Shown: positions 1 through 64,000 of the stretch, in pieces | Numbering within the stretch: the stretch's first letter is position 1 | Layout: the number at the start of each line of letters is the position of its first letter | NCBI GenBank assembly: GCA_017517305.1 | Contig: JAFWZV010000011.1 | Span: 123,877-187,876, forward strand | DNA from: Lachnospiraceae bacterium | Lineage (GTDB): Bacteria; Bacillota; Clostridia; Lachnospirales; Lachnospiraceae | Direction: 5' to 3' | Length of the DNA stretch: 64,000 nt | Position numbers and translations under genes: made by a program | The notes under the pieces: generated by a model | Seen by the model: only the letters and a program-made list of their open reading frames with translations | Told to the model about the DNA's origin: nothing | The model's database searches: none

Positions 1-618
1 TTTCACATTTGATTTGATATTATTTAATTTGTTTATTATTGAGGATTTGTTAATGGTATCAAGGTTTTCAGCCACCTTTATAAGAAGGTCGATATCATTA
101 TTATGTCCCTTGGACTTGTAAATCTCAGCCAGTAAGGTGAAGGTTTCACTTATATCCGAGCCTATGCTTAAGGAAAAACTTAAGAACTCCTTGGCAGCAG
201 ACACATTTCCCAACTCTATCAGCTCTTTGCCGATTGAATTAAGAAGTCTTATTAGCTTAAGGTAGTTGCCATCGTAATAGGATAGGGCTTCTAGATTAGC
301 AGGTCCATACATCAGCTTAAGCTGAGTGTTAGTGTACATAGAAAGATTAATAATCTTTTCGGATGCCAGTGCTTCAAGCTCCTTGGCCCTATGGGACAAG
401 GCGGGAAGGAGAGCATCCATAGGGAGAAGAGAAAGGTCTAATACAATATAAGCAAGCTGTGAAATATCAGCCTTTCTAACCTGATTGGCCCTTGATTCCT
501 GCTCCCAAAAGCTTCTGGTGTTCCTTGATGTGACTTGTTTAGAGCGAGAAATTCCTCTAGCCACCACGAAGGCACCCCAGAATAACAAAACTATAAGAAA
601 CCAGTTAATGTATTTCAT
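1..618 (-). CDS. Membrane-anchored hypothetical protein (3' end outside window)
   Basis: An open minus-strand frame of 206 codons starts at an ATG at 618 and runs off the left edge without a stop. The ATG is preceded by a GAAAGGA-type ribosome site. Residues 5-22 are a hydrophobic anchor (WFLIVLLFWGAFVVAR), followed by an Arg/Lys-rich segment and then a leucine-rich, mostly helical region. The helices (for example ALSHRAKELEALASEK and SAAKEFLSFSLSIGSD) resemble TPR-like helical pairs. I do not recognise the family. The start lies only 26 bases from the divergent start of the small membrane protein at 645, so both genes share a tiny regulatory gap. Confidence 0.7.
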   Translation of the reverse strand, partial: MKYINWFLIVLLFWGAFVVARGISRSKQVTSRNTRSFWEQESRANQVRKADISQLAYIVLDLSLLPMDALLPALSHRAKELEALASEKIINLSMYTNTQLKLMYGPANLEALSYYDGNYLKLIRLLNSIGKELIELGNVSAAKEFLSFSLSIGSDISETFTLLAEIYKSKGHNNDIDLLIKVAENLDTINKSSIINKLNNIKSNVK

Positions 619-644
619 AAGGTAATATCCTTTCGGAGGTAAGT

Positions 645-743
645 ATGATTGATTTTAGTAACAAGAAAAAGATGAGAACAATTTCATTAGTAATCGTAAT
701 AGCTGTATGTGTAGCTATGGTATTAGGTCTTCTTGTTGCCTAG
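645..743 (+). CDS. Small single-pass membrane protein, 32 aa
   Basis: An ATG at 645 follows a strong GGAGG ribosome site at 635-639. The product has a basic N-terminus (SNKKKMR) and one hydrophobic helix over residues 13-32 that ends at the stop. This is a typical N-in single-span microprotein. It precedes the AIR-synthase-like gene by about 60 bases and may be cotranscribed with it. A small inverted repeat at 774-788 sits just before the ribosome site of that next gene. Function unknown; the support is the ribosome site plus the transmembrane composition. Confidence 0.55.
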   Translation: MIDFSNKKKMRTISLVIVIAVCVAMVLGLLVA

Positions 744-802
744 CAATAGGATAACACGCAGGATAAAAATTTTCAACCAAAGCGGTTGGTCAGGAGACTT
801 AT

Positions 803-1792
803 ATGGAACAGGGAACCCTAGGTGAGCTTTACCTTACTCGTTCAGTAACAAAGCATATTAGAAAACATAATAAGGCTGTAATTGTAGGAAACGGAGTGGG
901 GAAGGACTATTCCCTAGTTAAGGCTGAGTCAGGATATATGGTTCAGTCAGAGGCTGTGGCAGAGTCCCCTTATATAGCGTGGGTAAAGGCCATTAATAAT
1001 ATTTGTGTGTCAGGTGGCGACATAGCTGGAGTAAGACTTTGCTATATGCTTCCGATAGATACCGATGAGGCTATGCTTAAGGAATTTGCAGGGGAATTTA
1101 ATTCCATGGCAGATAAACAGGGTATTCAGATTGTCGGAGGTAACACTAGGATAAGCTCAGCTTATAGTAGACCAAGCTTTTTGGTGGAGGCACTTGGCAA
1201 TGTTACAGCGGAAGCTGTATTACCACTGAAAGCTAAGGCAGACTATCATATAGTAATGGTTGGATACACAGCTATTCTTGGAACCAATCTAATTGTGGAT
1301 GACAAATGCAAGGACTTGCAGGAAAGATTTGCAGGAAGCTATATTGAAGAATGTAGTTTTTCTGAGAACGAATATTCCATTGGGGATATGGTAGCCGGGG
1401 TGAAGGTTTGTGCTAAGGAAACAGAAGTGGTTTATATGCATGATGTATCCTACGGTGGCGTATATGGAGCACTTTGGCAGTTGGGAGAGGCCCTAAAGCT
1501 AGGTGTTAAGGTTGAACATAGAAGCATTCCTATAAGGCAGGAAACTGTAGAAATATGTAATTATTTTGATATAAATCCCTATATGCTAGAGGGAACAGGA
1601 GCTGTCCTTGTGGTGGCAAGAGACGGGGAAGGCTTAGTTAATAAGCTTAACCAGGCGGGATATGTTGCGTCTTCTATAGGAAGACTTACTCAGAATAAGG
1701 ATCGAATAGTGGTGCTTAATACTGAGGGTGAAAAAAGATTTTTAGCACCTATTAAGGGTGATGAAATATATAAGGTTATAGCCGCATACTAA
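803..1792 (+). CDS. AIR synthase-related protein (HypE/ThiL/PurM fold)
   Basis: The 329-residue product has the organisation of PurM-superfamily ATP-binding enzymes. An N-terminal half carries the SGGDIAGVR segment near residue 70 and VGGNTR near 112. A C-terminal half holds HDVSYGGVYGALWQLGEALKLG (from about 213) and EGTGAVLVVA, which correspond to the second conserved domain of HypE/SelD/ThiL relatives. These families bind ATP and phosphorylate or dehydrate small substrates. No hydrogenase operon is nearby, so a true HypE role is unproven and the substrate cannot be named. A CAGGAGA ribosome site precedes the ATG. The next gene is an Lrp regulator. Confidence 0.75.
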   Translation: MEQGTLGELYLTRSVTKHIRKHNKAVIVGNGVGKDYSLVKAESGYMVQSEAVAESPYIAWVKAINNICVSGGDIAGVRLCYMLPIDTDEAMLKEFAGEFNSMADKQGIQIVGGNTRISSAYSRPSFLVEALGNVTAEAVLPLKAKADYHIVMVGYTAILGTNLIVDDKCKDLQERFAGSYIEECSFSENEYSIGDMVAGVKVCAKETEVVYMHDVSYGGVYGALWQLGEALKLGVKVEHRSIPIRQETVEICNYFDINPYMLEGTGAVLVVARDGEGLVNKLNQAGYVASSIGRLTQNKDRIVVLNTEGEKRFLAPIKGDEIYKVIAAY

Positions 1793-1847
1793 TGTAAGAT
1801 AAGTAAGTGGTGTGGAAATAACCAATAACAAAAAGCGAGGTAAGAGT

Positions 1848-2330
1848 ATGAACAACGACATTTTAAAGCTTCTTGAAAATGACAGTAGACTTACAGTTAA
1901 AGATATAGCCAGTATGCTTGGTTTAGATGAGGCGGCGGTGGCCGCGGATATTAAGGCCATGGAGGATAGTAAGGTAATCTGTGGTTACCATACTATGATT
2001 GACTGGGATAAGGTTGCAGAGGAAAAGGTAACAGCCCTTATTGAGGTTAAGGTTACTCCACAGAGAGGCCAGGGCTTTGACAAGATTGCTGAGAGAATAT
2101 ATAACTACGAGGAGGTTAATGCAGTTTACCTTATGGCAGGTGCATTTGACTTTACAGTAATTATTCAGGGTAAGACTCTTAGAGAGGTATCACGCTTCGT
2201 ATCTGAGAAGCTTGCTGTTATGGAGACAGTAATCAGTACATCAACACATTTTGTACTTAAAAAATATAAGGACCATGGCATAAAGTTTGACATGGTTAAG
2301 AAAGATGAAAGGTTGGCAATAGTACCATAA
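1848..2330 (+). CDS. Lrp/AsnC family transcriptional regulator
   Basis: The 160-residue protein has the standard two-part Lrp design. An N-terminal helix-turn-helix (DSRLTVKDIASMLGLDEAAVAADI, residues about 10-33) is followed by a RAM-type ligand-binding and oligomerisation domain (VTALIEVKVTP, AVYLMAGAFDFTVIIQG). I chose the ATG at 1848 because GAGGTAAGAG lies just upstream; an in-frame GTG at 1812 would add 12 residues without a good ribosome site. The stop codon overlaps the ATG of the following aminotransferase by one base, which implies translational coupling. Lrp proteins usually sense amino acids, so control of the adjacent aminotransferase is a reasonable inference. Confidence 0.9.
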   Translation: MNNDILKLLENDSRLTVKDIASMLGLDEAAVAADIKAMEDSKVICGYHTMIDWDKVAEEKVTALIEVKVTPQRGQGFDKIAERIYNYEEVNAVYLMAGAFDFTVIIQGKTLREVSRFVSEKLAVMETVISTSTHFVLKKYKDHGIKFDMVKKDERLAIVP

Positions 2331-3499
2331 TGAGAAATCCATTATCACAAACAATTACAAATATAAAGCCATCAGGCATCAGAAAGTTTTTCGATATCGT
2401 AAGCGAGATGCCAGATGCAATATCTCTTGGTGTTGGTGAGCCTGACTTCGATACACCTTGGCATATAAGAGAAGAGGGTATCTACTCTCTTGAAAAGGGT
2501 AAAACCTTTTATACTTCAAACTCAGGTCTCCTTGAGCTTAGAGAGGAAATCTGTAAGTGGTATAAGAGAAAATATAATGTGGACTATGATTACAAGAAGG
2601 AGGCGCTTATTACCGTAGGTGGTAGTGAGGGTATAGACCTTGCCTTTAGAGCTATGCTTGATCCAGGGGATGAAGTTATTATTCCAGAGCCTTGCTATGT
2701 ATCATATGTTCCTTGTGTTGAGCTTGCAGGTGGTGTGCCTGTGACCATAGCACTTAAGAATGAGAATCAGTTTAGACTTACTCCAGAGGAGCTTCTTGCG
2801 GCTATAACTGACAAGACTAAGATTCTTATACTTGCATATCCTAGCAACCCTACAGGAGCTATAATGACCAAGGAAGACCTTGAGCCTATAGCTAAAATCT
2901 GTCAGGAGAAGGATATATTTGTTATATCAGACGAGATTTATTCAGAGCTTACATATGGAGACGCACAGCATTGTACCATCGGTTCCCTTCCAGGTATGAA
3001 GGAGAGAACAATTATTATAAATGGTTTCTCTAAGGCTTACGCTATGACGGGATGGAGACTTGGATATGCCCTTGCACCTCAGCTTATTGCAGAGCAGATG
3101 ACTAAGGTTCATCAGTTTGCAATTATGTGTGCTCCAACTACTAGTCAGTACGCAGCTATTAGCGCTATCAAGGAGGGGGACAAGGATATTGAGCGTATGA
3201 GGACCTCATACGACCAGAGAAGACATTTCCTTATGAAGACCTTTGAGGAGATGGGACTTCCTTGCTTTGAGCCACTTGGAGCATTCTATATGTTTCCATG
3301 TATTAAGGAGTTTGGCATGACTTCCGATGAGTTTGCCACAAGACTTCTTCAGGAGGAGGAACTTGCGGTAGTGCCGGGAACTGCCTTTGGTGATTGTGGT
3401 GAGGGCTTCCTTAGAATTTCTTATGCGTATTCAATTGATGAGCTTAGAGAGGCTATGAAGAGGCTGGCTGCATTTATAGGAAGACTTAGAGATAAATAA
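2330..3499 (+). CDS. Pyridoxal-phosphate class I/II aminotransferase
   Basis: This 389-residue fold-type I aminotransferase resembles the aspartate/aromatic (PatA-like) subgroup. Visible landmarks are VGEPDFDTP near residue 36, the SNPTGA motif near 176, the PLP-contacting SDEIYSEL near 203, and the Schiff-base lysine in GFSKAYAMTGWRLGYA near 237. The C-terminus has the FLRISYA motif carrying the substrate-carboxylate arginine. The length is normal. It overlaps the Lrp stop by one base (ATAATG), so regulator and enzyme are produced together. The exact amino acid pair cannot be read from the sequence. Confidence 0.9.
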   Translation: MRNPLSQTITNIKPSGIRKFFDIVSEMPDAISLGVGEPDFDTPWHIREEGIYSLEKGKTFYTSNSGLLELREEICKWYKRKYNVDYDYKKEALITVGGSEGIDLAFRAMLDPGDEVIIPEPCYVSYVPCVELAGGVPVTIALKNENQFRLTPEELLAAITDKTKILILAYPSNPTGAIMTKEDLEPIAKICQEKDIFVISDEIYSELTYGDAQHCTIGSLPGMKERTIIINGFSKAYAMTGWRLGYALAPQLIAEQMTKVHQFAIMCAPTTSQYAAISAIKEGDKDIERMRTSYDQRRHFLMKTFEEMGLPCFEPLGAFYMFPCIKEFGMTSDEFATRLLQEEELAVVPGTAFGDCGEGFLRISYAYSIDELREAMKRLAAFIGRLRDK

Positions 3500-3526
3500 T
3501 ATAAAATATAAAGAGGGTTGATTTTA

Positions 3527-4018
3527 ATGCTTAATGTTATTTTGCTTGAACCAGAGATGCCTGCAAACACAGGGAATATCGGTCGTACCTGCGTAGCTAC
3601 CGGTATAAGACTGCATTTGATAGAACCCCTCGGTTTCGAGATTAATGACAAGCAGCTTAAAAGAGCTGGTCTTGATTATTGGCCTAGGTTAGATGTTACA
3701 GTTTATGAGGATTATGAGGATTTTAAGAGAAAGAATCCTGATGCTAAAGTTTATATGGCCACAACTAAATCTAAACAAAAATATACAGATGTTAATTATC
3801 CAGAGGATGCTTATATTATGTTTGGCCCTGAGAGTAGAGGTATACCAGAGGAGATACTTTTGGAGAACAAGGATACTTGTGTGAGAATCCCAATGATGCC
3901 GGAGGAGAGGTCTCTTAATCTCTCTAATTCTGTTGCAATTATGGTATATGAGGCACTTAGGCAACAGGGTTTTCCTGGCCTTGAGAAAGAAGGGCAGCTA
4001 CATAGATATGAGTGGTAG
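3527..4018 (+). CDS. trmL: tRNA (cytidine(34)-2'-O)-methyltransferase TrmL
   Basis: The 163-residue SPOUT-family methyltransferase modifies the ribose at the wobble position of tRNA-Leu isoacceptors. It starts with the family hallmark LLEPEMPANTGNIGRTC. The SAM-binding trefoil knot is shown by FGPESRGIPE and MMPEERSLNLSNSVAI. The length fits single-domain TrmL enzymes. The ATG at 3527 is preferred because AGAGGG sits about nine bases upstream; an in-frame TTG at 3518 is too close to that site. A strong terminator follows directly. Confidence 0.92.
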   Translation: MLNVILLEPEMPANTGNIGRTCVATGIRLHLIEPLGFEINDKQLKRAGLDYWPRLDVTVYEDYEDFKRKNPDAKVYMATTKSKQKYTDVNYPEDAYIMFGPESRGIPEEILLENKDTCVRIPMMPEERSLNLSNSVAIMVYEALRQQGFPGLEKEGQLHRYEW

Positions 4019-4019
4019 A

Positions 4020-4060
4020 AAAATTTCCAGTGATGAAATAAGAGTCACTGGAAATTTTTT
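4020..4060 (+). terminator. Rho-independent terminator after trmL
   Basis: AATTTCCAGTGA and TCACTGGAAATT form a 12-bp stem around a short A-rich loop, followed by a run of T. It ends the transcript from the upstream genes. Confidence 0.9.
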
Positions 4061-4109
4061 GTGGATATGAGGTGTTGTATACTCACACAAGACTGAGAAA
4101 ATATTATAT

Positions 4110-4138
4110 TTGGGCATATAGAGGAAATGTGTTAGAAT
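4110..4138 (+). promoter_or_regulatory. Predicted sigma-A promoter upstream of the TIGR01212 radical SAM gene
   Basis: TTGGGC at 4110 and TAGAAT at 4133 are separated by 17 bases. The predicted start would give a leader of about 105 nt before the gene at 4250. Prediction by consensus only. Confidence 0.45.
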
Positions 4139-4249
4139 AGACCCAGGTGGAGGAATAAAATCAGAAAGAAACAATAAAAACATGGGCTGTAGGGAAGAAA
4201 AAAGCTATATAGTCCAAAGGAAATCAACAAGAGGATAAGGAGAATTCAA

Positions 4250-5305
4250 ATGAATTATGTTGATTGGCTAGACAAGCCATATTATTCATTAAATGCATAT
4301 TTTAAAAATACATACGGCCAAAAAATATATAAGATTGCAGTGAATGCAGGACTGTCTTGCCCAAATAGAGATGGAAATCTTGATACTAGAGGATGTATAT
4401 TTTGTAGCAAAGGTGGAAGTGGAGACTTTGCTGTGAAGCTTGATGAGAGCCTGGGTGATGAGTTAGCTGTCCAGACAGATGGAAAAGCTAGTGCTGGTAG
4501 GAAAATACTCTCTGTGAAGCAGCAGATAGTTCAAGGGAAGTCACGCTTTAATAAGGAAGCAGGAGATAGGTTTGTTATATATTTTCAAGCCTTCACTAAC
4601 ACCTATGGAAATCCTGAATATCTTAGAAGAATCTGGACAGAGGCCTTAGAAGAGGAAAATGTTGTAGGAATTTCCATAGCAACAAGGCCAGATTGCCTAG
4701 GTAAAGAGATTATGGAGGTGCTACGGGAACTGCAGGACAAATTCTGCAGTGAATTGGATAGTCATAGTAAATTCATCTGGGTAGAGCTTGGTCTTCAGAG
4801 CATTCATGACAAAACGGCAGAATATATTAGAAGACATTACCCATTATCAGAGTATGAGGAGGCTGTGAGAAAGCTTCATAAGTTAAGCATACCCTATATT
4901 ACACATGTGATTTTGGGACTTCCTGGGGAGACCAAAGAAGAAATGTTAGAGACGGTGTTTTATGTGGAGCAGGGGGTATTTGAACAAGATAGCCATAGTA
5001 AGATAAAACCTTTCGGTATAAAGCTACAGCTACTTCATGTGTTGGAGGACACAGATTTAGCGAAGGATTACAGACAAGGAAAGTTCCAGACTATGGAAAT
5101 GGATGAGTATATTGATTTGGTTATAGATGCTTTGCAAAGAATTAATCCTGAGATAGTAATCCATAGGGTAACAGGTGACGGACCAAAGAATATACTTATT
5201 GCGCCTACATGGTCAGGCAATAAAAAGATGGTTCTTAACACCTTACATAAGAGGATGAAGGAAAGGGAAGCAAGACAGGGAGATTATTCTATTATGCTAT
5301 GGTAG
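4250..5305 (+). CDS. TIGR01212-type radical SAM protein (YtqA/YhcC family)
   Basis: The 351-residue protein begins with NAGLSCPNRDGNLDTRGCIFC, whose widely spaced Cys followed by CxxC is the cluster-binding pattern of the TIGR01212/YhcC group rather than the usual CxxxCxxC. Other marks are the FQAFTNTY segment, ISIATRPDCL and VELGLQSIHDKTAEYIRRHY, all typical of Elp3-like radical SAM folds. The biochemical role of this family is poorly defined. It has its own predicted promoter and sits alone between two promoters. RBS: AAGGAG, six to seven bases before the ATG. Confidence 0.85.
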   Translation: MNYVDWLDKPYYSLNAYFKNTYGQKIYKIAVNAGLSCPNRDGNLDTRGCIFCSKGGSGDFAVKLDESLGDELAVQTDGKASAGRKILSVKQQIVQGKSRFNKEAGDRFVIYFQAFTNTYGNPEYLRRIWTEALEEENVVGISIATRPDCLGKEIMEVLRELQDKFCSELDSHSKFIWVELGLQSIHDKTAEYIRRHYPLSEYEEAVRKLHKLSIPYITHVILGLPGETKEEMLETVFYVEQGVFEQDSHSKIKPFGIKLQLLHVLEDTDLAKDYRQGKFQTMEMDEYIDLVIDALQRINPEIVIHRVTGDGPKNILIAPTWSGNKKMVLNTLHKRMKEREARQGDYSIMLW

Positions 5306-5312
5306 AATATTC

Positions 5313-5341
5313 TTGAAAAAAACAACAAAATACGATACTAT
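5313..5341 (+). promoter_or_regulatory. Predicted promoter for the DHH phosphoesterase gene
   Basis: TTGAAA at 5313 and TACTAT at 5336 are spaced by 17 bases, leaving a leader of about 90 nt before 5436. Prediction only. Confidence 0.5.
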
Positions 5342-5435
5342 AGAATTGGATTTTTGCAATTGGGTATTGGGAAGGCAAAATATCCTGGAGAATAGTTTTT
5401 ACTTAACGAAAATACACTAGAAAAGGGGTTAGGGA

Positions 5436-6353
5436 ATGAGATTAGTTACACGTTCAGATTTTGATGGATTAGCATGTGGAGCGCTTCTTAAGGAGGCAGG
5501 AATTATTGATTGTTGGACATTTGCCCATCCAAAGGATTTGCAGGATGGACTTATACCTGTTACAGAGAATGATTGTTTGGCAAATGTACCATTTGTAGAG
5601 GGTTGTGGACTTTGGTTTGATCACCACTCAAGTGAGCATGAGAGATTAGAGCTTGAGGGAAAGTACAAGGGTGAGAGTAGAATTACTCCTTCATGTGCTA
5701 GAATTATATATGAGTATTATGGTGGAAAGGAAAGATTTCCACAGTTTGATGATATGATGGAAGCAGTTGATAAGGTTGATTCAGGTAACCTTACTGTGGA
5801 CGAGATTCTTAATCCTACTGGTTGGATTCTTATCGGATTTTTAATGGATCCTAGAACTGGACTTGGACGTTGGAGAAACTTTACTATTCCTAACTATAAG
5901 CTTATGGAGGAGCTTATTGATGCCTGCAGAACTATGACTACAGAGGAGATTCTTAACCTCTCTGACGTTAAGGAGCGTATCGAGGTTTACAATGAGCAGA
6001 CTGAGAAGTTTAAGGAGATGGTTAAGGCTCACACAAGAGTTGAGAAGGATGTTATTATTACAGATCTTCGTGGCGTGGACCCTATCTACACAGGTAACAG
6101 ATTTATGATTTACAGCCTTTATCCAGAGCAGAATATCTCAGCATGGATAGTAAATGGTAAGGGTGGTAAGGGCTGTTCAGCAGCAGTTGGATATAGTATT
6201 ATTAACAAGACTTCAAATGTTGACGTAGGAAGCCTTATGCTTAAGTACGGTGGCGGTGGTCACAGGAAGGTAGGAACCTGTCAGTTTACAGATGAGAATA
6301 TGGATGAGATGCTTCCAAAGATGCTTGATGAGCTTGTAAACGGAGCAAAATAA
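5436..6353 (+). CDS. DHH family phosphoesterase
   Basis: This 305-residue protein belongs to the DHH superfamily of metal-dependent phosphoesterases (nanoRNase, c-di-nucleotide phosphodiesterase and exopolyphosphatase relatives). The DFDG motif is at residues 8-11 and the signature DHHSS at 62-66. The C-terminal DHHA1-like part ends with YGGGGHRKVGTCQF, the glycine-rich GGGH substrate-binding motif. The protein is soluble, without the membrane or PAS/GGDEF parts of GdpP. The substrate could be nanoRNA, pAp or another phosphodiester. An AAAAGGGG segment precedes the ATG and a terminator follows. Confidence 0.85.
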   Translation: MRLVTRSDFDGLACGALLKEAGIIDCWTFAHPKDLQDGLIPVTENDCLANVPFVEGCGLWFDHHSSEHERLELEGKYKGESRITPSCARIIYEYYGGKERFPQFDDMMEAVDKVDSGNLTVDEILNPTGWILIGFLMDPRTGLGRWRNFTIPNYKLMEELIDACRTMTTEEILNLSDVKERIEVYNEQTEKFKEMVKAHTRVEKDVIITDLRGVDPIYTGNRFMIYSLYPEQNISAWIVNGKGGKGCSAAVGYSIINKTSNVDVGSLMLKYGGGGHRKVGTCQFTDENMDEMLPKMLDELVNGAK

Positions 6354-6374
6354 AAATCTATCGTCGGAAATATT

Positions 6375-6410
6375 AACCGAATCGAAGAGAAATCTTCGGT
6401 TCGGTTTTTT
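6375..6410 (+). terminator. Rho-independent terminator after the DHH gene
   Basis: AACCGAA plus an AAGA/TCTT extension pairs across a GAAA-type loop, followed by six T. This is a classic intrinsic terminator. Confidence 0.9.
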
Positions 6411-6564
6411 GTTTTTTAAATTTGCTGAGAAGGCTTCTAAAGCTAGAAAATAAAAGGGATTCATAAATGTTGTGACAAGCGTACAGCAAGCTTTTCATAA
6501 GAGAGAAATTCACAGTTTTTTCACAAAATGTGTAAAAACCTAACATTGGTGTAAAAAATTAGCC

Positions 6565-6594
6565 TTTACGATATTTGTACGAAGGTGATATATT
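6565..6594 (+). promoter_or_regulatory. Predicted promoter of the tad pilus operon
   Basis: TTTACG at 6565 and TATATT at 6589 are spaced by 18 bases. Transcription would begin near 6600 and give a leader of about 200 nt that contains the inverted repeats described separately. Prediction only. Confidence 0.45.
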
Positions 6595-6600
6595 TTTTGT

Positions 6601-6800
6601 ACGGTCAGCAGCTCATGCTGAACTTAGTATTCTAGATTTTGCAGTGGTTTTTAATTCTCATGTAAAACCCAGGTTACCACTACGTATAGTTTAGGTTACC
6701 TACATGGAAATCCCCATAAAATAATAATTGGAAAATTGGAATAATTAGATGAACAGAAAAATTGAACACTCTTTGCCACTGCAAAATCTAATATAGGAGG
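6601..6800 (+). promoter_or_regulatory. Structured leader of the tad operon (candidate RNA switch or invertible segment)
   Basis: Most of the 455-base gene-free gap (6354-6808) is occupied by this leader. It holds a 5' hairpin (TCAGCA...TGCTGA, 6605-6621) and a large 15-bp perfect inverted repeat (6633-6647 with 6776-6790). A nested hairpin at 6671-6701 has AGGTTACC pairing with GGTTACCT around an ACTA/TAGT inner stem. A 15-codon reading frame (6749-6796) has its stop overlapping the AGGAGG ribosome site of the first pilus gene. I know no riboswitch class that fits. Confidence 0.5.
6633..6790. repeat. 15-bp perfect inverted repeat flanking a 128-bp segment
   Basis: TAGATTTTGCAGTGG at 6633-6647 is the exact reverse complement of 6776-6790. 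The match does not extend by even one base on either side. The right arm ends four bases before the ribosome site of the prepilin peptidase. The arms could close an RNA stem or be recombination sites. Confidence 0.85.
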
Positions 6801-6808
6801 AAATCATT

Positions 6809-7279
6809 CTGAGCGCATATATAGTTATTAATATTTTAATTTTTGTGACAGTGGCTATGGTGTTTGACCTTAAGACTGGGAAAATTCCTAATTGGTATAA
6901 TTTGGCTTGGCTGATATACGGATTAGTGTTGATAGGTTTTTTGAAAGGTGGTAAGGGACTGATATTAGGGATTTTTGGTGGTTTGATTCCAGTGATTGGG
7001 TTGATGGTGTTGTTTGTCTGGGGAGTGTTGGGGGCAGGGGACATAAAGCTTCTTGGTGTTATTGGCGTATTTGTAGGTTTGGATGTTGTATGGATTGTAA
7101 TATATAGCTTTCTCCTGTGTGGAATATATGGTGGAGGCTTGGTGCTTACCAGGATAGTGAGGATGTTGGTTAAATCATCTGGCTGGAAATATGGGCACAC
7201 TAAGGTGGCATTTTCAGTATTTATTCTGGGTGGCTTTATTTGGTACATATGCAAAGGGGGAGTTAACCTTGGAATATAG
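6809..7279 (+). CDS. Prepilin peptidase, A24 family (TadV/CpaA-like)
   Basis: This membrane aspartyl protease would process the Flp prepilin. Both catalytic aspartates are visible: FDLKTGKIPNW near the N-terminus and GAGDIKLLG in the middle, the two A24 signatures. Several hydrophobic helices follow. No ATG fits. AGGAGG at 6795-6800 points to a CTG at 6809 (or ATT at 6806), giving 156 residues with an N-terminal helix (SAYIVINILIFVTVAMVF). The first GTG at 6845 would remove most of that helix and lacks a ribosome site. It overlaps the next gene by 11 bases and is the first gene of the tad operon. Confidence 0.82.
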   Translation: MSAYIVINILIFVTVAMVFDLKTGKIPNWYNLAWLIYGLVLIGFLKGGKGLILGIFGGLIPVIGLMVLFVWGVLGAGDIKLLGVIGVFVGLDVVWIVIYSFLLCGIYGGGLVLTRIVRMLVKSSGWKYGHTKVAFSVFILGGFIWYICKGGVNLGI

Positions 7280-8189
7280 AATAGGAATATGTGATGAGGA
7301 TTATCATTATGTAGTTAATCTGATGGAATATATAAATTCACATAGAATAGGTGGGCTTAAGTTGGTTGCATTTTCTTCTTTGCAAGCAGTGGTTGAATAT
7401 CTTGAAAAAAACTATCTGGATGGATTACTGGTGGGACAGGTAAGAGGAGATACAAAGCCATATATAGATGAAATATTGGAGGGACATAATGGTATTATCC
7501 TAATTCCAATAAGTGTAGATATGACTGCTGATGAAGGATATTTATATAAGTATCAAAGTGCACAGGCTATAGCAAGTTATATCTTAGATAGGTTAAATGT
7601 GAGCCTGGTACCGCAATCGGTACAGGACAAGGCTTTTTATGCGGTTTATTCTCCTATAGGTAGATGTGGAAAAACATCTTTAGCTAAAGGTTTATCTATT
7701 AGATACAGGGGAGCTTTGTATGTGGCATTAGAGGAATTTGGAACGAGAGAAGGTCTCAGTGAGGACATCTTATATCACATAGTATGTGAAAATACAAGGC
7801 TTCACAGTCTGATGGAGAAACTAAAACCCAACGAATATGGCTTTAGAGAGATAAAAGGAATATTAAGCTATATGGATATTAGACAGCTTAGTAAAGATAA
7901 TTTTCAATGGTTTAAGGAGCAGCTTTTAATTGGAGGGAATTATGACAAAGTAATATTTGATATAGGTGGGGCGGTTCTGTCAGATCTAAATATTTTGCAG
8001 GTGATGGACAGAATTTATGTACCAGTTATAGAGGAGGAAGAAGCTATGGAAAAGCTACAAGCCTTTAAGGAATTGCTTAGAAACAATAATTATGTTGAGT
8101 TAGGTAATAAGTTACAGTTTCTTAAGGTGCCAAAATGTCATTATTCTTCTGATATGATGCTTGATTTTATTAGTGAAGGAGAACTGTGA
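7269..8189 (+). CDS. TadZ/CpaE-like ATPase with atypical Walker A
   Basis: The 306-residue protein has a receiver-like N-terminal domain (YRIGICDEDYHYVVNLMEYI) and a MinD/ParA-like ATPase domain. Its P-loop is IGRCGKTS (about residues 130-137). The signature lysine of the deviant Walker A of MinD-type ATPases is replaced by Ile, while the GKT core remains. A Walker-B-like strand is VIFDIGGAVLSDL. TadZ/CpaE proteins localise the pilus machine to the cell pole. The TTG at 7269 is preferred because GGGGAG lies about seven bases upstream. It overlaps the peptidase stop, and the TadA gene follows directly. Confidence 0.78.
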   Translation: MEYRIGICDEDYHYVVNLMEYINSHRIGGLKLVAFSSLQAVVEYLEKNYLDGLLVGQVRGDTKPYIDEILEGHNGIILIPISVDMTADEGYLYKYQSAQAIASYILDRLNVSLVPQSVQDKAFYAVYSPIGRCGKTSLAKGLSIRYRGALYVALEEFGTREGLSEDILYHIVCENTRLHSLMEKLKPNEYGFREIKGILSYMDIRQLSKDNFQWFKEQLLIGGNYDKVIFDIGGAVLSDLNILQVMDRIYVPVIEEEEAMEKLQAFKELLRNNNYVELGNKLQFLKVPKCHYSSDMMLDFISEGEL

Positions 8190-8191
8190 GA

Positions 8192-9442
8192 ATGGAGCTT
8201 GGGGTTAGAGAAAAACTTAGGCAAAGAATTGTGAAGGATATAGATATGACCATGGCCTTAGAGGACTGGGAAATAGCTGAAATTATAGATAGATGTATTT
8301 TAGAGGAAACTAAGGATGAGTATTTTCCCTTAAAAGAGAAGGTGAATCTAAGAAAAGAGCTGTTTAATTCCTTTAGAAGGCTGGATGTTTTAACGGAATA
8401 TCTGGAGGATGATCAGGTGTCTGAAATAATGGTAAATGGTACAGCACCTATTTTCATAGAAAAACGGGGACGCATTATTAGAACCAATAAAAGGATAGCT
8501 TCAGAAGAAAAGTTGCATTCTCTTATTCAACAGATTGTGGCTACCTGCAATAGGAGAATCAATGAGGCAAGTCCCATAGTGGATGCAAGATTAGAGGATG
8601 GTTCAAGGGTTAGTATAGTAATTAGTCCTGTCAGTTTGTCTGGAACTACCATAACTATAAGAAGATTTCCTAAGGATAGAATTGGTATAGAAAAGCTTAT
8701 AGAACTAGGAACTATAGATGATAGCTTTGGCAAGGTATTGAAGGCACTTGTGCTTGGAAAGTATAACATTTTTATATCAGGAGGTACAGGCTCAGGCAAG
8801 ACTACATTTCTCAATGCTTTGTCTAGCTTTATTCCCAAGGATGAAAGAATTATTACAATAGAGGATTCAGCAGAATTAAATCTAGAACAGGTGGACAATT
8901 TGGTTAGATTAGAGGCTAGAAATGCCAATGTGGAGGGTGAAAACAGTGTGTCTATAAGAGATTTAATAAAGGCCAGTCTTAGAATGCGTCCAGATAGAAT
9001 TATTGTTGGAGAGGTTCGAGACCAGGCGGCCATCGATATGCTTCAGGCTATGAATACAGGTCATGATGGTAGTCTTAGCACAGGTCATGCAAATTCTCCA
9101 GAAGATATGATTAGCAGATTAGAAACTATGGTTCTGACAGGAGCCAATATTCCAATTCAGGCTGTGAGGATGCAGATATCTCAGGCAGTGGATATTATTA
9201 TTCATCTAGGAAGGCTTAGGGATAGGTCTAGAAAGGTGCTAAAGGTAAGTGAGGTGTTAGGTGTGGAGGATGGACAGGTTATGTTAAATACACTTTATGA
9301 GTTTGTAGAAACCGGTGAAAAGGATGGAAAGCTTATTGGTAGTCTTAGAAAGGTAAATCAGTTAATTAATGTGGACAAGCTTATACGTTGGAATGCAAAG
9401 GAGTTATATGAGGAGGGGGAAGATGGAATATTACGCATATAA
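8192..9442 (+). CDS. tadA: Tad pilus assembly ATPase TadA/CpaF
   Basis: The 416-residue hexameric secretion ATPase powers pilus assembly. An N-terminal domain has VSEIMVNGTAPIFIEKRGR. The ATPase domain holds Walker A GGTGSGKTT (about 197-205), the Asp box ITIEDSAEL, Walker B RPDRIIVGEVR and the His box GHDGSLSTGHANS. All are intact, so the enzyme should be active. The ATG at 8192 lies about ten bases after AAGGAG; a GTG at 8186 overlaps the previous stop and is an alternative that adds two residues. It overlaps the TadB gene by 20 bases. Confidence 0.95.
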   Translation: MELGVREKLRQRIVKDIDMTMALEDWEIAEIIDRCILEETKDEYFPLKEKVNLRKELFNSFRRLDVLTEYLEDDQVSEIMVNGTAPIFIEKRGRIIRTNKRIASEEKLHSLIQQIVATCNRRINEASPIVDARLEDGSRVSIVISPVSLSGTTITIRRFPKDRIGIEKLIELGTIDDSFGKVLKALVLGKYNIFISGGTGSGKTTFLNALSSFIPKDERIITIEDSAELNLEQVDNLVRLEARNANVEGENSVSIRDLIKASLRMRPDRIIVGEVRDQAAIDMLQAMNTGHDGSLSTGHANSPEDMISRLETMVLTGANIPIQAVRMQISQAVDIIIHLGRLRDRSRKVLKVSEVLGVEDGQVMLNTLYEFVETGEKDGKLIGSLRKVNQLINVDKLIRWNAKELYEEGEDGILRI

Positions 9443-10157
9443 GCCTGATAAGAAGTGGTTTACTGTGGAGATATTTAAAGTGATAATGTGCTGCCTGGTA
9501 GTTGCAATTATATTCTATGACAGAATATTTGTTGCCCCATTGCTATTTCCCATGGGGGTATATATCTGGAAGAATGATAGAAAAAAATACAAGCGTTCAG
9601 TGGTATCGAAACTAAGTATGGAGTTTAAAGAATTCATTATTTTGATTTCGGGAGAGCTAAATGCCGGTTATTCCCTAGAGCAGGGGATAAGAAAGGCTTA
9701 TGGGGACATAGTTAAGGATGACAGCTTTAGCATAATACCCAGGGAGCTTGCTTTGATAGTAAATGGCTTAGGGTTGAATAAGGATGTGGATGAGCTTCTT
9801 ATGGAAATGGGGGAACGATGTCAGCATAGAGACATTATAGAGTTTGCAAGATTGGTATCAACCGCCAAAAGGTTTGGTGGAAATATCAACACTATCATTC
9901 ACAAAACTAAGAAAAAGCTGAATGAAAAAATAATTGTGGAACGAGAGATAGATACCATGGTGTCAGCCAAGAGCTTAGAGGGACATATTATGCTTTTGAT
10001 GCCCTTTGGAATTGTACTTTATATGAGACTGACAAATGGTGGTTACATAGAAAGCTTATATAACAGTGGTGTTGGAATATTGGTAGCTACTGTAGGACTT
10101 GTTATGGTGCTTGTATGTGGCTTGACCATTAATAAAATAACGGAGATCGAGGTGTAA
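9423..10157 (+). CDS. TadB-like type II/IV secretion F-domain protein
   Basis: The 244-residue inner-membrane platform protein has N-terminal helices (IMCCLVVAIIFY, VAPLLFPMGVYIW), a cytoplasmic T2SSF domain with GELNAGYSLEQGIRKAYGD and FARLVSTAKRFGGNINTII, then two C-terminal helices. TadB and TadC form the membrane platform under the TadA ATPase. The ATG at 9423 directly follows GAGGAGGGGGA; upstream in-frame starts lie inside tadA. Two bases separate it from the next gene. Confidence 0.88.
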   Translation: MEYYAYKPDKKWFTVEIFKVIMCCLVVAIIFYDRIFVAPLLFPMGVYIWKNDRKKYKRSVVSKLSMEFKEFIILISGELNAGYSLEQGIRKAYGDIVKDDSFSIIPRELALIVNGLGLNKDVDELLMEMGERCQHRDIIEFARLVSTAKRFGGNINTIIHKTKKKLNEKIIVEREIDTMVSAKSLEGHIMLLMPFGIVLYMRLTNGGYIESLYNSGVGILVATVGLVMVLVCGLTINKITEIEV

Positions 10158-10159
10158 AA

Positions 10160-11590
10160 ATGATTTGTATTAATGTGGTGATTATAATTGTTTCTGTAGT
10201 ATTAGCCATACTTAGCAGAAAGCATTACAGCAAATATAAGGACAGAGAGGGACTTAGGGCAAGCTTTGTGGCTTTGATGCTAGGGATGGGGCATAGTGCT
10301 TGGACATTACTTAGTAATGTCGTGCCTCTAGAAGGACTAGAACATAAACTTGCCCTGCAACTAAGAAAAAATCAAATTGCATCCCCTGAGGGGATTAGCC
10401 GTATAACTGACAGATTTATTGCAAGAAGTCTTGCTATAGGCCTAGGAGTTTTATTTACATCTAACATAATTGGACTGGGGAGTACCATTTTAAACCAATT
10501 CCTTGGGGATGAGGAAAATATTATTGAAAGAGAGGAATACGGGGGCGATGTAATAAAAGAGGAAATCTACTATGAGATGTCAGGTCAGGAGCAAACTATT
10601 GTGCTTAACGTTTCTCCTGTTAGATTATCAGAGTCGGAATTTTATGCCAAGGCCGATACGGTAGCGTCAGAGCTTGGAGAGGAGTATTTTGCTGAAGGAA
10701 CAGTGATTTCTAAAGATATGGAGCTACCATTATCTGACAGTCAGGGTGTATTTGCCATAAGCTGGGAGTCTATGAATCCTGAAATTTTGTCCTCTAGAGG
10801 GAGAATAGAAGCTCAGCTTCAGCAAATTCCTCAGGAAGCTTTTCTTAAGATGACTATATCATATTATGATTACAGTGCTACCTATGAGTTTAGTGTGCTG
10901 GTAGGTAAGCAGGAGAAGACTGCCGAGGAGCTTGTTAAGGAGGAGATATTTCAAAGCCTAAGTAACATAGAACAGGATACTGTAGAAGAAAGGGAATTTT
11001 TGATTCCTGATGAAGTAGGGGATGCGAAAATAAAGCTTGATAATAACAAGACAAAAAGTGGAAGTATATTAATGCTGGGTGTACTTATTGCAGTGATTAC
11101 AATAGCAATTAGCATAAGCAGACTTGTGGAGATAGGGCACAAAAGGGATGCTAAGCTTATGCAGGAATATCCCTTCTTTGTGGATAGTCTTTGGCTTTAT
11201 ATAGAGGCAGGCATGAACATAAAAAGGGCGATTAGTGAGTATGTAAATGCAGCAGAAAATGTGAATAGCTTATTGACGCAGGAGCTTAATTATACACTTA
11301 ATCAGATAGATAACGGGGAAGCTGAGTATCAGTCCTACGAAGAGTTAGGAGCAAGGTTAAATTTACCTGTATATGTTAGCTTAATGCGTCATATAAGTCA
11401 GAACCTTCAGATGGGAACTAAGGATTTGAGGATGCTTATGGAAACGGAGGTTACCATTGCTTTAGAGGCAAAGAAGGAAGCTGCTAAAAAGCTGGGGGAG
11501 GAAGCTTCTACCAAGCTGGTGTTTCCTATGATAATTCTCCTAGTGGTGGTAATGATGATAATTATGACACCTGCATTTGTGGGATTTTAA
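10160..11590 (+). CDS. TadC-like F-domain protein with a large extracytoplasmic insertion
   Basis: At 476 residues this is far longer than ordinary TadC (about 300). The C-terminal third is a normal T2SSF domain: FVDSLWLYIEAGMNIKRAISEY, LGARLNLPVYVSLMRHISQNLQMG and a terminal helix (STKLVFPMIILLVVVMMIIMTP). Helices near residues 90-110 and 304-322 bracket about 190 polar residues with two possible beta-rich halves (QTIVLNVSPVRLSESEF and YDYSATYEFSVLVG). By topology this insert should lie outside the membrane, where it could contact the assembling pilus or wall. It directly follows the TadB gene. Confidence 0.85.
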   Translation: MICINVVIIIVSVVLAILSRKHYSKYKDREGLRASFVALMLGMGHSAWTLLSNVVPLEGLEHKLALQLRKNQIASPEGISRITDRFIARSLAIGLGVLFTSNIIGLGSTILNQFLGDEENIIEREEYGGDVIKEEIYYEMSGQEQTIVLNVSPVRLSESEFYAKADTVASELGEEYFAEGTVISKDMELPLSDSQGVFAISWESMNPEILSSRGRIEAQLQQIPQEAFLKMTISYYDYSATYEFSVLVGKQEKTAEELVKEEIFQSLSNIEQDTVEEREFLIPDEVGDAKIKLDNNKTKSGSILMLGVLIAVITIAISISRLVEIGHKRDAKLMQEYPFFVDSLWLYIEAGMNIKRAISEYVNAAENVNSLLTQELNYTLNQIDNGEAEYQSYEELGARLNLPVYVSLMRHISQNLQMGTKDLRMLMETEVTIALEAKKEAAKKLGEEASTKLVFPMIILLVVVMMIIMTPAFVGF

Positions 11591-11604
11591 GGGAGGTAGA
11601 AGAT

Positions 11605-11775
11605 ATGGAATTAATGAAATCATTTGTTAAGTCTGAGGAAGCAATGGGAGTTGTGGAGATAATTCTAATCATCGTAGTGCTGATTTCTATGGTGGCTATA
11701 TTTAAGGATGAGATAGAAGATTTGGTGGATGATATATGGGATTCTATAGAGAATAGTGCAGAAAAAATCTACTAG
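11605..11775 (+). CDS. Flp1-like type IVb pilin, 56 aa
   Basis: This short gene starts at an ATG nine bases after GGGAGG. The product has a hydrophilic leader ending in EEAMG, a likely cleavage site, followed by VVEIILIIVVLISMVAIF, the hydrophobic assembly helix with a near-N-terminal Glu. An acidic C-terminal tail (DEIEDLVDDIWDSIENS) completes it. Size, helix and position between TadC and the accessory proteins match Flp1-like pilins of Firmicutes tad loci. It is probably the major pilin and the substrate of the peptidase at 6809. Confidence 0.85.
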   Translation: MELMKSFVKSEEAMGVVEIILIIVVLISMVAIFKDEIEDLVDDIWDSIENSAEKIY

Positions 11776-11815
11776 CTTGTATCTGGTATGAAGAAAAAAC
11801 AAAGGAGAGGAGAGC

Positions 11816-13204
11816 ATGAAAAATAAGGGAAGCGTCACAATATTTTGTTGTCTTATGATTACGGCAATGGTGCTTCTGGGACTGTCTGCTTTAAGAGCGG
11901 TTAGTCACCATCTTGCCAAGGCAAAAGGGGCGGTGGCAGTAAGGTCTGCTATGTCTGGTGTTAATGCAGGCTATAACAGCTATATCTTCGAGAATTATCA
12001 TATTCTCCTCTTTGATAAGTATTGTGGTGGTCGTGGTGAGGCTTATTTGGAGGAACAATTAATTAGAGATATTCAATATAATTTGGGGGATGGTTTTCAG
12101 GTTTGTCAGGTTGGAGTAAGCGATTATGAATTGCTTTTGGAGAATGATTGTCAGGCATTTAAGGAACAGATAAAAGAGTATTGTGGATATGCACTTATTG
12201 AGTCTGGTGCTAATAGTATCCTGGAGTCTACAGGAGGACAGGATGGAACAGTATCGGAATATGTATATCAGGATATTGAGGCGGCTGAGGAAAATGAAGA
12301 AATTATACCAGATATTCCCGGAGGTGATGTGGAGGATCCCAGGGACTTTACAGAAAACCTAACTGAGGATGGTATTTTGGCTATAGTGGCTCCTGAGGAT
12401 TTGACGATAAGTAGCGAAATTGTAGAGCTGTATGGAGTTCCTTCCTTGGAGAATAAAAAATTCAAGCTTCTTAATTATGAGATAGATAATGATTTTGATG
12501 ACATGGATGTTCTAAGGGAGGATATTGGCAAGTACGATTCCTGGAAGGACAGCCTTATCAGTGGAGGAGCGGGAGTGGCATATGCTTCTGCAGTGTTTAA
12601 CTGTGCCACAAAACAGCTTCAGGAGGATACAGTTTTTAACTTTGAATTAGAGTACATAATATGTGGCATGGATTCTGACAAAAGTAATTTAAAGGGAACC
12701 GTAAATAGGATTATAGGCATTAGACTTCCCGTAAATTATGCCTACCTGGTGTCTGATGCAGCTAAGATGGGAGAGATTGCAAAGCTATCAGTGCCACTAT
12801 CTATGGCAACAATGGTTCCAGAGCCCATACTAAGATATTTAATTGCTGGGTGTTGGGCATATGTAGAAGCCATTTTTGATGTAAGGTGCCTTTTAGAAGG
12901 CCAAAGTATGGATTTTCTAAAGAACAGTACTAACTGGAAAACAGATCTTTACGATTTGGAAAGTAGTGTAAATTTGGAAGGTCAGGAGTCTGAGTCAGGA
13001 CTATGCTATAAAGACTACCTGCTCATATTGTTGTCTATGAACATGGAGGATAATTATTACAGAATGTTGGATGTGATTGAGTTAAATACCAAAAAACAAT
13101 ATCCAAATTTTGATATGAATAATGCATCTGTAGGATTCTCTGCAGATGTACACATTTCTTATGATGGCAAAGATTATTATTACAGTAAAACCGTAGGGTA
13201 TTAG
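11816..13204 (+). CDS. DUF5702-type tad locus surface protein
   Basis: The 462-residue protein has a short N-terminal anchor (GSVTIFCCLMITAMVLLGLSAL) like that of TadE/TadG proteins, then AVRSAMSGVNAGYNSYIFENYHILLFDKYCGG, the recognisable start of DUF5702 proteins found in clostridial tad clusters. A middle acidic stretch (about 145-185) and a mixed C-terminal domain follow. The body is likely outside the cell. The molecular role is unknown; TadG-like pseudopilin or tip function is a guess from position. GGAGAGGAGAG precedes the ATG. A 22-bp hairpin follows the stop. Confidence 0.75.
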   Translation: MKNKGSVTIFCCLMITAMVLLGLSALRAVSHHLAKAKGAVAVRSAMSGVNAGYNSYIFENYHILLFDKYCGGRGEAYLEEQLIRDIQYNLGDGFQVCQVGVSDYELLLENDCQAFKEQIKEYCGYALIESGANSILESTGGQDGTVSEYVYQDIEAAEENEEIIPDIPGGDVEDPRDFTENLTEDGILAIVAPEDLTISSEIVELYGVPSLENKKFKLLNYEIDNDFDDMDVLREDIGKYDSWKDSLISGGAGVAYASAVFNCATKQLQEDTVFNFELEYIICGMDSDKSNLKGTVNRIIGIRLPVNYAYLVSDAAKMGEIAKLSVPLSMATMVPEPILRYLIAGCWAYVEAIFDVRCLLEGQSMDFLKNSTNWKTDLYDLESSVNLEGQESESGLCYKDYLLILLSMNMEDNYYRMLDVIELNTKKQYPNFDMNNASVGFSADVHISYDGKDYYYSKTVGY

Positions 13205-13223
13205 TAGTTGATTAATGTCTGCT

Positions 13224-13306
13224 GCCCTTAAGGTTTTCTATCCGTCCAATTATCATCGCAAATCCTCTCCAAAGGGCGCAAAGCACGGGTAGAAAGTCTT
13301 AAGGGC
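13224..13306 (+). ncRNA. 22-bp near-perfect RNA hairpin inside the pilus operon
   Basis: Bases 13224-13245 pair with 13285-13306 in 22 consecutive pairs (19 Watson-Crick and three G-U) around a 39-nt loop. The loop contains a CGCAAAGC segment. No T-run follows, so it is not a standard terminator. It fills most of the 139-base gap between the DUF5702 and TadE-like genes and could be a processing, stability or regulatory element. Confidence 0.65.
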
Positions 13307-13343
13307 TGTAGAAGCTAAGGAAGTATTAAGTTGGTGATTAGAT

Positions 13344-14078
13344 ATGAGAAATGATAATAGGGGAAGCGCAACTATAGAGGCATCTCTTGCTCTTCCAATA
13401 TTTATATTTGCGGTGCTTGTTATGTTTCATGGAATAAGGCTTAGGATGGCGGAAGCAATTATTTATGAGGCAGCAGCTGAAACTGTGGAATATATGGCAG
13501 AGCTATCATATATAACAGAATGTAATTACGGGGTGCCTGCTGTAAAGCTAAAGCAATACATAGATGACAAAAAGCTTGTAGAAGACTATGTTGTAGGCGG
13601 TGTAGATGGTGTCAGCTTTTGGGGAAGCACATACCTTGATGAGGAAGGTTACGTGTGTTTAAGGGTTAATTATAGTGTGGGTATAGATGTGCCCATAATA
13701 GGAGATTTGTCTGGCAAAAGGGAATATGTAATTAGACAGAGAGCCTATATTGGTGATGGGGATAAGGATCAAGGAGATGAGCTATCTCCAGAGGAAATAT
13801 ACGTGTATATTACAGATAATAGGGAAGTATATCACCTTTCAAGAGGATGCAGTCACTTGGATTTATCTATAACACCTATGTCTAAGAAGCAGGCCAAGAT
13901 GGAAGGCTATTCGTCATGCCAATTCTGTGGACAGAACGTTAAGGAAGCGGTATTGGTTACCAATCAGGGGGATAGATACCATAGTTATCCTGACTGCTTG
14001 GGTATAAAAAGAACCGTTTATAGAGTTAAAAAATCTCAGGTAGAGGGATTGGGGGCGTGCGAAAGATGCGGATATTAG
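13344..14078 (+). CDS. TadE-like protein with duplicated Cys/His metal-binding tail
   Basis: The 244-residue protein begins with RGSATIEASLALPIFIFAVLV, the TadE-type N-terminus with the Glu after Thr-Ile. The central part is probably extracytoplasmic. The C-terminus holds two similar units. The first is YHLSRGCSHL followed by CQFCG; the second is YHSYPDCLG followed by CERCGY. Each has the pattern YH-x(4-5)-C, about 22-24 residues, then C-x2-C, resembling Ada-type or related small zinc domains. Metal binding or a redox structure outside the membrane is inferred. The last bases overlap the next gene. Confidence 0.78.
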   Translation: MRNDNRGSATIEASLALPIFIFAVLVMFHGIRLRMAEAIIYEAAAETVEYMAELSYITECNYGVPAVKLKQYIDDKKLVEDYVVGGVDGVSFWGSTYLDEEGYVCLRVNYSVGIDVPIIGDLSGKREYVIRQRAYIGDGDKDQGDELSPEEIYVYITDNREVYHLSRGCSHLDLSITPMSKKQAKMEGYSSCQFCGQNVKEAVLVTNQGDRYHSYPDCLGIKRTVYRVKKSQVEGLGACERCGY

Positions 14079-14374
14079 ACATTCATAACAGGGGGAGTAT
14101 TACTATTGAAATGTGCTTCGTTATGCCTATAGTAATTGGAATAATAATGATGCTTATAAATATGATGCTAAAAGGCGTGGAGGAGGGAACCATTCTAGGG
14201 AATAGTCAGATGAAGGTCTATGAATATAGTGATTTATATGTAACGCAACACAGCGATGGGGATATATATGTAGAAGCAGATTTTATTTTCTCTACAGGCT
14301 GTAAACGGGAATGGAGGGTTTGTACTGACAGACTAAGGAGGTGGCAGTTATATGGAGATGTATTATGTGAGTAA
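14066..14374 (+). CDS. Second TadE-like minor pilin protein
   Basis: The 102-residue protein carries NRGSITIEMCFVMPIVIGIIMMLINMM, again the TadE-type motif with Glu at the helix start, then a short domain (residues 40-100) with two cysteines. The ATG at 14066 lies about ten bases after GGGGG; an in-frame GTG at 14057 is an alternative. It overlaps the preceding gene by 13 bases and the following FHA gene by 23 bases, so the three are translationally coupled. Confidence 0.72.
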   Translation: MRILDIHNRGSITIEMCFVMPIVIGIIMMLINMMLKGVEEGTILGNSQMKVYEYSDLYVTQHSDGDIYVEADFIFSTGCKREWRVCTDRLRRWQLYGDVLCE

Positions 14375-15299
14375 GGGGATAAATAACTACATACAGGTTA
14401 ATGGAGAACAAGATTTAATGGAAAAATCATCTCCACAATGCTATCGCTTAAAGATGATAGAAAATAATGACATAGCAGGTATTATTAGACCTGTATGCAT
14501 AGAGATAGATGGAAGGCTAACCCTCAAATACAACACATGCTCCTGTTACGTTTTGGATAGATTGTTCCTTAAATTCAGACCAGATGGAGGCTTTCTTAAA
14601 ATAATAATGAGTCAGCTGGAGGGATTACTTTATAGGCTGCGAGAGTATTTGCTTGAGCCAGATGATGTGGTTCTAAAGCCTGAGTATATGTTTTACAACT
14701 GGAGTGAAAAATCCTTGCGACTTATATATATTCCCGGCTATGGGATAAGTATTAAAACCCAGTTAAAGAGCTTTTTAGAGTACATAATGAAAATATTTGA
14801 CCATAGGGATGAAGAGGGCGTTAAGTATATGTATGGAATGTATGATTTAATCTGTGAGGATACATTTTCCATAGATGACTTTAAATATAGTTTAGAGAGT
14901 AATTATAAAGCTGTGGTTGATAAGGGAGAGTGTAATACTACACAGGGTGAATCCACACAAACTATATCAAAAGAAATCATGCAACAACAAAATGACAAGA
15001 CAATAACCAAATTGGTACCACTTACCAGTGGGGCATTGAAGGAAATTGTGGTGTCAAAATACGACGAAATGATATTAGTGGGTCGAGGAAAGAGGGAGAC
15101 GGATTATAGAATTCCCACCACACAAATTAGCAGAGTTCATGCTTGCATATACCTTAGGAGTAATGGAATATTTGTAGAGGATAGGGAGTCTACTAACGGT
15201 ACGTTTATTAATTCGGTCAGGCTAGAACCTTTAAAACAAGAGCAAATAAGAGTGGGGGATTTGGTGAATTTTGCAAATGAAGAGTTTTTTGTTGTTTAA
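14352..15299 (+). CDS. DUF6382 and FHA domain protein of the tad operon
   Basis: The 315-residue protein has two parts. Residues about 1-180 form a DUF6382-like domain (PEYMFYNWSEKSLRLIYIPG, FLEYIMKIFDH), similar in layout to the N-terminal regions of the FHA proteins at 28030 and 29609. Residues about 230-315 form an FHA domain with VGRGKRETDYRI, ISRVHACI and ESTNGTFIN, keeping the Arg, Ser-x-x-His and Asn residues that bind phosphothreonine. A polar linker with many Thr/Gln joins them. It is the last gene of the pilus operon and may link pilus assembly to Ser/Thr phosphorylation. AAGGAGGTGG precedes the ATG. Confidence 0.85.
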   Translation: MEMYYVSKGINNYIQVNGEQDLMEKSSPQCYRLKMIENNDIAGIIRPVCIEIDGRLTLKYNTCSCYVLDRLFLKFRPDGGFLKIIMSQLEGLLYRLREYLLEPDDVVLKPEYMFYNWSEKSLRLIYIPGYGISIKTQLKSFLEYIMKIFDHRDEEGVKYMYGMYDLICEDTFSIDDFKYSLESNYKAVVDKGECNTTQGESTQTISKEIMQQQNDKTITKLVPLTSGALKEIVVSKYDEMILVGRGKRETDYRIPTTQISRVHACIYLRSNGIFVEDRESTNGTFINSVRLEPLKQEQIRVGDLVNFANEEFFVV

Positions 15300-15324
15300 A
15301 ACGAAAAAACATATTAATTAGGAC

Positions 15325-15354
15325 TTTACAACGATATAATAAATCCGCTATAAT
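15325..15354 (+). promoter_or_regulatory. Strong predicted promoter for the 59-residue protein
   Basis: TTTACA at 15325 and a perfect TATAAT at 15349 are spaced by 18 bases, about 30 nt before the gene start at 15385. Confidence 0.65.
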
Positions 15355-15384
15355 ATTGGTATCAATATGAAGGGCGGTGGAAGG

Positions 15385-15564
15385 ATGGAAGGTATGACAG
15401 ATAAGGAATTAGTTACTATAACAATTGATAGCTATATGGCATTACAGCGAATCAAAAAGGCCAATGCAGGTATATCAAACGATGAGCTTGAGTATCAAAT
15501 TAAAGGCATTGAAGCAAAGTTGTCAGCATTAGGAGTTAATGTAAAGGATTTAACCTTAGAATAG
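15385..15564 (+). CDS. Small helical hypothetical protein, 59 aa
   Basis: The ATG at 15385 follows GGTGGAAGG. The product (MEGMTDKELVTITIDSYMAL at its start) is predicted to be mostly helical, with a second helix around NDELEYQIKGIEAKLSALG. It has its own strong promoter and terminator, so it is an independent monocistronic unit. I do not recognise the family. The isolated unit and good signals argue that it is real. Confidence 0.65.
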   Translation: MEGMTDKELVTITIDSYMALQRIKKANAGISNDELEYQIKGIEAKLSALGVNVKDLTLE

Positions 15565-15618
15565 AAAAGAAAAAATATAATACATAACATAAACAGTTAA
15601 TATAAGGCTGGATTAAGG

Positions 15619-15652
15619 TCAGCATCAACAATATGGTTGATGCTGATTTTTT
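15619..15652 (+). terminator. Rho-independent terminator
   Basis: TCAGCATCAAC pairs perfectly with GTTGATGCTGA around a six-base loop, followed by six T. Confidence 0.92.
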
Positions 15653-15653
15653 G

Positions 15654-15682
15654 TTGTATTTACCCCATATTTTTGGTATAGT
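15654..15682 (+). promoter_or_regulatory. Predicted promoter of the flavodoxin-SCP2 / dnaX region
   Basis: TTGTAT at 15654 and TATAGT at 15677 are spaced by 17 bases, directly after the terminator and about 45 nt before the next gene. Confidence 0.55.
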
Positions 15683-15730
15683 ATTGGTTAGGTGTAGAGT
15701 TAAAAAATTTACTTAACAGAGGTGAATAAA

Positions 15731-16741
15731 TTGAAGGTTAATGTATACTACGGAGGAAGAGGTTTATTAGAGGATCCTACCTTGTTTGTAATTGACAGAA
15801 TCATTCAGGTTCTCGAGGAGCTTCGTGTTAATGTTACAAGATATAATATGTATGAGGATAAGGCTGGTATAGCGACTCTTCCAAATACTCTAAAGGATTG
15901 TGATGGTGTAATACTTGCTGCTAGCGTAGAGTGGTTTGGAATTGGTGGATATATGCAGCAGTTTCTTGATATGTGTTGGTTGTATGGAGATAAAGAGAAA
16001 ATCAAGGAAATATATATGATGCCGGTTGTGGTAGCTACTGCATATGGTGAGCAGGACGGGGAGATATCTCTTAGAAAAGCATGGGATGTATTAGGTGGAA
16101 TATCAGTTCCAGGCCTTGCGACCTATGTAGAAAGTCATGAGGTACTAGAGAGAAATTCTGCTTATTTGGCATATATTGAGAAGCTGGCAGAGGATTTCTA
16201 TAGATGGATTAATAAGAAACAGCTTAAGCTTCCTACAAGTAGTACAGCTGTTAAGAATAACATGATTAAGACTAAGAGCATTAACCTCACCCCTCAGGAA
16301 AGCGAGCAGCTGTCTAAATTTGTGGCAGATGATGGATATGTAAAGAAGCAGAAGGAGGACATAGAGGAGCTTGCAGCTATGTTCAAACAGATGCTGGGCG
16401 GTGATGAGCCTAAGGAGGAAACTACTTATGAGGATGATATAGTGGAAGCCTTCTTCAAGAATTACTATCCAGAGAAGGATTTTACAGCCTCATATGTTAT
16501 GATGATTCCTGACCTTGGGAAGAATCTTATCGTTAAGGTGGGCAAGGAGCTTACCTGTGAATATGGTGAGGACTGTGATGCAGATGTTAAGCTTAAGGCA
16601 GACAGTGACCTTATGAGAAAGATAGTATCTGGCAAGGAGACCTTCCAGAAGGGATTTATGTCAGGTGAGATTACTGCGAAGGGTAACTTTAAAACCCTTA
16701 GAATGTTAGATCAGATATTTAGATTCAGATATGGCAAATAA
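15731..16741 (+). CDS. Flavodoxin-fold protein fused to an SCP2-like domain
   Basis: The 336-residue protein starts with a flavodoxin/NADPH-dependent FMN reductase fold: KVNVYYGGRG, then CDGVILAASVEWFGIGGYMQQFLD, the usual FMN-phosphate and ring-binding surroundings. Residues about 230-336 form an SCP2 sterol-carrier-like domain (DADVKLKADSDLMRKIVSGKETFQKGFMSGEITAKGN is the region; key motif GEITAKGNF). A charged linker joins them. The TTG at 15731 is preferred since GAGGTG lies seven bases upstream; a GTG at 15722 sits inside that site. The substrate is unknown; an FMN-dependent reductase presenting a hydrophobic ligand is an inference. dnaX follows 32 bases later. Confidence 0.75.
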   Translation: MKVNVYYGGRGLLEDPTLFVIDRIIQVLEELRVNVTRYNMYEDKAGIATLPNTLKDCDGVILAASVEWFGIGGYMQQFLDMCWLYGDKEKIKEIYMMPVVVATAYGEQDGEISLRKAWDVLGGISVPGLATYVESHEVLERNSAYLAYIEKLAEDFYRWINKKQLKLPTSSTAVKNNMIKTKSINLTPQESEQLSKFVADDGYVKKQKEDIEELAAMFKQMLGGDEPKEETTYEDDIVEAFFKNYYPEKDFTASYVMMIPDLGKNLIVKVGKELTCEYGEDCDADVKLKADSDLMRKIVSGKETFQKGFMSGEITAKGNFKTLRMLDQIFRFRYGK

Positions 16742-16773
16742 TTAATTTTAGATATAGAGAGCGAGGTAGCCAT

Positions 16774-18438
16774 ATGTCATACGTGGCATTATACCGAAAG
16801 TGGCGTCCTGATGAATTTCAGGAGGTTAAGGGACAGGAGCATATTGTTACCACCCTTAAGAATCAGATAAAACATAATAGAGTGGGCCATGCCTATTTGT
16901 TCTGCGGTACAAGAGGAACAGGTAAGACTACTATAGCAAGACTTATTGCCAAGGCGGTCAACTGTGAGAACCCTGTAGACGGAAGCCCATGTAATGAGTG
17001 TGAGAGCTGTAAGGCAATAGCTGCCGGAGCATCCATGAATGTTATAGAGATTGATGCGGCATCTAACAATGGTGTAGATAGTGTAAGACAGATTAATGAT
17101 GCGGTGAGATATTCACCCTCAGCAGGAAAATATTTGGTGTATATAATCGACGAGGTTCATATGCTTACTAATGCTGCTTACAATGCGCTTCTTAAGACCT
17201 TAGAGGAACCACCAGAATATGTAAAATTTATTCTGGCAACTACGGATGTTCAGACTATACCAGTTACAGTATTGTCCAGATGTCAGCGATACGATTTTAA
17301 GAGAATATCCCTTGAAATCATTGCAGATAGATTGGAGGAGCTGCTTAAGAGAGAAGGAATACCTGCTACCAGAGAGGCTATTAATTACGTGGCTAAGGCG
17401 GCAGATGGTTCAATGAGAGATGCCTTAAGTATTTTGGATCAGTGTATAGCCTTTAATCTTGGAGAGGAAGTAACCTATGACAAGGTACTTGAAATAGTAG
17501 GTTCTGTAGATTTAGATATATACCTTAACTTATTTAACTGTGTTAAGGGAAGGGATACCAAGGGAGCCTTGACGGTGGTTAATGACGCAGTCTGGGCTGG
17601 TAAGGATTTATCCCTATTTGTAAATGAGTTCACTGCATTTATGAGAGATTTACTTATGCTGAAATTCAATTCTCAGGCAACAGTGGATGTGACAAAGGAG
17701 AACCTGCCAAGACTTATAGAAGCAGGTGCTGATGTAGAAGATGAAAAGCTAATTAGCTTTATCAATATAATGCAGGATACTGCAGGAAAGATAAAATATG
17801 CTTCCACTAAGAGAATAGTCCTCGAGGTGGCAATAATTAAGCTATGTACTCCTCAGATGAGGCAGGATGACTCGGCTCTTAAGGAGAGACTTTTAGATAT
17901 AGAAGCCAGATTAGAGCAGGGAGTAGCCGGTGGAGAAAAGGTTGTTTATGTAACTGCTCAGGAGCTTCCTGAAGGGACTGTTCCACAGCAAGTGTCGGTG
18001 CAACAAAGTGCTCCTGTGGTGTCAAGTGCTACTGATAATCCTGAGCTTGAACAGGAAATCATTAAAAACATAAATGAGAATTACAAGGAAGCAGAGCTTC
18101 TGGAGCTTAAGCAGATATGTAAGGCTTGGGTTTTGGTGAAGCAAGAGGTAATTAAGCCTGTAAGAGAATTCTTAAGCCTTGCTAGTGTTGTGCCATCTAA
18201 GACAGCACCAAGCACCATAGATATATTTTTGGAGGATATTCCTGAGAATGAACTAGCTTTGGGATATTTTAATGACAAGGAAAATGTAGAGGATTTAGAG
18301 AAGAAAATTGCGGCTGTTACAGAGAGAGATGTACACGTAGTGTTCAAGAAAACCGGTCGGAGAGAGATGCAATCTGACAATATTAGAAAGTGGGATTTGT
18401 CAAAAATTAATTTTGATAACATAGAATATAAAAAATAG
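16774..18438 (+). CDS. dnaX: DNA polymerase III subunits gamma/tau
   Basis: The 554-residue clamp-loader ATPase opens with YRKWRPDEFQEVKGQEHIV. Walker A is GTRGTGKTT near residue 48, followed by the four-cysteine zinc module (NCENPVDGSPCNECESCK), Walker B YIIDEVHML near 126 and the sensor motif LSRCQRYDFKRIS. Domain III and a tau-like C-terminal region complete it. The start follows GCGAGGT. It heads the classical dnaX-ybaB-recR cluster; 18 bases separate it from the next gene. Confidence 0.97.
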   Translation: MSYVALYRKWRPDEFQEVKGQEHIVTTLKNQIKHNRVGHAYLFCGTRGTGKTTIARLIAKAVNCENPVDGSPCNECESCKAIAAGASMNVIEIDAASNNGVDSVRQINDAVRYSPSAGKYLVYIIDEVHMLTNAAYNALLKTLEEPPEYVKFILATTDVQTIPVTVLSRCQRYDFKRISLEIIADRLEELLKREGIPATREAINYVAKAADGSMRDALSILDQCIAFNLGEEVTYDKVLEIVGSVDLDIYLNLFNCVKGRDTKGALTVVNDAVWAGKDLSLFVNEFTAFMRDLLMLKFNSQATVDVTKENLPRLIEAGADVEDEKLISFINIMQDTAGKIKYASTKRIVLEVAIIKLCTPQMRQDDSALKERLLDIEARLEQGVAGGEKVVYVTAQELPEGTVPQQVSVQQSAPVVSSATDNPELEQEIIKNINENYKEAELLELKQICKAWVLVKQEVIKPVREFLSLASVVPSKTAPSTIDIFLEDIPENELALGYFNDKENVEDLEKKIAAVTERDVHVVFKKTGRREMQSDNIRKWDLSKINFDNIEYKK

Positions 18439-18456
18439 AAATAGGAGGATTAAAAA

Positions 18457-18804
18457 ATGGCAAGAAGAGGTGGATATCCAGGAGGAATGATGCCTGGTAA
18501 TATGAATAACCTTATGAAGCAGGCACAGAAGATGCAGAAGCAGATGGAGGAGACAACAATGCTTCTTGAGATGAAGGAGTATGAGGCTTCAGCAGGTGGT
18601 GGAGTAGTTAAGGTTAAGATTAATGGTAAGAAGGAGATTACCTCTATACATCTTGATGAGGAGGTAGTTGACAAGGACGACATCGAGATGCTTGAGGATC
18701 TTATTATTTCTGCAGTAAATGAAGCTATTAGAATGCAGGATGAGGATCAGCAGAAGGAGATGGGCAAGATTACTGGTGGCTTAGGCGGAGGTTTTCCTTT
18801 CTAA
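18457..18804 (+). CDS. ybaB: YbaB/EbfC family nucleoid-associated protein
   Basis: The 115-residue DNA-binding protein has the family pattern: a Gly/Met-rich start, a helical [14 protein letters not shown] stretch, the conserved core [29 protein letters not shown], and a helix followed by a Gly-rich tail (GGLGGGFPF). It forms dimers that bind DNA and is almost always encoded between dnaX and recR. The stop overlaps the recR start by one base. A GGAGG site precedes the ATG. Confidence 0.95.
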
Positions 18805-19403
18805 TGGACATTTACGGAGGACAGGTTGGTAAGCTTATAGAAGAGCTTTCGGGACTTCCGGGAATAGGTGGGAAGACTGCCCAAAGATTAGCATTTCATA
18901 TTATCAATATGCCTGAGGATAGAGCGAAAAGTCTCTCTGAGGCTATAATAAATGCTAAGACCAACATAAAATATTGCAAAAGCTGTTATACTATAACTGA
19001 TAGGGAAGAGTGTCCAATATGCTCATCCCCTAAGAGAGATCACAAGTTAATAATGGTAGTGGAAAGTCCTAGGGACTTAGCGGCCTATGAGAGATGTGGT
19101 CAGTATCAGGGTGTGTACCACGTACTACACGGAGTAATGAATCCTGCCCTTGGTATGGGACCAAACGACATAAAACTAAAGGAGCTCATCCTTAGACTGG
19201 AAGCAGAGGATGTGGAGGAAATCATCATCGCCACAAATTCCAGTGTAGAAGGAGAAGCCACTGCTATGTACATTTCTAAGTTAGTAAAACCATCGGGAAT
19301 AAAGACAACCCGAATAGCAAGCGGAGTCCCTGTAGGTGGAGATCTAGAATGCATAGACGAGGTTACGCTACTTAGAGCCCTAGAAGGTCGAATCGACCTA
19401 TAA
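18804..19403 (+). CDS. recR: Recombination mediator protein RecR
   Basis: The 199-residue protein acts with RecF/RecO in recombinational repair. It shows the helix-hairpin-helix [19 protein letters not shown], the four-cysteine zinc finger ([18 protein letters not shown]), and a Toprim domain ([26 protein letters not shown], then [15 protein letters not shown]). The length is normal. It is translationally coupled to ybaB. The long element described at 19457 follows. Confidence 0.97.
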
Positions 19404-19456
19404 GGTCAACCCGACTGTGGACGATGCATAATTAATCTCGATGTAAACGATGCACA

Positions 19457-19581
19457 GCACAGAATGTGCCAAAAAATTTTATTCCGGCCGCGCCAGGGTG
19501 ATGCGCAGCTGACCGTTTTAAGGTCAGCGAAGCATTATCCCTAGGCAGGCCGGCCAGTATGTAAATATGCGCATTCTGTGC
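19457..19581. repeat. Structured palindromic element, copy A (long form)
   Basis: A 13-bp outer stem (19457-19469 with 19569-19581) encloses an inner CCGGC/GCCGG stem (19484-19488 with 19549-19553). The conserved core CCCTAGGCAG, then GCCGGCCAGTA, is shared with copies B and C. This copy has an extra two-part hairpin in the inner loop, including GCTGACC/GGTCAGC (19508-19528). It lies between recR and pfkA. No T-run follows, unlike copies B and C. Confidence 0.75.
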
Positions 19582-19615
19582 ATGAAAGAGACAAGAAGAA
19601 AAGGAGGTAGTTACT

Positions 19616-20695
19616 ATGAAGAGAATTGGTATGCTTACAAGTGGAGGCGATTGCCAGGCACTTAATGCAACAATGAGAGGTGTTGTTAAGGGGTTATATA
19701 ACACATTTGATGAAGTTGAAGTATATGGTTTCTTAGAGGGATACAAGGGCCTTATCTATGGAAACTATAAGAAGCTTTCAGCTGATGACTTTTCTGGAAT
19801 ACTTACTAAGGGTGGAACAATTCTTGGAAGCTCAAGAACACCATTTAAGCAGATTGATGAGCCAACTCCAGAGGGCTATAACAAGGTTGAGAAGATGAAG
19901 GAGACCTATAAAAAGCTCAAGCTTGATTGCCTTGTAGTATTAGGTGGTAATGGTTCACAGAAGACTGCAAATCGTCTTAGTGAGGAGGGCTTAAATGTTA
20001 TTGGTTGCCCTAAGACTATAGACAATGATATCTGGGGAACAGATATGACCTTTGGCTTCCAGAGCGCAGTTGATATAGCTACAAATGCTATTGACTGTAT
20101 TCATACAACAGCAGCTTCTCACAACAGAGTATTCATAGTTGAGGTTATGGGTCACAAGGTTGGCTGGATAACTCTTCATGCAGGTATTGCATCGGGAGCA
20201 GACATTATCCTTATACCTGAGATACCATACGATATAAAGAAGGTTGCTAAGGCTCTTGAGAAGAGAACCAAGGCTGGAAAGGGCTTCTCCATACTTGCAG
20301 TAGCTGAGGGAGCAATTTCTAAGGAGGTTGCAGAGCTTCCTAAGAAGGAGAGAAAGGCAGCTATTGCAGCTGCAGCTGAGAAGTACCCATCAGTTGCTTA
20401 TGAGGTAGCTGATAAGATTAAAGAATTCTGTGGTATGGACATAAGAGTGACAGTTCCTGGACATACTCAGAGAGGTGGAAGTCCAGTTCCTTACGACAGA
20501 GTTATCTCAAGTCGTTTTGGTGCTAAGGCAGCAGAGCTTATTAAGGAGAAGGATTTCGGTAAGCTTGTAGTTATGAAGAACAATGAGGTTGATGCAATTC
20601 CGCTTAGCGAGACAGCAGGAAAGCTTAAGTATGTATCACCTGATGATAAGATAATTGCAGAGGCAAAGACATTAGGAATTTCTTTTGGAGATTAA
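19616..20695 (+). CDS. pfkA: 6-phosphofructokinase, GGNG/PKTIDND subgroup
   Basis: The 359-residue glycolytic enzyme phosphorylates fructose 6-phosphate. The phosphate loop region is LTSGGDCQALNATMRG (8-22). The Mg-nucleotide motif reads GGNGS (110-114) where ATP enzymes such as that of E. coli have GGDGS. The catalytic motif is PKTIDND (132-138), with the Lys that E. coli replaces by Gly. MGHKVGWI and PGHTQRGG bind the sugar phosphate. ATP is the likelier donor because the Gly before Ser is retained, but PPi cannot be excluded. AAGGAGG precedes the ATG. Confidence 0.9.
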   Translation: MKRIGMLTSGGDCQALNATMRGVVKGLYNTFDEVEVYGFLEGYKGLIYGNYKKLSADDFSGILTKGGTILGSSRTPFKQIDEPTPEGYNKVEKMKETYKKLKLDCLVVLGGNGSQKTANRLSEEGLNVIGCPKTIDNDIWGTDMTFGFQSAVDIATNAIDCIHTTAASHNRVFIVEVMGHKVGWITLHAGIASGADIILIPEIPYDIKKVAKALEKRTKAGKGFSILAVAEGAISKEVAELPKKERKAAIAAAAEKYPSVAYEVADKIKEFCGMDIRVTVPGHTQRGGSPVPYDRVISSRFGAKAAELIKEKDFGKLVVMKNNEVDAIPLSETAGKLKYVSPDDKIIAEAKTLGISFGD

Positions 20696-20726
20696 CAACT
20701 TATAGTTAACTCACATATATTATTAT

Positions 20727-20767
20727 AAGTAGACTATGGGAGATGATACATTTTCCATAGTCTGCTT
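20727..20767 (+). terminator. Stem-loop terminator after pfkA
   Basis: AAGTAGACTATGG pairs with CCATAGTCTGCTT (one G-T pair) around a 15-base loop. The T-run is weak, so termination may be partial. Confidence 0.6.
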
Positions 20768-20794
20768 ATGAAAATAAATTATGTGAGGGTGGAT

Positions 20795-21142
20795 ATGAGA
20801 GAAGATATATTAAGACAGAGAATGGTGCTTCCGGAGCTTCAGCTTGTTGATGAGGCAGAGCTTGAGGAGGACAGAGAATATCTTATGCAGATGTATCCTG
20901 CTAAGGCTAGGCTGATAATGGTTATGGTGGAGGATGAATGCGACAAGATGGAATACGAGGGCAGTCCAATGTTTGCCCCATACCCAGATAAGGAGACTAT
21001 ACTTGGTTTATCTGGAAAAATTTTCAATAAGGTTACATTTGATAGAAATGATCAGCATCTAAGACATTTGATAGATGTGATGATGTGTAATGAAATCTAT
21101 ATTAGACGAAATAGATATAAAAGAAGGAGAAAATTCTTTTAG
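20795..21142 (+). CDS. Hypothetical protein, 115 aa
   Basis: The ATG at 20795 is chosen because GAGGGTGG lies immediately upstream; an in-frame ATG at 20768 sits in the terminator stem. The protein is soluble and acidic in its first half (LVDEAELEEDREYLMQMYP), with a later FDRNDQHLRHLIDVMMCNEIYIRR and a strongly basic C-terminus (RRNRYKRRRKFF). The family is not recognised. It is followed three bases later by the 849-residue exported protein, so the two probably work together. Confidence 0.7.
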   Translation: MREDILRQRMVLPELQLVDEAELEEDREYLMQMYPAKARLIMVMVEDECDKMEYEGSPMFAPYPDKETILGLSGKIFNKVTFDRNDQHLRHLIDVMMCNEIYIRRNRYKRRRKFF

Positions 21143-21145
21143 CTT

Positions 21146-23695
21146 ATGAAGAAGAATATTATACTGAAAGTCATAGTCTTTGTTGTAATGGCGACTGTGA
21201 CTGCTTTTTTTGTAAATAAATTAAACAACGCAGGAATTGACAAGGTGGCTAAGGAAATGGGTGAGCCTACCTTGCCTATTGTATATTGCCAGGTGGAGGG
21301 TGATGTGGTCAATAGAATGTTTGGCTACACACATACCATGTCCACCAGTCTTATGCGAGAAGGTATAGTACCCCTTAATGAACAACATGGTGTAACATTG
21401 CTTGTAAATGACGAATACAAATTCGGCAAGAAATATTCCTATCAGCTAAGAAGTATAGCTGGTGACTCTCTGGTTGAAGAGGGAGAGCTGGAATTAGGCT
21501 CTTTGGTTAGTGGATATAAGCAGTGTAATGTTGTGTTCAGAATGGACCTTAAGGAAAACCAGGAGTATGTTCTTGTGTTTATGGTAGAGGGTAAGGATGG
21601 TAGAACAGCAAGATACTATACAAGAGTTGTGGATTTGGAGAAAAACAGTGCTCACAAGATAGTTGAGTATGCACATGAATTCCACAATACTGCAATTAAG
21701 AAAACCTCCAGTGCTGTTGCCAATAACGTGGTTTATGATGCTTTGCAATATACCGGATTTGATTATTATGATGACCTATCTCATGTAGATATAGCGGCGT
21801 CCTATAAGCTTATGACCTTTGGTGAGCTTAAGCCAAATGTTATTACAGAGGTTGCTACAACCATAACAGAGATAGACAAGGATTATACAGTTGTGCATCT
21901 ACAGTATGTTATGGAGGCAGAATCCGGTGGCGCCACTCACTATTATAATGTGGATGAGTATTATACAGGGGTATATAACCAAAGTAATGGAAGCGTAGAG
22001 CTGCTTGATTATCATAGATATCAGGAGTCTATGTTTGATACAGAATATATTTACAAGGATAGTAACAGTATAGCCTTCGGTGTTACTAGTGATGATGATA
22101 TAGAGTATGTAACTGCAGAGGACAATGAAAAGCTTGCCTTTGTCAGAGAGGGAGAGCTTTGGTATTACGATTATGCTACAACCAGTGTTACCAGTGTATT
22201 CAGCTTCAATCAGGGAAACTACACTGATATTAGAAGTATGAATCAAAATATGGATATAAATATTGTTAGCATGGATGATGATGGAGAGATGTATTTTGTG
22301 GTTTACGGCTACATGTGCCGTGGTGACCATGAGGGTAAAAATGGAATCTCCCTATATCATTTCAGTCCAAAAGATTACAAGATCGAGGAGCTGTTCTTCG
22401 TGGCGGTTGACGAACCATTTGACATAATGAGACAGGAGACAGGACGCTTTACCTACTATGATAAGAAGGGACATTTCTTCTATCTCTTAGATGGAGCAAT
22501 ATATGATGTGGATCTTATGACTATGGAACAGACTACACTGTCAGAGGGACTTTCTTCTGACAAATATGCTGTGTCAGAGAACAGAAGAGTTGTGGCTTAT
22601 CCAAATAATAGCTTGAAAGAAAATACCACAGCTATAGTAATTCGAGACTTTGCTACAGGTGATGTAACCTATGAAACTGGAGGGGAAAATGATAGATTTG
22701 ACGCCTTAGGTTTTGTTGGTGATGATCTTATTATGGGCGTGGCTGATGTGGGAGATGTTTATGTGCCTTCTGATGGAGAGGCGATACTGCCTTTCTACAA
22801 GCTAAATATAATAAGTCCAATAGGTGAGGTTCTTAAGGAATATCAGAAATCCAGTGTGTACATTATGGATGCAGAGGTTCAGTCTGATAAGATTTATCTG
22901 ACACGAGGAATTAAGAGAAACAACTTCTTCGAGGATGCAGAGCCAGACTTTATATCCTATAAGCCTAGAGAGGATGAAAATGCAATGATTAAGAAGACTG
23001 TCTATGATATGGCAGCCTTTGATGAGGAGCATCTTATATTCCCTTCTTATATATACATTAGCGAAAGCAACAGATATATTATGACCAAAGGAAAGGTTAA
23101 TGATAGATATAAGGCTATGGAGGTTAAGACTAGCACAAATCCAGAATCCTTCTATGTATTTAACAATGTGGGATATGTAGGAGAATATGCTAGTGCAGGT
23201 ACAGCTATAATAGCTGTAAATGAAATGGCAGCCGGTCAGGTAGTGGATAGCAAGGGTAATACCGTATATAGAAGTATAGCTGCGGATTCTTATAATACTG
23301 TAGCTGATCAGCTCTACGAGGTGCCATGTAATACTATAGACCAATCCTTGCTAACCTGTGCATATATCTGTATGGAATATGAGGGAAATAGAGTGGAGCT
23401 TGACGAAATACTAGCTTGTAGTAGCTGGGAGGAAGCTTTTGAAAAGTATACCTTGGGAGTTGGAATCAACATATCAGGTATAGACCTATCAACTGCCCTA
23501 TACTTCCTAGATAGAGATATACCATTTGCCGCCTGCATAGACGACGGCAGATACGTACTTGTGATTAGTTACAATGAAGCTGCTGTAAGATACTACGACC
23601 CGATTCTTGATGAAGAGGTGAGAGTATACAGAGATGAATTTGAAGAGTCGCTAAGCAAGCAGGGAAATACGATGTATACTTATACGGCTCAGTGA
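21146..23695 (+). CDS. Large membrane-anchored protein of unknown function, 849 aa
   Basis: An N-terminal signal anchor (IILKVIVFVVMATVTAFFV, residues 5-23) is followed by more than 800 mainly beta-strand residues. The early part has an Ig-like look (YSYQLRSIAGDSLVEEGELEL). The middle (about 330-640) has repeated strand-turn patterns such as LAFVREGELWYYDY, FTYYDKKGHFFYLLDGAIYDVD and VSENRRVVAYPNNS, which suggests a beta-propeller. The C-terminal part (CIDDGRYVLVISYNEAAVRYYDP) resembles a papain-like peptidase_C39 fold, but no catalytic set is clear. It is the distal gene of a two-gene unit. Function unknown. Confidence 0.75.
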   Translation: MKKNIILKVIVFVVMATVTAFFVNKLNNAGIDKVAKEMGEPTLPIVYCQVEGDVVNRMFGYTHTMSTSLMREGIVPLNEQHGVTLLVNDEYKFGKKYSYQLRSIAGDSLVEEGELELGSLVSGYKQCNVVFRMDLKENQEYVLVFMVEGKDGRTARYYTRVVDLEKNSAHKIVEYAHEFHNTAIKKTSSAVANNVVYDALQYTGFDYYDDLSHVDIAASYKLMTFGELKPNVITEVATTITEIDKDYTVVHLQYVMEAESGGATHYYNVDEYYTGVYNQSNGSVELLDYHRYQESMFDTEYIYKDSNSIAFGVTSDDDIEYVTAEDNEKLAFVREGELWYYDYATTSVTSVFSFNQGNYTDIRSMNQNMDINIVSMDDDGEMYFVVYGYMCRGDHEGKNGISLYHFSPKDYKIEELFFVAVDEPFDIMRQETGRFTYYDKKGHFFYLLDGAIYDVDLMTMEQTTLSEGLSSDKYAVSENRRVVAYPNNSLKENTTAIVIRDFATGDVTYETGGENDRFDALGFVGDDLIMGVADVGDVYVPSDGEAILPFYKLNIISPIGEVLKEYQKSSVYIMDAEVQSDKIYLTRGIKRNNFFEDAEPDFISYKPREDENAMIKKTVYDMAAFDEEHLIFPSYIYISESNRYIMTKGKVNDRYKAMEVKTSTNPESFYVFNNVGYVGEYASAGTAIIAVNEMAAGQVVDSKGNTVYRSIAADSYNTVADQLYEVPCNTIDQSLLTCAYICMEYEGNRVELDEILACSSWEEAFEKYTLGVGINISGIDLSTALYFLDRDIPFAACIDDGRYVLVISYNEAAVRYYDPILDEEVRVYRDEFEESLSKQGNTMYTYTAQ

Positions 23696-23713
23696 TGAAA
23701 GATAAGACAAATT

Positions 23714-23790
23714 AAAAGACGGTGCGAGATAATCTACAATCCGACCACCCTAGGCAGGTCGGCCAGTAAACTATATACGCACCGTCTTTT
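23714..23790. repeat. Structured palindromic element, copy B
   Basis: A 13-bp outer stem (23714-23726 with 23778-23790) encloses an inner CCGAC/GTCGG stem and the conserved core CACCCTAGGCAG, then GGCCAGTAAA. Relative to copies A and C the inner stem has a compensated G-C to A-T pair change and the outer stem is rewritten while staying paired. It lies between convergent genes and ends in TTTT, so it may terminate both. Confidence 0.8.
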
Positions 23791-23798
23791 GTTATGTG

Positions 23799-25049
23799 TT
23801 ACGCTTCCCAGAATCCATCTAGTGTAGCGAAGTAATCTTCAACAGTTTCGGCTCTACGAATCATCTTAACAGAACCATCCCCCTTAAGAAGAAGCTCAGA
23901 TGACTTAAGCTTTCCGTTATAGTTATAACCCATTGCAAAGCCGTGGGCACCAGTATCGTGTATAACCAGATAATCGCCCTTGTCAATCTTAGGAAGCTTT
24001 CTGTCAATGGCGAATTTGTCGTTGTTCTCACACAGAGAACCTGTAACATCATACATATAATCGCAAGGTTCATTTTCCTTACCAAGTACTGTGATGTGGT
24101 GGTAAGCACCATACATAGCAGGTCTCATAAGGTTAACTGCACAAGCGTCCACTCCAATGTACTCCTTGTGAGTATGCTTCTCGTGAATTGCCTTAGTAAC
24201 CAGATGACCATAAGGTGCAAGCATGAATCTTCCAAGCTCTGTAAAGATACTTAAATCTCCAAGACCAGCAGGAACTAATACCTCCTCGAATGCCTTTCTA
24301 ACACCTTCACCGATAACCATAATATCATTAGGCTCCTTGTCTGGAGTGTAAGGAATTCCAATACCGCCTGAAAGGTTGATGAAACTAAGCTCTATGCCGG
24401 TTTCATTTTTAAGCTCTACTGCAAGCTCAAATAAAAGCTTGGCAAGAGTAGGATAATATTCATTGGTTACAGTGTTGCTGGCAAGGAAGGAGTGGAGACC
24501 AAATCTCTTGGCACCGGCTTCCTTAAGCTCTACATAAGCCTTGAAAAGCTGCTCCTTGGTCATACCATACTTAGCATCTCCAGGGTTGTCCATAATAGTT
24601 GTAGAAATTGAAAATGTTCCACCTGGATTGTATCTACAGGAGATAGTCTCAGGAATACCGCAGGTATCCTTCAAAAACTGTACGTGAGTATAATCGTCAA
24701 GGTTGATGGTAGCACCAAGCTTTCTTGCATATACAAACTCCTCAGCAGGAGTATCATTTGAAGAGAACATAATTTCATCACCAACGATACCTATCTTCTC
24801 TGACATAAGAAGCTCTGCGTAAGATGAGCAATCAGTGCCGCAACCCTCTTCGTGTAAAATTCTAAGAATAGTTGGGTTAGGAGTCGCCTTTACTGCAAAA
24901 TACTCCTTGTAGCCCTTGTTCCATGAAAAAGCTTCCTTAAGCTTTCTTGCATTCTCTCTGATTGCCTTTTCGTCATATATGTGAAATGGTGTAGGAAAAT
25001 CCTTAACAATATTTTCCACCATCTCTTTGGTTACAAATGCCTTTTTCAT
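23799..25049 (-). CDS. lysA: Diaminopimelate decarboxylase family (LysA-like)
   Basis: The 416-residue fold-type III PLP decarboxylase has the PLP lysine in YFAVKATPNP near residue 48, the glycine-rich phosphate-binding stretch SFINLSGGIGIPY near 228, and the substrate motif VTGSLCENNDKFA. The last-named cysteine is the cross-subunit catalytic residue. The expected reaction is meso-diaminopimelate to lysine, but the family also includes other decarboxylases and the identity is only moderately certain. The ATG at 25049 follows GGAGGTTT on this strand. A consensus promoter lies upstream. Confidence 0.82.
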   Translation of the reverse strand: MKKAFVTKEMVENIVKDFPTPFHIYDEKAIRENARKLKEAFSWNKGYKEYFAVKATPNPTILRILHEEGCGTDCSSYAELLMSEKIGIVGDEIMFSSNDTPAEEFVYARKLGATINLDDYTHVQFLKDTCGIPETISCRYNPGGTFSISTTIMDNPGDAKYGMTKEQLFKAYVELKEAGAKRFGLHSFLASNTVTNEYYPTLAKLLFELAVELKNETGIELSFINLSGGIGIPYTPDKEPNDIMVIGEGVRKAFEEVLVPAGLGDLSIFTELGRFMLAPYGHLVTKAIHEKHTHKEYIGVDACAVNLMRPAMYGAYHHITVLGKENEPCDYMYDVTGSLCENNDKFAIDRKLPKIDKGDYLVIHDTGAHGFAMGYNYNGKLKSSELLLKGDGSVKMIRRAETVEDYFATLDGFWEA

Positions 25050-25086
25050 AGTAAACCTCCGATGTATAAAAAATAAGATATTCCTT

Positions 25087-25115
25087 AATTTATTGATAAA
25101 TGAAGCATTTGTCAA
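25087..25115 (-). promoter_or_regulatory. Promoter of the lysA-like gene
   Basis: On the minus strand a perfect TTGACA (25110-25115) and TAAATT (25087-25092) are spaced by 17 bases, about 35 nt before the start codon. Confidence 0.7.
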
Positions 25116-25198
25116 TAGATATAGGGAAAAAACACGATAAAGTTACACACTAAAGTTCACAAAAAGTTGAGATTTATACTTTGGAAATGGGGTGGAAA

Positions 25199-25227
25199 TT
25201 GTTTCTCTCTTATGATAAGATTTATAA
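25199..25227 (+). promoter_or_regulatory. Predicted promoter of the YesL-like gene
   Basis: TTGTTT at 25199 and TTATAA at 25222 are spaced by 17 bases, roughly 30 nt before the gene at 25256. Prediction only. Confidence 0.45.
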
Positions 25228-25255
25228 GGATTTTGAACAAAGGAGTTAATGTGAC

Positions 25256-26074
25256 ATGTCAGTAGATGGAATGAATTATGATAATATGTTTATCAGATTG
25301 CTTAATAGATTAGGAGATGCAATGATACTATCCCTAATGTTTATTATAGGAAGCTTGCCTATAATAACTATTGGAACCTCTATGACCGCTACCTATTATG
25401 CGGCTATGAAGGGTGTTCAGGGAGATGATGGTTATGTGTTTAAAAACTACATCAAGAGCTACAAAGAAAACCTTAAGCAGTCAATAGTAATATGGCTTAT
25501 TATGGCAGTAGTTTTATTCGTATTCGGAGTAGACCTTTGGTTTTGGCTAAAGCAGTGGCAGGATGCAAGAGTTAGTATTGCAAAGCCTATGATTGCAGTA
25601 AGCGTTGTGCTACTTGCTGTAGCAGTGTTTATCACTATGTATGTATTTCCACTTCAGGCTAAGTTTGATAATAAAACATCAGTACAGATAAGAAATGCGT
25701 TCCTTCTTTCAATCAAGAACTTTCCAACTACACTTTTGCTTGTGGTGTTAACGGTTGTGATTGTTTGGTGCTTCTATTATCAGGTGGCAATATCAGTGGT
25801 TGCTTTTGGTTTGTTTGGGTTTGGATTTTGTGCATATATTTATGCATATTTTATGTTGAATTGTTTAAAACCATATTTGGAGCCTGTACCTGAGAAGGCA
25901 CCTGATGAGTGGAAGGTTGAACTTGAGGGTGAAGAAGATGATGAGGAGGAAACCTCAGAAGAAGATGATAAGGAAGAATCCGCAGAGGACCAATCCCAAG
26001 AGATAGAAGAGGAAGAAGATTCCGCAGAGGAAGAAACCCAAGACGCAGAAGACGAAAACAAAGAAAGTGAATAG
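25256..26074 (+). CDS. YesL/DUF624 family membrane protein with acidic tail
   Basis: The 272-residue protein has an amphipathic start (FIRLLNRLGDAMILSLMFIIGSLPIITIGTS) typical of YesL/DUF624 proteins, then about five membrane segments in the first 205 residues. The family often accompanies ABC sugar transport operons, but none is present here. The last 60 residues are almost wholly Glu/Asp with some Ser/Thr, an unusual highly acidic cytoplasmic tail that may bind a partner or metal ions. AAAGGAG precedes the ATG. Element C follows the stop. Confidence 0.78.
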   Translation: MSVDGMNYDNMFIRLLNRLGDAMILSLMFIIGSLPIITIGTSMTATYYAAMKGVQGDDGYVFKNYIKSYKENLKQSIVIWLIMAVVLFVFGVDLWFWLKQWQDARVSIAKPMIAVSVVLLAVAVFITMYVFPLQAKFDNKTSVQIRNAFLLSIKNFPTTLLLVVLTVVIVWCFYYQVAISVVAFGLFGFGFCAYIYAYFMLNCLKPYLEPVPEKAPDEWKVELEGEEDDEEETSEEDDKEESAEDQSQEIEEEEDSAEEETQDAEDENKESE

Positions 26075-26110
26075 TGGAAGAAAACCAGAATAGTTTTTGA
26101 TGGAAATGAA

Positions 26111-26187
26111 AAAAGCTGTGCGAGAAAATTTACATTCCGGCTCCACCCTAGGCAGGCCGGCCAGTAAATTATATTCGCACAGCTTTT
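26111..26187. repeat. Structured palindromic element, copy C
   Basis: A 12-bp outer stem (26111-26122 with 26176-26187) encloses an inner CCGGC/GCCGG stem and the core CCACCCTAGGCAG, then GCCGGCCAGTAAA. It lies between convergent genes. T-runs flank both ends, so bidirectional termination is possible. Confidence 0.8.
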
Positions 26188-26214
26188 GTATATTAGTGGA
26201 ACCGTTTTGTACCT

Positions 26215-26733
26215 TTAGTACTTCTCTGGCTCCTCATAGTCAACACCCATAGTGTCTACTGTAACAGAAGCAATCTTCTGCTCCTGGATTGGCTTGTCTC
26301 CCCAGCCTGTTGGAGTAGTTGCAATTTTGTCTACAACATCCATACCCTCAGTAATCTTACCGAAAGCAGCATAAGAACCATCAAGGTGTGGAGAAGTCTT
26401 ATGCATGATGAAGAACTGTGAACCAGCTGAGTTAGGCATCATAGAACGTGCCATTGAAAGTACACCTGGCTCATGCTTTAGGTTATTCTCAAAACCATTG
26501 TCTGCAAACTCACCCTTGATAGAGTAACCAGGTCCACCTGTACCAACTCCATCAGGACAACCACCCTGAATCATAAAGCCCTCGATAACTCTATGGAAGA
26601 TAAGTCCATCGTAGAAGCCCTTTTTAACAAGTGAAATAAAATTTTTAACAGTGTTAGGTGCGATGTCTGGATAAAGCTCAAGCTTCATAACATCACCATT
26701 TTCCATTGTCATTGTAACTATTGGATTAGCCAT
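26215..26733 (-). CDS. Cyclophilin-type peptidyl-prolyl cis-trans isomerase
   Basis: The 172-residue cytoplasmic cyclophilin catalyses prolyl isomerisation during folding. It has the bacterial short-form core: APNTVKNFISLVKKGFYDGLIFHRVIEGFMIQGGCPDGVGTGGPGY is the active-site region, with the catalytic Arg in FHRVI, and then NSAGSQFFIMHKTSPHLDG. There is no signal peptide. The ATG at 26733 follows AGAAAGGAC on this strand; a longer frame would have no ribosome site. It is divergent from mltG and shares a promoter region with it. Confidence 0.93.
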   Translation of the reverse strand: MANPIVTMTMENGDVMKLELYPDIAPNTVKNFISLVKKGFYDGLIFHRVIEGFMIQGGCPDGVGTGGPGYSIKGEFADNGFENNLKHEPGVLSMARSMMPNSAGSQFFIMHKTSPHLDGSYAAFGKITEGMDVVDKIATTPTGWGDKPIQEQKIASVTVDTMGVDYEEPEKY

Positions 26734-26794
26734 TGTTATAAGTCCTTTCTGATTGTTATATTTTCTTGATATTTTCAAGAAAAGGTGTTACTAT

Positions 26795-26823
26795 ATAATA
26801 GCATTATTGTAAAATTACTTCAA
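26795..26823 (-). promoter_or_regulatory. Predicted promoter of the cyclophilin gene
   Basis: On the minus strand TTGAAG (26818-26823) and TATTAT (26795-26800) are spaced by 17 bases. Its -35 box overlaps that of the divergent mltG promoter. Confidence 0.5.
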
Positions 26824-26847
26824 GTATGTAATTTTTTAAAATATTAT
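26819..26847 (+). promoter_or_regulatory. Predicted promoter of mltG and the signalling operon
   Basis: TTCAAG (26819-26824) and TATTAT (26842-26847) are spaced by 17 bases, about 30 nt before the TTG start at 26878. Overlap with the opposing -35 box suggests mutually exclusive polymerase binding. Confidence 0.5.
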
Positions 26848-26877
26848 GTAAACTAAAATGTAAAGAGGACTGGAATT

Positions 26878-27996
26878 TTGAATAACATAATTAGAATTAT
26901 TAAGGGAATTATTTTGATTGTAGCATCGGTAGCATTGTGCCTTATTGTAAAGGATTACATTAAGGGCTATTATGATGCCTACAAATATGAACTAGAGGGA
27001 TTCGATACTGTAGATGGCGAGGATGTAGTAGTTACTATTCCAGAGGGAGCATCTGCGGAGGAGATTGCTAATATACTTAAGGAAAAGGGACTTATTCAGT
27101 ATCCAAAGGCATTTGTTAAGAGACTTCAGGATTCTGACTATAGAGGAAGATTAAAGAGCGGAACTTATACACTTAATACAGGTATGAATACTCTTGATAT
27201 GATGGCAGTTATGTGTCCGGAATATGAAGAGATACTTCCTATTGATCAATTGGTTGTTCCGGAGGGCTTCACTATCGAGATGATAGCTGCAAGATGTGAG
27301 GAGCAGGGTATATGCTCATCTGAGGAGTTCCTTAGAGAAGTAAGCTCTGTAACCTCAGACGAATTTGAATACATGAAGGATATACCTGCTGGTATTCCTG
27401 TAAAGTATAAGCTTCAGGGATATATATTCCCTGCAACCTATGACATTTATGAAGATACAACCGCAGAATCCCTGGTTGAGTGGATGCTAGAAACCTTTGA
27501 TAACTATTATACAGAGGATATGAAGGCTAGAGCTGCGGAGCTTGGATATTCATCCTTTGATGTTGTGACTAGAGCGTCTATTGTTGAGAGAGAGGCTAAG
27601 GTGGCTACAGAGAGAGCTACAATTGCCGGAGTAATCGATAATAGATTAAAGTCAGGTATGAATTTGGAGATGTGTCCTACAGTTCTCTATCCATTGACAG
27701 ATGGTATGTATGATCAGAGTCAGGTTTTATATGAGGATTTATCTATAGACTCAGAATATAATACCTATCTTAATTCGGGATTGCCTGTAGGTCCTATATG
27801 TAACCCTGGATTGGATTGTATAAATGCGGTTCTCTACCCAGAGGCGCATACTTATTATTTCTACCATGTAGATGATGAGGATGCGGGTACTCACATATTT
27901 ACTGAGACCTATGAGGAGCACATCGATACTCAGATTATCGGTGGTCCAAATGGAGTTCCTGTTGAGGGTGAAGAAGACGACGAAAGTGAAGAGTAG
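26878..27996 (+). CDS. mltG: Endolytic murein transglycosylase MltG
   Basis: The 372-residue membrane enzyme cleaves nascent peptidoglycan and helps set glycan strand length. An N-terminal helix (residues 4-25) is followed by a LysM-like region (VVVTIPEGASAEEIANILKEKGLI) and the YceG catalytic domain. That domain has LQGYIFPATYDI, ASIVEREA with the catalytic Glu, VIDNRLKSGMNLEMCPTV and a C-terminal FYHVDDEDAGTHIFTETYEEH. The start is TTG, about eight bases after AGAGGAC, with no usable ATG nearby. The C-terminal tail is acidic. It heads the FHA/kinase gene run. Confidence 0.92.
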   Translation: MNNIIRIIKGIILIVASVALCLIVKDYIKGYYDAYKYELEGFDTVDGEDVVVTIPEGASAEEIANILKEKGLIQYPKAFVKRLQDSDYRGRLKSGTYTLNTGMNTLDMMAVMCPEYEEILPIDQLVVPEGFTIEMIAARCEEQGICSSEEFLREVSSVTSDEFEYMKDIPAGIPVKYKLQGYIFPATYDIYEDTTAESLVEWMLETFDNYYTEDMKARAAELGYSSFDVVTRASIVEREAKVATERATIAGVIDNRLKSGMNLEMCPTVLYPLTDGMYDQSQVLYEDLSIDSEYNTYLNSGLPVGPICNPGLDCINAVLYPEAHTYYFYHVDDEDAGTHIFTETYEEHIDTQIIGGPNGVPVEGEEDDESEE

Positions 27997-28029
27997 CATA
28001 CTAATATATATACGAGTAGGAGGGAAGTT

Positions 28030-29580
28030 ATGAGAGTATTTAACTTCAAGGCAAGAAACATTGGAGAAGAAAAATATCTTACTTACACTATGGGTGAAGA
28101 GTGTGAGCTAGATGAAGACGTGCTTGATTATTGCGAGGAAAATAATCTTAAGGAGCTTGTAGATATAATCTACGAGGAAGATGATGATTATGATTACCTC
28201 ACCTATGATATAACTGGAAAGGTATCTTTGGAGGAACGAATTGTCTCAGAGATGAAGGCCGAGCAGGTGCTTTTCTTGGTGAGAAATGTTGCTGCAAATC
28301 TTATATCCTTTAAGGAGCAGGCAATTCAGTTGTCATATATTCTTCTCAACAGAAATTATGTATATGTTGATGAAAATATGGAGCTTCAGTATATTTGCTT
28401 ACCTATAGAGAGCAAGGCAGCTGTTGCAACAGAGTTTAAGAGCTTCGTAAGACAGCTTTTAGCTAACATGAGATATGATGTAGAAGAAGATCTCTCTTAT
28501 GTTGGAAAGCTTCTTACATATATTAATGGTGACAGCTTTACTTTAAGAGGTTTGGTTGGACTTGCTGAAGCTCTTATGGAGGAAGCTGGACTTAGCTTTG
28601 AAGAGACTGGGGCTATAGATGCTGATGGAGTAGAAGTAGTTAATGAGGAGCCTGTATTCGAGACAGAGGACACTTCTAATGTATCAGATTTTATGAGCAG
28701 TATGGATGATGCAGATGTACTTCCAGAAATCGGCGATGACGAGGAAGAAGAGGTTGAGGATACTCAGGTTGCAGATGAGGAGCTTGATAGCATTCTTCCA
28801 GCAGGAATGGCAGCTGTTAAGGAGGAAGAAATTCCTACCATTGCAGAGCCAGATGAGGAAGCACCAAAGCCAGAGGAGGTTAAGGAGGAGCCTCCAAAGC
28901 CAGTGTTAGAAAAGCCTGTAGAAGCACCTCAGAGCAAGGAAACAGACGTTGATATAATTAAGAGTAGAATTAAAGAATTAGTTGGAACAGTTCCAACCTT
29001 AAAGCCAAATCCAGAACCAGAGGGTGATATCAAGACATTAGATGATTTGGATCATGTGCTTGGTGCTAACAGACCACCGGTTATTAAGAAGAATGTTGTT
29101 AAGGTAAATAGAGCAGCCCTTATTCAAAGTGCCGCAGAGCATGAGGGTGAGACAGAGAAGTTAGAGGGCCCAGGTCCAGTGCCAGTTGTAGAGCCTGAAG
29201 AGGAGGAAAAGCCAAAGAGCAATTCCATCTTAAGCAAAACTGTAGCAGAGGCACCAAGAGCATCTATTTTAAATGCACCTAAGGCTATGCCTTATCTTGT
29301 TAGAGTAAATACTGAAGAGCGAATTATGCTCGGAAAAGTTATGTTTAAGATTGGTAAAGCATCTAGAGGAGTTGATTACACAGTTGATGGCAATGGAGCA
29401 ATTAGCCGTCAGCATGCAGTAATAATTCAGAAGGACGGAGTTTGCTATATAAAGGACAATAAGTCCACTAACCATACATATGTTAATGAAAAGATGGTAG
29501 AGGATGGCGTGGAGGAAATCCTCACACATGATTCAAGGATAAGACTTGGAGATGAGGAGTTCATATTCAAGATTAGATAA
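28030..29580 (+). CDS. DUF6382 and FHA domain protein 1
   Basis: The 516-residue cytoplasmic protein begins with a DUF6382-like domain (about 1-195; LLNRNYVYVDENMELQYICLPIES, RYDVEEDLSYVGKLLTYIN). A long acidic and proline-containing linker (about 200-410) follows. The C-terminal FHA domain (about 425-515) has IGKASRGVDYT, ISRQHAVI and KSTNHTYVN, the phosphothreonine-binding set. It lies between mltG and a second protein of the same design. By family knowledge the FHA reads phosphothreonine; the kinase at 32661 is the obvious writer. AGGAGGG precedes the ATG. Confidence 0.88.
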   Translation: MRVFNFKARNIGEEKYLTYTMGEECELDEDVLDYCEENNLKELVDIIYEEDDDYDYLTYDITGKVSLEERIVSEMKAEQVLFLVRNVAANLISFKEQAIQLSYILLNRNYVYVDENMELQYICLPIESKAAVATEFKSFVRQLLANMRYDVEEDLSYVGKLLTYINGDSFTLRGLVGLAEALMEEAGLSFEETGAIDADGVEVVNEEPVFETEDTSNVSDFMSSMDDADVLPEIGDDEEEEVEDTQVADEELDSILPAGMAAVKEEEIPTIAEPDEEAPKPEEVKEEPPKPVLEKPVEAPQSKETDVDIIKSRIKELVGTVPTLKPNPEPEGDIKTLDDLDHVLGANRPPVIKKNVVKVNRAALIQSAAEHEGETEKLEGPGPVPVVEPEEEEKPKSNSILSKTVAEAPRASILNAPKAMPYLVRVNTEERIMLGKVMFKIGKASRGVDYTVDGNGAISRQHAVIIQKDGVCYIKDNKSTNHTYVNEKMVEDGVEEILTHDSRIRLGDEEFIFKIR

Positions 29581-29608
29581 TAATATATGATATATTGGGA
29601 GGAAATTT

Positions 29609-31816
29609 ATGAAGAAGGTAGATTTGACAGTTACAAAGCAGAATAACGTAGATGTAGTTAGATATGAGCTTAAGGCTACAGATGTTTATGATGAAAGAGT
29701 GTCTGATAAGGTTACTCAGATTGCTACTATAGTTCCATTTCAGTATTCAGATGAAGATGGAATTAGAAGCATTACTTCTTACGTGAAGGATGGAAATACT
29801 CTTGAGTCTATGACCAAAAAAACTCTAGATAAGAAATCAGTATTGGCCATTATGAGTGGCTTATCAGGTGCCTTCGAGGTGGGAGCGCAAGGTGTACCTG
29901 TAAGCTATATAGTAAAGGATTTAAGTTACATATATGTTAATGAGGAGAATTACAGCGTAAAATGTTTACTTCTTCCTATTAAGCAGGATGTGATGCCTAT
30001 GGCTGAGCTTCCGAAGCTTTTTAGAGAAATACTTTCAAAGCTTAGATATGATGAGCAGGATAAAGATAATTACGTGGCAAAGCTTATTACACTTGTGAAT
30101 TCTGATGATTTTACAGTAGGTAAGCTTAAGGATTTAGCTGACAAAGAGCTTGAACAAATTGGATATTTCGTAAGCAAGGACAACGGTCTTAGCAGTATGA
30201 ATGCAGGTAAGGCACCAGCAACTAACAATGGGGTAAAGGTTAATAAGCTTGGTGTTATGAATAATATGATGGGTCAGCCACCAATGGGCCAGCCAATGCC
30301 AGGAGCGCCAATGGGAATGCCGGGCCAGCCACCAATGATGGGAGGAAGACCACCAATGCCAGGAACACCTCAGGCTATGATGGGTCAGCCACCAATGGGC
30401 CAGCCAATGCCAGGAGCACCAATGGGCCAGCCAATGCAGGGTCAGCCACCAATGGGCCAGCCAATGCCAGGAGCGCCAATGGGTCAGCCGATGCCGGGAG
30501 CAGGACCTAAGCTGGGAGCACCAGCGCCACAGGGAATGCCAGGCCAGCCACCGATGATGGGAGGAAGACCACCAATGCCAGGTCAGCCACCAATGGGCCA
30601 GCCAATGCCAGGAGCACCAATGGGTCAGCCGATGCCAGGAACAGGACCTAAGCCGGGAGCACCAGCACCACAGGGAATGCCAGGCCAGCCACCGATGATG
30701 GGAGGAAGACCACCAATGCCAGGTCAGCCACCAATGGGTCAACCGATGCCAGGGGCACCAGTGGGTCAGCCGATGCCAGGAGCAGGACCTAAGCCAGGGG
30801 CACCAGCACCTCAAGGAATGCCAGGCCAGCCACCGATGATGGGAGGAAGACCACCAATGCCAGGTCAGCCACCAATGGGACAGCCAATGCCAGGAGCACC
30901 AATGGGGCAACCGATGCCAGGAGCACCTGCACCTCAAGGAATGCCAGGCCAGCCACCAATGATGGGAGGAAGACCACCAATGCCAAGTCAGCCACCAATG
31001 GGACAGCCAATGCCAGGTGCACCAGTTCCACAGCCAAAGGTTGAAGAACCAAAGGAAGAGGAACCAAAGGTAGAAGAGCCAAAGGTAGAGGAGCCAAAGG
31101 TAGAAGAGGCAAAGGTAGAAGAGGCAAAGGTGGAGGAGCCAAAGGTAGAAGAGGCAAAGGTAGAAGAGGCAAAGGTGGAGGAGCCAAAGGTGGAGGAATC
31201 TAAAGAGGAAGATCTTAAGCCACCAGTGATGCCAGTGGCACCAACACCAGTAGCGCCAGTGGCACCAACACCAGTAGCGCCAGCGGCACCAACACCAGTA
31301 GCGCCAGCGGCACCAACACCAATAGCGCCAGCGGCACCAACACCAGTAGCGCCAGCGGCACCAACACCAGTAGCACCAGTGGCACCAACACCAGTAGCGC
31401 CAGCGGCACCAACACCAGTGATGCCAACAGCACCAATGCCTAATGCAGCACCAGCTCCAAAGCCAGGTGAGTTTACTATGGGCAATATTACTGGTCAGTT
31501 AGGACAGAAGCCAGTGCCACATATTATTAGAAAGAATACAGGTGAGGCAGTTAATATTACAAAGCCTGAATTCACTATTGGAAAGTCAAAGACAAAGGCA
31601 GATTATGCTATCGAGAATAATACAGCCATTAGTAGAGTACACTGTACAATTATTCAGAAGGATGGCGTAAACTACATTATAGATAATAATTCAACTAACC
31701 ATACCTATGTTAATGGTGTGGAGCTTGAGCCAGGCAAGGAAGTTCTTCTTAAGAACAAGACAGTAATTCAGCTTGGTGATGAAGAGTTTACATTCCTACT
31801 TAGAAAGGGAGAGTAA
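29609..31816 (+). CDS. DUF6382 and FHA protein 2 with very long repetitive linker
   Basis: The 735-residue protein has three parts. Residues about 1-185 are DUF6382-like ([39 protein letters not shown]). Residues about 215-615 are repeats: Met/Pro/Gly/Gln-rich 47-residue units, then [10 protein letters not shown]-type units, then APTPVAPA units. The FHA domain (about 635-733) has [19 protein letters not shown] and NSTNHTYVN. The linker should be extended and flexible, with neutral, charged and Pro-Ala stretches. The paired domains match protein 1, so the two probably share partners. Confidence 0.88.
30268..31440 (+). repeat. In-frame tandem repeats of FHA protein 2
   Basis: Three repeat types follow one another: [12 protein letters not shown]-type units with a higher-order 141-bp period (unit starts near 30532, 30673 and 30814), 15-18-bp units encoding KVEE(P/A) (about 31040-31200), and APTPVAPA units (about 31235-31430). 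All periods are multiples of three, so slippage would change length without breaking the frame. Confidence 0.85.
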
Positions 31817-31817
31817 T

Positions 31818-32588
31818 ATGGAATACATAGCGGCGTACCACACTGATGTGGGGATAAGTAAAAAGACTAATCAGGACTCCCTTGCTCTTAAGGTGGTAGA
31901 AACCAAGAAGGGTAAGGTTGCATTTGCTATTGTATGTGATGGAATGGGAGGATTGTCTAAGGGAGAATTAGCCAGTAAAGAGGTTATAATGGCCTTCAGT
32001 GACTGGTTTGACAATACTCTTATCGATGATATAAATGCACAGGGGATTAACGAGGAGAGACTAGTTAGTCAGTGGAACGACATAATCCAGACTCAGAACA
32101 AAAGACTTGGTGAGTATGGAGAGAAGAATAATATAATGCTTGGAACAACTGTGTCGGCAATACTCTTATTTAATGATGATTACTATATAGTGCATGTAGG
32201 TGATAGTAGAGTGTATTGTATGACAGATAAGGTACTTCAATTAACTAAGGATCAAACCTTTATTGCCAGAGAAATTGCAGCAGGAAGAATGACAGAGGAG
32301 CAGTCAAAGACAGATCCTAGAAGAAGTGTACTTTTGCAATGTGTGGGAGCATCTCAGGTAGTTGAGCCAGAGTTTGTAAAGGGACATGCAGTAAAGGACG
32401 CAGTTTATATGCTTTGCTCAGATGGATTTAGACATCAGATAACCGAGCAGGAAATGATTGAAAAAATAGGTCCCGACAAGGTTAAGACAGAGCAGGACAT
32501 AGAATTTGGATGTAGATATCTTACAGAGACTGTAAAGAATAGAAAAGAATCCGATAATATTACAGTGGCAGTTGTAAAAACTGCTTAA
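31818..32588 (+). CDS. PP2C-type Ser/Thr protein phosphatase 1
   Basis: The 256-residue metal-dependent phosphatase shows all PPM motifs: KKTNQDSLAL, VCDGMGGLSKGELAS with the metal-binding Asp, the central MLGTTVSAILLF and VHVGDSRVYCM, LTKDQTFIA, CSDGFRHQI and KESDNITVAVV. It is soluble. The ATG at 31818 is one base after the FHA protein 2 stop, with AAAGGGAGAG upstream, so the genes are coupled. Directly upstream of the kinase gene, it is the natural eraser for the kinase's phosphothreonine marks. Confidence 0.93.
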   Translation: MEYIAAYHTDVGISKKTNQDSLALKVVETKKGKVAFAIVCDGMGGLSKGELASKEVIMAFSDWFDNTLIDDINAQGINEERLVSQWNDIIQTQNKRLGEYGEKNNIMLGTTVSAILLFNDDYYIVHVGDSRVYCMTDKVLQLTKDQTFIAREIAAGRMTEEQSKTDPRRSVLLQCVGASQVVEPEFVKGHAVKDAVYMLCSDGFRHQITEQEMIEKIGPDKVKTEQDIEFGCRYLTETVKNRKESDNITVAVVKTA

Positions 32589-32660
32589 GATACCAGCTAC
32601 AGTAACTACAGCTGATATGGGGATAAGATTGAGTTACATAATTGGAAGGAATGGACAAGG

Positions 32661-34838
32661 ATGACTAAGGAAGGTACTGTATTAGACGGAAAATATGAAA
32701 TATGGAAAGAGGTTGGACGAGGTGGAATGTCCATTGTTTATCTTGCAAGAGATAACAGACTTAACAAGCAGTGGGCTGTTAAGGAGATAAAGAATGATGG
32801 TTCAAAGTCTACCACAACCTTGCTTAAGGGACTTGAGCGAGAGGCTAACATTCTTAAGAATGTTGACCATCCAGTTCTGCCTAGAATAGTAGATATTATT
32901 AATCAGGAGGGAACAATCTATGTTGTTATGGACTTCATAGAGGGTACCACTATTCAGGACAGACTAAAGAAAGAAGGAGCCCAGCCACAGGATTTGGTTA
33001 TAGAGTGGGGACTCCAGCTTGCCAGCGCCCTTGATTACTTACATAATATGAATCCACCTGTAATATACAGAGATATGAAACCTTCCAATGTTATGATAAA
33101 GCCAGAGGGAGGCGTAAAGCTTATTGATTTCGGTACTGCAAAGGAGTACATAATTGAGAACAATGCAGATACTACTGCCTTAGGAACAAGAGGATATGCA
33201 GCACCAGAGCAGTTTGGAGATTCACAGGGTAGAGGTATATATAAGACTGACGCCAGAACTGATATATATAATCTTGGAGCTACACTTTATCATATAGTAA
33301 CAGGCAAAAATCCTTGTGAGCCACCTTATGAGATGAAGCCTATTAGAGAGTGGAATCCAGCTCTTTCAACTGGCTTAGAGAAAATCATTTTAAAATGTAC
33401 TCAGCCTGATCCAAATGATAGATATCAGAATTGTTCAGAGCTTATGTATGCATTGGAGCATTATACAGAGCTGGACGATGAGTATAAGAAAAAGAATAAG
33501 AATAGATTAGCAGCATTTGTTGCAACCTCAGTATTGACAGTGGCAGCTGGAGTAACCTCCCTTGTTGGATATGCGGGTATGCAACAGATAAAGCTGGATA
33601 ATTATAATGCTTATATTGAGACAGGTAATGAATATAGAGCAGAGGGCAATTATGTTGCAGCTGCTGAGGAATACAAGAAGGCCTTTGAGCTTGATGGAAG
33701 CGACGCAGAGGCTTATGACAAATATATTCAGGTATATGTTGATGCTTCCAATGAGATAAGAGTTGACGGAAGCACAGATTTACAGCTTGAGACAGGTCTT
33801 AATGTTGTTGCAAATAGAATTAAGGCGGGACATGATTCGGTGAATAAGAATGATCAGGTCCTTTATAAGCTTGCCATGACATATTTTGATGAATTAGGAG
33901 ATTATAAGCTTGCTAGTAAATACTTTAATATGATAGACCCTGATGATTCAAATTATGGAGAATTAGGTCAGTATTATGGCTCCGTTTCAAGACTGTTATC
34001 AGACACTAATGTTAATGCAAGTGAATTAATGGAGAAGATAGATAGCTTTGCTATTTATAACCAGAATGAATTCACTAATCAGAATGACAACAAGTTCATT
34101 AATTATAAGACTATTGGACGTATATATGCTACTTATATTGCAGAGGACGGAGTGGCAGAGAATGCGGACAAGATTATGAATCAGGCCATAGATGATTTGG
34201 AGGAGTACACAGGTACTACTCTTGATACCAATGATTATTTCTATTCATACTATGAAAACCTGATAGTAATTAATGAGTATTTGGCTAAGAATACAGACAA
34301 TGAAAACTTGAAGGAACAGTACAACACAGCTGTAATCAATTACACTGAAGAGTACTTGACCATTCTTAATATAAAGTTAGCTGAGAATGAAGGCATCACC
34401 ATTGGAGGTGAAAGCGACAACATTTTCAATACATCCTATTATAATGTAATGTCTGGAAAGGCAGATGCTTATGCAAATATAGGAGATTACGATAATGTAA
34501 TAGCAACCTATGAGGAAATTGAAGCAACTCTTGGCAAGAATAATGCTTTGAGTAATAAGGTATATGCAGACCATCTAGATTACATTTACTCCTATTGTGT
34601 AGACATCAACCAGGATCCTGCAAATTGGAAGAAGATGTGTGCATCGGAGGTTGAGGATCTTCTTGCAATCTACGAAGAGGGTCAGGATGTAAAGGATATG
34701 GCTACAAATAGAACATGGAACAAGCGTAAGGACACAGTGGATAAGCTGGCCAAGGGTTTGTACGATGAGGAAGAAAAGACAGAAGATGCTTCAGATGCTG
34801 ATGACCAGGATGATGAAGCTGGCGAGATGGGAGAGTGA
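32661..34838 (+). CDS. Membrane Ser/Thr protein kinase with TPR-like ectodomain
   Basis: The 725-residue protein has a full Hanks-type kinase domain (about 11-270): glycine loop VGRGGMSIVY, catalytic Lys in WAVKEI (41), YRDMKPSNVM with Asp 138, DFGTA with Asp 156 and GTRGYAAPEQFG. A single membrane helix lies at about 283-305 (LAAFVATSVLTVAAGVTSLVGY). The 400-residue outer part contains helical TPR-like units (YRAEGNYVAAAEEYKKAFELDGSDAEA region). Unlike PrkC it has no PASTA domains, so it should sense something other than muropeptides. An acidic tail ends the protein. The next gene overlaps its stop or starts just after it. Confidence 0.92.
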   Translation: MTKEGTVLDGKYEIWKEVGRGGMSIVYLARDNRLNKQWAVKEIKNDGSKSTTTLLKGLEREANILKNVDHPVLPRIVDIINQEGTIYVVMDFIEGTTIQDRLKKEGAQPQDLVIEWGLQLASALDYLHNMNPPVIYRDMKPSNVMIKPEGGVKLIDFGTAKEYIIENNADTTALGTRGYAAPEQFGDSQGRGIYKTDARTDIYNLGATLYHIVTGKNPCEPPYEMKPIREWNPALSTGLEKIILKCTQPDPNDRYQNCSELMYALEHYTELDDEYKKKNKNRLAAFVATSVLTVAAGVTSLVGYAGMQQIKLDNYNAYIETGNEYRAEGNYVAAAEEYKKAFELDGSDAEAYDKYIQVYVDASNEIRVDGSTDLQLETGLNVVANRIKAGHDSVNKNDQVLYKLAMTYFDELGDYKLASKYFNMIDPDDSNYGELGQYYGSVSRLLSDTNVNASELMEKIDSFAIYNQNEFTNQNDNKFINYKTIGRIYATYIAEDGVAENADKIMNQAIDDLEEYTGTTLDTNDYFYSYYENLIVINEYLAKNTDNENLKEQYNTAVINYTEEYLTILNIKLAENEGITIGGESDNIFNTSYYNVMSGKADAYANIGDYDNVIATYEEIEATLGKNNALSNKVYADHLDYIYSYCVDINQDPANWKKMCASEVEDLLAIYEEGQDVKDMATNRTWNKRKDTVDKLAKGLYDEEEKTEDASDADDQDDEAGEMGE

Positions 34839-34843
34839 TAGAT

Positions 34844-35791
34844 ATGAGTAGCGTTTATGAAATGTGTTTCTATGGCGGACTGATATTAGCTATTATCTTC
34901 CTTATAATATCCATAATATTATTTATAGTGTTAAAGATACCGAAGGTAATCGGAGAATTATCAGGTAGAGCTGCTAAGAAGAGCATAAAAGAAAAAAGAC
35001 AGGGTAAGACCCCTGAAAATAATGTTTCTAAGAAGGAACAGGCGAAGTATTATAATCAGAATACTGGCAAGATAAAGGTTAGAGATACAGTATCTCAGGA
35101 GACCAGAGCAAACAATCAGGATGATACTACAGACAACCTTGGCAAGGGAGAGGCTCAGAAGAAGAAACCTGCATTCACACCTCAGTTTGATCCAGAGGAG
35201 ACTGCAGTGCTAGGAGCAAGCGCCAAGATGGATGATGAGATTGCTAAGGCTGCTGAAGATGTTGGTGAAACACCTACAGATGTACTGAGAGATCAGGCAG
35301 ACGAAGAGGCAACGGATGTACTTAAGTCAGAGGAAGTAGATGAAGAAGCAACCGATGTACTTAAGACAGAGGAAGTAGACGAAGAAGCAACGGATGTGCT
35401 TAAGTCAGAGGAAGCAGACGAGGAAGCAACGGATGTGCTTAAGACAGAGGAAACAGACGAGGAAGCAACCGATGTACTTAAATCCGAAGCGGATGAAGAT
35501 GAAACAGTAGTGCTTAAGTCGGAAGTAGATGAGGATGCAACAGATGTATTAACCTCAGATAATGCAGGAAATGAACCAAAAGCGTCGGAAATGGATGTTG
35601 ACGATGATGCAACAGACGTGTTAAGGTCAAATGATGAGGATGATGAGCCAGCCACTGATGTGCTTCGTGGAGAAGCCCCAGAGGCAAGCGATTCAACAAC
35701 AGTACTTGCATCCAAGAAAACAAGACAACTAGCCCACAAGGCAAAAGTAATCTACAATATCGTAGTTGTACATACAAGCGAAAAGATTTAA
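34844..35791 (+). CDS. Membrane protein with twelve T-x-V-L motifs (candidate phosphothreonine scaffold)
   Basis: The 315-residue protein has an N-terminal helix (about 7-31), a basic segment (AAKKSIKEKRQGK), and an acidic tail with twelve T-x-V-L motifs over residues 120-289. Nine read TDVL; the others are TAVL, TVVL and TTVL. Five copies form exact 13-residue units (DEEATDVLKSEEV-type). FHA domains bind phosphothreonine and read the plus-3 residue; Leu at plus 3 fits every copy. Encoded after the kinase and near two FHA genes, it is best explained as a multivalent docking substrate. This is inference; the family name is unknown. The ATG at 34844 is ten bases after GGGAG. Confidence 0.75.
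   Translation: MSSVYEMCFYGGLILAIIFLIISIILFIVLKIPKVIGELSGRAAKKSIKEKRQGKTPENNVSKKEQAKYYNQNTGKIKVRDTVSQETRANNQDDTTDNLGKGEAQKKKPAFTPQFDPEETAVLGASAKMDDEIAKAAEDVGETPTDVLRDQADEEATDVLKSEEVDEEATDVLKTEEVDEEATDVLKSEEADEEATDVLKTEETDEEATDVLKSEADEDETVVLKSEVDEDATDVLTSDNAGNEPKASEMDVDDDATDVLRSNDEDDEPATDVLRGEAPEASDSTTVLASKKTRQLAHKAKVIYNIVVVHTSEKI
35300..35494 (+). repeat. 39-bp tandem coding repeats (five units)
   Basis: Five in-register 39-bp units start at 35300, 35339, 35378, 35417 and 35456. Each encodes one acidic 13-residue unit carrying a TDVL motif. The nucleotide copies differ at synonymous sites (ACC/ACG, GTA/GTG), which argues for retention of the peptide rather than very recent duplication. Confidence 0.85.
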
Positions 35792-35802
35792 GGGGGAATA
35801 AG

Positions 35803-38800
35803 ATGAAAAGATTATTCAGAAAGGACAACCGAATAGCTAGGCTTATAGCAATGTGGTTAGTGTTTATTATGGCACTTACACCATTTTATGAGCATTCGGG
35901 AATAAAGAATCCGACTAAGGCGTCAAGTGGTACCATGGAGTATACACTTGATATTACTGTGACAGATTTACTCACAAAGAATGGTGATGATACAGTAGTG
36001 ATGGATAATACAGATGTCAATGCTATTCATTATCATATTATTGGAGATGATACAACTAATAACATGTATTATTGGAATTGTACTGGTTCATATAATTCTG
36101 CTACCATAAAAGCTAATGTTAGTGGTAGCTTGAGTTATGATACTAATTCTAATGTTGGATATGAGTACAAGGTAAAGGTGTACACTAATGGTGCTACTCC
36201 AGATCCGTATTTGGCAGCAACTGATGACACGCTTAAACTTCCTACTGAAGGATTAACAGTTGATAATGTAGATGATACATATGCCATATACGTGAAGGTA
36301 AATTCTTTTTCATATGGGAATAATAATCCTCAAGATACAGCAAGTGACACTAATAACAAGTGGTATTTGCTTGCAAAATACAAGCTTGTAGGTCAGACAT
36401 CTGCTGACATTCCTTATGGCTGGGATACTTCAGAAAGTGTTGCAAACGATGCAAGTTTAGTACAGTTTGGTGTGGTTACGGCTCCTGATGTATTTATTGG
36501 AGAGATATCGTATTACTATATAGAAGGAAATAGTTCAGATGTAACAAGTTATACTGAGACAAATCTTATTCCTTTTGAACATTCAACAAAGCTTTATGAA
36601 GATAAGGCAGAAGAGGATGGTCGCTATGCAGGCTTTGTAAAATATAGAATTGATACAGACGAGACAAACTATTATTACTTAGGTGATGTGATTGAAATAG
36701 ATAATACAAATCCTAAATATAAGGCAGATATATCAGTAGCTCTTGAAGGAACGAACCCTTCTACTGGAAATCCATTTTTGTCTAGTGCCGAGTTAGAGGA
36801 TGGAGTATGGTATATTGATGCGAGTAGACAAGGTGTTACGAATTATCAGGTTAAATTCTCCCTGATAGAAGCTAATCATCTTGATTCCTTAAACCTTAAG
36901 TTATATGATACTGAAACTAATGTTGAACTTTCTGGAAGTGTAATTGCTGAAAAAACGACTGGCATGCCAGGCTACCCTTATTACGAAACTACTAACATAA
37001 ATAATAGTACGTTCACATTTACTCCAGGTGTGATTTACGAGCTTAGAGGAACGATTACTGATGCGGCTGGAAATAAGGCGGATGATGTTAATGGTAATAG
37101 TCTTGGCGATGATGCTAAGTTAGCAAAGCTTTGTTTTATTGATAAATCATTTAAAATAACCTCATGGAAGGTTAATGACGTAGAAGGTGGAAGTCTTATT
37201 ACACCATGTAATTACCAGCAGAAGCTTGATGTTACTGTTAGCTCAGGAAAAACATTGGGATCTATATGGGTATATTCAGATACAGACAATAATAATGTTT
37301 ATACAGATGGAACAGATGTTGAGATAGCTAACTATACATTCTCTGACGCGGAAGCATCTAATAAATCTAAGGGAGTATATACTAATTCACATCAATTTAT
37401 GATTCCTGCAACAGAAGGAATATATGATAATGTAAAGGTATATGCTTGTGATTCGGATCCTGTTAATGGAAATGCAACCGTTACTGTTTCTTCAGATAAA
37501 TTAGTATATGATATAACAAATCCAGTAGTAACCTGTGCTAATGATGCCAACATATTTATCTATAAGAAAAATGCTCAGACTAGTGTATATGAACCATTAC
37601 CTGCAGACCAGATAGTGTCTGGCCAGTATTCATTGGATACAGGAAAGAGTGAAGAATATAGATTATATGTTAAGGTTGAGGAAAACATTGATACAGAGCC
37701 TTCTGTAAAAGCATACTATTATGCTGCAGGTAATGTTAGAACCCCAGTGGGCGATATGTTGCCAGAGGATCCAAATGCTAAATCATATGGATATTATTAT
37801 CTCAATATGTCAACAGGAGATTTAATTACATTATTAGCAAATACAGACGCAAATAGATTATTGTTTGAAGTTGAGGTAATTGATGATGTTAACCTTAATT
37901 GTAGGGTGACATCTAATCCAGAAATTATTATTTCTGATAAGACTCTTAGAATAGACAGTGCTTTGCTTACTGTGGGAAATACCAATCAGCCAGTTGATAT
38001 TTTTACTGGAGCTGGTAACTATAGTAATAGCGAATTGTTCAAATTGACAATAACTGCTTCTTCAGGATATCCAATTACTTTGATAGAAGCAATTAAAGAT
38101 GTAACTACTGCTAATCCAACTGGTACAGCTTTTGATCCAGTGGTTCAGGCTACGTTTACAGAAGAGCAAAATACTCAGGATCCAGTTACAAAACGTTATA
38201 GTGTAACAGCCACAATTGTTATACCAAGTAGCGTAGCTGAGGATACCTTAAACTTATTACTTGAAGAGGTTCACGTTAAGGCTACAGATAATCATACGCC
38301 TGTAGACGTTAATGTAGATCCAAATGAGGTTTATTATAGATTAGGAACACTCCTCTATGATGCTACAGATCCTGTAATGACAGATGTGGATACAGGATTA
38401 GCCTTTGTTGCTGATGATGGAAAGTGGTATAAGGCATTAGCTGGAGAAAATTATATTGAATTAGATGCTAAATTCACAACAGGTCCACAGAATGTAGATG
38501 AATCTACATTTGAAGAAGGAAAGATTACATATGTTGTTGAAAATACAGCTGCTAATGATATTCTTGAGCCAACTAGTAATGGAGTTGTGATTAATAATGC
38601 AGATGCACTTAGCGCTACTGCCAATGTAAAAGTACCTGAGTCAAAAAATGCATATGGTACTAAGGTTACATTTAGTGCAGTGGATAAAGCAGGAAATGCT
38701 TTAGAAAATAATAATTACATTGTAAGAAAGATTGATGGTCATAATCCTAGAATCACATCAGTAAAGGTTAATGGCAATGAAAGCAATTCAGTTCCATTAA

Positions 38801-40863
38801 GTTCTGCAGTGAAGATAGATGCTGGAGTTTGGGATAATTTGGCTATTGATAAGATTGTGATTGATGTAAATCAGTTGGATGGAACCACTTATTATTCAAA
38901 AACTGTAGATGATGATTTAATAAATTATGATTCAACAGAAGTGACTAAGAATGCCTCATATGAGGTAACTCTTCCTGATGGAAGCTACAAGGTAACAGTT
39001 AAGGCTTATGATATGGCTGGTTGGGAATCTATCGAGAAGAATGCTTACTTCACCGTCGACAGCACAGCTCCAGTAGTTGATGCTACAATCAGCGCTGGTA
39101 CAGCAGGTAAGACAGATTACTTCTACAAGTCAAATGTTACAGTTGCACTTACATGTACAGAGAAGCATTCAGCTAACATTACTGTAACTGACAATGGAAC
39201 TCCTGTATCAGTAACTTGGAAGACTAATTCTGAGACTGGTGTTAAGGAAGGAACTTATACAGTATCAACAGATGGCTTACATACAGTGAAGATTGAGGCT
39301 AAGGATGGTACTGGCAATGCTGCAACAGCTGATTCAGTTGCATTTATTAAGGATACTAAGGTGCCAGTTATTAACGCAATGTTAAATGGTGCAATTAACT
39401 ACAGTGAGTCAGATGGTGTTAGAGTGTTTACAGCTAATACTACACTTGCGTTCTCAGAGAAAGATGATAATAAGGATGCAAATGGATTCTACTATCAGAT
39501 GACTAAGACAGTACCAGATGAGACTCCTGTTGTTGGTAAGTCTGACAAGACTCCACATAGAAGCTTCTCATATACTGATGAAGCAGAGTATACTGTTAAT
39601 GTCTACTCAGTAGATATGGCTAACAATGTTAGTGCAACAAAGACAGTTAGATTTAGAATTGATAAGACAGCACCAAGCATTAGCATTGGTGGTATAGGAG
39701 ATGGTGGTTCATCATCTAATCCAGTAACAGTTTCTCTTAATATGCAGGAGCTTTATTGGAGCGATGCTACCGGAACAGTAGAGATTTATATGAAGTCTGG
39801 TGAGGGCTTCGGCGAGGAGCTTATTGAGGAGATTCCATATACTCCAACAGGTAGAAATACTTCAATTTCAAGATCCTTTGCTGAGTCTGGAATTTATCGT
39901 ATTGAGTTTAATGCACAGGATAGTGCGGGTCATACTGCAACTACTTCAAGCTCATTTACTATAGATACAGAGGTTCCTGTAGTAACACTTGAAGGTGTAG
40001 CAAACTATGATGTAACAGATAAGGATGTTACTATTGCATCAACTATTACAGATAAGTTCTACGCTTCTAAGAAGGTAACTATAACTGGAAGTGTGACTGA
40101 CGATACTGGAAAGGTTACACCACTCACTATAGATAACTATAGTGCAACTGCTAACCCAACAGTTATCAATGAAACCTTCAGCGAAGATGGTATATATGAT
40201 TTAACCATTACCTGTGTTGATATTGTAGGTAATACAGATTCTAAGTCAGTACATTTCATAATTGATAAGACTGATCCTGTAATCGGAGATTTGTCTGATT
40301 ATGAGGATAAGATCCTTACTTCCTTTGTATGGGATAAGGATTTGGATGAGCTTGTATCAGACCTTACTGTATGTGATGTTCACATGTACTTGAATGGACA
40401 GGAATACAATGGTGAGGATGCAGTAGAGGATGGTTCATATATACTTCTTATTACTGCGGAGGATGAGCTTGGACACTTAGTTGAGAAGGAGGTTAAGTTC
40501 ACTCTTGATACTAAGGCACCTGTATTTATTGTAACTGGTGTTGAGGATGAAGAGAGCAGAATTGAACCATACAATATCTCAGTATCACTTCAGCTTGAGG
40601 AGGATACTCTTACATCTGTAACATTGAATGATAAGGTGGTTACAATCAATGGTAACACAGCAACATTTAGCGTAACAGAGATTGGCGAGTATAAGCTTTA
40701 TATGGAGGCTGTGGATGAGGCTGGAAATGTTTCATCAGCAGAATACGAGTTTGAGCTTGAGGCTGAGAAGGAGTTTGACTTCGGAATTATTATAGCTATC
40801 GTAGCAGTACTTCTTGTGATTATAATTTTCTTAATTATTAGAAGTAAAAGCAAGAAGAAATAA
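35803..40863 (+). CDS. Giant Ig-like surface protein with C-terminal membrane anchor
   Basis: The 1,686-residue protein has a signal peptide (IARLIAMWLVFIMALTPFYE), a long extracellular stalk of repeated bacterial Ig-like domains, and a C-terminal helix (IIIAIVAVLLVIIIFLIIRS) followed by a short basic tail. Repeat landmarks are DKTAPSISIGG, DSTAPVVDATI, DTEVPVVTLEG, DKTDPVIGDL and DTKAPVFIVTG, each starting a module of about 90-100 residues, with AGN or AGW turns near module ends. No LPxTG sorting signal is seen. As the last gene of the kinase/FHA operon it may be the outward-facing component. A terminator follows. Confidence 0.88.
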   Translation: MKRLFRKDNRIARLIAMWLVFIMALTPFYEHSGIKNPTKASSGTMEYTLDITVTDLLTKNGDDTVVMDNTDVNAIHYHIIGDDTTNNMYYWNCTGSYNSATIKANVSGSLSYDTNSNVGYEYKVKVYTNGATPDPYLAATDDTLKLPTEGLTVDNVDDTYAIYVKVNSFSYGNNNPQDTASDTNNKWYLLAKYKLVGQTSADIPYGWDTSESVANDASLVQFGVVTAPDVFIGEISYYYIEGNSSDVTSYTETNLIPFEHSTKLYEDKAEEDGRYAGFVKYRIDTDETNYYYLGDVIEIDNTNPKYKADISVALEGTNPSTGNPFLSSAELEDGVWYIDASRQGVTNYQVKFSLIEANHLDSLNLKLYDTETNVELSGSVIAEKTTGMPGYPYYETTNINNSTFTFTPGVIYELRGTITDAAGNKADDVNGNSLGDDAKLAKLCFIDKSFKITSWKVNDVEGGSLITPCNYQQKLDVTVSSGKTLGSIWVYSDTDNNNVYTDGTDVEIANYTFSDAEASNKSKGVYTNSHQFMIPATEGIYDNVKVYACDSDPVNGNATVTVSSDKLVYDITNPVVTCANDANIFIYKKNAQTSVYEPLPADQIVSGQYSLDTGKSEEYRLYVKVEENIDTEPSVKAYYYAAGNVRTPVGDMLPEDPNAKSYGYYYLNMSTGDLITLLANTDANRLLFEVEVIDDVNLNCRVTSNPEIIISDKTLRIDSALLTVGNTNQPVDIFTGAGNYSNSELFKLTITASSGYPITLIEAIKDVTTANPTGTAFDPVVQATFTEEQNTQDPVTKRYSVTATIVIPSSVAEDTLNLLLEEVHVKATDNHTPVDVNVDPNEVYYRLGTLLYDATDPVMTDVDTGLAFVADDGKWYKALAGENYIELDAKFTTGPQNVDESTFEEGKITYVVENTAANDILEPTSNGVVINNADALSATANVKVPESKNAYGTKVTFSAVDKAGNALENNNYIVRKIDGHNPRITSVKVNGNESNSVPLSSAVKIDAGVWDNLAIDKIVIDVNQLDGTTYYSKTVDDDLINYDSTEVTKNASYEVTLPDGSYKVTVKAYDMAGWESIEKNAYFTVDSTAPVVDATISAGTAGKTDYFYKSNVTVALTCTEKHSANITVTDNGTPVSVTWKTNSETGVKEGTYTVSTDGLHTVKIEAKDGTGNAATADSVAFIKDTKVPVINAMLNGAINYSESDGVRVFTANTTLAFSEKDDNKDANGFYYQMTKTVPDETPVVGKSDKTPHRSFSYTDEAEYTVNVYSVDMANNVSATKTVRFRIDKTAPSISIGGIGDGGSSSNPVTVSLNMQELYWSDATGTVEIYMKSGEGFGEELIEEIPYTPTGRNTSISRSFAESGIYRIEFNAQDSAGHTATTSSSFTIDTEVPVVTLEGVANYDVTDKDVTIASTITDKFYASKKVTITGSVTDDTGKVTPLTIDNYSATANPTVINETFSEDGIYDLTITCVDIVGNTDSKSVHFIIDKTDPVIGDLSDYEDKILTSFVWDKDLDELVSDLTVCDVHMYLNGQEYNGEDAVEDGSYILLITAEDELGHLVEKEVKFTLDTKAPVFIVTGVEDEESRIEPYNISVSLQLEEDTLTSVTLNDKVVTINGNTATFSVTEIGEYKLYMEAVDEAGNVSSAEYEFELEAEKEFDFGIIIAIVAVLLVIIIFLIIRSKSKKK

Positions 40864-40879
40864 TTTATAGCATTTATGA

Positions 40880-40910
40880 GAGACTGTAACCTTGTTGCAG
40901 TCTCTTTTCT
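40880..40910 (+). terminator. Rho-independent terminator of the signalling operon
   Basis: GAGACTG pairs with CAGTCTC around an 11-base loop, followed by TTTTCTTT. Confidence 0.85.
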
Positions 40911-40914
40911 TTGC

Positions 40915-40943
40915 TTGTAGTTTTATAGAAAATGTAGTACAAT
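40915..40943 (+). promoter_or_regulatory. Predicted promoter of the second PP2C gene
   Basis: TTGTAG at 40915 and TACAAT at 40938 are spaced by 17 bases, about 45 nt before the gene start. Confidence 0.55.
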
Positions 40944-40990
40944 TTATATAGTTATTGGTATTTTTTTGAAGTTTGTAAATGGAGGTAATT

Positions 40991-41719
40991 ATGATCGATT
41001 TTTATATGTATTCATCTCCAGGTGGTAGAGATAATAATGAGGATTACATTACTAAGGCTGAATACGGTGAGGACAAATGCTTTGTTCTTTGTGATGGCCT
41101 TGGAGGCCACGATTGTGGAGAGGTAGCATCCTCTTATGTGGCAAATGTTGTGGCAGAGGAGTTTTCGCTTTATGGAGATAGACCGGATTTTTTAGCTAAT
41201 GCTTTTAATAAAGCACAACAAGGTCTTCTTAAGCTTCAGGAGGAGCGCGGATTGACTAATGCTATGAAAACTACCTTGGTGGTACTTGTGGTTACTGAGA
41301 GTCAGATTAAGTGGGCTCATATAGGAGATAGCAGACTGTATCGTTTCTATGATAGTGGTGATAAGTACGAGAGAACCAGAGATCACAGTATGGTTCAGAT
41401 ACTTAAGGATATGGGTGAAATTACTGAGGCAGATATGCGTCACCATGAGGATAGGAATAAGGTATTACGAGTTATGGGCGCAGAGTGGAGTACAAAGAAC
41501 TTTGATTTAAGCGCTGTTCTTGAGAGAGGTGAATCACAAAGCTTTGCTCTTATGACAGATGGATTTTGGGAATATGTTCTTGAGGAGGAGATGATGAGTC
41601 TTCTCAAGACTACAGATAGTGCTAAGAGCTGGCTTGAGGCTATGGAACAGCTAGTGTTAGAGAGAGCTGATATGACTAAAACAGATAATTATTCAGCTAT
41701 ATGTGTAAAGATTGATTAG
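40991..41719 (+). CDS. PP2C-type Ser/Thr protein phosphatase 2
   Basis: The 242-residue soluble phosphatase carries the PPM motifs GGRDNNEDYI, LCDGLGGHDCGEVASS, AMKTTLVVLVV, AHIGDSRLYRF, TRDHSMVQIL, MTDGFWEYV and KTDNYSAICVKI. It is diverged from the phosphatase at 31818. It has its own promoter after the operon terminator, so it can be controlled separately from the kinase. The ATG at 40991 follows GGAGG by five bases; an in-frame ATG at 40979 overlaps that ribosome site. A palindrome follows the stop. Confidence 0.92.
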   Translation: MIDFYMYSSPGGRDNNEDYITKAEYGEDKCFVLCDGLGGHDCGEVASSYVANVVAEEFSLYGDRPDFLANAFNKAQQGLLKLQEERGLTNAMKTTLVVLVVTESQIKWAHIGDSRLYRFYDSGDKYERTRDHSMVQILKDMGEITEADMRHHEDRNKVLRVMGAEWSTKNFDLSAVLERGESQSFALMTDGFWEYVLEEEMMSLLKTTDSAKSWLEAMEQLVLERADMTKTDNYSAICVKID

Positions 41720-41724
41720 AAATG

Positions 41725-41758
41725 TTGCCAGGCAGGTGTTATACTATTTGCCTGGCAA
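41725..41758 (+). terminator. Hairpin after the second PP2C gene
   Basis: TTGCCAGGCA pairs perfectly with TGCCTGGCAA around a 14-base loop. No T-run follows, so termination strength is uncertain. Confidence 0.5.
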
Positions 41759-41785
41759 GTTAATTAGAGGATATGGGAGTATAAT

Positions 41786-42433
41786 ATGTTTAAGGCAGTA
41801 GTATTCGATATGGATGGTGTCATTACAGACACAGAAAAATTATATAGACGTTATCAGCTTGAAGAAGGTAGAGCAAGAGGAATCACTGATGAAGAGATGG
41901 AGCAGGTTTGTCTGGCTATAGCAGGTGGTAACAAATATACCAATAAACCTAAATTTGAAGCAATAGTAGGTAGAGGAATAGACTATTTTGAGTATAGAGA
42001 GAAGATGATGGCCCGTATGGATGCTCATATAAAGGAACATGGTGTGGAATTAAAGGTGGGAGTAAAGGATACACTACAGTATCTTAAATCCAAGGGGATT
42101 AAAATTGGACTTGCCACATCTACAGTAAGAGAAAGAGCCACAGGGTATCTGGTGGACCATGGAATATATGATTACTTTGATGCCCTTATATTCGGAGATA
42201 TGGTGGAGCATGGTAAGCCTGCACCAGATATATTTCTTAAAGCTTGTGAAGAGCTTAAAGCTTTACCTGAGGAAACTATTGCAGTTGAGGACTCAATTAA
42301 TGGAATAAAATCCGCCTCTGCAGCAGGAACCTATCCGGTGATGGTGGTGGATTTAATTGAACCTAATGATGAGGTAAAACCACTAGCCAAGAAAATATAC
42401 AGAATAATTACGGATATTAAGGAATTAATCTAG
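41786..42433 (+). CDS. HAD-superfamily hydrolase, beta-phosphoglucomutase-like
   Basis: The 215-residue HAD-IA enzyme has motif I FDMDGVITDTE with the nucleophile and acid Asp, motif II in GLATST, the Lys in HGKPAPDIFLKA, and motif IV EDSINGIKSASAAG. The cap domain is the small helical type of the PGM-like subgroup. It probably dephosphorylates a small sugar phosphate or acts as a mutase; the substrate is not readable. The ribosome site is weak (TATGGGAG). Confidence 0.88.
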   Translation: MFKAVVFDMDGVITDTEKLYRRYQLEEGRARGITDEEMEQVCLAIAGGNKYTNKPKFEAIVGRGIDYFEYREKMMARMDAHIKEHGVELKVGVKDTLQYLKSKGIKIGLATSTVRERATGYLVDHGIYDYFDALIFGDMVEHGKPAPDIFLKACEELKALPEETIAVEDSINGIKSASAAGTYPVMVVDLIEPNDEVKPLAKKIYRIITDIKELI

Positions 42434-42471
42434 GGAATAAATATACTGAGATATAAAAGGAGAATGATTAG

Positions 42472-42810
42472 ATGAACTTGCTTGTGTTAATACTTAAGAA
42501 AGCGAATTTGATGAATGAGATTTGCAAGGAACTAACTGAGGAGGGTGTACATGGTGGTACCATCTTAGATGGCATAGGTATGGCCAGCGTTATAGAGAAG
42601 ATGGACGACCTGCCAATATTTAGTATGATTAAAACTCTTTTGGCTGAAGATGACGAAGGGGATACAGTTAAGGTTATGTTATTTGTTATGAATGATGAGG
42701 AGCTTCAGATTGCTAGAAAGACCATCAAGGAGGTTGTAGGACTTGATGAGCCAAATACAGGAATAATGTTCGCCCTTCCGGTGACATTTGTAGAGGGACT
42801 TGGTGCATAA
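42472..42810 (+). CDS. Small PII-like protein, 112 aa
   Basis: The protein alternates strands and helices in a ferredoxin-like pattern: MNLLVLILKKANLMNEICKELTEEGVHGGTILDGIGMASVI at the start, then VKVMLFVMNDEELQIARKTIKEVVG. The GGTILDGIG turn and the overall layout resemble PII/CutA-type signalling trimers. The classical GlnB uridylylation motif is absent, and no ammonium transporter is near. The assignment rests on pattern only. AAAGGAG precedes the ATG. Confidence 0.6.
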   Translation: MNLLVLILKKANLMNEICKELTEEGVHGGTILDGIGMASVIEKMDDLPIFSMIKTLLAEDDEGDTVKVMLFVMNDEELQIARKTIKEVVGLDEPNTGIMFALPVTFVEGLGA

Positions 42811-42895
42811 TAATATAAATAATAGCAGAATACATTGAATAAAAAATATCCTCCGCACATATATTAGTTTTATCTAGTGTATGGGTGGAGGTTTT

Positions 42896-43255
42896 ATGTT
42901 TAATCAAAAAGTGGGTCATATTATCAAAGCGGTTTTAGTTTCATTTTTTGCTACGACTATACTTATAGCTTTATTTGCATTTATAATGTTTAAATTTAAT
43001 GTAAGTGAGAATGTAATAGCACTTGGGGTAACCGTAATATATGTTTTATCCTGTGGATTGGGAGGATTCTACATTGGAAAGGTTATAGGAGAAAGAAAAT
43101 TCATGTGGGGACTTTTGGTGGGAGCAATATATTTGGTTGTTCTTTTCATGGTTTCTGCCATAGTTGGGGGAGACAAAAGCTTGCTTTCTGAAAATGTTTT
43201 AAGTCTAGTTCTTCTATGTCTGGGTGGTGGTACCTTGGGAGGTATGCTTGCATAA
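42896..43255 (+). CDS. TIGR04086 family membrane protein
   Basis: The 119-residue protein has four hydrophobic helices with small-residue motifs (GLGGFYIGKVIGERKFMWGLLVGAIY) and ends in GGGTLGGMLA, the glycine-rich last helix typical of TIGR04086 proteins. In clostridia the family commonly lies immediately before SCIFF peptide genes, as here. Role unknown. The ATG at 42896 follows GGTGGAGG; an upstream in-frame ATG overlaps that site. Confidence 0.85.
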   Translation: MFNQKVGHIIKAVLVSFFATTILIALFAFIMFKFNVSENVIALGVTVIYVLSCGLGGFYIGKVIGERKFMWGLLVGAIYLVVLFMVSAIVGGDKSLLSENVLSLVLLCLGGGTLGGMLA

Positions 43256-43263
43256 AATTTTTC

Positions 43264-43292
43264 TTTTAATTATGGAAAGTATGTGTTATAAT
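43264..43292 (+). promoter_or_regulatory. Extended -10 promoter of the SCIFF gene
   Basis: TG-T-TATAAT (43284-43292) is a perfect extended -10 element. The -35 candidate TTTTAA (43264-43269) is weak. The leader to the ATG at 43378 would be about 80 nt. Confidence 0.6.
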
Positions 43293-43377
43293 GCTTAACG
43301 TATATGAGTATAAGGGAAAATGTCATTACATATCCTAAGTGCTATTATGAGAGAAAAACTATTAGGAGGCGAATCTT

Positions 43378-43518
43378 ATGAAGAGAATTAAGACTTTAAC
43401 TAACAATACTTTAAAGAATACAGTTGTTAAGGGTGGATGCGGCGAGTGCCAGACTTCATGCCAGTCAGCATGTAAGACTTCTTGCACAGTTGGTAACCAG
43501 AGCTGCGAGAATAAGTAA
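43378..43518 (+). CDS. SCIFF ranthipeptide precursor, 46 aa
   Basis: This short gene encodes the six-cysteines-in-forty-five peptide, a clostridial RiPP precursor (ranthipeptide). Cysteines are at 21, 24, 28, 32, 36 and 43, within CGECQTSCQS and ACKTSCTVGNQSC. The N-terminal half (MKRIKTLTNNTLKNTVVKGG) is the conserved leader. The adjacent radical SAM enzyme should install thioether bonds from Cys sulphur to residue carbons. A perfect AGGAGG lies eight bases before the ATG. Confidence 0.96.
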   Translation: MKRIKTLTNNTLKNTVVKGGCGECQTSCQSACKTSCTVGNQSCENK

Positions 43519-43536
43519 TATTCATAAAATTCATAA

Positions 43537-43587
43537 CCATATGTCATAAAGGGGACGTCCTTGGATAGTCCCCTTTATGACATATGG
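43537..43587 (+). terminator. Perfect 20-bp hairpin between SCIFF precursor and maturase genes
   Basis: Bases 43537-43556 pair with 43568-43587 in 20 perfect pairs around an 11-base loop. No long T-run follows. A partial terminator or mRNA-stabilising stem that keeps precursor levels above those of the enzyme is the likely role. Confidence 0.65.
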
Positions 43588-43609
43588 CTATGTACAAGGG
43601 AGTTTTTGA

Positions 43610-44992
43610 ATGGTACATCAGTATAAGAATAATGGCTATAACATCGTTCTTGATGTGTGTAGTGGCTCTGTGCACGTGGTAGATGATTTAGTCTACGATA
43701 TGGTGGAAATGTATGAGAGCAAAACTAAGGACGAGATAGCGGTAGAGATAAAAAATAAATATAAAGATTTGTATTCCAATGAAGACATCTTGGATGCATA
43801 CTCAGACATAGAAGAGTTGAAAGCAGCAGGTCAGCTTTTTACTGAGGATGTATATAAGGATGTGGTGATTGATTTTAAGAAGAGAAAGACAGTAGTTAAG
43901 GCACTTTGTCTACATATTGCTCATGATTGTAATTTGGCTTGTCAGTATTGCTTTGCTGACGAGGGCTCATATAACGGTCATCCAAGAGAGCTTATGAGCT
44001 ATGAGGTAGGCAAGAAGGCCCTAGACTTTTTGATAGAAAACTCTGGCAATAGAGTTAACCTAGAGGTAGACTTCTTCGGCGGTGAGCCACTTATGAATTT
44101 TGATGTGGTCAAAAAGCTTGTGGAATACGGTAGAAGCAGGGAGAAGGAAGCTGGTAAGAATTTCAGATTTACTTTAACTACCAACGGAGTATTATTAAAT
44201 GATGAGATTATTGATTTCTGTAATAAGGAAATCTCAAATGTTGTCTTAAGCTTAGATGGCAGAAAGGAAATTCACGATCTTATGCGACCTACTAGAAATG
44301 GCAAGGGAAGCTATGATGTGATTATCGACAAGTTTAAGAACTTCGTGGAAAAACGAGGGGATAAGAGCTACTATGTAAGAGGTACATTTACTAGAAATAA
44401 TTTGGACTTTACAGAGGATTTCAAGCATATGGTAGACCTAGGCTTTAAGGAGATATCTATAGAACCTGTTGTATCTCCTGATGATTGCCCTTATGCTATT
44501 AGAGAAGAGGATGTTGAAGCTATATGCAAGGAATACGACAAGCTGGCACTTGATATTATAGAGCGACATAAGGCTGGTAAGCCTATAACATTTTTCCATT
44601 ATATGCTTGACTTAAATGGTGGTCCATGTGTATATAAGAGATTATCCGGCTGTGGCTCTGGAACAGAGTACTTGGCTGTAACACCACAGGGTGAGCTTTA
44701 TCCTTGTCATCAGTTTGTTGGTATAGACGGATTCAAGCTGGGTGACGTGTATAATGGAATTGAGAAGACAGAGCTTGTTGAAGAGTTTAAGCTTTGTAAT
44801 GTATACGCTAAGGATAAGTGTAAGGACTGCTTTGCAAGATTTTATTGTAGTGGAGGATGTGCTGCCAATGCATATCAATTCCATGGAAGTATATTAGATG
44901 CTTACGACATAGGCTGTAAGCTACAACAGAAACGAGTAGAATGTGCAATTATGATAAAGGCGGCTTTGGCTGACCTAGAAGAAGGAGAATAA
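43610..44992 (+). CDS. Thioether cross-link-forming SCIFF peptide maturase (radical SAM/SPASM)
   Basis: The 460-residue radical SAM enzyme has an N-terminal peptide-recognition domain (about 1-95; YNIVLDVCSGSVHVVDD), the CxxxCxxC cluster motif at Cys 107, 111 and 114 (HDCNLACQYCFADEG), and a SPASM region with auxiliary clusters (SGCGSGTEYLAVTPQGELYPCHQF, then CKDCFARFYCSGGCAANA). This matches the CteB/TIGR03974 family. It acts on the peptide encoded 91 bases upstream. AAGGGAG precedes the ATG. secDF follows after three bases. Confidence 0.96.
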   Translation: MVHQYKNNGYNIVLDVCSGSVHVVDDLVYDMVEMYESKTKDEIAVEIKNKYKDLYSNEDILDAYSDIEELKAAGQLFTEDVYKDVVIDFKKRKTVVKALCLHIAHDCNLACQYCFADEGSYNGHPRELMSYEVGKKALDFLIENSGNRVNLEVDFFGGEPLMNFDVVKKLVEYGRSREKEAGKNFRFTLTTNGVLLNDEIIDFCNKEISNVVLSLDGRKEIHDLMRPTRNGKGSYDVIIDKFKNFVEKRGDKSYYVRGTFTRNNLDFTEDFKHMVDLGFKEISIEPVVSPDDCPYAIREEDVEAICKEYDKLALDIIERHKAGKPITFFHYMLDLNGGPCVYKRLSGCGSGTEYLAVTPQGELYPCHQFVGIDGFKLGDVYNGIEKTELVEEFKLCNVYAKDKCKDCFARFYCSGGCAANAYQFHGSILDAYDIGCKLQQKRVECAIMIKAALADLEEGE

Positions 44993-44995
44993 ATC

Positions 44996-47191
44996 ATGAG
45001 AAAAGCAAAGATTAAATCTGTATTTGCCCTACTTATATTCCTGGCTTTAGTAGCTGGTGGTATATATATGGCTATGTACGGAGTAGGCGACAATGGATTA
45101 GGAAAAGCAAGTGATATTCCACTTGGACTTGATCTTCAGGGTGGACTTTCTGTTACCTATGAGATAACAAATGAAGCTCCAACTCAGGAAGAAATTAATG
45201 CAACTATAGACAAGCTTCAGAGAAGAGTTGACGGATATAGCTCTGAGGGAGAGGTATATCAGGAAGGTGAAGATAGAATCACTGTTGAGATACCTGTTGA
45301 CACAGAGAAATATGATGCTCATGCAATTCTTGATGATTTGGGACAGCCAGGACAGCTTCTCTTCTTAGATGGGGAAAACTACAACCTTTGGGTAGAGGGA
45401 CAGGCCTTTGTGGCTGCTGTAGATGGTGCAGATGTTAAGAATGCGGATGTAATGGTTGACAACTCTGGCATGCAGCAGGAGTATGTTGTAGGTGTTACAT
45501 TTACTGATACAGGAAGAACAAAGTTTGCAGAGGCAACAGCTGCAAATGTTGGAAAACCAATTTACATTATATACGATGGAGCAGTTGTTAGTGCTCCAAC
45601 AGTTTCTTCTGTTATTGACGGTGGAGAGTGTACTATATCAGGTGGTAATTGGTCTCTAGAGGATGCACAGCAGCTTGCTAATACTATAAAGATTGGTGCT
45701 CTTCCTCTTGAGCTTAAGCAGCTTCAGTATAATATTGTAGGAGCTAAGCTTGGTAAGGAGGCAGTTTCTACAAGCCTTAAGGCAGGTGCAGTTGGATTTG
45801 TTATTGTATGTCTTATTATGATAGTGGTTTATCTTGTACCAGGATTTTTGGCGGCTCTTGCCCTTGTGGCATATGTTATTCTTATGCTTCTCATCTTAAG
45901 CATAAGAGGTATAACACTTACTCTTCCAGGTATAGCAGGTATCTTGCTTTCAGTGGGTATGGCAGTTGATGCTAACGTTATTATCTTTACTAGAATTAGG
46001 GAAGAGATTGCAGCAGGAGAAAATGTAAGAAATGCAGTTAAAGCAGGTTTCTCAAAGGCTCTTACAGCAATCCTTGATGGTAATATTACAACCTTAATAG
46101 CAACCTTTGTGCTTATGGCTCTTGGAACAGGTAGTATTAAGGGTTTTGCAGTAACACTTATGGTAGGTATCATTCTTTCTATGTTTACTGCTTTGGTTAT
46201 AACAAGAATGCTTCTTAATATAGCTGTTAATCTTGGAATTAAGAACAAAAAGTTCTATGGTGTAGCGAAGAAGCCTAAGATAAGAAATTATGTTAAGAAT
46301 TCAAAGATTTGTTTCGTGATTTCAGCAGTAATTATAATTGTTGGACTTGTATTCTTGCCTATAAATAAATCTAAGAATGGACAGATTCTTAATTTTGCTT
46401 TGGAATTCACAGGTGGTACTTCAACTACAGTAGAATTTACTGAGTCATATGATTTACACAGAGCAGAGACAGAGGTAGCTCCTGTTATAGCTGAGGCAAT
46501 AGATGTTCAGGTAGGTACTATCCAGATTCAGGTTGTAGAGGGAACTAATCAGGTTATCTTCAAGACAGCAGAGCTTAGTGATACTCAGGCCGTAGCATTA
46601 GAAACAGCAGTGGCAGAGAAGTTTGGTGCGACTGTTACAAACTCAAATGGTATAAGCTCTACAATAAGTGGGGAAATGAGAAGTGACGCAATTGTAGCAA
46701 TTATCATTTCATCTATACTGATGTTGATTTATATTGCAATTAGGTTCTCTGATGCAAGATTTGGTGTCAGTGCAGTTTTGGCACTTATTCATGATGTAAT
46801 GGTTGTATTTATGTTCTACTCGGTAGCACAGCTTTCTGTAGGTAATACATTTATTGCATGTATGCTTACTATAGTAGGTTACTCTATCAATGCGACAATT
46901 ATTATATTCGATAGAATTAGAGAGAATATGAAGCTGATGGATATTGCTAAGGATGGTTACGAGCATATAGTTAACACAAGTATTGCTCAGACCTTCTCAA
47001 GATCAATATATACATCACTTACAACCTTTGTAACAGTACTTGTACTTTACATTATGGGAGTTGCCTCACTTAAGGAGTTTACATTTACCCTTATGGTAGG
47101 TATTGTATGTGGTGCATATTCATCAATTTGTATAACAGGACCACTTTGGCTTACTCTTAAGAAGAAATTCAAGAAGAAGGAAGCGGCATAA
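44996..47191 (+). CDS. secDF: Protein translocase SecDF fusion
   Basis: The 731-residue membrane protein joins SecD and SecF with 12 predicted helices. The SecD half has LGLDLQGGLSVTYEI, a reduced P1 domain, and GMAVDANVIIFTRIREE, which keeps the proton-relay Asp. The SecF half has FALEFTGGTSTTVEF and GYSINATIIIFDRIREN. In most SecF proteins the last motif is GYSxND(T/S); here the Asp is Ala (residue 633). SecDF uses the proton or sodium gradient to pull exported proteins through SecYEG. AGGAGA precedes the ATG. Confidence 0.95.
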   Translation: MRKAKIKSVFALLIFLALVAGGIYMAMYGVGDNGLGKASDIPLGLDLQGGLSVTYEITNEAPTQEEINATIDKLQRRVDGYSSEGEVYQEGEDRITVEIPVDTEKYDAHAILDDLGQPGQLLFLDGENYNLWVEGQAFVAAVDGADVKNADVMVDNSGMQQEYVVGVTFTDTGRTKFAEATAANVGKPIYIIYDGAVVSAPTVSSVIDGGECTISGGNWSLEDAQQLANTIKIGALPLELKQLQYNIVGAKLGKEAVSTSLKAGAVGFVIVCLIMIVVYLVPGFLAALALVAYVILMLLILSIRGITLTLPGIAGILLSVGMAVDANVIIFTRIREEIAAGENVRNAVKAGFSKALTAILDGNITTLIATFVLMALGTGSIKGFAVTLMVGIILSMFTALVITRMLLNIAVNLGIKNKKFYGVAKKPKIRNYVKNSKICFVISAVIIIVGLVFLPINKSKNGQILNFALEFTGGTSTTVEFTESYDLHRAETEVAPVIAEAIDVQVGTIQIQVVEGTNQVIFKTAELSDTQAVALETAVAEKFGATVTNSNGISSTISGEMRSDAIVAIIISSILMLIYIAIRFSDARFGVSAVLALIHDVMVVFMFYSVAQLSVGNTFIACMLTIVGYSINATIIIFDRIRENMKLMDIAKDGYEHIVNTSIAQTFSRSIYTSLTTFVTVLVLYIMGVASLKEFTFTLMVGIVCGAYSSICITGPLWLTLKKKFKKKEAA

Positions 47192-47215
47192 TAATAGATT
47201 AATATGGTGCATTAG

Positions 47216-47247
47216 TAGCGGCAGCTCTTTAATTAGAGCTACCGCTA
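47216..47247 (+). terminator. Stem-loop between secDF and recJ
   Basis: TAGCGGCAGCTCT pairs with AGAGCTACCGCTA (one mismatch) around a six-base loop. The following T-run is poor, so read-through into recJ is plausible. Confidence 0.5.
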
Positions 47248-47284
47248 TAGTGCTTTATTTGACTTAGTAGAAATGAGGACACTT

Positions 47285-49051
47285 ATGGAAGCTATTTGGC
47301 GAATACATGGCAAGAGAGCAGATTTTGATGCTATAGGAAGAGAATTTAATATAAATCCAGTGGTTGCCAGAGTAATGGTGAATAGGGATGTGGCAACTAG
47401 GGAGGAAATAGACAGATACCTTAACTGTGATTTAAGTATCCAATATGATCCTGCTCTTATGAAGGACATGGATAAGGCTTGCAGGATAATGTGGGATAAG
47501 ATATCCCAAGGGAAGTCTATCCGAATTATTTCCGATTATGATGTGGATGGGGTTATGTCTAACTACGTCTTGCTGGAAGGACTAAAGGAGCTAGGGGCAG
47601 ATGTGTCCTATGAAATTCCTGATAGAATGACGGATGGATATGGAATCAATGAGAGAATAATTCGAGACGCCCATAAGGACGGTATAGATACCCTAATTAC
47701 CTGTGACAATGGTATAGGAGCATTTGATGCTGTGAATTTGGCTAGAGAGTTAGGGATGACAGTGATAGTAACTGATCACCATGAGCCTCCTGTGGCTGTG
47801 GATGAACAGGGAAATAGTGTTAAAACCTTTGCCGAGGCGGATGCAGTTATTGATCCTAAGAGACCAGATTGTCAGTATCCCTTTAAAGAAATATGTGGAG
47901 CTATGGTGGCCTATAAATTTATACGACATATGTTTAAATTGGCTGGTAGACCTTGGGTAGAGGATTGGCTGGTGGAGATGGTAGGAATAGCCACAGTATG
48001 TGATGTTATGCCCTTAAAGGATGAGAATAGAGCCTTTGTAAAGCGTGCTCTAACTCTAGTGAAAAATACTGAGAATAAGAGTATTGCGGCATTACTTAAG
48101 GTGCATGATTTGATGGGGAAGAGAATAACAACTAGTACCTTTGGTTTTATTATAGGTCCATGCATCAATGCTTCCGGAAGATTGGATAGTGCAAAGAGGG
48201 GATTGGAGCTTCTCCTATCTCAGGATGAAAAAACTGCCATTACAATGGCAGGTGAGCTTAAGGAAATTAATATTTCCCGTAAGGATATGACTGAAAAGGG
48301 AAAGCAACAGGCTATGGAGCTTGTGGAAAGCCGATATATGGAAGACACAGTTTTGGTGGTATATATGCCAGAGCTTCATGAGAGCTTAGCAGGAATTGTG
48401 GCAGGAAGACTTAAGGAGAAATATTATAAGCCAACTCTTGTATTTACTCGCTCTGAGAAGGGATTTCTAAAGGGTTCAGGCAGGTCTATAGAGCCTTATG
48501 ATATGCACGCCAAATTAAGCGAGCATAAAGAGCTGTTCCTTAAGATGGGAGGTCACCCTATGGCTGCCGGTTTTAGTATAGAAGAGAGTAATCTGGATAT
48601 ACTTAGAGATAGACTTAATGCCACTCATGGACTTAAGGAGGAACAGCTAATTCCTAAGGTGATGGTGGATGTGGCAGTGCCATTTTCCTATCTTAACAAG
48701 GATTTTGTTAGGGATTTAGACAAGCTGGAGCCTTATGGAACAGGTAATCCAAAACCAGTTTTTGGACAGGCAAATCTTAAGATAAAAAGAGTAAGGTTTA
48801 TAGGCAATGATAATCAATATATAAAAATATGGTTTATGGATAGTGAAGGACATACCATAGAAGCCATGGATTTTGATGCAAATTCTTTTATAGAAAACAT
48901 AAAAATGTGGTTTAGTGACGAAGAATGTGATAAAATGATACAAGGTGTGCCGAATAATGTGATGGTTGATATAACCTATTACCCAGAGCTTAATGAATAT
49001 AAGGGTATGACTACAATTCAGCTTATGCCTACTAGGTACAAGAAGGCCTAG
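47285..49051 (+). CDS. recJ: Single-stranded-DNA-specific exonuclease RecJ
   Basis: The 588-residue 5'-3' exonuclease of the DHH family carries ISDYDVDGVMSNYVLLEGL, CDNGIGAFDAVNLARELGMTVIVTDHHEPP with the DHH motif, the AVIDPKRPDCQYPFKEICGAMVAYK region and DHHA1 motif GGHPMAAGFSI. A C-terminal OB-like domain begins near 430. It is slightly longer than the catalytic core alone. The ATG at 47285 follows TGAGGA; the ATG at 47273 lies before that site. Confidence 0.93.
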   Translation: MEAIWRIHGKRADFDAIGREFNINPVVARVMVNRDVATREEIDRYLNCDLSIQYDPALMKDMDKACRIMWDKISQGKSIRIISDYDVDGVMSNYVLLEGLKELGADVSYEIPDRMTDGYGINERIIRDAHKDGIDTLITCDNGIGAFDAVNLARELGMTVIVTDHHEPPVAVDEQGNSVKTFAEADAVIDPKRPDCQYPFKEICGAMVAYKFIRHMFKLAGRPWVEDWLVEMVGIATVCDVMPLKDENRAFVKRALTLVKNTENKSIAALLKVHDLMGKRITTSTFGFIIGPCINASGRLDSAKRGLELLLSQDEKTAITMAGELKEINISRKDMTEKGKQQAMELVESRYMEDTVLVVYMPELHESLAGIVAGRLKEKYYKPTLVFTRSEKGFLKGSGRSIEPYDMHAKLSEHKELFLKMGGHPMAAGFSIEESNLDILRDRLNATHGLKEEQLIPKVMVDVAVPFSYLNKDFVRDLDKLEPYGTGNPKPVFGQANLKIKRVRFIGNDNQYIKIWFMDSEGHTIEAMDFDANSFIENIKMWFSDEECDKMIQGVPNNVMVDITYYPELNEYKGMTTIQLMPTRYKKA

Positions 49052-49080
49052 TCAAGAATAATAATAAGGAGTGCACGATT

Positions 49081-49605
49081 ATGAAGAAGGTAGAAGACTA
49101 TATGACAAGTATTCCCAACTTTCCTAAGGAGGGTATAATATTTAGAGATGTAACCAGCGTTCTTGAGAGTGCTGAAGGACTGCAGCTTGCTATTGATGAG
49201 CTTAATAAGCTTTTAGAGGGCGTAGAGTATGATTATATAGCGGGTGCAGAGTCAAGAGGCTTTATATTTGGTGCACCACTTGCATATATGAATAATAAGG
49301 GCTTTATTCCTGTTCGTAAGAAGGGAAAGCTTCCTAGAGAGACTGTGGAGATGAGTTATGATTTGGAGTATGGCTCAGCTACTATAGAGATACATAAGGA
49401 TTCAATTAAGCCAGGGGATAAGGTGGTTTTAGTTGATGACCTCATTGCAACAGGAGGTACCATTCAGGCTGCAGCTAAGCTTGTTGAGCAGCTTGGTGGA
49501 GAGGTAGTTAAGATGATTTTCTTAATTGAGCTTGTTGACCTTAAGGGTAGAGAAGTATTGGAGGATTATGATGTTGAATCAGTAATTCAGTATGAGGGAG
49601 AGTAA
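49081..49605 (+). CDS. apt: Adenine phosphoribosyltransferase
   Basis: The 174-residue purine salvage enzyme converts adenine and PRPP to AMP. Marks are IPNFPKEGIIFRDVT near the N-terminus, AGAESRGFIFGAPLAY, the flexible RKKGKLPRETV loop, and the PRPP-binding motif VVLVDDLIATGGT near residue 122. The length is normal. The order recJ-apt-relA is conserved in Clostridia and other Firmicutes. AAGGAG precedes the ATG. Confidence 0.96.
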   Translation: MKKVEDYMTSIPNFPKEGIIFRDVTSVLESAEGLQLAIDELNKLLEGVEYDYIAGAESRGFIFGAPLAYMNNKGFIPVRKKGKLPRETVEMSYDLEYGSATIEIHKDSIKPGDKVVLVDDLIATGGTIQAAAKLVEQLGGEVVKMIFLIELVDLKGREVLEDYDVESVIQYEGE

Positions 49606-49708
49606 AACAGTGATTTGCTGTTAGAAATAATTATTTGTATAGATAATGCAATAATTTATCTTATAAAGGGGATTATATTTGTAAGAAAATGTAAGGGAAG
49701 TGATTAGG

Positions 49709-51976
49709 ATGTCAGAAGAAAAGTACATAGCGCCAGATCCAATTAAAAAGCAGCTTTCAAAGCCTGAGGATTTTACTCCTCCTGAGGTTTTATTTCAGCA
49801 GCTTATAGATACTATTAGAAAGTATCATCCTTCCTCTGACATTTCTCAGATTGTGAAGGCATACAGAATAGCAGATGATGCTCATAAGAATCAGAAGAGA
49901 AAATCTGGAGAGCCTTATATTATTCATCCTTTATGTGTTGCTCTTATACTTGCAGAGCTTGAGCTTGATAAGGAGACAATTATTGCAGGTATTCTTCATG
50001 ATGTGGTGGAGGATACAGTTATGACTAAGGAGGAGATTGCCAAGGAATTTTCTGAGGAAATTGCCCTCTTGGTTGATGGTGTTACAAAGCTTACCAGACT
50101 TGATTTATCTCAGGATAAGATTGAGATTCAGGCAGAGAATCTTCGTAAGATGTTCCTTGCTATGGCCAAGGATATTAGAGTTATACTTATTAAGCTGGCA
50201 GATAGATTGCATAATCTAAGAACTATGCAGTATCAGTCTCCTGTTAAGCAGATAGAAAAGTCCAGGGAGACTATGGATATATATGCACCTCTTGCGCATA
50301 GACTTGGTATATCCAAGATTAAGATAGAGTTAGATGATTTGTCTATGAGATATCTGTATCCGGATGTGTACACAGACCTTACGGCAGAGATAAAGAGTAG
50401 ACTTATGGCTAGCGAGGACTTTATCGCCCAGATGGTGGCTGAGGTTAAGGATTGCATGAAGGAGGCTGGTATCAAGGCAGAGATAGACGGAAGAGTTAAG
50501 CATCTGTTCAGTATCTACAAGAAGATGAAAACTCAGGATAAAACTCTTGACCAGATATATGATATTCATGCTATACGTATAAAGGTTGATAATGTACGAG
50601 ATTGCTATGCAGCTCTTGGTTCTATTCATGAAAAGTATAAGCCAATTCCAGGAAGATTTAAGGACTACATTGCTATGCCTAAGGCAAATATGTATCAGTC
50701 CCTTCATACTACACTTATAGGTCCTGGAGGAAGACCATTTGAGATACAAATTCGTACCTTTGAGATGCATAAAACTGCAGAGTATGGTATCGCAGCCCAC
50801 TGGAAATATAAGGAGGGCGGAGATAATAAGGCAAACAGTGAGGAACAAAAGCTTAGCTGGCTTCGTCAGATACTTGAATGGCAGACAGATACAACTGATA
50901 ACAAGGAATTTATGAGCTTTGTAAAGACTGATTTGGATTTATTTGCAGATCAGGTATATTGCTTTACGCCAGCAGGAGACGTTAAGACACTTCCAGCAGG
51001 CTCAACACCTATAGATTTTGCATACGCTATTCACACTGCTGTTGGTAATAAGCTTATTGGCGCCAGAGTAAATGGTAAGCAGGTGCCTATAGAGACAGTG
51101 CTTAAGAATGGTGATAGAATCGAGATTATTACTTCTCAGAATGCCAAGGGTCCAAGTCGTGACTGGCTTTCTATAGTTAAGAGTACTCAGGCTAAGACCA
51201 AGATTAACCAGTGGTTTAGACAGGAGAACAAGGACGATAATATTCAGCGTGGTAAGGAAGCTATAGCAAATTACTGTAAGAGTAAGTCTATTGTTTTATC
51301 AGATATACTTAAGCCGGAATTTAGAGAAAAGGTGCTTAAGAAGTACAATTTTGCCAACTGGGATGCCCTTGTATCTGCTATAGGCTATGGTGGAATTAAA
51401 GAGGGACAGGTAGTCAACCGTCTTCTTGAGGAATATAGGCAGGATGAGGCAAATAAGGTAACTGAGGAGCAGATTGTAGATAAGATTAATACTCCGGGAA
51501 GAGATAGTAACAGCAGTAAGGATGGTATCGTGGTTAAGGGAATTCATGATATTTCAGTAAGATTTTCTAAGTGCTGTGCCCCAGTTCCAGGAGATGAGAT
51601 AGTTGGTTATGTAACCAGAGGTCGTGGTGTATCAATTCATAGAACAGATTGCGTTAATGTAATTAATATGAGCGACTTTGACAGAGCAAGACTAATAGAG
51701 GCAGATTGGGCTCCAGGCTTAGTTCAGGCCACAAGCCTTTACACTGCAGAGATTAACGTTTATGCCTACGATAGTCAGGGCTTAATATTTAAGCTGACTA
51801 AGCTGTTTAACGAGGAGAATATTAATCTTACTGGACTTAATGTTAGACTTAATAAGCAGGGTAAGGCAACTCTATCCGTTAAGTTCCAGATACGCTCTAA
51901 GGAGCAGCTTAATAAGGTAATAGATAAGATTAGAAATATTGAGGGAATTATAGATATTGAGAGAACCTCAGGCTAA
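49709..51976 (+). CDS. relA: Bifunctional (p)ppGpp synthetase/hydrolase RelA/SpoT (Rel)
   Basis: The 755-residue stringent-response enzyme has an HD hydrolase domain (YIIHPLCVALILAEL, GILHDVVEDT, ADRLHNLRTM), a synthetase domain (YDIHAIRI, PGRFKDYIAMPKANMYQSLHTTL), TGS (YCFTPAGDVKTLPAGSTPIDFAYAIHTAVG region), a zinc-finger-like CCAPVPGDEIVGYVTRGRGVSIHR segment and an ACT domain. All catalytic residues I can check are present, so it should both make and degrade (p)ppGpp. The ATG at 49709 is eight bases after GGGAAG; a GTG at 49700 is possible. Confidence 0.96.
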   Translation: MSEEKYIAPDPIKKQLSKPEDFTPPEVLFQQLIDTIRKYHPSSDISQIVKAYRIADDAHKNQKRKSGEPYIIHPLCVALILAELELDKETIIAGILHDVVEDTVMTKEEIAKEFSEEIALLVDGVTKLTRLDLSQDKIEIQAENLRKMFLAMAKDIRVILIKLADRLHNLRTMQYQSPVKQIEKSRETMDIYAPLAHRLGISKIKIELDDLSMRYLYPDVYTDLTAEIKSRLMASEDFIAQMVAEVKDCMKEAGIKAEIDGRVKHLFSIYKKMKTQDKTLDQIYDIHAIRIKVDNVRDCYAALGSIHEKYKPIPGRFKDYIAMPKANMYQSLHTTLIGPGGRPFEIQIRTFEMHKTAEYGIAAHWKYKEGGDNKANSEEQKLSWLRQILEWQTDTTDNKEFMSFVKTDLDLFADQVYCFTPAGDVKTLPAGSTPIDFAYAIHTAVGNKLIGARVNGKQVPIETVLKNGDRIEIITSQNAKGPSRDWLSIVKSTQAKTKINQWFRQENKDDNIQRGKEAIANYCKSKSIVLSDILKPEFREKVLKKYNFANWDALVSAIGYGGIKEGQVVNRLLEEYRQDEANKVTEEQIVDKINTPGRDSNSSKDGIVVKGIHDISVRFSKCCAPVPGDEIVGYVTRGRGVSIHRTDCVNVINMSDFDRARLIEADWAPGLVQATSLYTAEINVYAYDSQGLIFKLTKLFNEENINLTGLNVRLNKQGKATLSVKFQIRSKEQLNKVIDKIRNIEGIIDIERTSG

Positions 51977-52007
51977 GTGGCCATTGCGTTTATTTGAAAG
52001 GAGTTAC

Positions 52008-52646
52008 ATGTCGAAATTAGTTACTATAACAAATATATTAGGTTCCCTTGGAACCAATTGCTATACAATTGTTAACCAGGATACCAGGGAAGCAGCAGTG
52101 GTTGACCCTGCAGCGAGAGCTGACTATCTTGTAAAGATGTATGAGGAGCAGAATATAAAGCTTAAGCACATTTTACTTACTCATGGTCATGTGGACCATA
52201 TCGGTGGAGTAGAGGGCTTAAAGAAAGCATTACCTGAGGTTAAGGTTTATGCCTCAAGTGAAGAGGCAGATGTGCTTAAGAGGCCAGAGCTTAATCTTTC
52301 TATGATGTTTGGTAGCTCTATGTCTCTAGAGGCAGATGAGTTAATAGATGGAGAGCCAGAGCTTGAGATTCTTGGAACTAAAGTTAAATGTATTCATGTT
52401 CCGGGACACACTAAGGGTGGCATGTGCTACTACTTCCCAGAGGAAAAGCTTCTCTTCTCAGGAGATACACTTTTTAACTACAGCATAGGAAGAAGTGATT
52501 TCCCTACAGGTGATGAGAGAGCACTTATGACTAATATAAGTGAAAAGCTTCTCACACTTCCAGAGGATGTTGTGGTATATCCGGGACACAATGACAGAAC
52601 AACTATTAAGAAGGAAAAGATGGGTAATCCTTATTTTGCTTATTAA
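52008..52646 (+). CDS. MBL-fold hydrolase (glyoxalase II-like)
   Basis: The 212-residue metallo-beta-lactamase-fold enzyme has LLTHGHVDHIGGVEGLKKA with the HxHxDH metal motif, HVPGHTKGGMCYYF, FSGDTLFNYSIGRSDF with the bridging Asp, and YPGHNDRTTI. It is in the YcbL/hydroxyacylglutathione hydrolase-like group, which hydrolyses thioesters, but the natural substrate in Clostridia is unclear. The ATG at 52008 follows AAAGGAG. It is regularly found between relA and hemZ in related genomes. Confidence 0.9.
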   Translation: MSKLVTITNILGSLGTNCYTIVNQDTREAAVVDPAARADYLVKMYEEQNIKLKHILLTHGHVDHIGGVEGLKKALPEVKVYASSEEADVLKRPELNLSMMFGSSMSLEADELIDGEPELEILGTKVKCIHVPGHTKGGMCYYFPEEKLLFSGDTLFNYSIGRSDFPTGDERALMTNISEKLLTLPEDVVVYPGHNDRTTIKKEKMGNPYFAY

Positions 52647-52689
52647 TAGCAGAATTATTCAATCATAAATAGGTTATTGGAATTAGATA

Positions 52690-54129
52690 ATGATTTTATT
52701 AGAACAAAATTCACAGGAATATAATAACGATTTGCGTGCTATGATTATGGCATTCTTCCCAGGCGTTAAGATAGTGGAAAAGCTCGAGGGAGAGGATATG
52801 CCTAAGTTTATATTTGTAGCAAGATATGATGAGGCGGAAACATCCCTTGCTATATTAGATGATTATTCTGATATGGAAACTATAGAGGGTAGCTACTTGG
52901 ATAAGGCAGATTTTAGGAATAAGCTAAAGCTGGCATCTTATCATTTGCTAAGTAGATATGCTGATAGAACTCTTCCATGGGGCGACCTTACAGGAGTTAG
53001 ACCAACAAAGATTGCTATGGCAAAGCTTAAATCGGGAGCATCATATGATGAGGCAGTAGAAAACTATGTTAAGGTTTATGAGGTTTCAGATAAGAAAGCA
53101 CAGCTTGCTACTAAGGTGGCTGAGAAGGAACTATCACTTATCTCAGATATTGATGTAGACAATGATTACTGTCTGTATGTGGGAATTCCATTTTGTCCTA
53201 CCAGATGCTTGTACTGTTCCTTTACTTCTTATCCTATAGCACAGTATGAGAAGAAGGCAGCAGAGTATATTAAGACTCTTAAGAAGGAGCTTGATTACAT
53301 AGCTGAGGTTTATAAAGATAAGAGACTTGTATCTGTTTATATAGGTGGTGGTACACCTACATCCATAAGCCATGAGCTACTTGATGAGCTACTTACACAT
53401 ATTGACAGTACATTTGATTTGTCCCAGTGTAAGGAGTTTACTGTGGAGGCGGGAAGACCTGACAGTATTACCAAGGAAAAGCTTATGGTTATGAAGAACC
53501 ATAATATTAGTAGAATAAGTATCAACCCACAGACTATGAATGACGAGACCTTGAAGGTTATCGGAAGAGCTCACACTGTTGAGCAAACTGTAGAAGCCTT
53601 TAAGCTTGCCAGAGAATGTGGTTTTGATAATATAAATATGGACCTTATTGCAGGACTTCCTGGTGAGGATATAAAGAGCATGGAGAATACATTGGCTCAG
53701 ATTAAGGAGCTTGCTCCAGAGAGTCTGACAGTTCATTCCCTTGCCATAAAGCGTGCAGCTAACCTTAAACAACAGCTTGGTGAGTATGCTGAGGAAATCC
53801 ATCAGGATGTTAATGAGATGCTTGATATGGTATCTGATGTTGCCACAGAGCTTGGTATGGAGCCATATTACTTATATCGACAGAAGAATATAGGTGGTAA
53901 TCTGGAGAATGTTGGCTACTCGAAGGAAGGTTTAGAATGTCTCTACAACATCTTGATTATGGAAGAGATAACAGATATAATAGCAGCTGGTGCTGGCGCA
54001 TCTACTAAGGTTACATACCACGCCGAAAATCGTGTGGAGCGAGTGGAAAATTGCAAGTCAGTGGATGATTATATATCTAGATTTGACGAGATGCTAGAGC
54101 GTAAGAAGAAGGAGTTTAAAAACTTATAG
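52690..54129 (+). CDS. hemZ: Coproporphyrinogen dehydrogenase-like radical SAM protein HemZ
   Basis: The 479-residue protein has an N-terminal extension (about 1-155) with WGDLTGVRPTKIA, typical of HemZ, then YVGIPFCPTRCLYCSFTSYP with the CxxxCxxC cluster motif. SVYIGGGTPTSIS, RISINPQTMNDETLKVIGR and MDLIAGLPGED follow, as in the HemN superfamily. The HemZ clade in Firmicutes lies in this housekeeping cluster; whether it truly makes protoporphyrinogen is doubtful in strict anaerobes. The ribosome site is weak (TTGGAATTAG). Confidence 0.9.
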   Translation: MILLEQNSQEYNNDLRAMIMAFFPGVKIVEKLEGEDMPKFIFVARYDEAETSLAILDDYSDMETIEGSYLDKADFRNKLKLASYHLLSRYADRTLPWGDLTGVRPTKIAMAKLKSGASYDEAVENYVKVYEVSDKKAQLATKVAEKELSLISDIDVDNDYCLYVGIPFCPTRCLYCSFTSYPIAQYEKKAAEYIKTLKKELDYIAEVYKDKRLVSVYIGGGTPTSISHELLDELLTHIDSTFDLSQCKEFTVEAGRPDSITKEKLMVMKNHNISRISINPQTMNDETLKVIGRAHTVEQTVEAFKLARECGFDNINMDLIAGLPGEDIKSMENTLAQIKELAPESLTVHSLAIKRAANLKQQLGEYAEEIHQDVNEMLDMVSDVATELGMEPYYLYRQKNIGGNLENVGYSKEGLECLYNILIMEEITDIIAAGAGASTKVTYHAENRVERVENCKSVDDYISRFDEMLERKKKEFKNL

Positions 54130-54148
54130 ATAAGAGGAGGAAATAAAT

Positions 54149-54352
54149 ATGTTAAGTCCAGAGTTATACGATATGATGCCATACATCTTTGCAGGTTTTT
54201 TTGCAATATATGGTATACTTATGATTGCTTGTCCAAAGATAATGGTTAAGAAGGAGTTCAGAGATAACCAAGAGCAACTAGCTAAGACAAGAAAGGGTGG
54301 TATAGGAGTTATTGTTTGCGCATTGGTGCTTTTGATTGTTGCGTGCATGTAA
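54149..54352 (+). CDS. Small two-helix membrane protein, 67 aa
   Basis: The protein has two membrane segments (MPYIFAGFFAIYGILMIAC and GGIGVIVCALVLLIVACM) joined by a basic-acidic hydrophilic loop with KKEFRDNQEQLAKTRK. GAGGAGG lies seven bases before the ATG, and it sits between hemZ and hisS on the same strand. Family not recognised; small DUF3784-like proteins have a similar layout. Confidence 0.7.
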   Translation: MLSPELYDMMPYIFAGFFAIYGILMIACPKIMVKKEFRDNQEQLAKTRKGGIGVIVCALVLLIVACM

Positions 54353-54409
54353 TACATAAAATGCCCCCATACGTATATTTTTAGAATTATATTGAAAGGA
54401 AGCTTTATT

Positions 54410-55672
54410 ATGGCTATGAAGAAAAAGCCTGTTACGGGCATGAAGGACATACTTCCTAAGGAGATGGAGATTAGGGATTATGTTATAGGAATGATTAAGG
54501 AAACATATAAGACATTTGGATTCACTTCAGTGGAGACTCCATGTGTTGAGCATATAGAAAACCTTAGCAGCAAGCAGGGCGGAGAGAATGAGAAGCTTAT
54601 CTTCAAGATTATGAAAAGAGGCGAAAAGCTTAACCTTGAGACTGCAAAGGAAGAGATAGACCTTGTGGATGGTGGTCTTCGTTATGACCTTACTGTACCA
54701 CTTTCAAGATATTACTCAAATAATGCAAATGAGCTTCCAAGTCCATTTAAGGCACTTCAGATGGGAAATGTATGGAGAGCTGACAGACCACAGAGAGGTA
54801 GATATCGTCAGTTTATGCAGTGCGATATAGATATCTTAGGAGAGCCAACTATCTTAGCTGAGATAGAGCTTATCCTTGCTACTACAACTCTTCTTGGAAA
54901 GCTTGATTTTAAGAACTTTACAATTAGAATTAATGACAGAAAGATTCTTAAGGCTATGGCTGCATACAGCGGTTTTGCTGAGGCAGATTATGACAATGTA
55001 TTCATAACTCTTGATAAGATGGACAAGATTGGTTTTGATGGAGTTAAGGAAGAGCTTATAAAGGATGGTTACCCTGAAGAGTCAGTTGTTAAGTACCTTG
55101 ATTTATTTGAGAAGGTTACAAATGATATACAAGGCGTAAGATTCCTTAAGGATACATTAGCAGAGGTTTTAGATCCAAAGGTTGCAGAGGATTTAGAGAC
55201 TATTATTGCCTCAGTTGATAATACTAAGTCAGCAGACTTTAAGATGAGCTTTGATCCAACCTTAGTTAGAGGTATGTCTTACTATACAGGACCTATATTC
55301 GAGATTTCTATGGATGAATTCGGTGGCTCTGTAGGTGGCGGTGGTAGATATGATGAGATGATTGGTAGATTTACTGGTCAGCAGACCCCAGCATGTGGAT
55401 TCTCTATCGGCTTTGAGCGTATAGTAATGCTTCTTCTTGAAAGAGAGTACAAGGTGCCAAGTCAGGGTGCTAAGACAGCTTACTTAATAGAGAAGAATAT
55501 GCCTTCAGACAGACTTCTTGAAATCTTAGATAAGGCTAAGAAGGAGAGAGAGGCTGGCAAGCAGATTAACATTGCTATTATGAAGAAGAATAAGAAGTTC
55601 CAGAAGGAGCTACTTATGGCTGAGGGCTATGAGGTTTTTGAGGAGTTCTACGCTACAGAGTTTAAAAACTAA
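54410..55672 (+). CDS. hisS: Histidyl-tRNA synthetase
   Basis: The 420-residue class II synthetase shows motif 1 around FTSVETPCVEHIE, motif 2 QMGNVWRADRPQRGRYRQFMQCDIDILG, histidine motif RGMSYYTGPIFEI, and motif 3 ACGFSIGFERI. The C-terminal anticodon-binding domain is present. ATG 54410 follows AAAGGA; an upstream TTG would put the ribosome site inside the gene. No T-box leader fits in the 57-base upstream gap. Confidence 0.96.
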   Translation: MAMKKKPVTGMKDILPKEMEIRDYVIGMIKETYKTFGFTSVETPCVEHIENLSSKQGGENEKLIFKIMKRGEKLNLETAKEEIDLVDGGLRYDLTVPLSRYYSNNANELPSPFKALQMGNVWRADRPQRGRYRQFMQCDIDILGEPTILAEIELILATTTLLGKLDFKNFTIRINDRKILKAMAAYSGFAEADYDNVFITLDKMDKIGFDGVKEELIKDGYPEESVVKYLDLFEKVTNDIQGVRFLKDTLAEVLDPKVAEDLETIIASVDNTKSADFKMSFDPTLVRGMSYYTGPIFEISMDEFGGSVGGGGRYDEMIGRFTGQQTPACGFSIGFERIVMLLLEREYKVPSQGAKTAYLIEKNMPSDRLLEILDKAKKEREAGKQINIAIMKKNKKFQKELLMAEGYEVFEEFYATEFKN

Positions 55673-55787
55673 ATACGTAGAAAACACAGGTTTATATAGT
55701 GACTAAATAATTGTCGTAGTGGTAGTTATTATAATGGGTGACTACACATTTAGAACAAATAAGTAGTAATTTAGGAGGACTTAATTT

Positions 55788-57590
55788 ATGGCAGAGTCAA
55801 TGAAGGGACTTAAGAGAAGTCATAGATGTACAGAGGTTAGTAACCAGCTTGTAGGCAGTGAAGTAACTGTTATGGGTTGGGTTCAGAAAAGTAGAAATAA
55901 GGGTGGAATTATTTTCACTGACTTAAGAGATAGAAGTGGTATTCTTCAGATTATATTTGAAGAGGCAAATGTTGGTGCTGAAGCCTACGCTAAGGCTGAG
56001 AAGCTTAGAAGTGAGTTTGTTATCGCTGTTACCGGTAAGGTGGCAAAGCGTGGCGGTGCAGTAAATGAAAACTTGAAAACTGGTGATATCGAGATTATCG
56101 CATCAGATATTAGAGTACTTTCAGAGTCAGAGGTACCACCTTTCCCAATTGAGGAGAATTCAAAGACTAAGGAGGAGCTTAGACTTAAATACAGATACCT
56201 TGACTTAAGAAGACCAGACCTTCAGAAGAATCTTATGATGAGAAGTCAGGTGGCAACTCTTACAAGAACATTCCTTGCAGAGGAAGGCTTTGTGGAGATT
56301 GAGACTCCTACACTTTGTAAGTCAACACCAGAGGGAGCTAGAGATTACCTTGTACCAAGCCGTGTACACCCAGGCAACTTCTATGCACTTCCACAGTCAC
56401 CACAGATTTACAAGCAGCTTCTTATGTGCTCAGGCTATGATAGATATTTCCAGATAGCAAGATGTTATCGTGACGAGGACCTTCGTGCTGATAGACAGCC
56501 AGAATTCACTCAGATAGATATGGAGCTTTCATTTGTAGACGTGGATGATGTTATCGATGTAAATGAGAGACTTTTAGCTAAGCTTTTCAAGGATACAATT
56601 GGCGTTGATGTGGAGCTTCCTATTCAGCGTATGACTTACAAGGAAGCTATGGATAGATTCGGTTCAGATAAGCCAGACCTTAGATTCGGTATGGAGCTTT
56701 GCGATGTAACAGATGTAGTTAAGGATTGTGAGTTCGTAGTATTTAAGGGTGCTACCCAGGCTGGTGGAAGCGTTCGTGGTATCAATGCCAAGGGACAGGG
56801 TGCTATGCCTCGTAAGAAGATAGATGCTCTTGTAGATTTTGCTAAGGGTTACGGTGCTAAGGGACTTGCTTATATCGCTATAGGCGAGGATGGTACTGTC
56901 AAGTCTTCATTTGCAAAGTTTATGAAGGATGAGGAGATGACTGCACTTATTAGCGCTATGGGCGGTGAGAATGGTGACTTACTTCTCTTCGCAGCTGACA
57001 AGACTAAGCTTGTATACGACGTACTTGGAGCTCTTAGAGTCGAGCTTGCAAATCAGCTTGGCTTACTTGATAAGAATGTTTACAAGTTTGTATGGATTAC
57101 TGAGTTCCCACTTCTTGAGTGGAACGAGGATATGAACAGATTCCAGGCTATGCACCATCCATTTACTATGCCAATGGAGGAGGATCTTGAGTATATTGAT
57201 ACTGATCCAGGTAAGGTGCGTGCAAAGGCTTATGATATTGTATTAAATGGTACTGAAATCGGTGGTGGTTCTGTGAGAATTCACCAGAATGATATTCAGG
57301 AGAAGATGTTTAAGGCACTTGGCTTTAGCATGGAGGCTGCTTATGAGCAGTTTGGCTTCCTGTTAAATGCATTTAAGTATGGTGTGCCACCTCACGCAGG
57401 TCTTGCATATGGTCTTGACAGACTTATTATGCTTATGGCTAAGGAGGATTCAATCAGAGATGTAATCGCATTCCCTAAGGTAAAGGATGCATCATGTCTT
57501 ATGAGTGACGCTCCAAATGTAGTAGACCCTAAGCAGCTTGAGGAATTATTCCTTGATATAAAAAAGGCTCAGGCTGACACAGAAGAGTAA
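55788..57590 (+). CDS. aspS: Aspartyl-tRNA synthetase
   Basis: The 600-residue bacterial-type enzyme has an N-terminal OB anticodon domain (VMGWVQKSRNKGGIIFTDLRDRSG), class II motif 1 (FVEIETPTLCKSTPEGARDY), motif 2 (YFQIARCYRDEDLRADRQPEFTQIDMELSF region), a GAD insertion domain and motif 3 (HAGLAYGLDRLIML). The length is standard. The gene pair hisS-aspS is conserved. AGGAGG precedes the ATG. Confidence 0.97.
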   Translation: MAESMKGLKRSHRCTEVSNQLVGSEVTVMGWVQKSRNKGGIIFTDLRDRSGILQIIFEEANVGAEAYAKAEKLRSEFVIAVTGKVAKRGGAVNENLKTGDIEIIASDIRVLSESEVPPFPIEENSKTKEELRLKYRYLDLRRPDLQKNLMMRSQVATLTRTFLAEEGFVEIETPTLCKSTPEGARDYLVPSRVHPGNFYALPQSPQIYKQLLMCSGYDRYFQIARCYRDEDLRADRQPEFTQIDMELSFVDVDDVIDVNERLLAKLFKDTIGVDVELPIQRMTYKEAMDRFGSDKPDLRFGMELCDVTDVVKDCEFVVFKGATQAGGSVRGINAKGQGAMPRKKIDALVDFAKGYGAKGLAYIAIGEDGTVKSSFAKFMKDEEMTALISAMGGENGDLLLFAADKTKLVYDVLGALRVELANQLGLLDKNVYKFVWITEFPLLEWNEDMNRFQAMHHPFTMPMEEDLEYIDTDPGKVRAKAYDIVLNGTEIGGGSVRIHQNDIQEKMFKALGFSMEAAYEQFGFLLNAFKYGVPPHAGLAYGLDRLIMLMAKEDSIRDVIAFPKVKDASCLMSDAPNVVDPKQLEELFLDIKKAQADTEE

Positions 57591-57608
57591 AAATTTATGT
57601 ATGATTTA

Positions 57609-57637
57609 AGAGGTATCCTTGTGGATGCCTCTTTTTT
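57609..57637 (+). terminator. Rho-independent terminator after aspS
   Basis: AGAGGTATCC pairs with GGATGCCTCT around TTGT, followed by six T. It ends the long secDF-aspS transcript. Confidence 0.9.
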
Positions 57638-57775
57638 GATGATGCTATCCAGTAGGAATATACTACATAATTGATGAAAAGACAGTGAGATATAGTTTAG
57701 TTCGTGTAATGCACGAAATGTACCTGCACTATTAGCATATCGTCTTAAAAAAAGTATTTATAACTTGAGATTAGA

Positions 57776-57784
57776 TGTTATAAT
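57776..57784 (+). promoter_or_regulatory. Extended -10 element upstream of the lipoprotein gene
   Basis: TG-T-TATAAT forms a perfect extended -10 box about 47 nt before the start at 57831. No good -35 box is seen. Confidence 0.5.
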
Positions 57785-57830
57785 CATTTTATTGAACTTG
57801 ATGATATTAAAATACCAGGAGGAGAGAGTT

Positions 57831-58679
57831 ATGAAGAGAAAAATGAAATTGGGTGGTTTGATTGGCGCAATGGTTTTGGCTATGTCTTTGACAGGATGTG
57901 GAAATAAGGAGTCTGTAGAGAAAACAGAGACCACAGCAGAGGTTACAACAACTCAGGATGCTGCTTCTACAGAGGATGTTGAAACTACAGAGGTGGCTGG
58001 TACAGAAGCTACAACAGAAGAAAAAAAGACAGACAGTGATAAGGCAGAATTTGGTGGAGTGATAATTAATGGACAGTATTATACATTTTCAATAGAGAGT
58101 GGAATTGACAACTGGAGAGATGCAGGTAAAGATGTTCATTACATGCACTCTATGGATACAGATGTAAATGGTGTGATAATGGGAAATGGCGTGTTTAGTA
58201 TTTATACAGATTTCGTGTTATCGGATGGTGTAACTTCAGATGTTTCTGCTGAGGAGCTTTTGGATAAGGGATATATGCGACAGAATCAGTCTAATGAATA
58301 TTTTATATATGTCACTTCAAAGGGCTACGAAAGCTTTGATGTAGTGGAAGCGGATTACGAGATGATAGTAAGCGAGAACTCATTTAAGTCTTTAGAATAT
58401 GTGGAAGAATTGCCTAGAGTTGGTGCTGATAGAGTGAAGTCATACGTTACTATGGATGACGTAGGAGGAGCACTGGGAATGTTGGGAGGAAATGGAGGAG
58501 ATCCTAAATCCCATATGATGAATTGGCTTATGAGTGCAAGATGTACAAAAATGCTTATGGATGGTGAGATTGATTATTATATATGCCAATCAGTGATTGT
58601 GGACGAAGAGGACGGTGCTGACTTGATATTAGGTATTAGAGCTATGGGTGAGAATGTAGATACATGGGGGTCTAAGTAA
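57831..58679 (+). CDS. Predicted lipoprotein of unknown function, 282 aa
   Basis: A lipoprotein signal peptide (KLGGLIGAMVLAMSLTGC) has the lipobox LTGC, with Cys as the lipidated residue. A Thr/Glu-rich disordered linker (about 27-70) follows, then a folded domain (FGGVIINGQYYTFSIESGIDNWRDAGKD onward). The mature protein should sit on the outer face of the membrane. The family is not recognised. GGAGGAGAG precedes the ATG. It is monocistronic, bounded by terminators on both sides. Confidence 0.82.
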   Translation: MKRKMKLGGLIGAMVLAMSLTGCGNKESVEKTETTAEVTTTQDAASTEDVETTEVAGTEATTEEKKTDSDKAEFGGVIINGQYYTFSIESGIDNWRDAGKDVHYMHSMDTDVNGVIMGNGVFSIYTDFVLSDGVTSDVSAEELLDKGYMRQNQSNEYFIYVTSKGYESFDVVEADYEMIVSENSFKSLEYVEELPRVGADRVKSYVTMDDVGGALGMLGGNGGDPKSHMMNWLMSARCTKMLMDGEIDYYICQSVIVDEEDGADLILGIRAMGENVDTWGSK

Positions 58680-58750
58680 CTAACATATATAGCTAAAAGT
58701 AAAGGAATAGAGTATAGAGTGAGATTTCCAGAATAAGTGTCCATACAAAG

Positions 58751-58798
58751 AGCAAGGAGGTTAAGATGACTGTTTATAGTCCCCATAACCTCCTTGCT
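58751..58798. terminator. Bidirectional terminator between convergent genes
   Basis: AGCAAGGAGGTTA pairs perfectly with TAACCTCCTTGCT; the loop itself holds a GACT/AGTC mini-stem. It separates the lipoprotein gene from the converging histidine kinase gene. Confidence 0.75.
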
Positions 58799-58836
58799 TA
58801 TTTTGTTACTGTTCTGCAAAAAGCAAGATGATATAT

Positions 58837-60273
58837 CTAGCTTTCTTCCTCCGTGCTATCCTCAGAAGACTTAGCAAGTGAAAATGTAAAGTCACTTCCC
58901 ACATCCTCTGTGCTGACAACGTTAATATTTTCATTGTGTGCTAAGATGATTTCTCTGGTTATAGAAAGTCCAAGTCCTGTTCCCTGCTTGTCCTTTCCTC
59001 GAGAGGTATCTGCCTTGTAGAAACGAGTCCAGATTTTCTTAAGGGATTCGGAAGGAATACCGCAACCCTCATCCTTTACAGATACTAATATTTTCTCATT
59101 AAGCTCAGTTAAAGTAATGTATATATTTTTTCCGGAAGGGGTGAACTTTATTGCGTTATCTACAAGGTTATAAATTACCTGCTGAATCTTGGTTTGATCA
59201 CCCTTAACCATTGTGTTGAGACAGTGGTTATTAAGTATAAGATTTATACCCTTCTCTACGCATTTTCCCTCATAGAAACGCATAGCAGCTTTAACAGGCT
59301 TGATAATATCAAAATCTTTAATAACCAGCCATATACCATAAGAATCAAATTTGTTAAGCTCTAGCAAACTACTTGTAAGCTTTGTGAGTCGCTTGGTTTC
59401 ATCCACAATGATATCAAGATATTTACCCTGCTTTTCAGGAGGTATTGTACCATCCTGCATAGCTTCAGCATATCCTTTTATGGAGGTCAGTGGAGACCTG
59501 AAATCATGGGATATATTAGAGATGAAATCCTTACGATATTCATCCAACTTAGAAAGCTCTGAGGCCATATATTCAAGGGTGGATGCCAGCTGTCCTATCT
59601 CGTCCTTAGACTTAATGTTCATGGAAACCTCAAAGTTACCTGTTGAGTAGCTTTCAGCAACAGTATTGATATGTCTGATAGGTCTCATGATTTTCTGAGA
59701 TATCAGTCCAAGCAATGCAAAGGATATAATAAGCATTATTAGGAAAGGTACATAGATAACTCGGATAATGTCACTTTGTACATTTGCCAGCTGTGCCAAT
59801 GTGGAGTGAACAATAATCATTCCGTTTGGCTGATTATCAGTAAGTAGTGGTATGGTTACACTTATTACATCATCCTCGAAGGTGTTATAGAATGTACCTG
59901 TATAGTTGTGAGCTTCAAGTATATCAAAATCTTGGTTTAAAAAGAAAATATTCTTAGGTGGTTCAGGATGTCCCTGGGCTAGTGAATGGTAAGTTACAAT
60001 TCCTCTAGAATCAAGAATCCATATACTTACATCTAGAGTAGAACTGTAGTAATCTAGGTTGCTTTGTAGTTGTTCCTCTGTAAGTGCACCTTGTATATAG
60101 CCTGATATTGATAATTCAGCTATAAGAATTGTTTCGTTGGTTATAACCGCTGTTTTTTCTTTTATAAGGGCGTTTTGTGAAGCATCTGTAGAGTAGATAA
60201 CAACCAAAATAAATACAGCTAATGAAAACACCAAAAATCCTAAGAATATTTTGTCAAATAGGGAATGCTTCAT
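58837..60273 (-). CDS. Sensor histidine kinase (two-component)
   Basis: The 478-residue membrane kinase has helix 1 (IFLGFLVFSLAVFILVVIY), a periplasm-side sensor region of about 140 residues, helix 2 (YVPFLIMLIISFALLGLI), HAMP, the H-box FISNISHDFRSPLTSIKGYAE with the phospho-accepting His, and the ATPase N (NLVDNAIKF), G1 (DEGCGIP) and G2 (GTGLGLSI) boxes. It resembles VicK/ResE-type kinases. It lies one base after the response regulator gene on the same strand, so they form one system. The stimulus is unknown. Confidence 0.94.
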   Translation of the reverse strand: MKHSLFDKIFLGFLVFSLAVFILVVIYSTDASQNALIKEKTAVITNETILIAELSISGYIQGALTEEQLQSNLDYYSSTLDVSIWILDSRGIVTYHSLAQGHPEPPKNIFFLNQDFDILEAHNYTGTFYNTFEDDVISVTIPLLTDNQPNGMIIVHSTLAQLANVQSDIIRVIYVPFLIMLIISFALLGLISQKIMRPIRHINTVAESYSTGNFEVSMNIKSKDEIGQLASTLEYMASELSKLDEYRKDFISNISHDFRSPLTSIKGYAEAMQDGTIPPEKQGKYLDIIVDETKRLTKLTSSLLELNKFDSYGIWLVIKDFDIIKPVKAAMRFYEGKCVEKGINLILNNHCLNTMVKGDQTKIQQVIYNLVDNAIKFTPSGKNIYITLTELNEKILVSVKDEGCGIPSESLKKIWTRFYKADTSRGKDKQGTGLGLSITREIILAHNENINVVSTEDVGSDFTFSLAKSSEDSTEEES

Positions 60274-60274
60274 A

Positions 60275-61003
60275 TTACTGTCTCACCTCAAATTTGTAGC
60301 CCTTTCCCCATACAGTGGAGATAGACCAGTTGTAGTTCTCATTAAGCTTCTCGCGAAGTCTCTTAATGTGAACGTCTACAGTTCTTGAATCGCCTATGTA
60401 ATCATAGCCCCATAGCTTATCTAAAAGCTGGTCACGAGTAAACATCTGATTAGGCTTTTTCGCAAGGAAATACAGTAGCTCTAATTCCTTAGGAGGCATC
60501 TCAACTGGTTTGCCCTCGTGGGTAACAGTGTAGTTTGTAATATTAACAAGAAGGTTGTCATATTCTACATATTCACCCTGCCTATCGGTGTCTATTACGG
60601 TATGTCCAATATTTACAGGTTCTGCAGATATAGGTGTAACAACTCTTCGTAACACTGCCTTAACTCTGGCTACAAGCTCATTTGAGTCAAATGGCTTAAT
60701 CATATAGTCGTCAGCACCTAGCTTAAGGCCTAGAACCTTGTCAAATATTTCACCCTTTGCAGAAAGCATAATAATAGGTGTCTGCTTAGTTTTTCTAACC
60801 TCTGTACATATTTCATATCCGTCAATATCAGGGAGCATTATATCAAGAAGAATAAGGTCTGGGTTGTATGTGTCAACCAGCCTTAATGCGTCCTTGCCGT
60901 TGTTGGCTATCTCAGTGGAGAAGCACTCCTTGATAAGGTATAGGGATATAAGCTCTGCTATATTTTCGTCATCATCTACTATAAGAATTCTTTGCTTGTC
61001 CAT
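60275..61003 (-). CDS. OmpR/PhoB family response regulator
   Basis: The 242-residue regulator has a receiver domain (RILIVDDDENIAELI, phospho-acceptor Asp in PDLILLDIMLPDIDGYEIC, Lys in GADDYMIKPFD) and a winged-helix DNA-binding domain (PPKELELLYFLAKKPNQMFTRDQLLDKLWGYDYIGDSRTVDVHIKRLREKL region). The ATG at 61003 follows AGGAGGAAAC on this strand. It lies 56 bases downstream of mutS2, so read-through from mutS2 is possible. Confidence 0.95.
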   Translation of the reverse strand: MDKQRILIVDDDENIAELISLYLIKECFSTEIANNGKDALRLVDTYNPDLILLDIMLPDIDGYEICTEVRKTKQTPIIMLSAKGEIFDKVLGLKLGADDYMIKPFDSNELVARVKAVLRRVVTPISAEPVNIGHTVIDTDRQGEYVEYDNLLVNITNYTVTHEGKPVEMPPKELELLYFLAKKPNQMFTRDQLLDKLWGYDYIGDSRTVDVHIKRLREKLNENYNWSISTVWGKGYKFEVRQ

Positions 61004-61059
61004 GTTTCCTCCTATGATTATATGTATGGTATCGCAACTGTTTTTTCGACCCACAATAT

Positions 61060-63600
61060 TTAAAGTTCTACTATGGTGACGCCGTATTCTCCCTCGCCAA
61101 ATTCTCCGGCTCTAAAGGATTTTACGTGCTTTTGTTTCTTTAGATAATCGTGAATACCCTTTCTTAGGGCACCAGTACCTTTGCCATGGATAATGGTTAC
61201 CTTACTTAGATGTGCCAGGCATGCATCGTCTAAGTATTTATCTATAATGCCGATGGCTTCCATTACGGTCATTCCCATAACATTTACCTCGTGGGAAATG
61301 TGCATTGCCTTATTGATGGCAGTTCTTGCCTTTGGCTTATAGGCAGCAGCATCTGTGGTAAATCCAGGCTCTGACTTAATAATAAGGTCTGAAATAGGAA
61401 GACGAGAGCTTAAGATTCCCATCTGAACATTCACCATATTGTTTTTGTCAGGTAGTGAGCTAATGGTTCCGGTACAACCCATACTGATAACCTCCACAGT
61501 ATCTCCTATATGGAAGTCCTTAGCTGTGTGGTTGCCGGTTTTGGTTTGCTGTTTTGTATGGTTTTTGTCGTAATCAGAAAGCTTGTCGCGAAGCTTGCTA
61601 CGCTTTTCTTCCATGGTACGCATATCTGCCTTGTTAGGGTTGTTGCGCCATTTGTTATAGTCGCGAATAGTTTGGTCTGCAACCTCTTTGGCTTCTTCAA
61701 TAAGCTCTCTAGCCTCTTCTCTAGCCTTGCGAAGAATCTCAGCCTTCTTGGTATCAAGATTTTCTTCTTTATCTGCAAGGGATTTCTTTAAATCCTCGAT
61801 TTCCTTCTTGTAGGTTTCTATAGCCTTCTGGTCTGCTTCTATGGCTAGCTTGCTTTTCTCTAAGTTGGAGATAAGTGTCTCCATATCAATTGCATCACTA
61901 TCTATCTGATCCTTGGCGGATTGGATAATGTAGTCTGGTAGTCCCAGCTTCCTTGATATGGCAAATGCATTGGATTTGCCGGGAACACCTATCATAAGCT
62001 TGTAGGTTGGTCTAAGGGATGCTAAGTCAAACTCACAGGATGCATTTTCCACGCCATCAGTTGAGAGAGCATAGGTTTTAAGCTCGCTGTAGTGGGTTGT
62101 GGCCATAACCCTTGTGCCCATATTCTTAAGGAAGTTAAGAATAGATATGGCAAGGGCAGCACCCTCTACAGGGTCCGTACCACCACCTGGCTCGTCGAAG
62201 AGACAGAGGGTATTAGGTCCTGCATGATTGACTATATAAATAATATTGCTCATGTGAGATGAGAAGGTGGATAGATTTTGCTCAATACTTTGCTCATCTC
62301 CAATATCTGCAAATACATCCTCAAATACTGCTAATTTTGAACCCTCGGCAGCAGGAATATGTAATCCTGCCTGCCCCATAAGGGTAAATAATCCTAAGGT
62401 CTTAAGGGATACAGTTTTACCACCGGTATTAGGTCCGGTAATTATGAGAAGGGTGTAGTCTTTGCCTAGACGAATATCAACAGGGACTACGCTATGCTTC
62501 TCAAGAAGTGGGTGTCTACCTGCTTTTATGTCTATAATTCCGTCAGTGTTAAATATAGGCTGAGAACCCTTAAGTGCTCTGGCAAACTTGCCTCTTGCAA
62601 ATATAAAATCAAGCTCTGTGAGAAGCTCCACATTGTAGGCAATGTCCTCCACTGCCTGTGCTGCTAATTCGCTAAGCTTCTCCAATATATTTTCAATCTC
62701 AAGGAATTCTTCATTCTGAAGCTCCTTGATTTGGTTATTCAAATTAACTACAGCCATAGGCTCAATAAAAAGAGTGGAGCCAGACTGTGACTGGTCATGT
62801 ATCATACCAGGGAACTGTGAGCGATACTCCTGCTTAACTGGTATACAGTAACGACCATTTCTCATAGTGATAAGTGAGTCCTGAAGCTTAGATGCAGTTT
62901 CTTCACTCTTAATCATCTTAGCTAGCTGCTGATGAAGCTTGTCGTTGGTAAGCTGAATGTTGCGACGAATGCTCTTTAAAGCAGATGAAGCGTCGTCAGC
63001 AATTTCATTCTCAGCCAGAATGCATCGTCTTATCTCTGAAGAAATGTATTCCAGAGGAATAAGTTGGTTAAAGCGCTCTGTAAGGGAGTCGAAGCGGGTG
63101 GTCTGACTGTCATCGTCAAAGTTAGCTGTCTGGCTGGCGTTTGATTGGGCATTGGTCTGACCTGTCTGACCTGTGCTTGAATGGGTGCTGACATAATCTG
63201 TATGATTGTTGCCCAGCATATGTCCTAAATTACCACGTCCTCGATTTTTAGAGGTTACAGTGTCCGCAAGATCTGAGCCATCTCCGTAGGCTTTTACCTC
63301 CTTGGCAGTATTAAGAACTGCTGCCACATCAAGAAGCTCTCTGGAAGTGAGAGAACCCTTAACCTCTAATCGCTTTATAGAAGCACCTATATCAGTAAGT
63401 CCTGTAAAGGACACATTTCCCTGTCTCATAAGTCTAAGAAGGGCGTCTCTAGTTTCCTCCTGAAGCTGATTGATGGTATTAATATCACGCTGAGGCTTCA
63501 GTCTGTCACAACGCTTCTTAGCCATGGTAGAGGTTGCGTACTCTGTCAGCATGGCTAAAATTTTATTATATTCAAGTATTCGTAAGCTACGTTTATTCAT
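61060..63600 (-). CDS. mutS2: Endonuclease MutS2 with an unusual polar insertion
   Basis: The 846-residue MutS2 has a core domain, clamp helices, the ATPase with Walker A GPNTGGKT, Walker B CLFDEPGGGTDP and MATTHYSELKTYAL, coiled-coil (EARELIEEAKEVADQT), and a C-terminal Smr nuclease domain (VNVMGMTVMEAIGIIDKYL, IIHGKGTGALRKGI). MutS2 acts in anti-recombination and rescue of collided ribosomes. Residues about 105-172 form a Ser/Thr/Gln/Asn-rich low-complexity stretch absent from typical MutS2. Its 5' promoter is clear. Confidence 0.94.
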   Translation of the reverse strand: MNKRSLRILEYNKILAMLTEYATSTMAKKRCDRLKPQRDINTINQLQEETRDALLRLMRQGNVSFTGLTDIGASIKRLEVKGSLTSRELLDVAAVLNTAKEVKAYGDGSDLADTVTSKNRGRGNLGHMLGNNHTDYVSTHSSTGQTGQTNAQSNASQTANFDDDSQTTRFDSLTERFNQLIPLEYISSEIRRCILAENEIADDASSALKSIRRNIQLTNDKLHQQLAKMIKSEETASKLQDSLITMRNGRYCIPVKQEYRSQFPGMIHDQSQSGSTLFIEPMAVVNLNNQIKELQNEEFLEIENILEKLSELAAQAVEDIAYNVELLTELDFIFARGKFARALKGSQPIFNTDGIIDIKAGRHPLLEKHSVVPVDIRLGKDYTLLIITGPNTGGKTVSLKTLGLFTLMGQAGLHIPAAEGSKLAVFEDVFADIGDEQSIEQNLSTFSSHMSNIIYIVNHAGPNTLCLFDEPGGGTDPVEGAALAISILNFLKNMGTRVMATTHYSELKTYALSTDGVENASCEFDLASLRPTYKLMIGVPGKSNAFAISRKLGLPDYIIQSAKDQIDSDAIDMETLISNLEKSKLAIEADQKAIETYKKEIEDLKKSLADKEENLDTKKAEILRKAREEARELIEEAKEVADQTIRDYNKWRNNPNKADMRTMEEKRSKLRDKLSDYDKNHTKQQTKTGNHTAKDFHIGDTVEVISMGCTGTISSLPDKNNMVNVQMGILSSRLPISDLIIKSEPGFTTDAAAYKPKARTAINKAMHISHEVNVMGMTVMEAIGIIDKYLDDACLAHLSKVTIIHGKGTGALRKGIHDYLKKQKHVKSFRAGEFGEGEYGVTIVEL

Positions 63601-63685
63601 AGTTGTTTCCTTTATTGTTTATTATATGTTGAATTCAATGCACACATTTATTGCCTTGAAGCTATGTATATACGCATACACTATA

Positions 63686-63714
63686 ATTATATCTAAATTC
63701 TATGATTATTACAA
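63686..63714 (-). promoter_or_regulatory. Promoter of mutS2
   Basis: On the minus strand TTGTAA (63709-63714) and a perfect TATAAT (63686-63691) are spaced by 17 bases. The leader would be about 80 nt. Confidence 0.65.
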
Positions 63715-63792
63715 TAATTCTGTTGGTATAAAATGAGGTAATAGGTGAATTTGTTACATGAATTATTTAAAGAGTAGATGTATGGCAAAATA

Positions 63793-64000
63793 TGGGCCAT
63801 GGAGCAGGAAATTTGTTCACAGGCCCAGGCTGTGAGAGAAAGCAAGCTGTAGAGAGCGCGGACATGGGCCTGAGAGAAGATAAGTTGCTCGCAGGCCCGT
63901 GAAAGTCGAAGAGGTGAAGGAGCAACAGACAGAAGCTGGGCCTGTGGAGAGGAAAATCAGTCACAGGCCCAGACTGTGAGAAAAAGCAAGCTGTAGAGAG
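63793..64000. repeat. 72-bp tandem repeats, running off the window edge
   Basis: The rest of the 400-base gap after mutS2 is filled by three units with an exact 72-bp period: GGGCC begins at 63794, 63866 and 63938, and its partner GGCCC at 63822, 63894 and 63966. Each pair forms a hairpin; in unit 3 the stem is nine perfect pairs (GGGCCTGTG/CACAGGCCC). Units 1 and 3 share a nearly identical tail (GAGARAAAGCAAGCTGTAGA); unit 2 differs there. The third unit is cut by the window end, so the array may continue. Confidence 0.85.

Follow-up and report, generated by a model that had tools for sequence, protein, structure and literature searches.

We consider it reasonably probable that the single-helix membrane protein encoded at positions 34844..35791 of the window (the whole 64,000-nucleotide stretch of DNA that was analysed; all window features described below lie on its + strand) serves a signalling module of kinase, PP2C and FHA proteins as its membrane-anchored phospho-acceptor. 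The first-pass annotation of this DNA had suggested that the neighbouring kinase phosphorylates the repeated threonines of this protein, hereafter the tail protein, and that FHA proteins dock on them; as a hypothesis, this scaffold is well supported, and the interpretation as a whole is supported in part.

The open reading frame of the tail protein extends from an ATG at 34844 through the stop codon to 35791 and encodes 315 amino acids, with its ATG five bases after the stop codon of the kinase gene. Hydropathy and charge place a single hydrophobic helix at 34877..34936 (peak window at residues 12-30), and the hydropathy scan found no second hydrophobic window in the 315-residue protein. The net charge is -1 ahead of the helix and +5 at residues 32-62. 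The positive-inside rule is the basis for orienting the flanks of a helix, and since the positive flank follows the helix, the tail is predicted to be cytosolic. With 67 Asp or Glu versus 19 Lys or Arg at residues 101-295, the tail is acidic and probably lies on the cytosolic side of the membrane. The helix is followed by a juxtamembrane segment conserved in alignments (IPKVIGELSGRAAKK...KEQAKYYNQNTGKI, 34937..35074) and by the motif region (35201..35707), which starts with TAVL and ends with TTVL. A recount confirmed the twelve T-x-V-L motifs previously noted in this acidic tail behind one helix: nine TDVL and one each of TAVL, TVVL and TTVL. When the 270-residue tail was shuffled 20,000 times, the mean was 0.13 such motifs and the maximum 3, and the tail protein is the only one among the 52 window ORFs examined with three or more T.[VI]L motifs. 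A comparison of repeats and codons delimited five 13-residue units (35300..35494), which had been described as exact repeats with synonymous differences. Their 13-residue spacing is exact, and their invariant core DEEATDVLK is encoded by synonymously differing codons, but two positions of the unit are variable and the last residues of the fifth unit depart from the pattern. The C-terminal end of the protein (KVIYNIVVVHTSEKI, 35744..35788) is conserved as well and lies outside the T..L pattern; in alignments it is kept across the genus as KVxYNVVVVHTDExL and is echoed by ihTdEvi in many distant homologues. The source bacterium is of the gut type.

A scan of public genomes yielded 53 loci with the tail gene, 33 near and 20 distant, all titled Lachnospiraceae or other Clostridia save L060, which bears a Bacteroides title and shares an identical tail start with a genus member. 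Within the genus, the tail protein is present in 35/37 genomes, including 18/18 of those of good quality, and the two genomes lacking it have a completeness of 80% and 64%. When the class was searched with a short profile free of repeats, 13 matches were obtained in at least 12/391 genomes, a lower bound given the short profile and the scoring of no more than 16 candidates in each genome. Two of these matches (L188 and L189), which by eye resemble multi-pass transporters and have no kinase neighbour, were removed; all 11 retained ones, the window and one genus member included, have an adjoining kinase and one or more T..L in the tail. The tail protein is a member of a family that is widespread and has hardly been described.

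PP2C and kinase genes immediately precede the tail gene in 53/53 loci, and an FHA gene stands upstream of this PP2C-kinase-tail set in 49/53 (33/33 near and 16/20 distant). The proposed co-occurrence of the repeats with kinase and FHA genes was thus found throughout for the kinase but in 49 loci only for the FHA neighbour. Among the four remaining loci, L089 has its PP2C gene at the contig start, L099 and L101 gave no FHA match next to the module, and L095 gave none within 3.3 kb upstream of its PP2C gene. All four genomes encode FHA proteins elsewhere, those of L099 and L101 one each. Upstream of the PP2C gene, the window encodes two DUF6382-FHA proteins: the TseJ-like one at 28030..29580 passes both Pfam cut-offs, and the one at 29609..31816 is above the cut-off for FHA and scores 24.2 bits for DUF6382 (cut-off 26.7 bits). 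The latter has a long Pro/Met-rich linker with PKVEE-type repeats. The PP2C-type phosphatase (PF13672, 39.8 bits) is placed at 31818..32588, as the ATG at 31818 is the likely start of an ORF that opens with TTG at 31773. Downstream of the tail gene lie the genes of a large TseI-like Ig-like envelope protein (35803..40863; Big_13, Big_3_3 and PKD), the N- and C-terminal ends of which are hydrophobic by eye, and of a second PP2C phosphatase (40979..41719, assigned by Pfam); many near loci have such a phosphatase gene after that of the Ig-like protein. In several distant loci, a small multi-helix membrane protein (L104:10588-11100, which has no Pfam family, and similar ORFs) is encoded between the tail and Ig-like genes.

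The Ser/Thr kinase itself (32661..34838; PF00069, 156.5 bits) has a TPR C-terminal part, where TPR_14 is above its Pfam cut-off (29.7 bits) and the remaining TPR models are under theirs, and a hydrophobic segment near residue 290, recognised by eye. Its catalytic motifs AVK, YRDMKPSN and DFG are intact, and its activation loop reads ADTTALGTRG. A pattern search across the loci recovered the D-T-x-x-L-G activation loop in 17/18 distinct kinase segments, the 18th coming from a further kinase of L098 that is not part of the module; five module kinases outside the catch of the pattern have ADTTVLGT or ADTKVLGT. The tail motif resembles this likely autophosphorylation site of the kinase, a match that is suggestive only, because activation loops with D-T-x-x-L-G are widely found in bacterial kinases.

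FHA domains need phosphothreonine and often read the residue at +3 (for the +3 reading, PMC4037201). From the conservation, the gene order and the kinase motifs, together with the predicted topology, we infer phosphorylation, FHA binding and a client as follows. In the cytosolic tail, every T-x-[VI]-L would receive a phosphate on its Thr from the neighbouring membrane kinase or from one regulated together with it. By binding several pThr sites at once, FHA domains would gather FHA proteins at the membrane, with the motif copy number setting the number of readers held, and PP2C would reverse the phosphorylation of the tail, resetting the switch. The recruited client would be an envelope machine, namely EssC, the ATPase of type VII secretion with an FHA domain of its own, where it is present, and otherwise Tad-type pili or the Ig-like envelope protein, the client differing between lineages.

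The first-pass annotation knew of no described system with this gene set; however, the components match those of T7SSe and T7SSj in the available part of Garrett et al. 2024 (PMC11217815). As described there, T7SSe comprises a kinase, a PPM phosphatase, a DUF6382-FHA protein, the Ig-like TseI and the single-helix TseH/TseK, and further EssC, WXG100 and ubiquitin-like proteins, and in T7SSj the kinase has a TPR C-terminus and TseH is absent. TseH and TseK have a single helix with a short unstructured cytosolic part, TseI has a signal peptide and a C-terminal helix, and control by phosphorylation is suggested; repeated threonine motifs are not mentioned in that part of the source, in which Clostridium acetobutylicum ATCC 824 is reported to have a T7SSj. 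Gene kinds TseD, TseF, TseJ and TseI are present at the window locus: the membrane kinase is of the TseD kind, the PPM phosphatase of the TseF kind, the DUF6382-FHA protein 28030-29580 corresponds to TseJ, and the large Ig-like protein, its terminal hydrophobic ends judged by eye, to TseI. By its topology and by the occurrence of homologues in the EssC loci L100 and L104, the tail protein is probably a counterpart of TseH or TseK, either of which would fit. The TPR C-terminal part of the window kinase, with one TPR model above cut-off, resembles that of TsjD of T7SSj; in contrast to T7SSe and T7SSj, the window locus has two DUF6382-FHA genes and one more in the Tad cluster. Absent from the window locus are an EssC-type ATPase (TseC) with an N-terminal FHA domain, which is on contig C6 of the same genome, as well as WXG100 (TseA, TseA2) and TseB. 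WXG100 was above cut-off only on C6, where a TseB-like ORF, recognised by position and resemblance, follows EssC.

These likenesses invite a T7SS-specific reading, in which the tail protein would be TseH or TseK of T7SSe/T7SSj and would help to assemble the apparatus by recruiting EssC through its FHA domains, solitary copies being split loci; we regard it as unlikely. In its favour, EssC, EsaB-like and WXG100 genes lie just upstream of the J-PP2C-kinase-tail-Ig genes on the same contig in L100 and L104. T7SS genes stand on the module flank in L100, L103 and L104, and probably also in L087, L097 and L098, where, assuming identical contigs, the last ORF coincides with the expected EssC start; this last ORF has an FHA match in L087 and none in L097. 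The genome of the window itself has an FHA-EssC (TIGR03928, 1068 bits) and WXG100 genes, both on another contig, and gave no YukC/EssB match, so by that mark its system is not of the T7SSb kind. EssC was also found in 11/20 distant tail-bearing genomes at 1e-20, one of them weakly (1.8e-28). Among 397 family genomes, 31 had tail and EssC, 28 tail only, 65 EssC only and 273 neither, so that EssC is enriched with the tail (31/59 tail-positive genomes vs 65/338; odds ratio 4.65, p 2.7e-7); both family lists are lower bounds, as the training set of the tail profile came from the genus and no more than two EssC candidates in each genome were scored, at a threshold of ~1e-36. Against such a reading, EssC was not found in 28/59 tail-positive family genomes, among which some may have been missed with no more than two candidates scored in each. 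In the genus, where all candidates were scored in the EssC-negative genomes, EssC (E below 1e-100, by eye) occurs in 14/37 genomes and in 8/18 good-quality ones, vs 35/37 for the tail. The tail is present in 21 of the 23 genus genomes without EssC, and in a single-contig genome (G018) it occurs with no EssC match beyond FtsK level. Since the tail is often present without EssC, these genome counts point to association, not dependence, and the tail is not tied to type VII secretion.

A second candidate machine for the phospho-acceptor is found in the window. A Tad-pilus-type cluster (6845..14374) comprises an A24 peptidase, a TadA-type ATPase, T2SSF, DUF5702 and a TadE-like gene (Pfam; TadE 21.3 bits, cut-off 22.9 bits), and at its end, at 14352..15299, comes a third DUF6382-FHA gene (DUF6382 126.4 bits, FHA 58.7 bits). 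TadA is present in 37/37 genus genomes, and in ten of the genus genomes TadA and the tail were seen by eye on one contig, ~25-50 kb apart, although this synteny within one genus may simply be inherited. In 5/20 distant loci, Tad- or prepilin-type genes lie ~5 kb or less upstream of the FHA gene: an A24 peptidase in L085 and L088, DUF5702 in L091 and L094, and TadE in L093. EssC is present in the L093 and L094 genomes, and none was found at 1e-20 in those of L085, L088 and L091. Upstream of the module in L093, an ORF (392-1861) has a TadE-like start (28.4 bits) joined to a TNT-family domain (65.3 bits). We tentatively suggest a portable Clostridia kinase-PP2C-FHA module with a valence-tunable phosphothreonine landing strip (T-x-x-L, few to ~15 copies), which might be plugged into type VII secretion in some lineages and into Tad-type pili in others, with the Ig-like protein alone in much of the genus.

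To describe the motif, 30 genus homologues and the 53 loci were pooled, and tails with the same first 60 residues were collapsed, leaving 57 distinct tails (37 near, 20 distant). Thr occupies the first place of x-x-[VI]-L in 324/332 near and 42/43 distant positions; Ser is found at this place five times in near tails, with ~3.1 expected (tail composition: Ser 7.5-8.9%, Thr 10.5-10.9%). The counts of T..L were 378 vs 46.8 shuffled in near and 106 vs 18.0 shuffled in distant tails, and near tails contained 324 T.[VI]L vs 4.6 in shuffles; these numbers describe conservation and are not p-values, as neither the repeats of one protein nor related species are independent. The number of T.[VIL]L per tail is 2 to 15 (median 9) in the near set, some tails being cut by contig ends, and 0 to 6 (median 2) in the distant set. 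The +2 residue varies (V, I, L, A or P) while T and the +3 L persist, distant members included, where the variants ETAPL, ETAALN, TTLL, TMVL and TELL occur; in one genome with two tail paralogues, one has mainly TMVL and the other mainly TELL. The tail of L093, 1/20 distant homologues, has no T.[VIL]L and only TVPL. In these alignments, the conservation of the motif is threonine-specific and +3-Leu-specific.

Such specificity bears on the possibility of phosphorylation-independent binding, via a kinase docking motif or a SIM-like acidic-hydrophobic motif for ubiquitin-like EsaB, which we find distinctly improbable. The acidic flanks and the V/I-L core of the tail presumably resemble SIM-type motifs, and EsaB-like genes occur in T7SS loci. 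However, SIM accepts V/I at the first place, unlike the nearly constant Thr counted above, and many tail-positive genomes have no EssC match. That the tail is a low-complexity acidic spacer with slippage-expanded repeats and no specific reader is highly improbable, for although its acidity and variable copy number would suit a spacer, T and L persist as the flanks, spacing, +1 and +2 residues change, T.[VI]L far exceeds its shuffled count, and the drift of the +2 residue in the distant set weakens the slippage reading.

The putative readers of the phospho-acceptor were considered through the pockets of their FHA domains. All aligned domains have the pocket Ser, His and Asn; Lys stands for the usual phosphate-binding Arg in 44/46 near and 17/21 distant FHA domains. 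Both adjacent window proteins have this K/S/N pocket, so that of the Arg and Ser expected by the first-pass annotation, Ser (and also Asn) is kept but Arg is replaced by Lys. Because of this Lys, the readers may be non-standard FHA domains or other FHA proteins with a canonical pocket, such as that of the Tad cluster (14352-15299) or the EssC on another contig of the same genome, both with an Arg pocket (R-S-N). An FHA ABC transporter of that genome also has the pocket Arg. Within the family, the FHA domains of several EssC proteins have the Lys pocket as well, and the pocket type of EssC showed no clean relation with tail presence. The Lys pockets and this non-tracking of EssC pockets speak against the phospho-acceptor reading, as do the motif-less tail of L093, the missing FHA matches at L099, L101 and L095, the 21 tail genomes without EssC, and the scarcity of flanked motifs in near FHA partners described next.

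Similar threonine motifs occur in some of the FHA proteins. A GETTVL pair lies just ahead of the FHA domain in 7/20 distant FHA ORFs (one with GETSVL), and several further distant ones have GTTVL or GTVVL. T.[VIL]L was counted 44 times vs 6.9 shuffled in distant and 29 vs 11.0 in near FHA ORFs; in near partners, an acidic- or glycine-flanked motif is rare (2 in 47 ORFs), with just two T.[VIL]L having D/E/G/N before the Thr. There was little or no enrichment of T.[VIL]L in distant and near kinases (14 vs 10.5 and 26 vs 22.3 shuffled) or PP2C proteins (9 vs 7.3 and 4 vs 12.7), and none in the near Ig proteins (46 vs 62.4). DUF6382 as an EssB-like pseudokinase was also considered and found no support (profile comparison probability 1.3%, no PDB sequence match).

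The proposed relay has partial precedents, each taken from the part of its source that was available. In the T6SS, Thr14 of the membrane protein TssL is a target of PpkA, and once phosphorylated TssL is bound by Fha (PMC3953482); that pathway, like the proposed one, links a membrane kinase, a membrane protein modified on Thr and a cytosolic FHA reader, but it uses a single site and belongs to Gram-negative bacteria. Under the T6SS Fha/TagH model TIGR03354, the window FHA proteins scored 31.0 and 38.6 bits vs a cut-off of 120.25. GarA, an FHA-bearing protein, is phosphorylated by a Ser/Thr kinase on an E-T-T motif (ETTS), comparable with the paired GETTVL of distant FHA partners; in contrast, it is a metabolic regulator, non-membrane and with one motif (PMC5448819). 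In the Fha/PpkA condensates that place the T6SS, the kinase assembles with the FHA protein in association with the membrane, and the secretion machine is recruited there, whereas a repeated pThr tail is not mentioned in the portion available (PMC12607579). Among the titles and abstract starts searched, with subscription papers and preprints outside the search, we found no literature on a TxxL/FHA membrane scaffold in Clostridia, and DUF6382 appeared in PMC11217815 alone within the literature searched under the same exclusion. If the phospho-acceptor reading is true, TseH/TseK-type proteins, described in the available part of PMC11217815 as short unstructured membrane proteins only, would gain a concrete, testable role as phospho-acceptors linking T7SSe/T7SSj kinases to FHA proteins. 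It also suggests that one phospho-switch serves machines beyond type VII secretion, and that tails in which the site number changes quickly while the site itself is fixed form a natural series for bacterial multivalent phospho-signalling.

Several gene arrangements were noted besides. In L087, L097, L098 and L102, the Ig-like gene is followed by a second FHA gene and then by an ATPase-like gene (AAA_31 in L097), a layout reminiscent of TsfJ and TsfV of T7SSf. On contig C6 of the window's genome (L038, 72500-92000), EssC, EsaB-like and WXG100-type genes come directly after genes that by eye resemble IF3-L35-L20. L037:7365-10028 encodes an ABC transporter with two N-terminal FHA domains with an Arg pocket, beside a gene that is ftsZ-like by eye, a layout which we take to resemble that of Rv1747.
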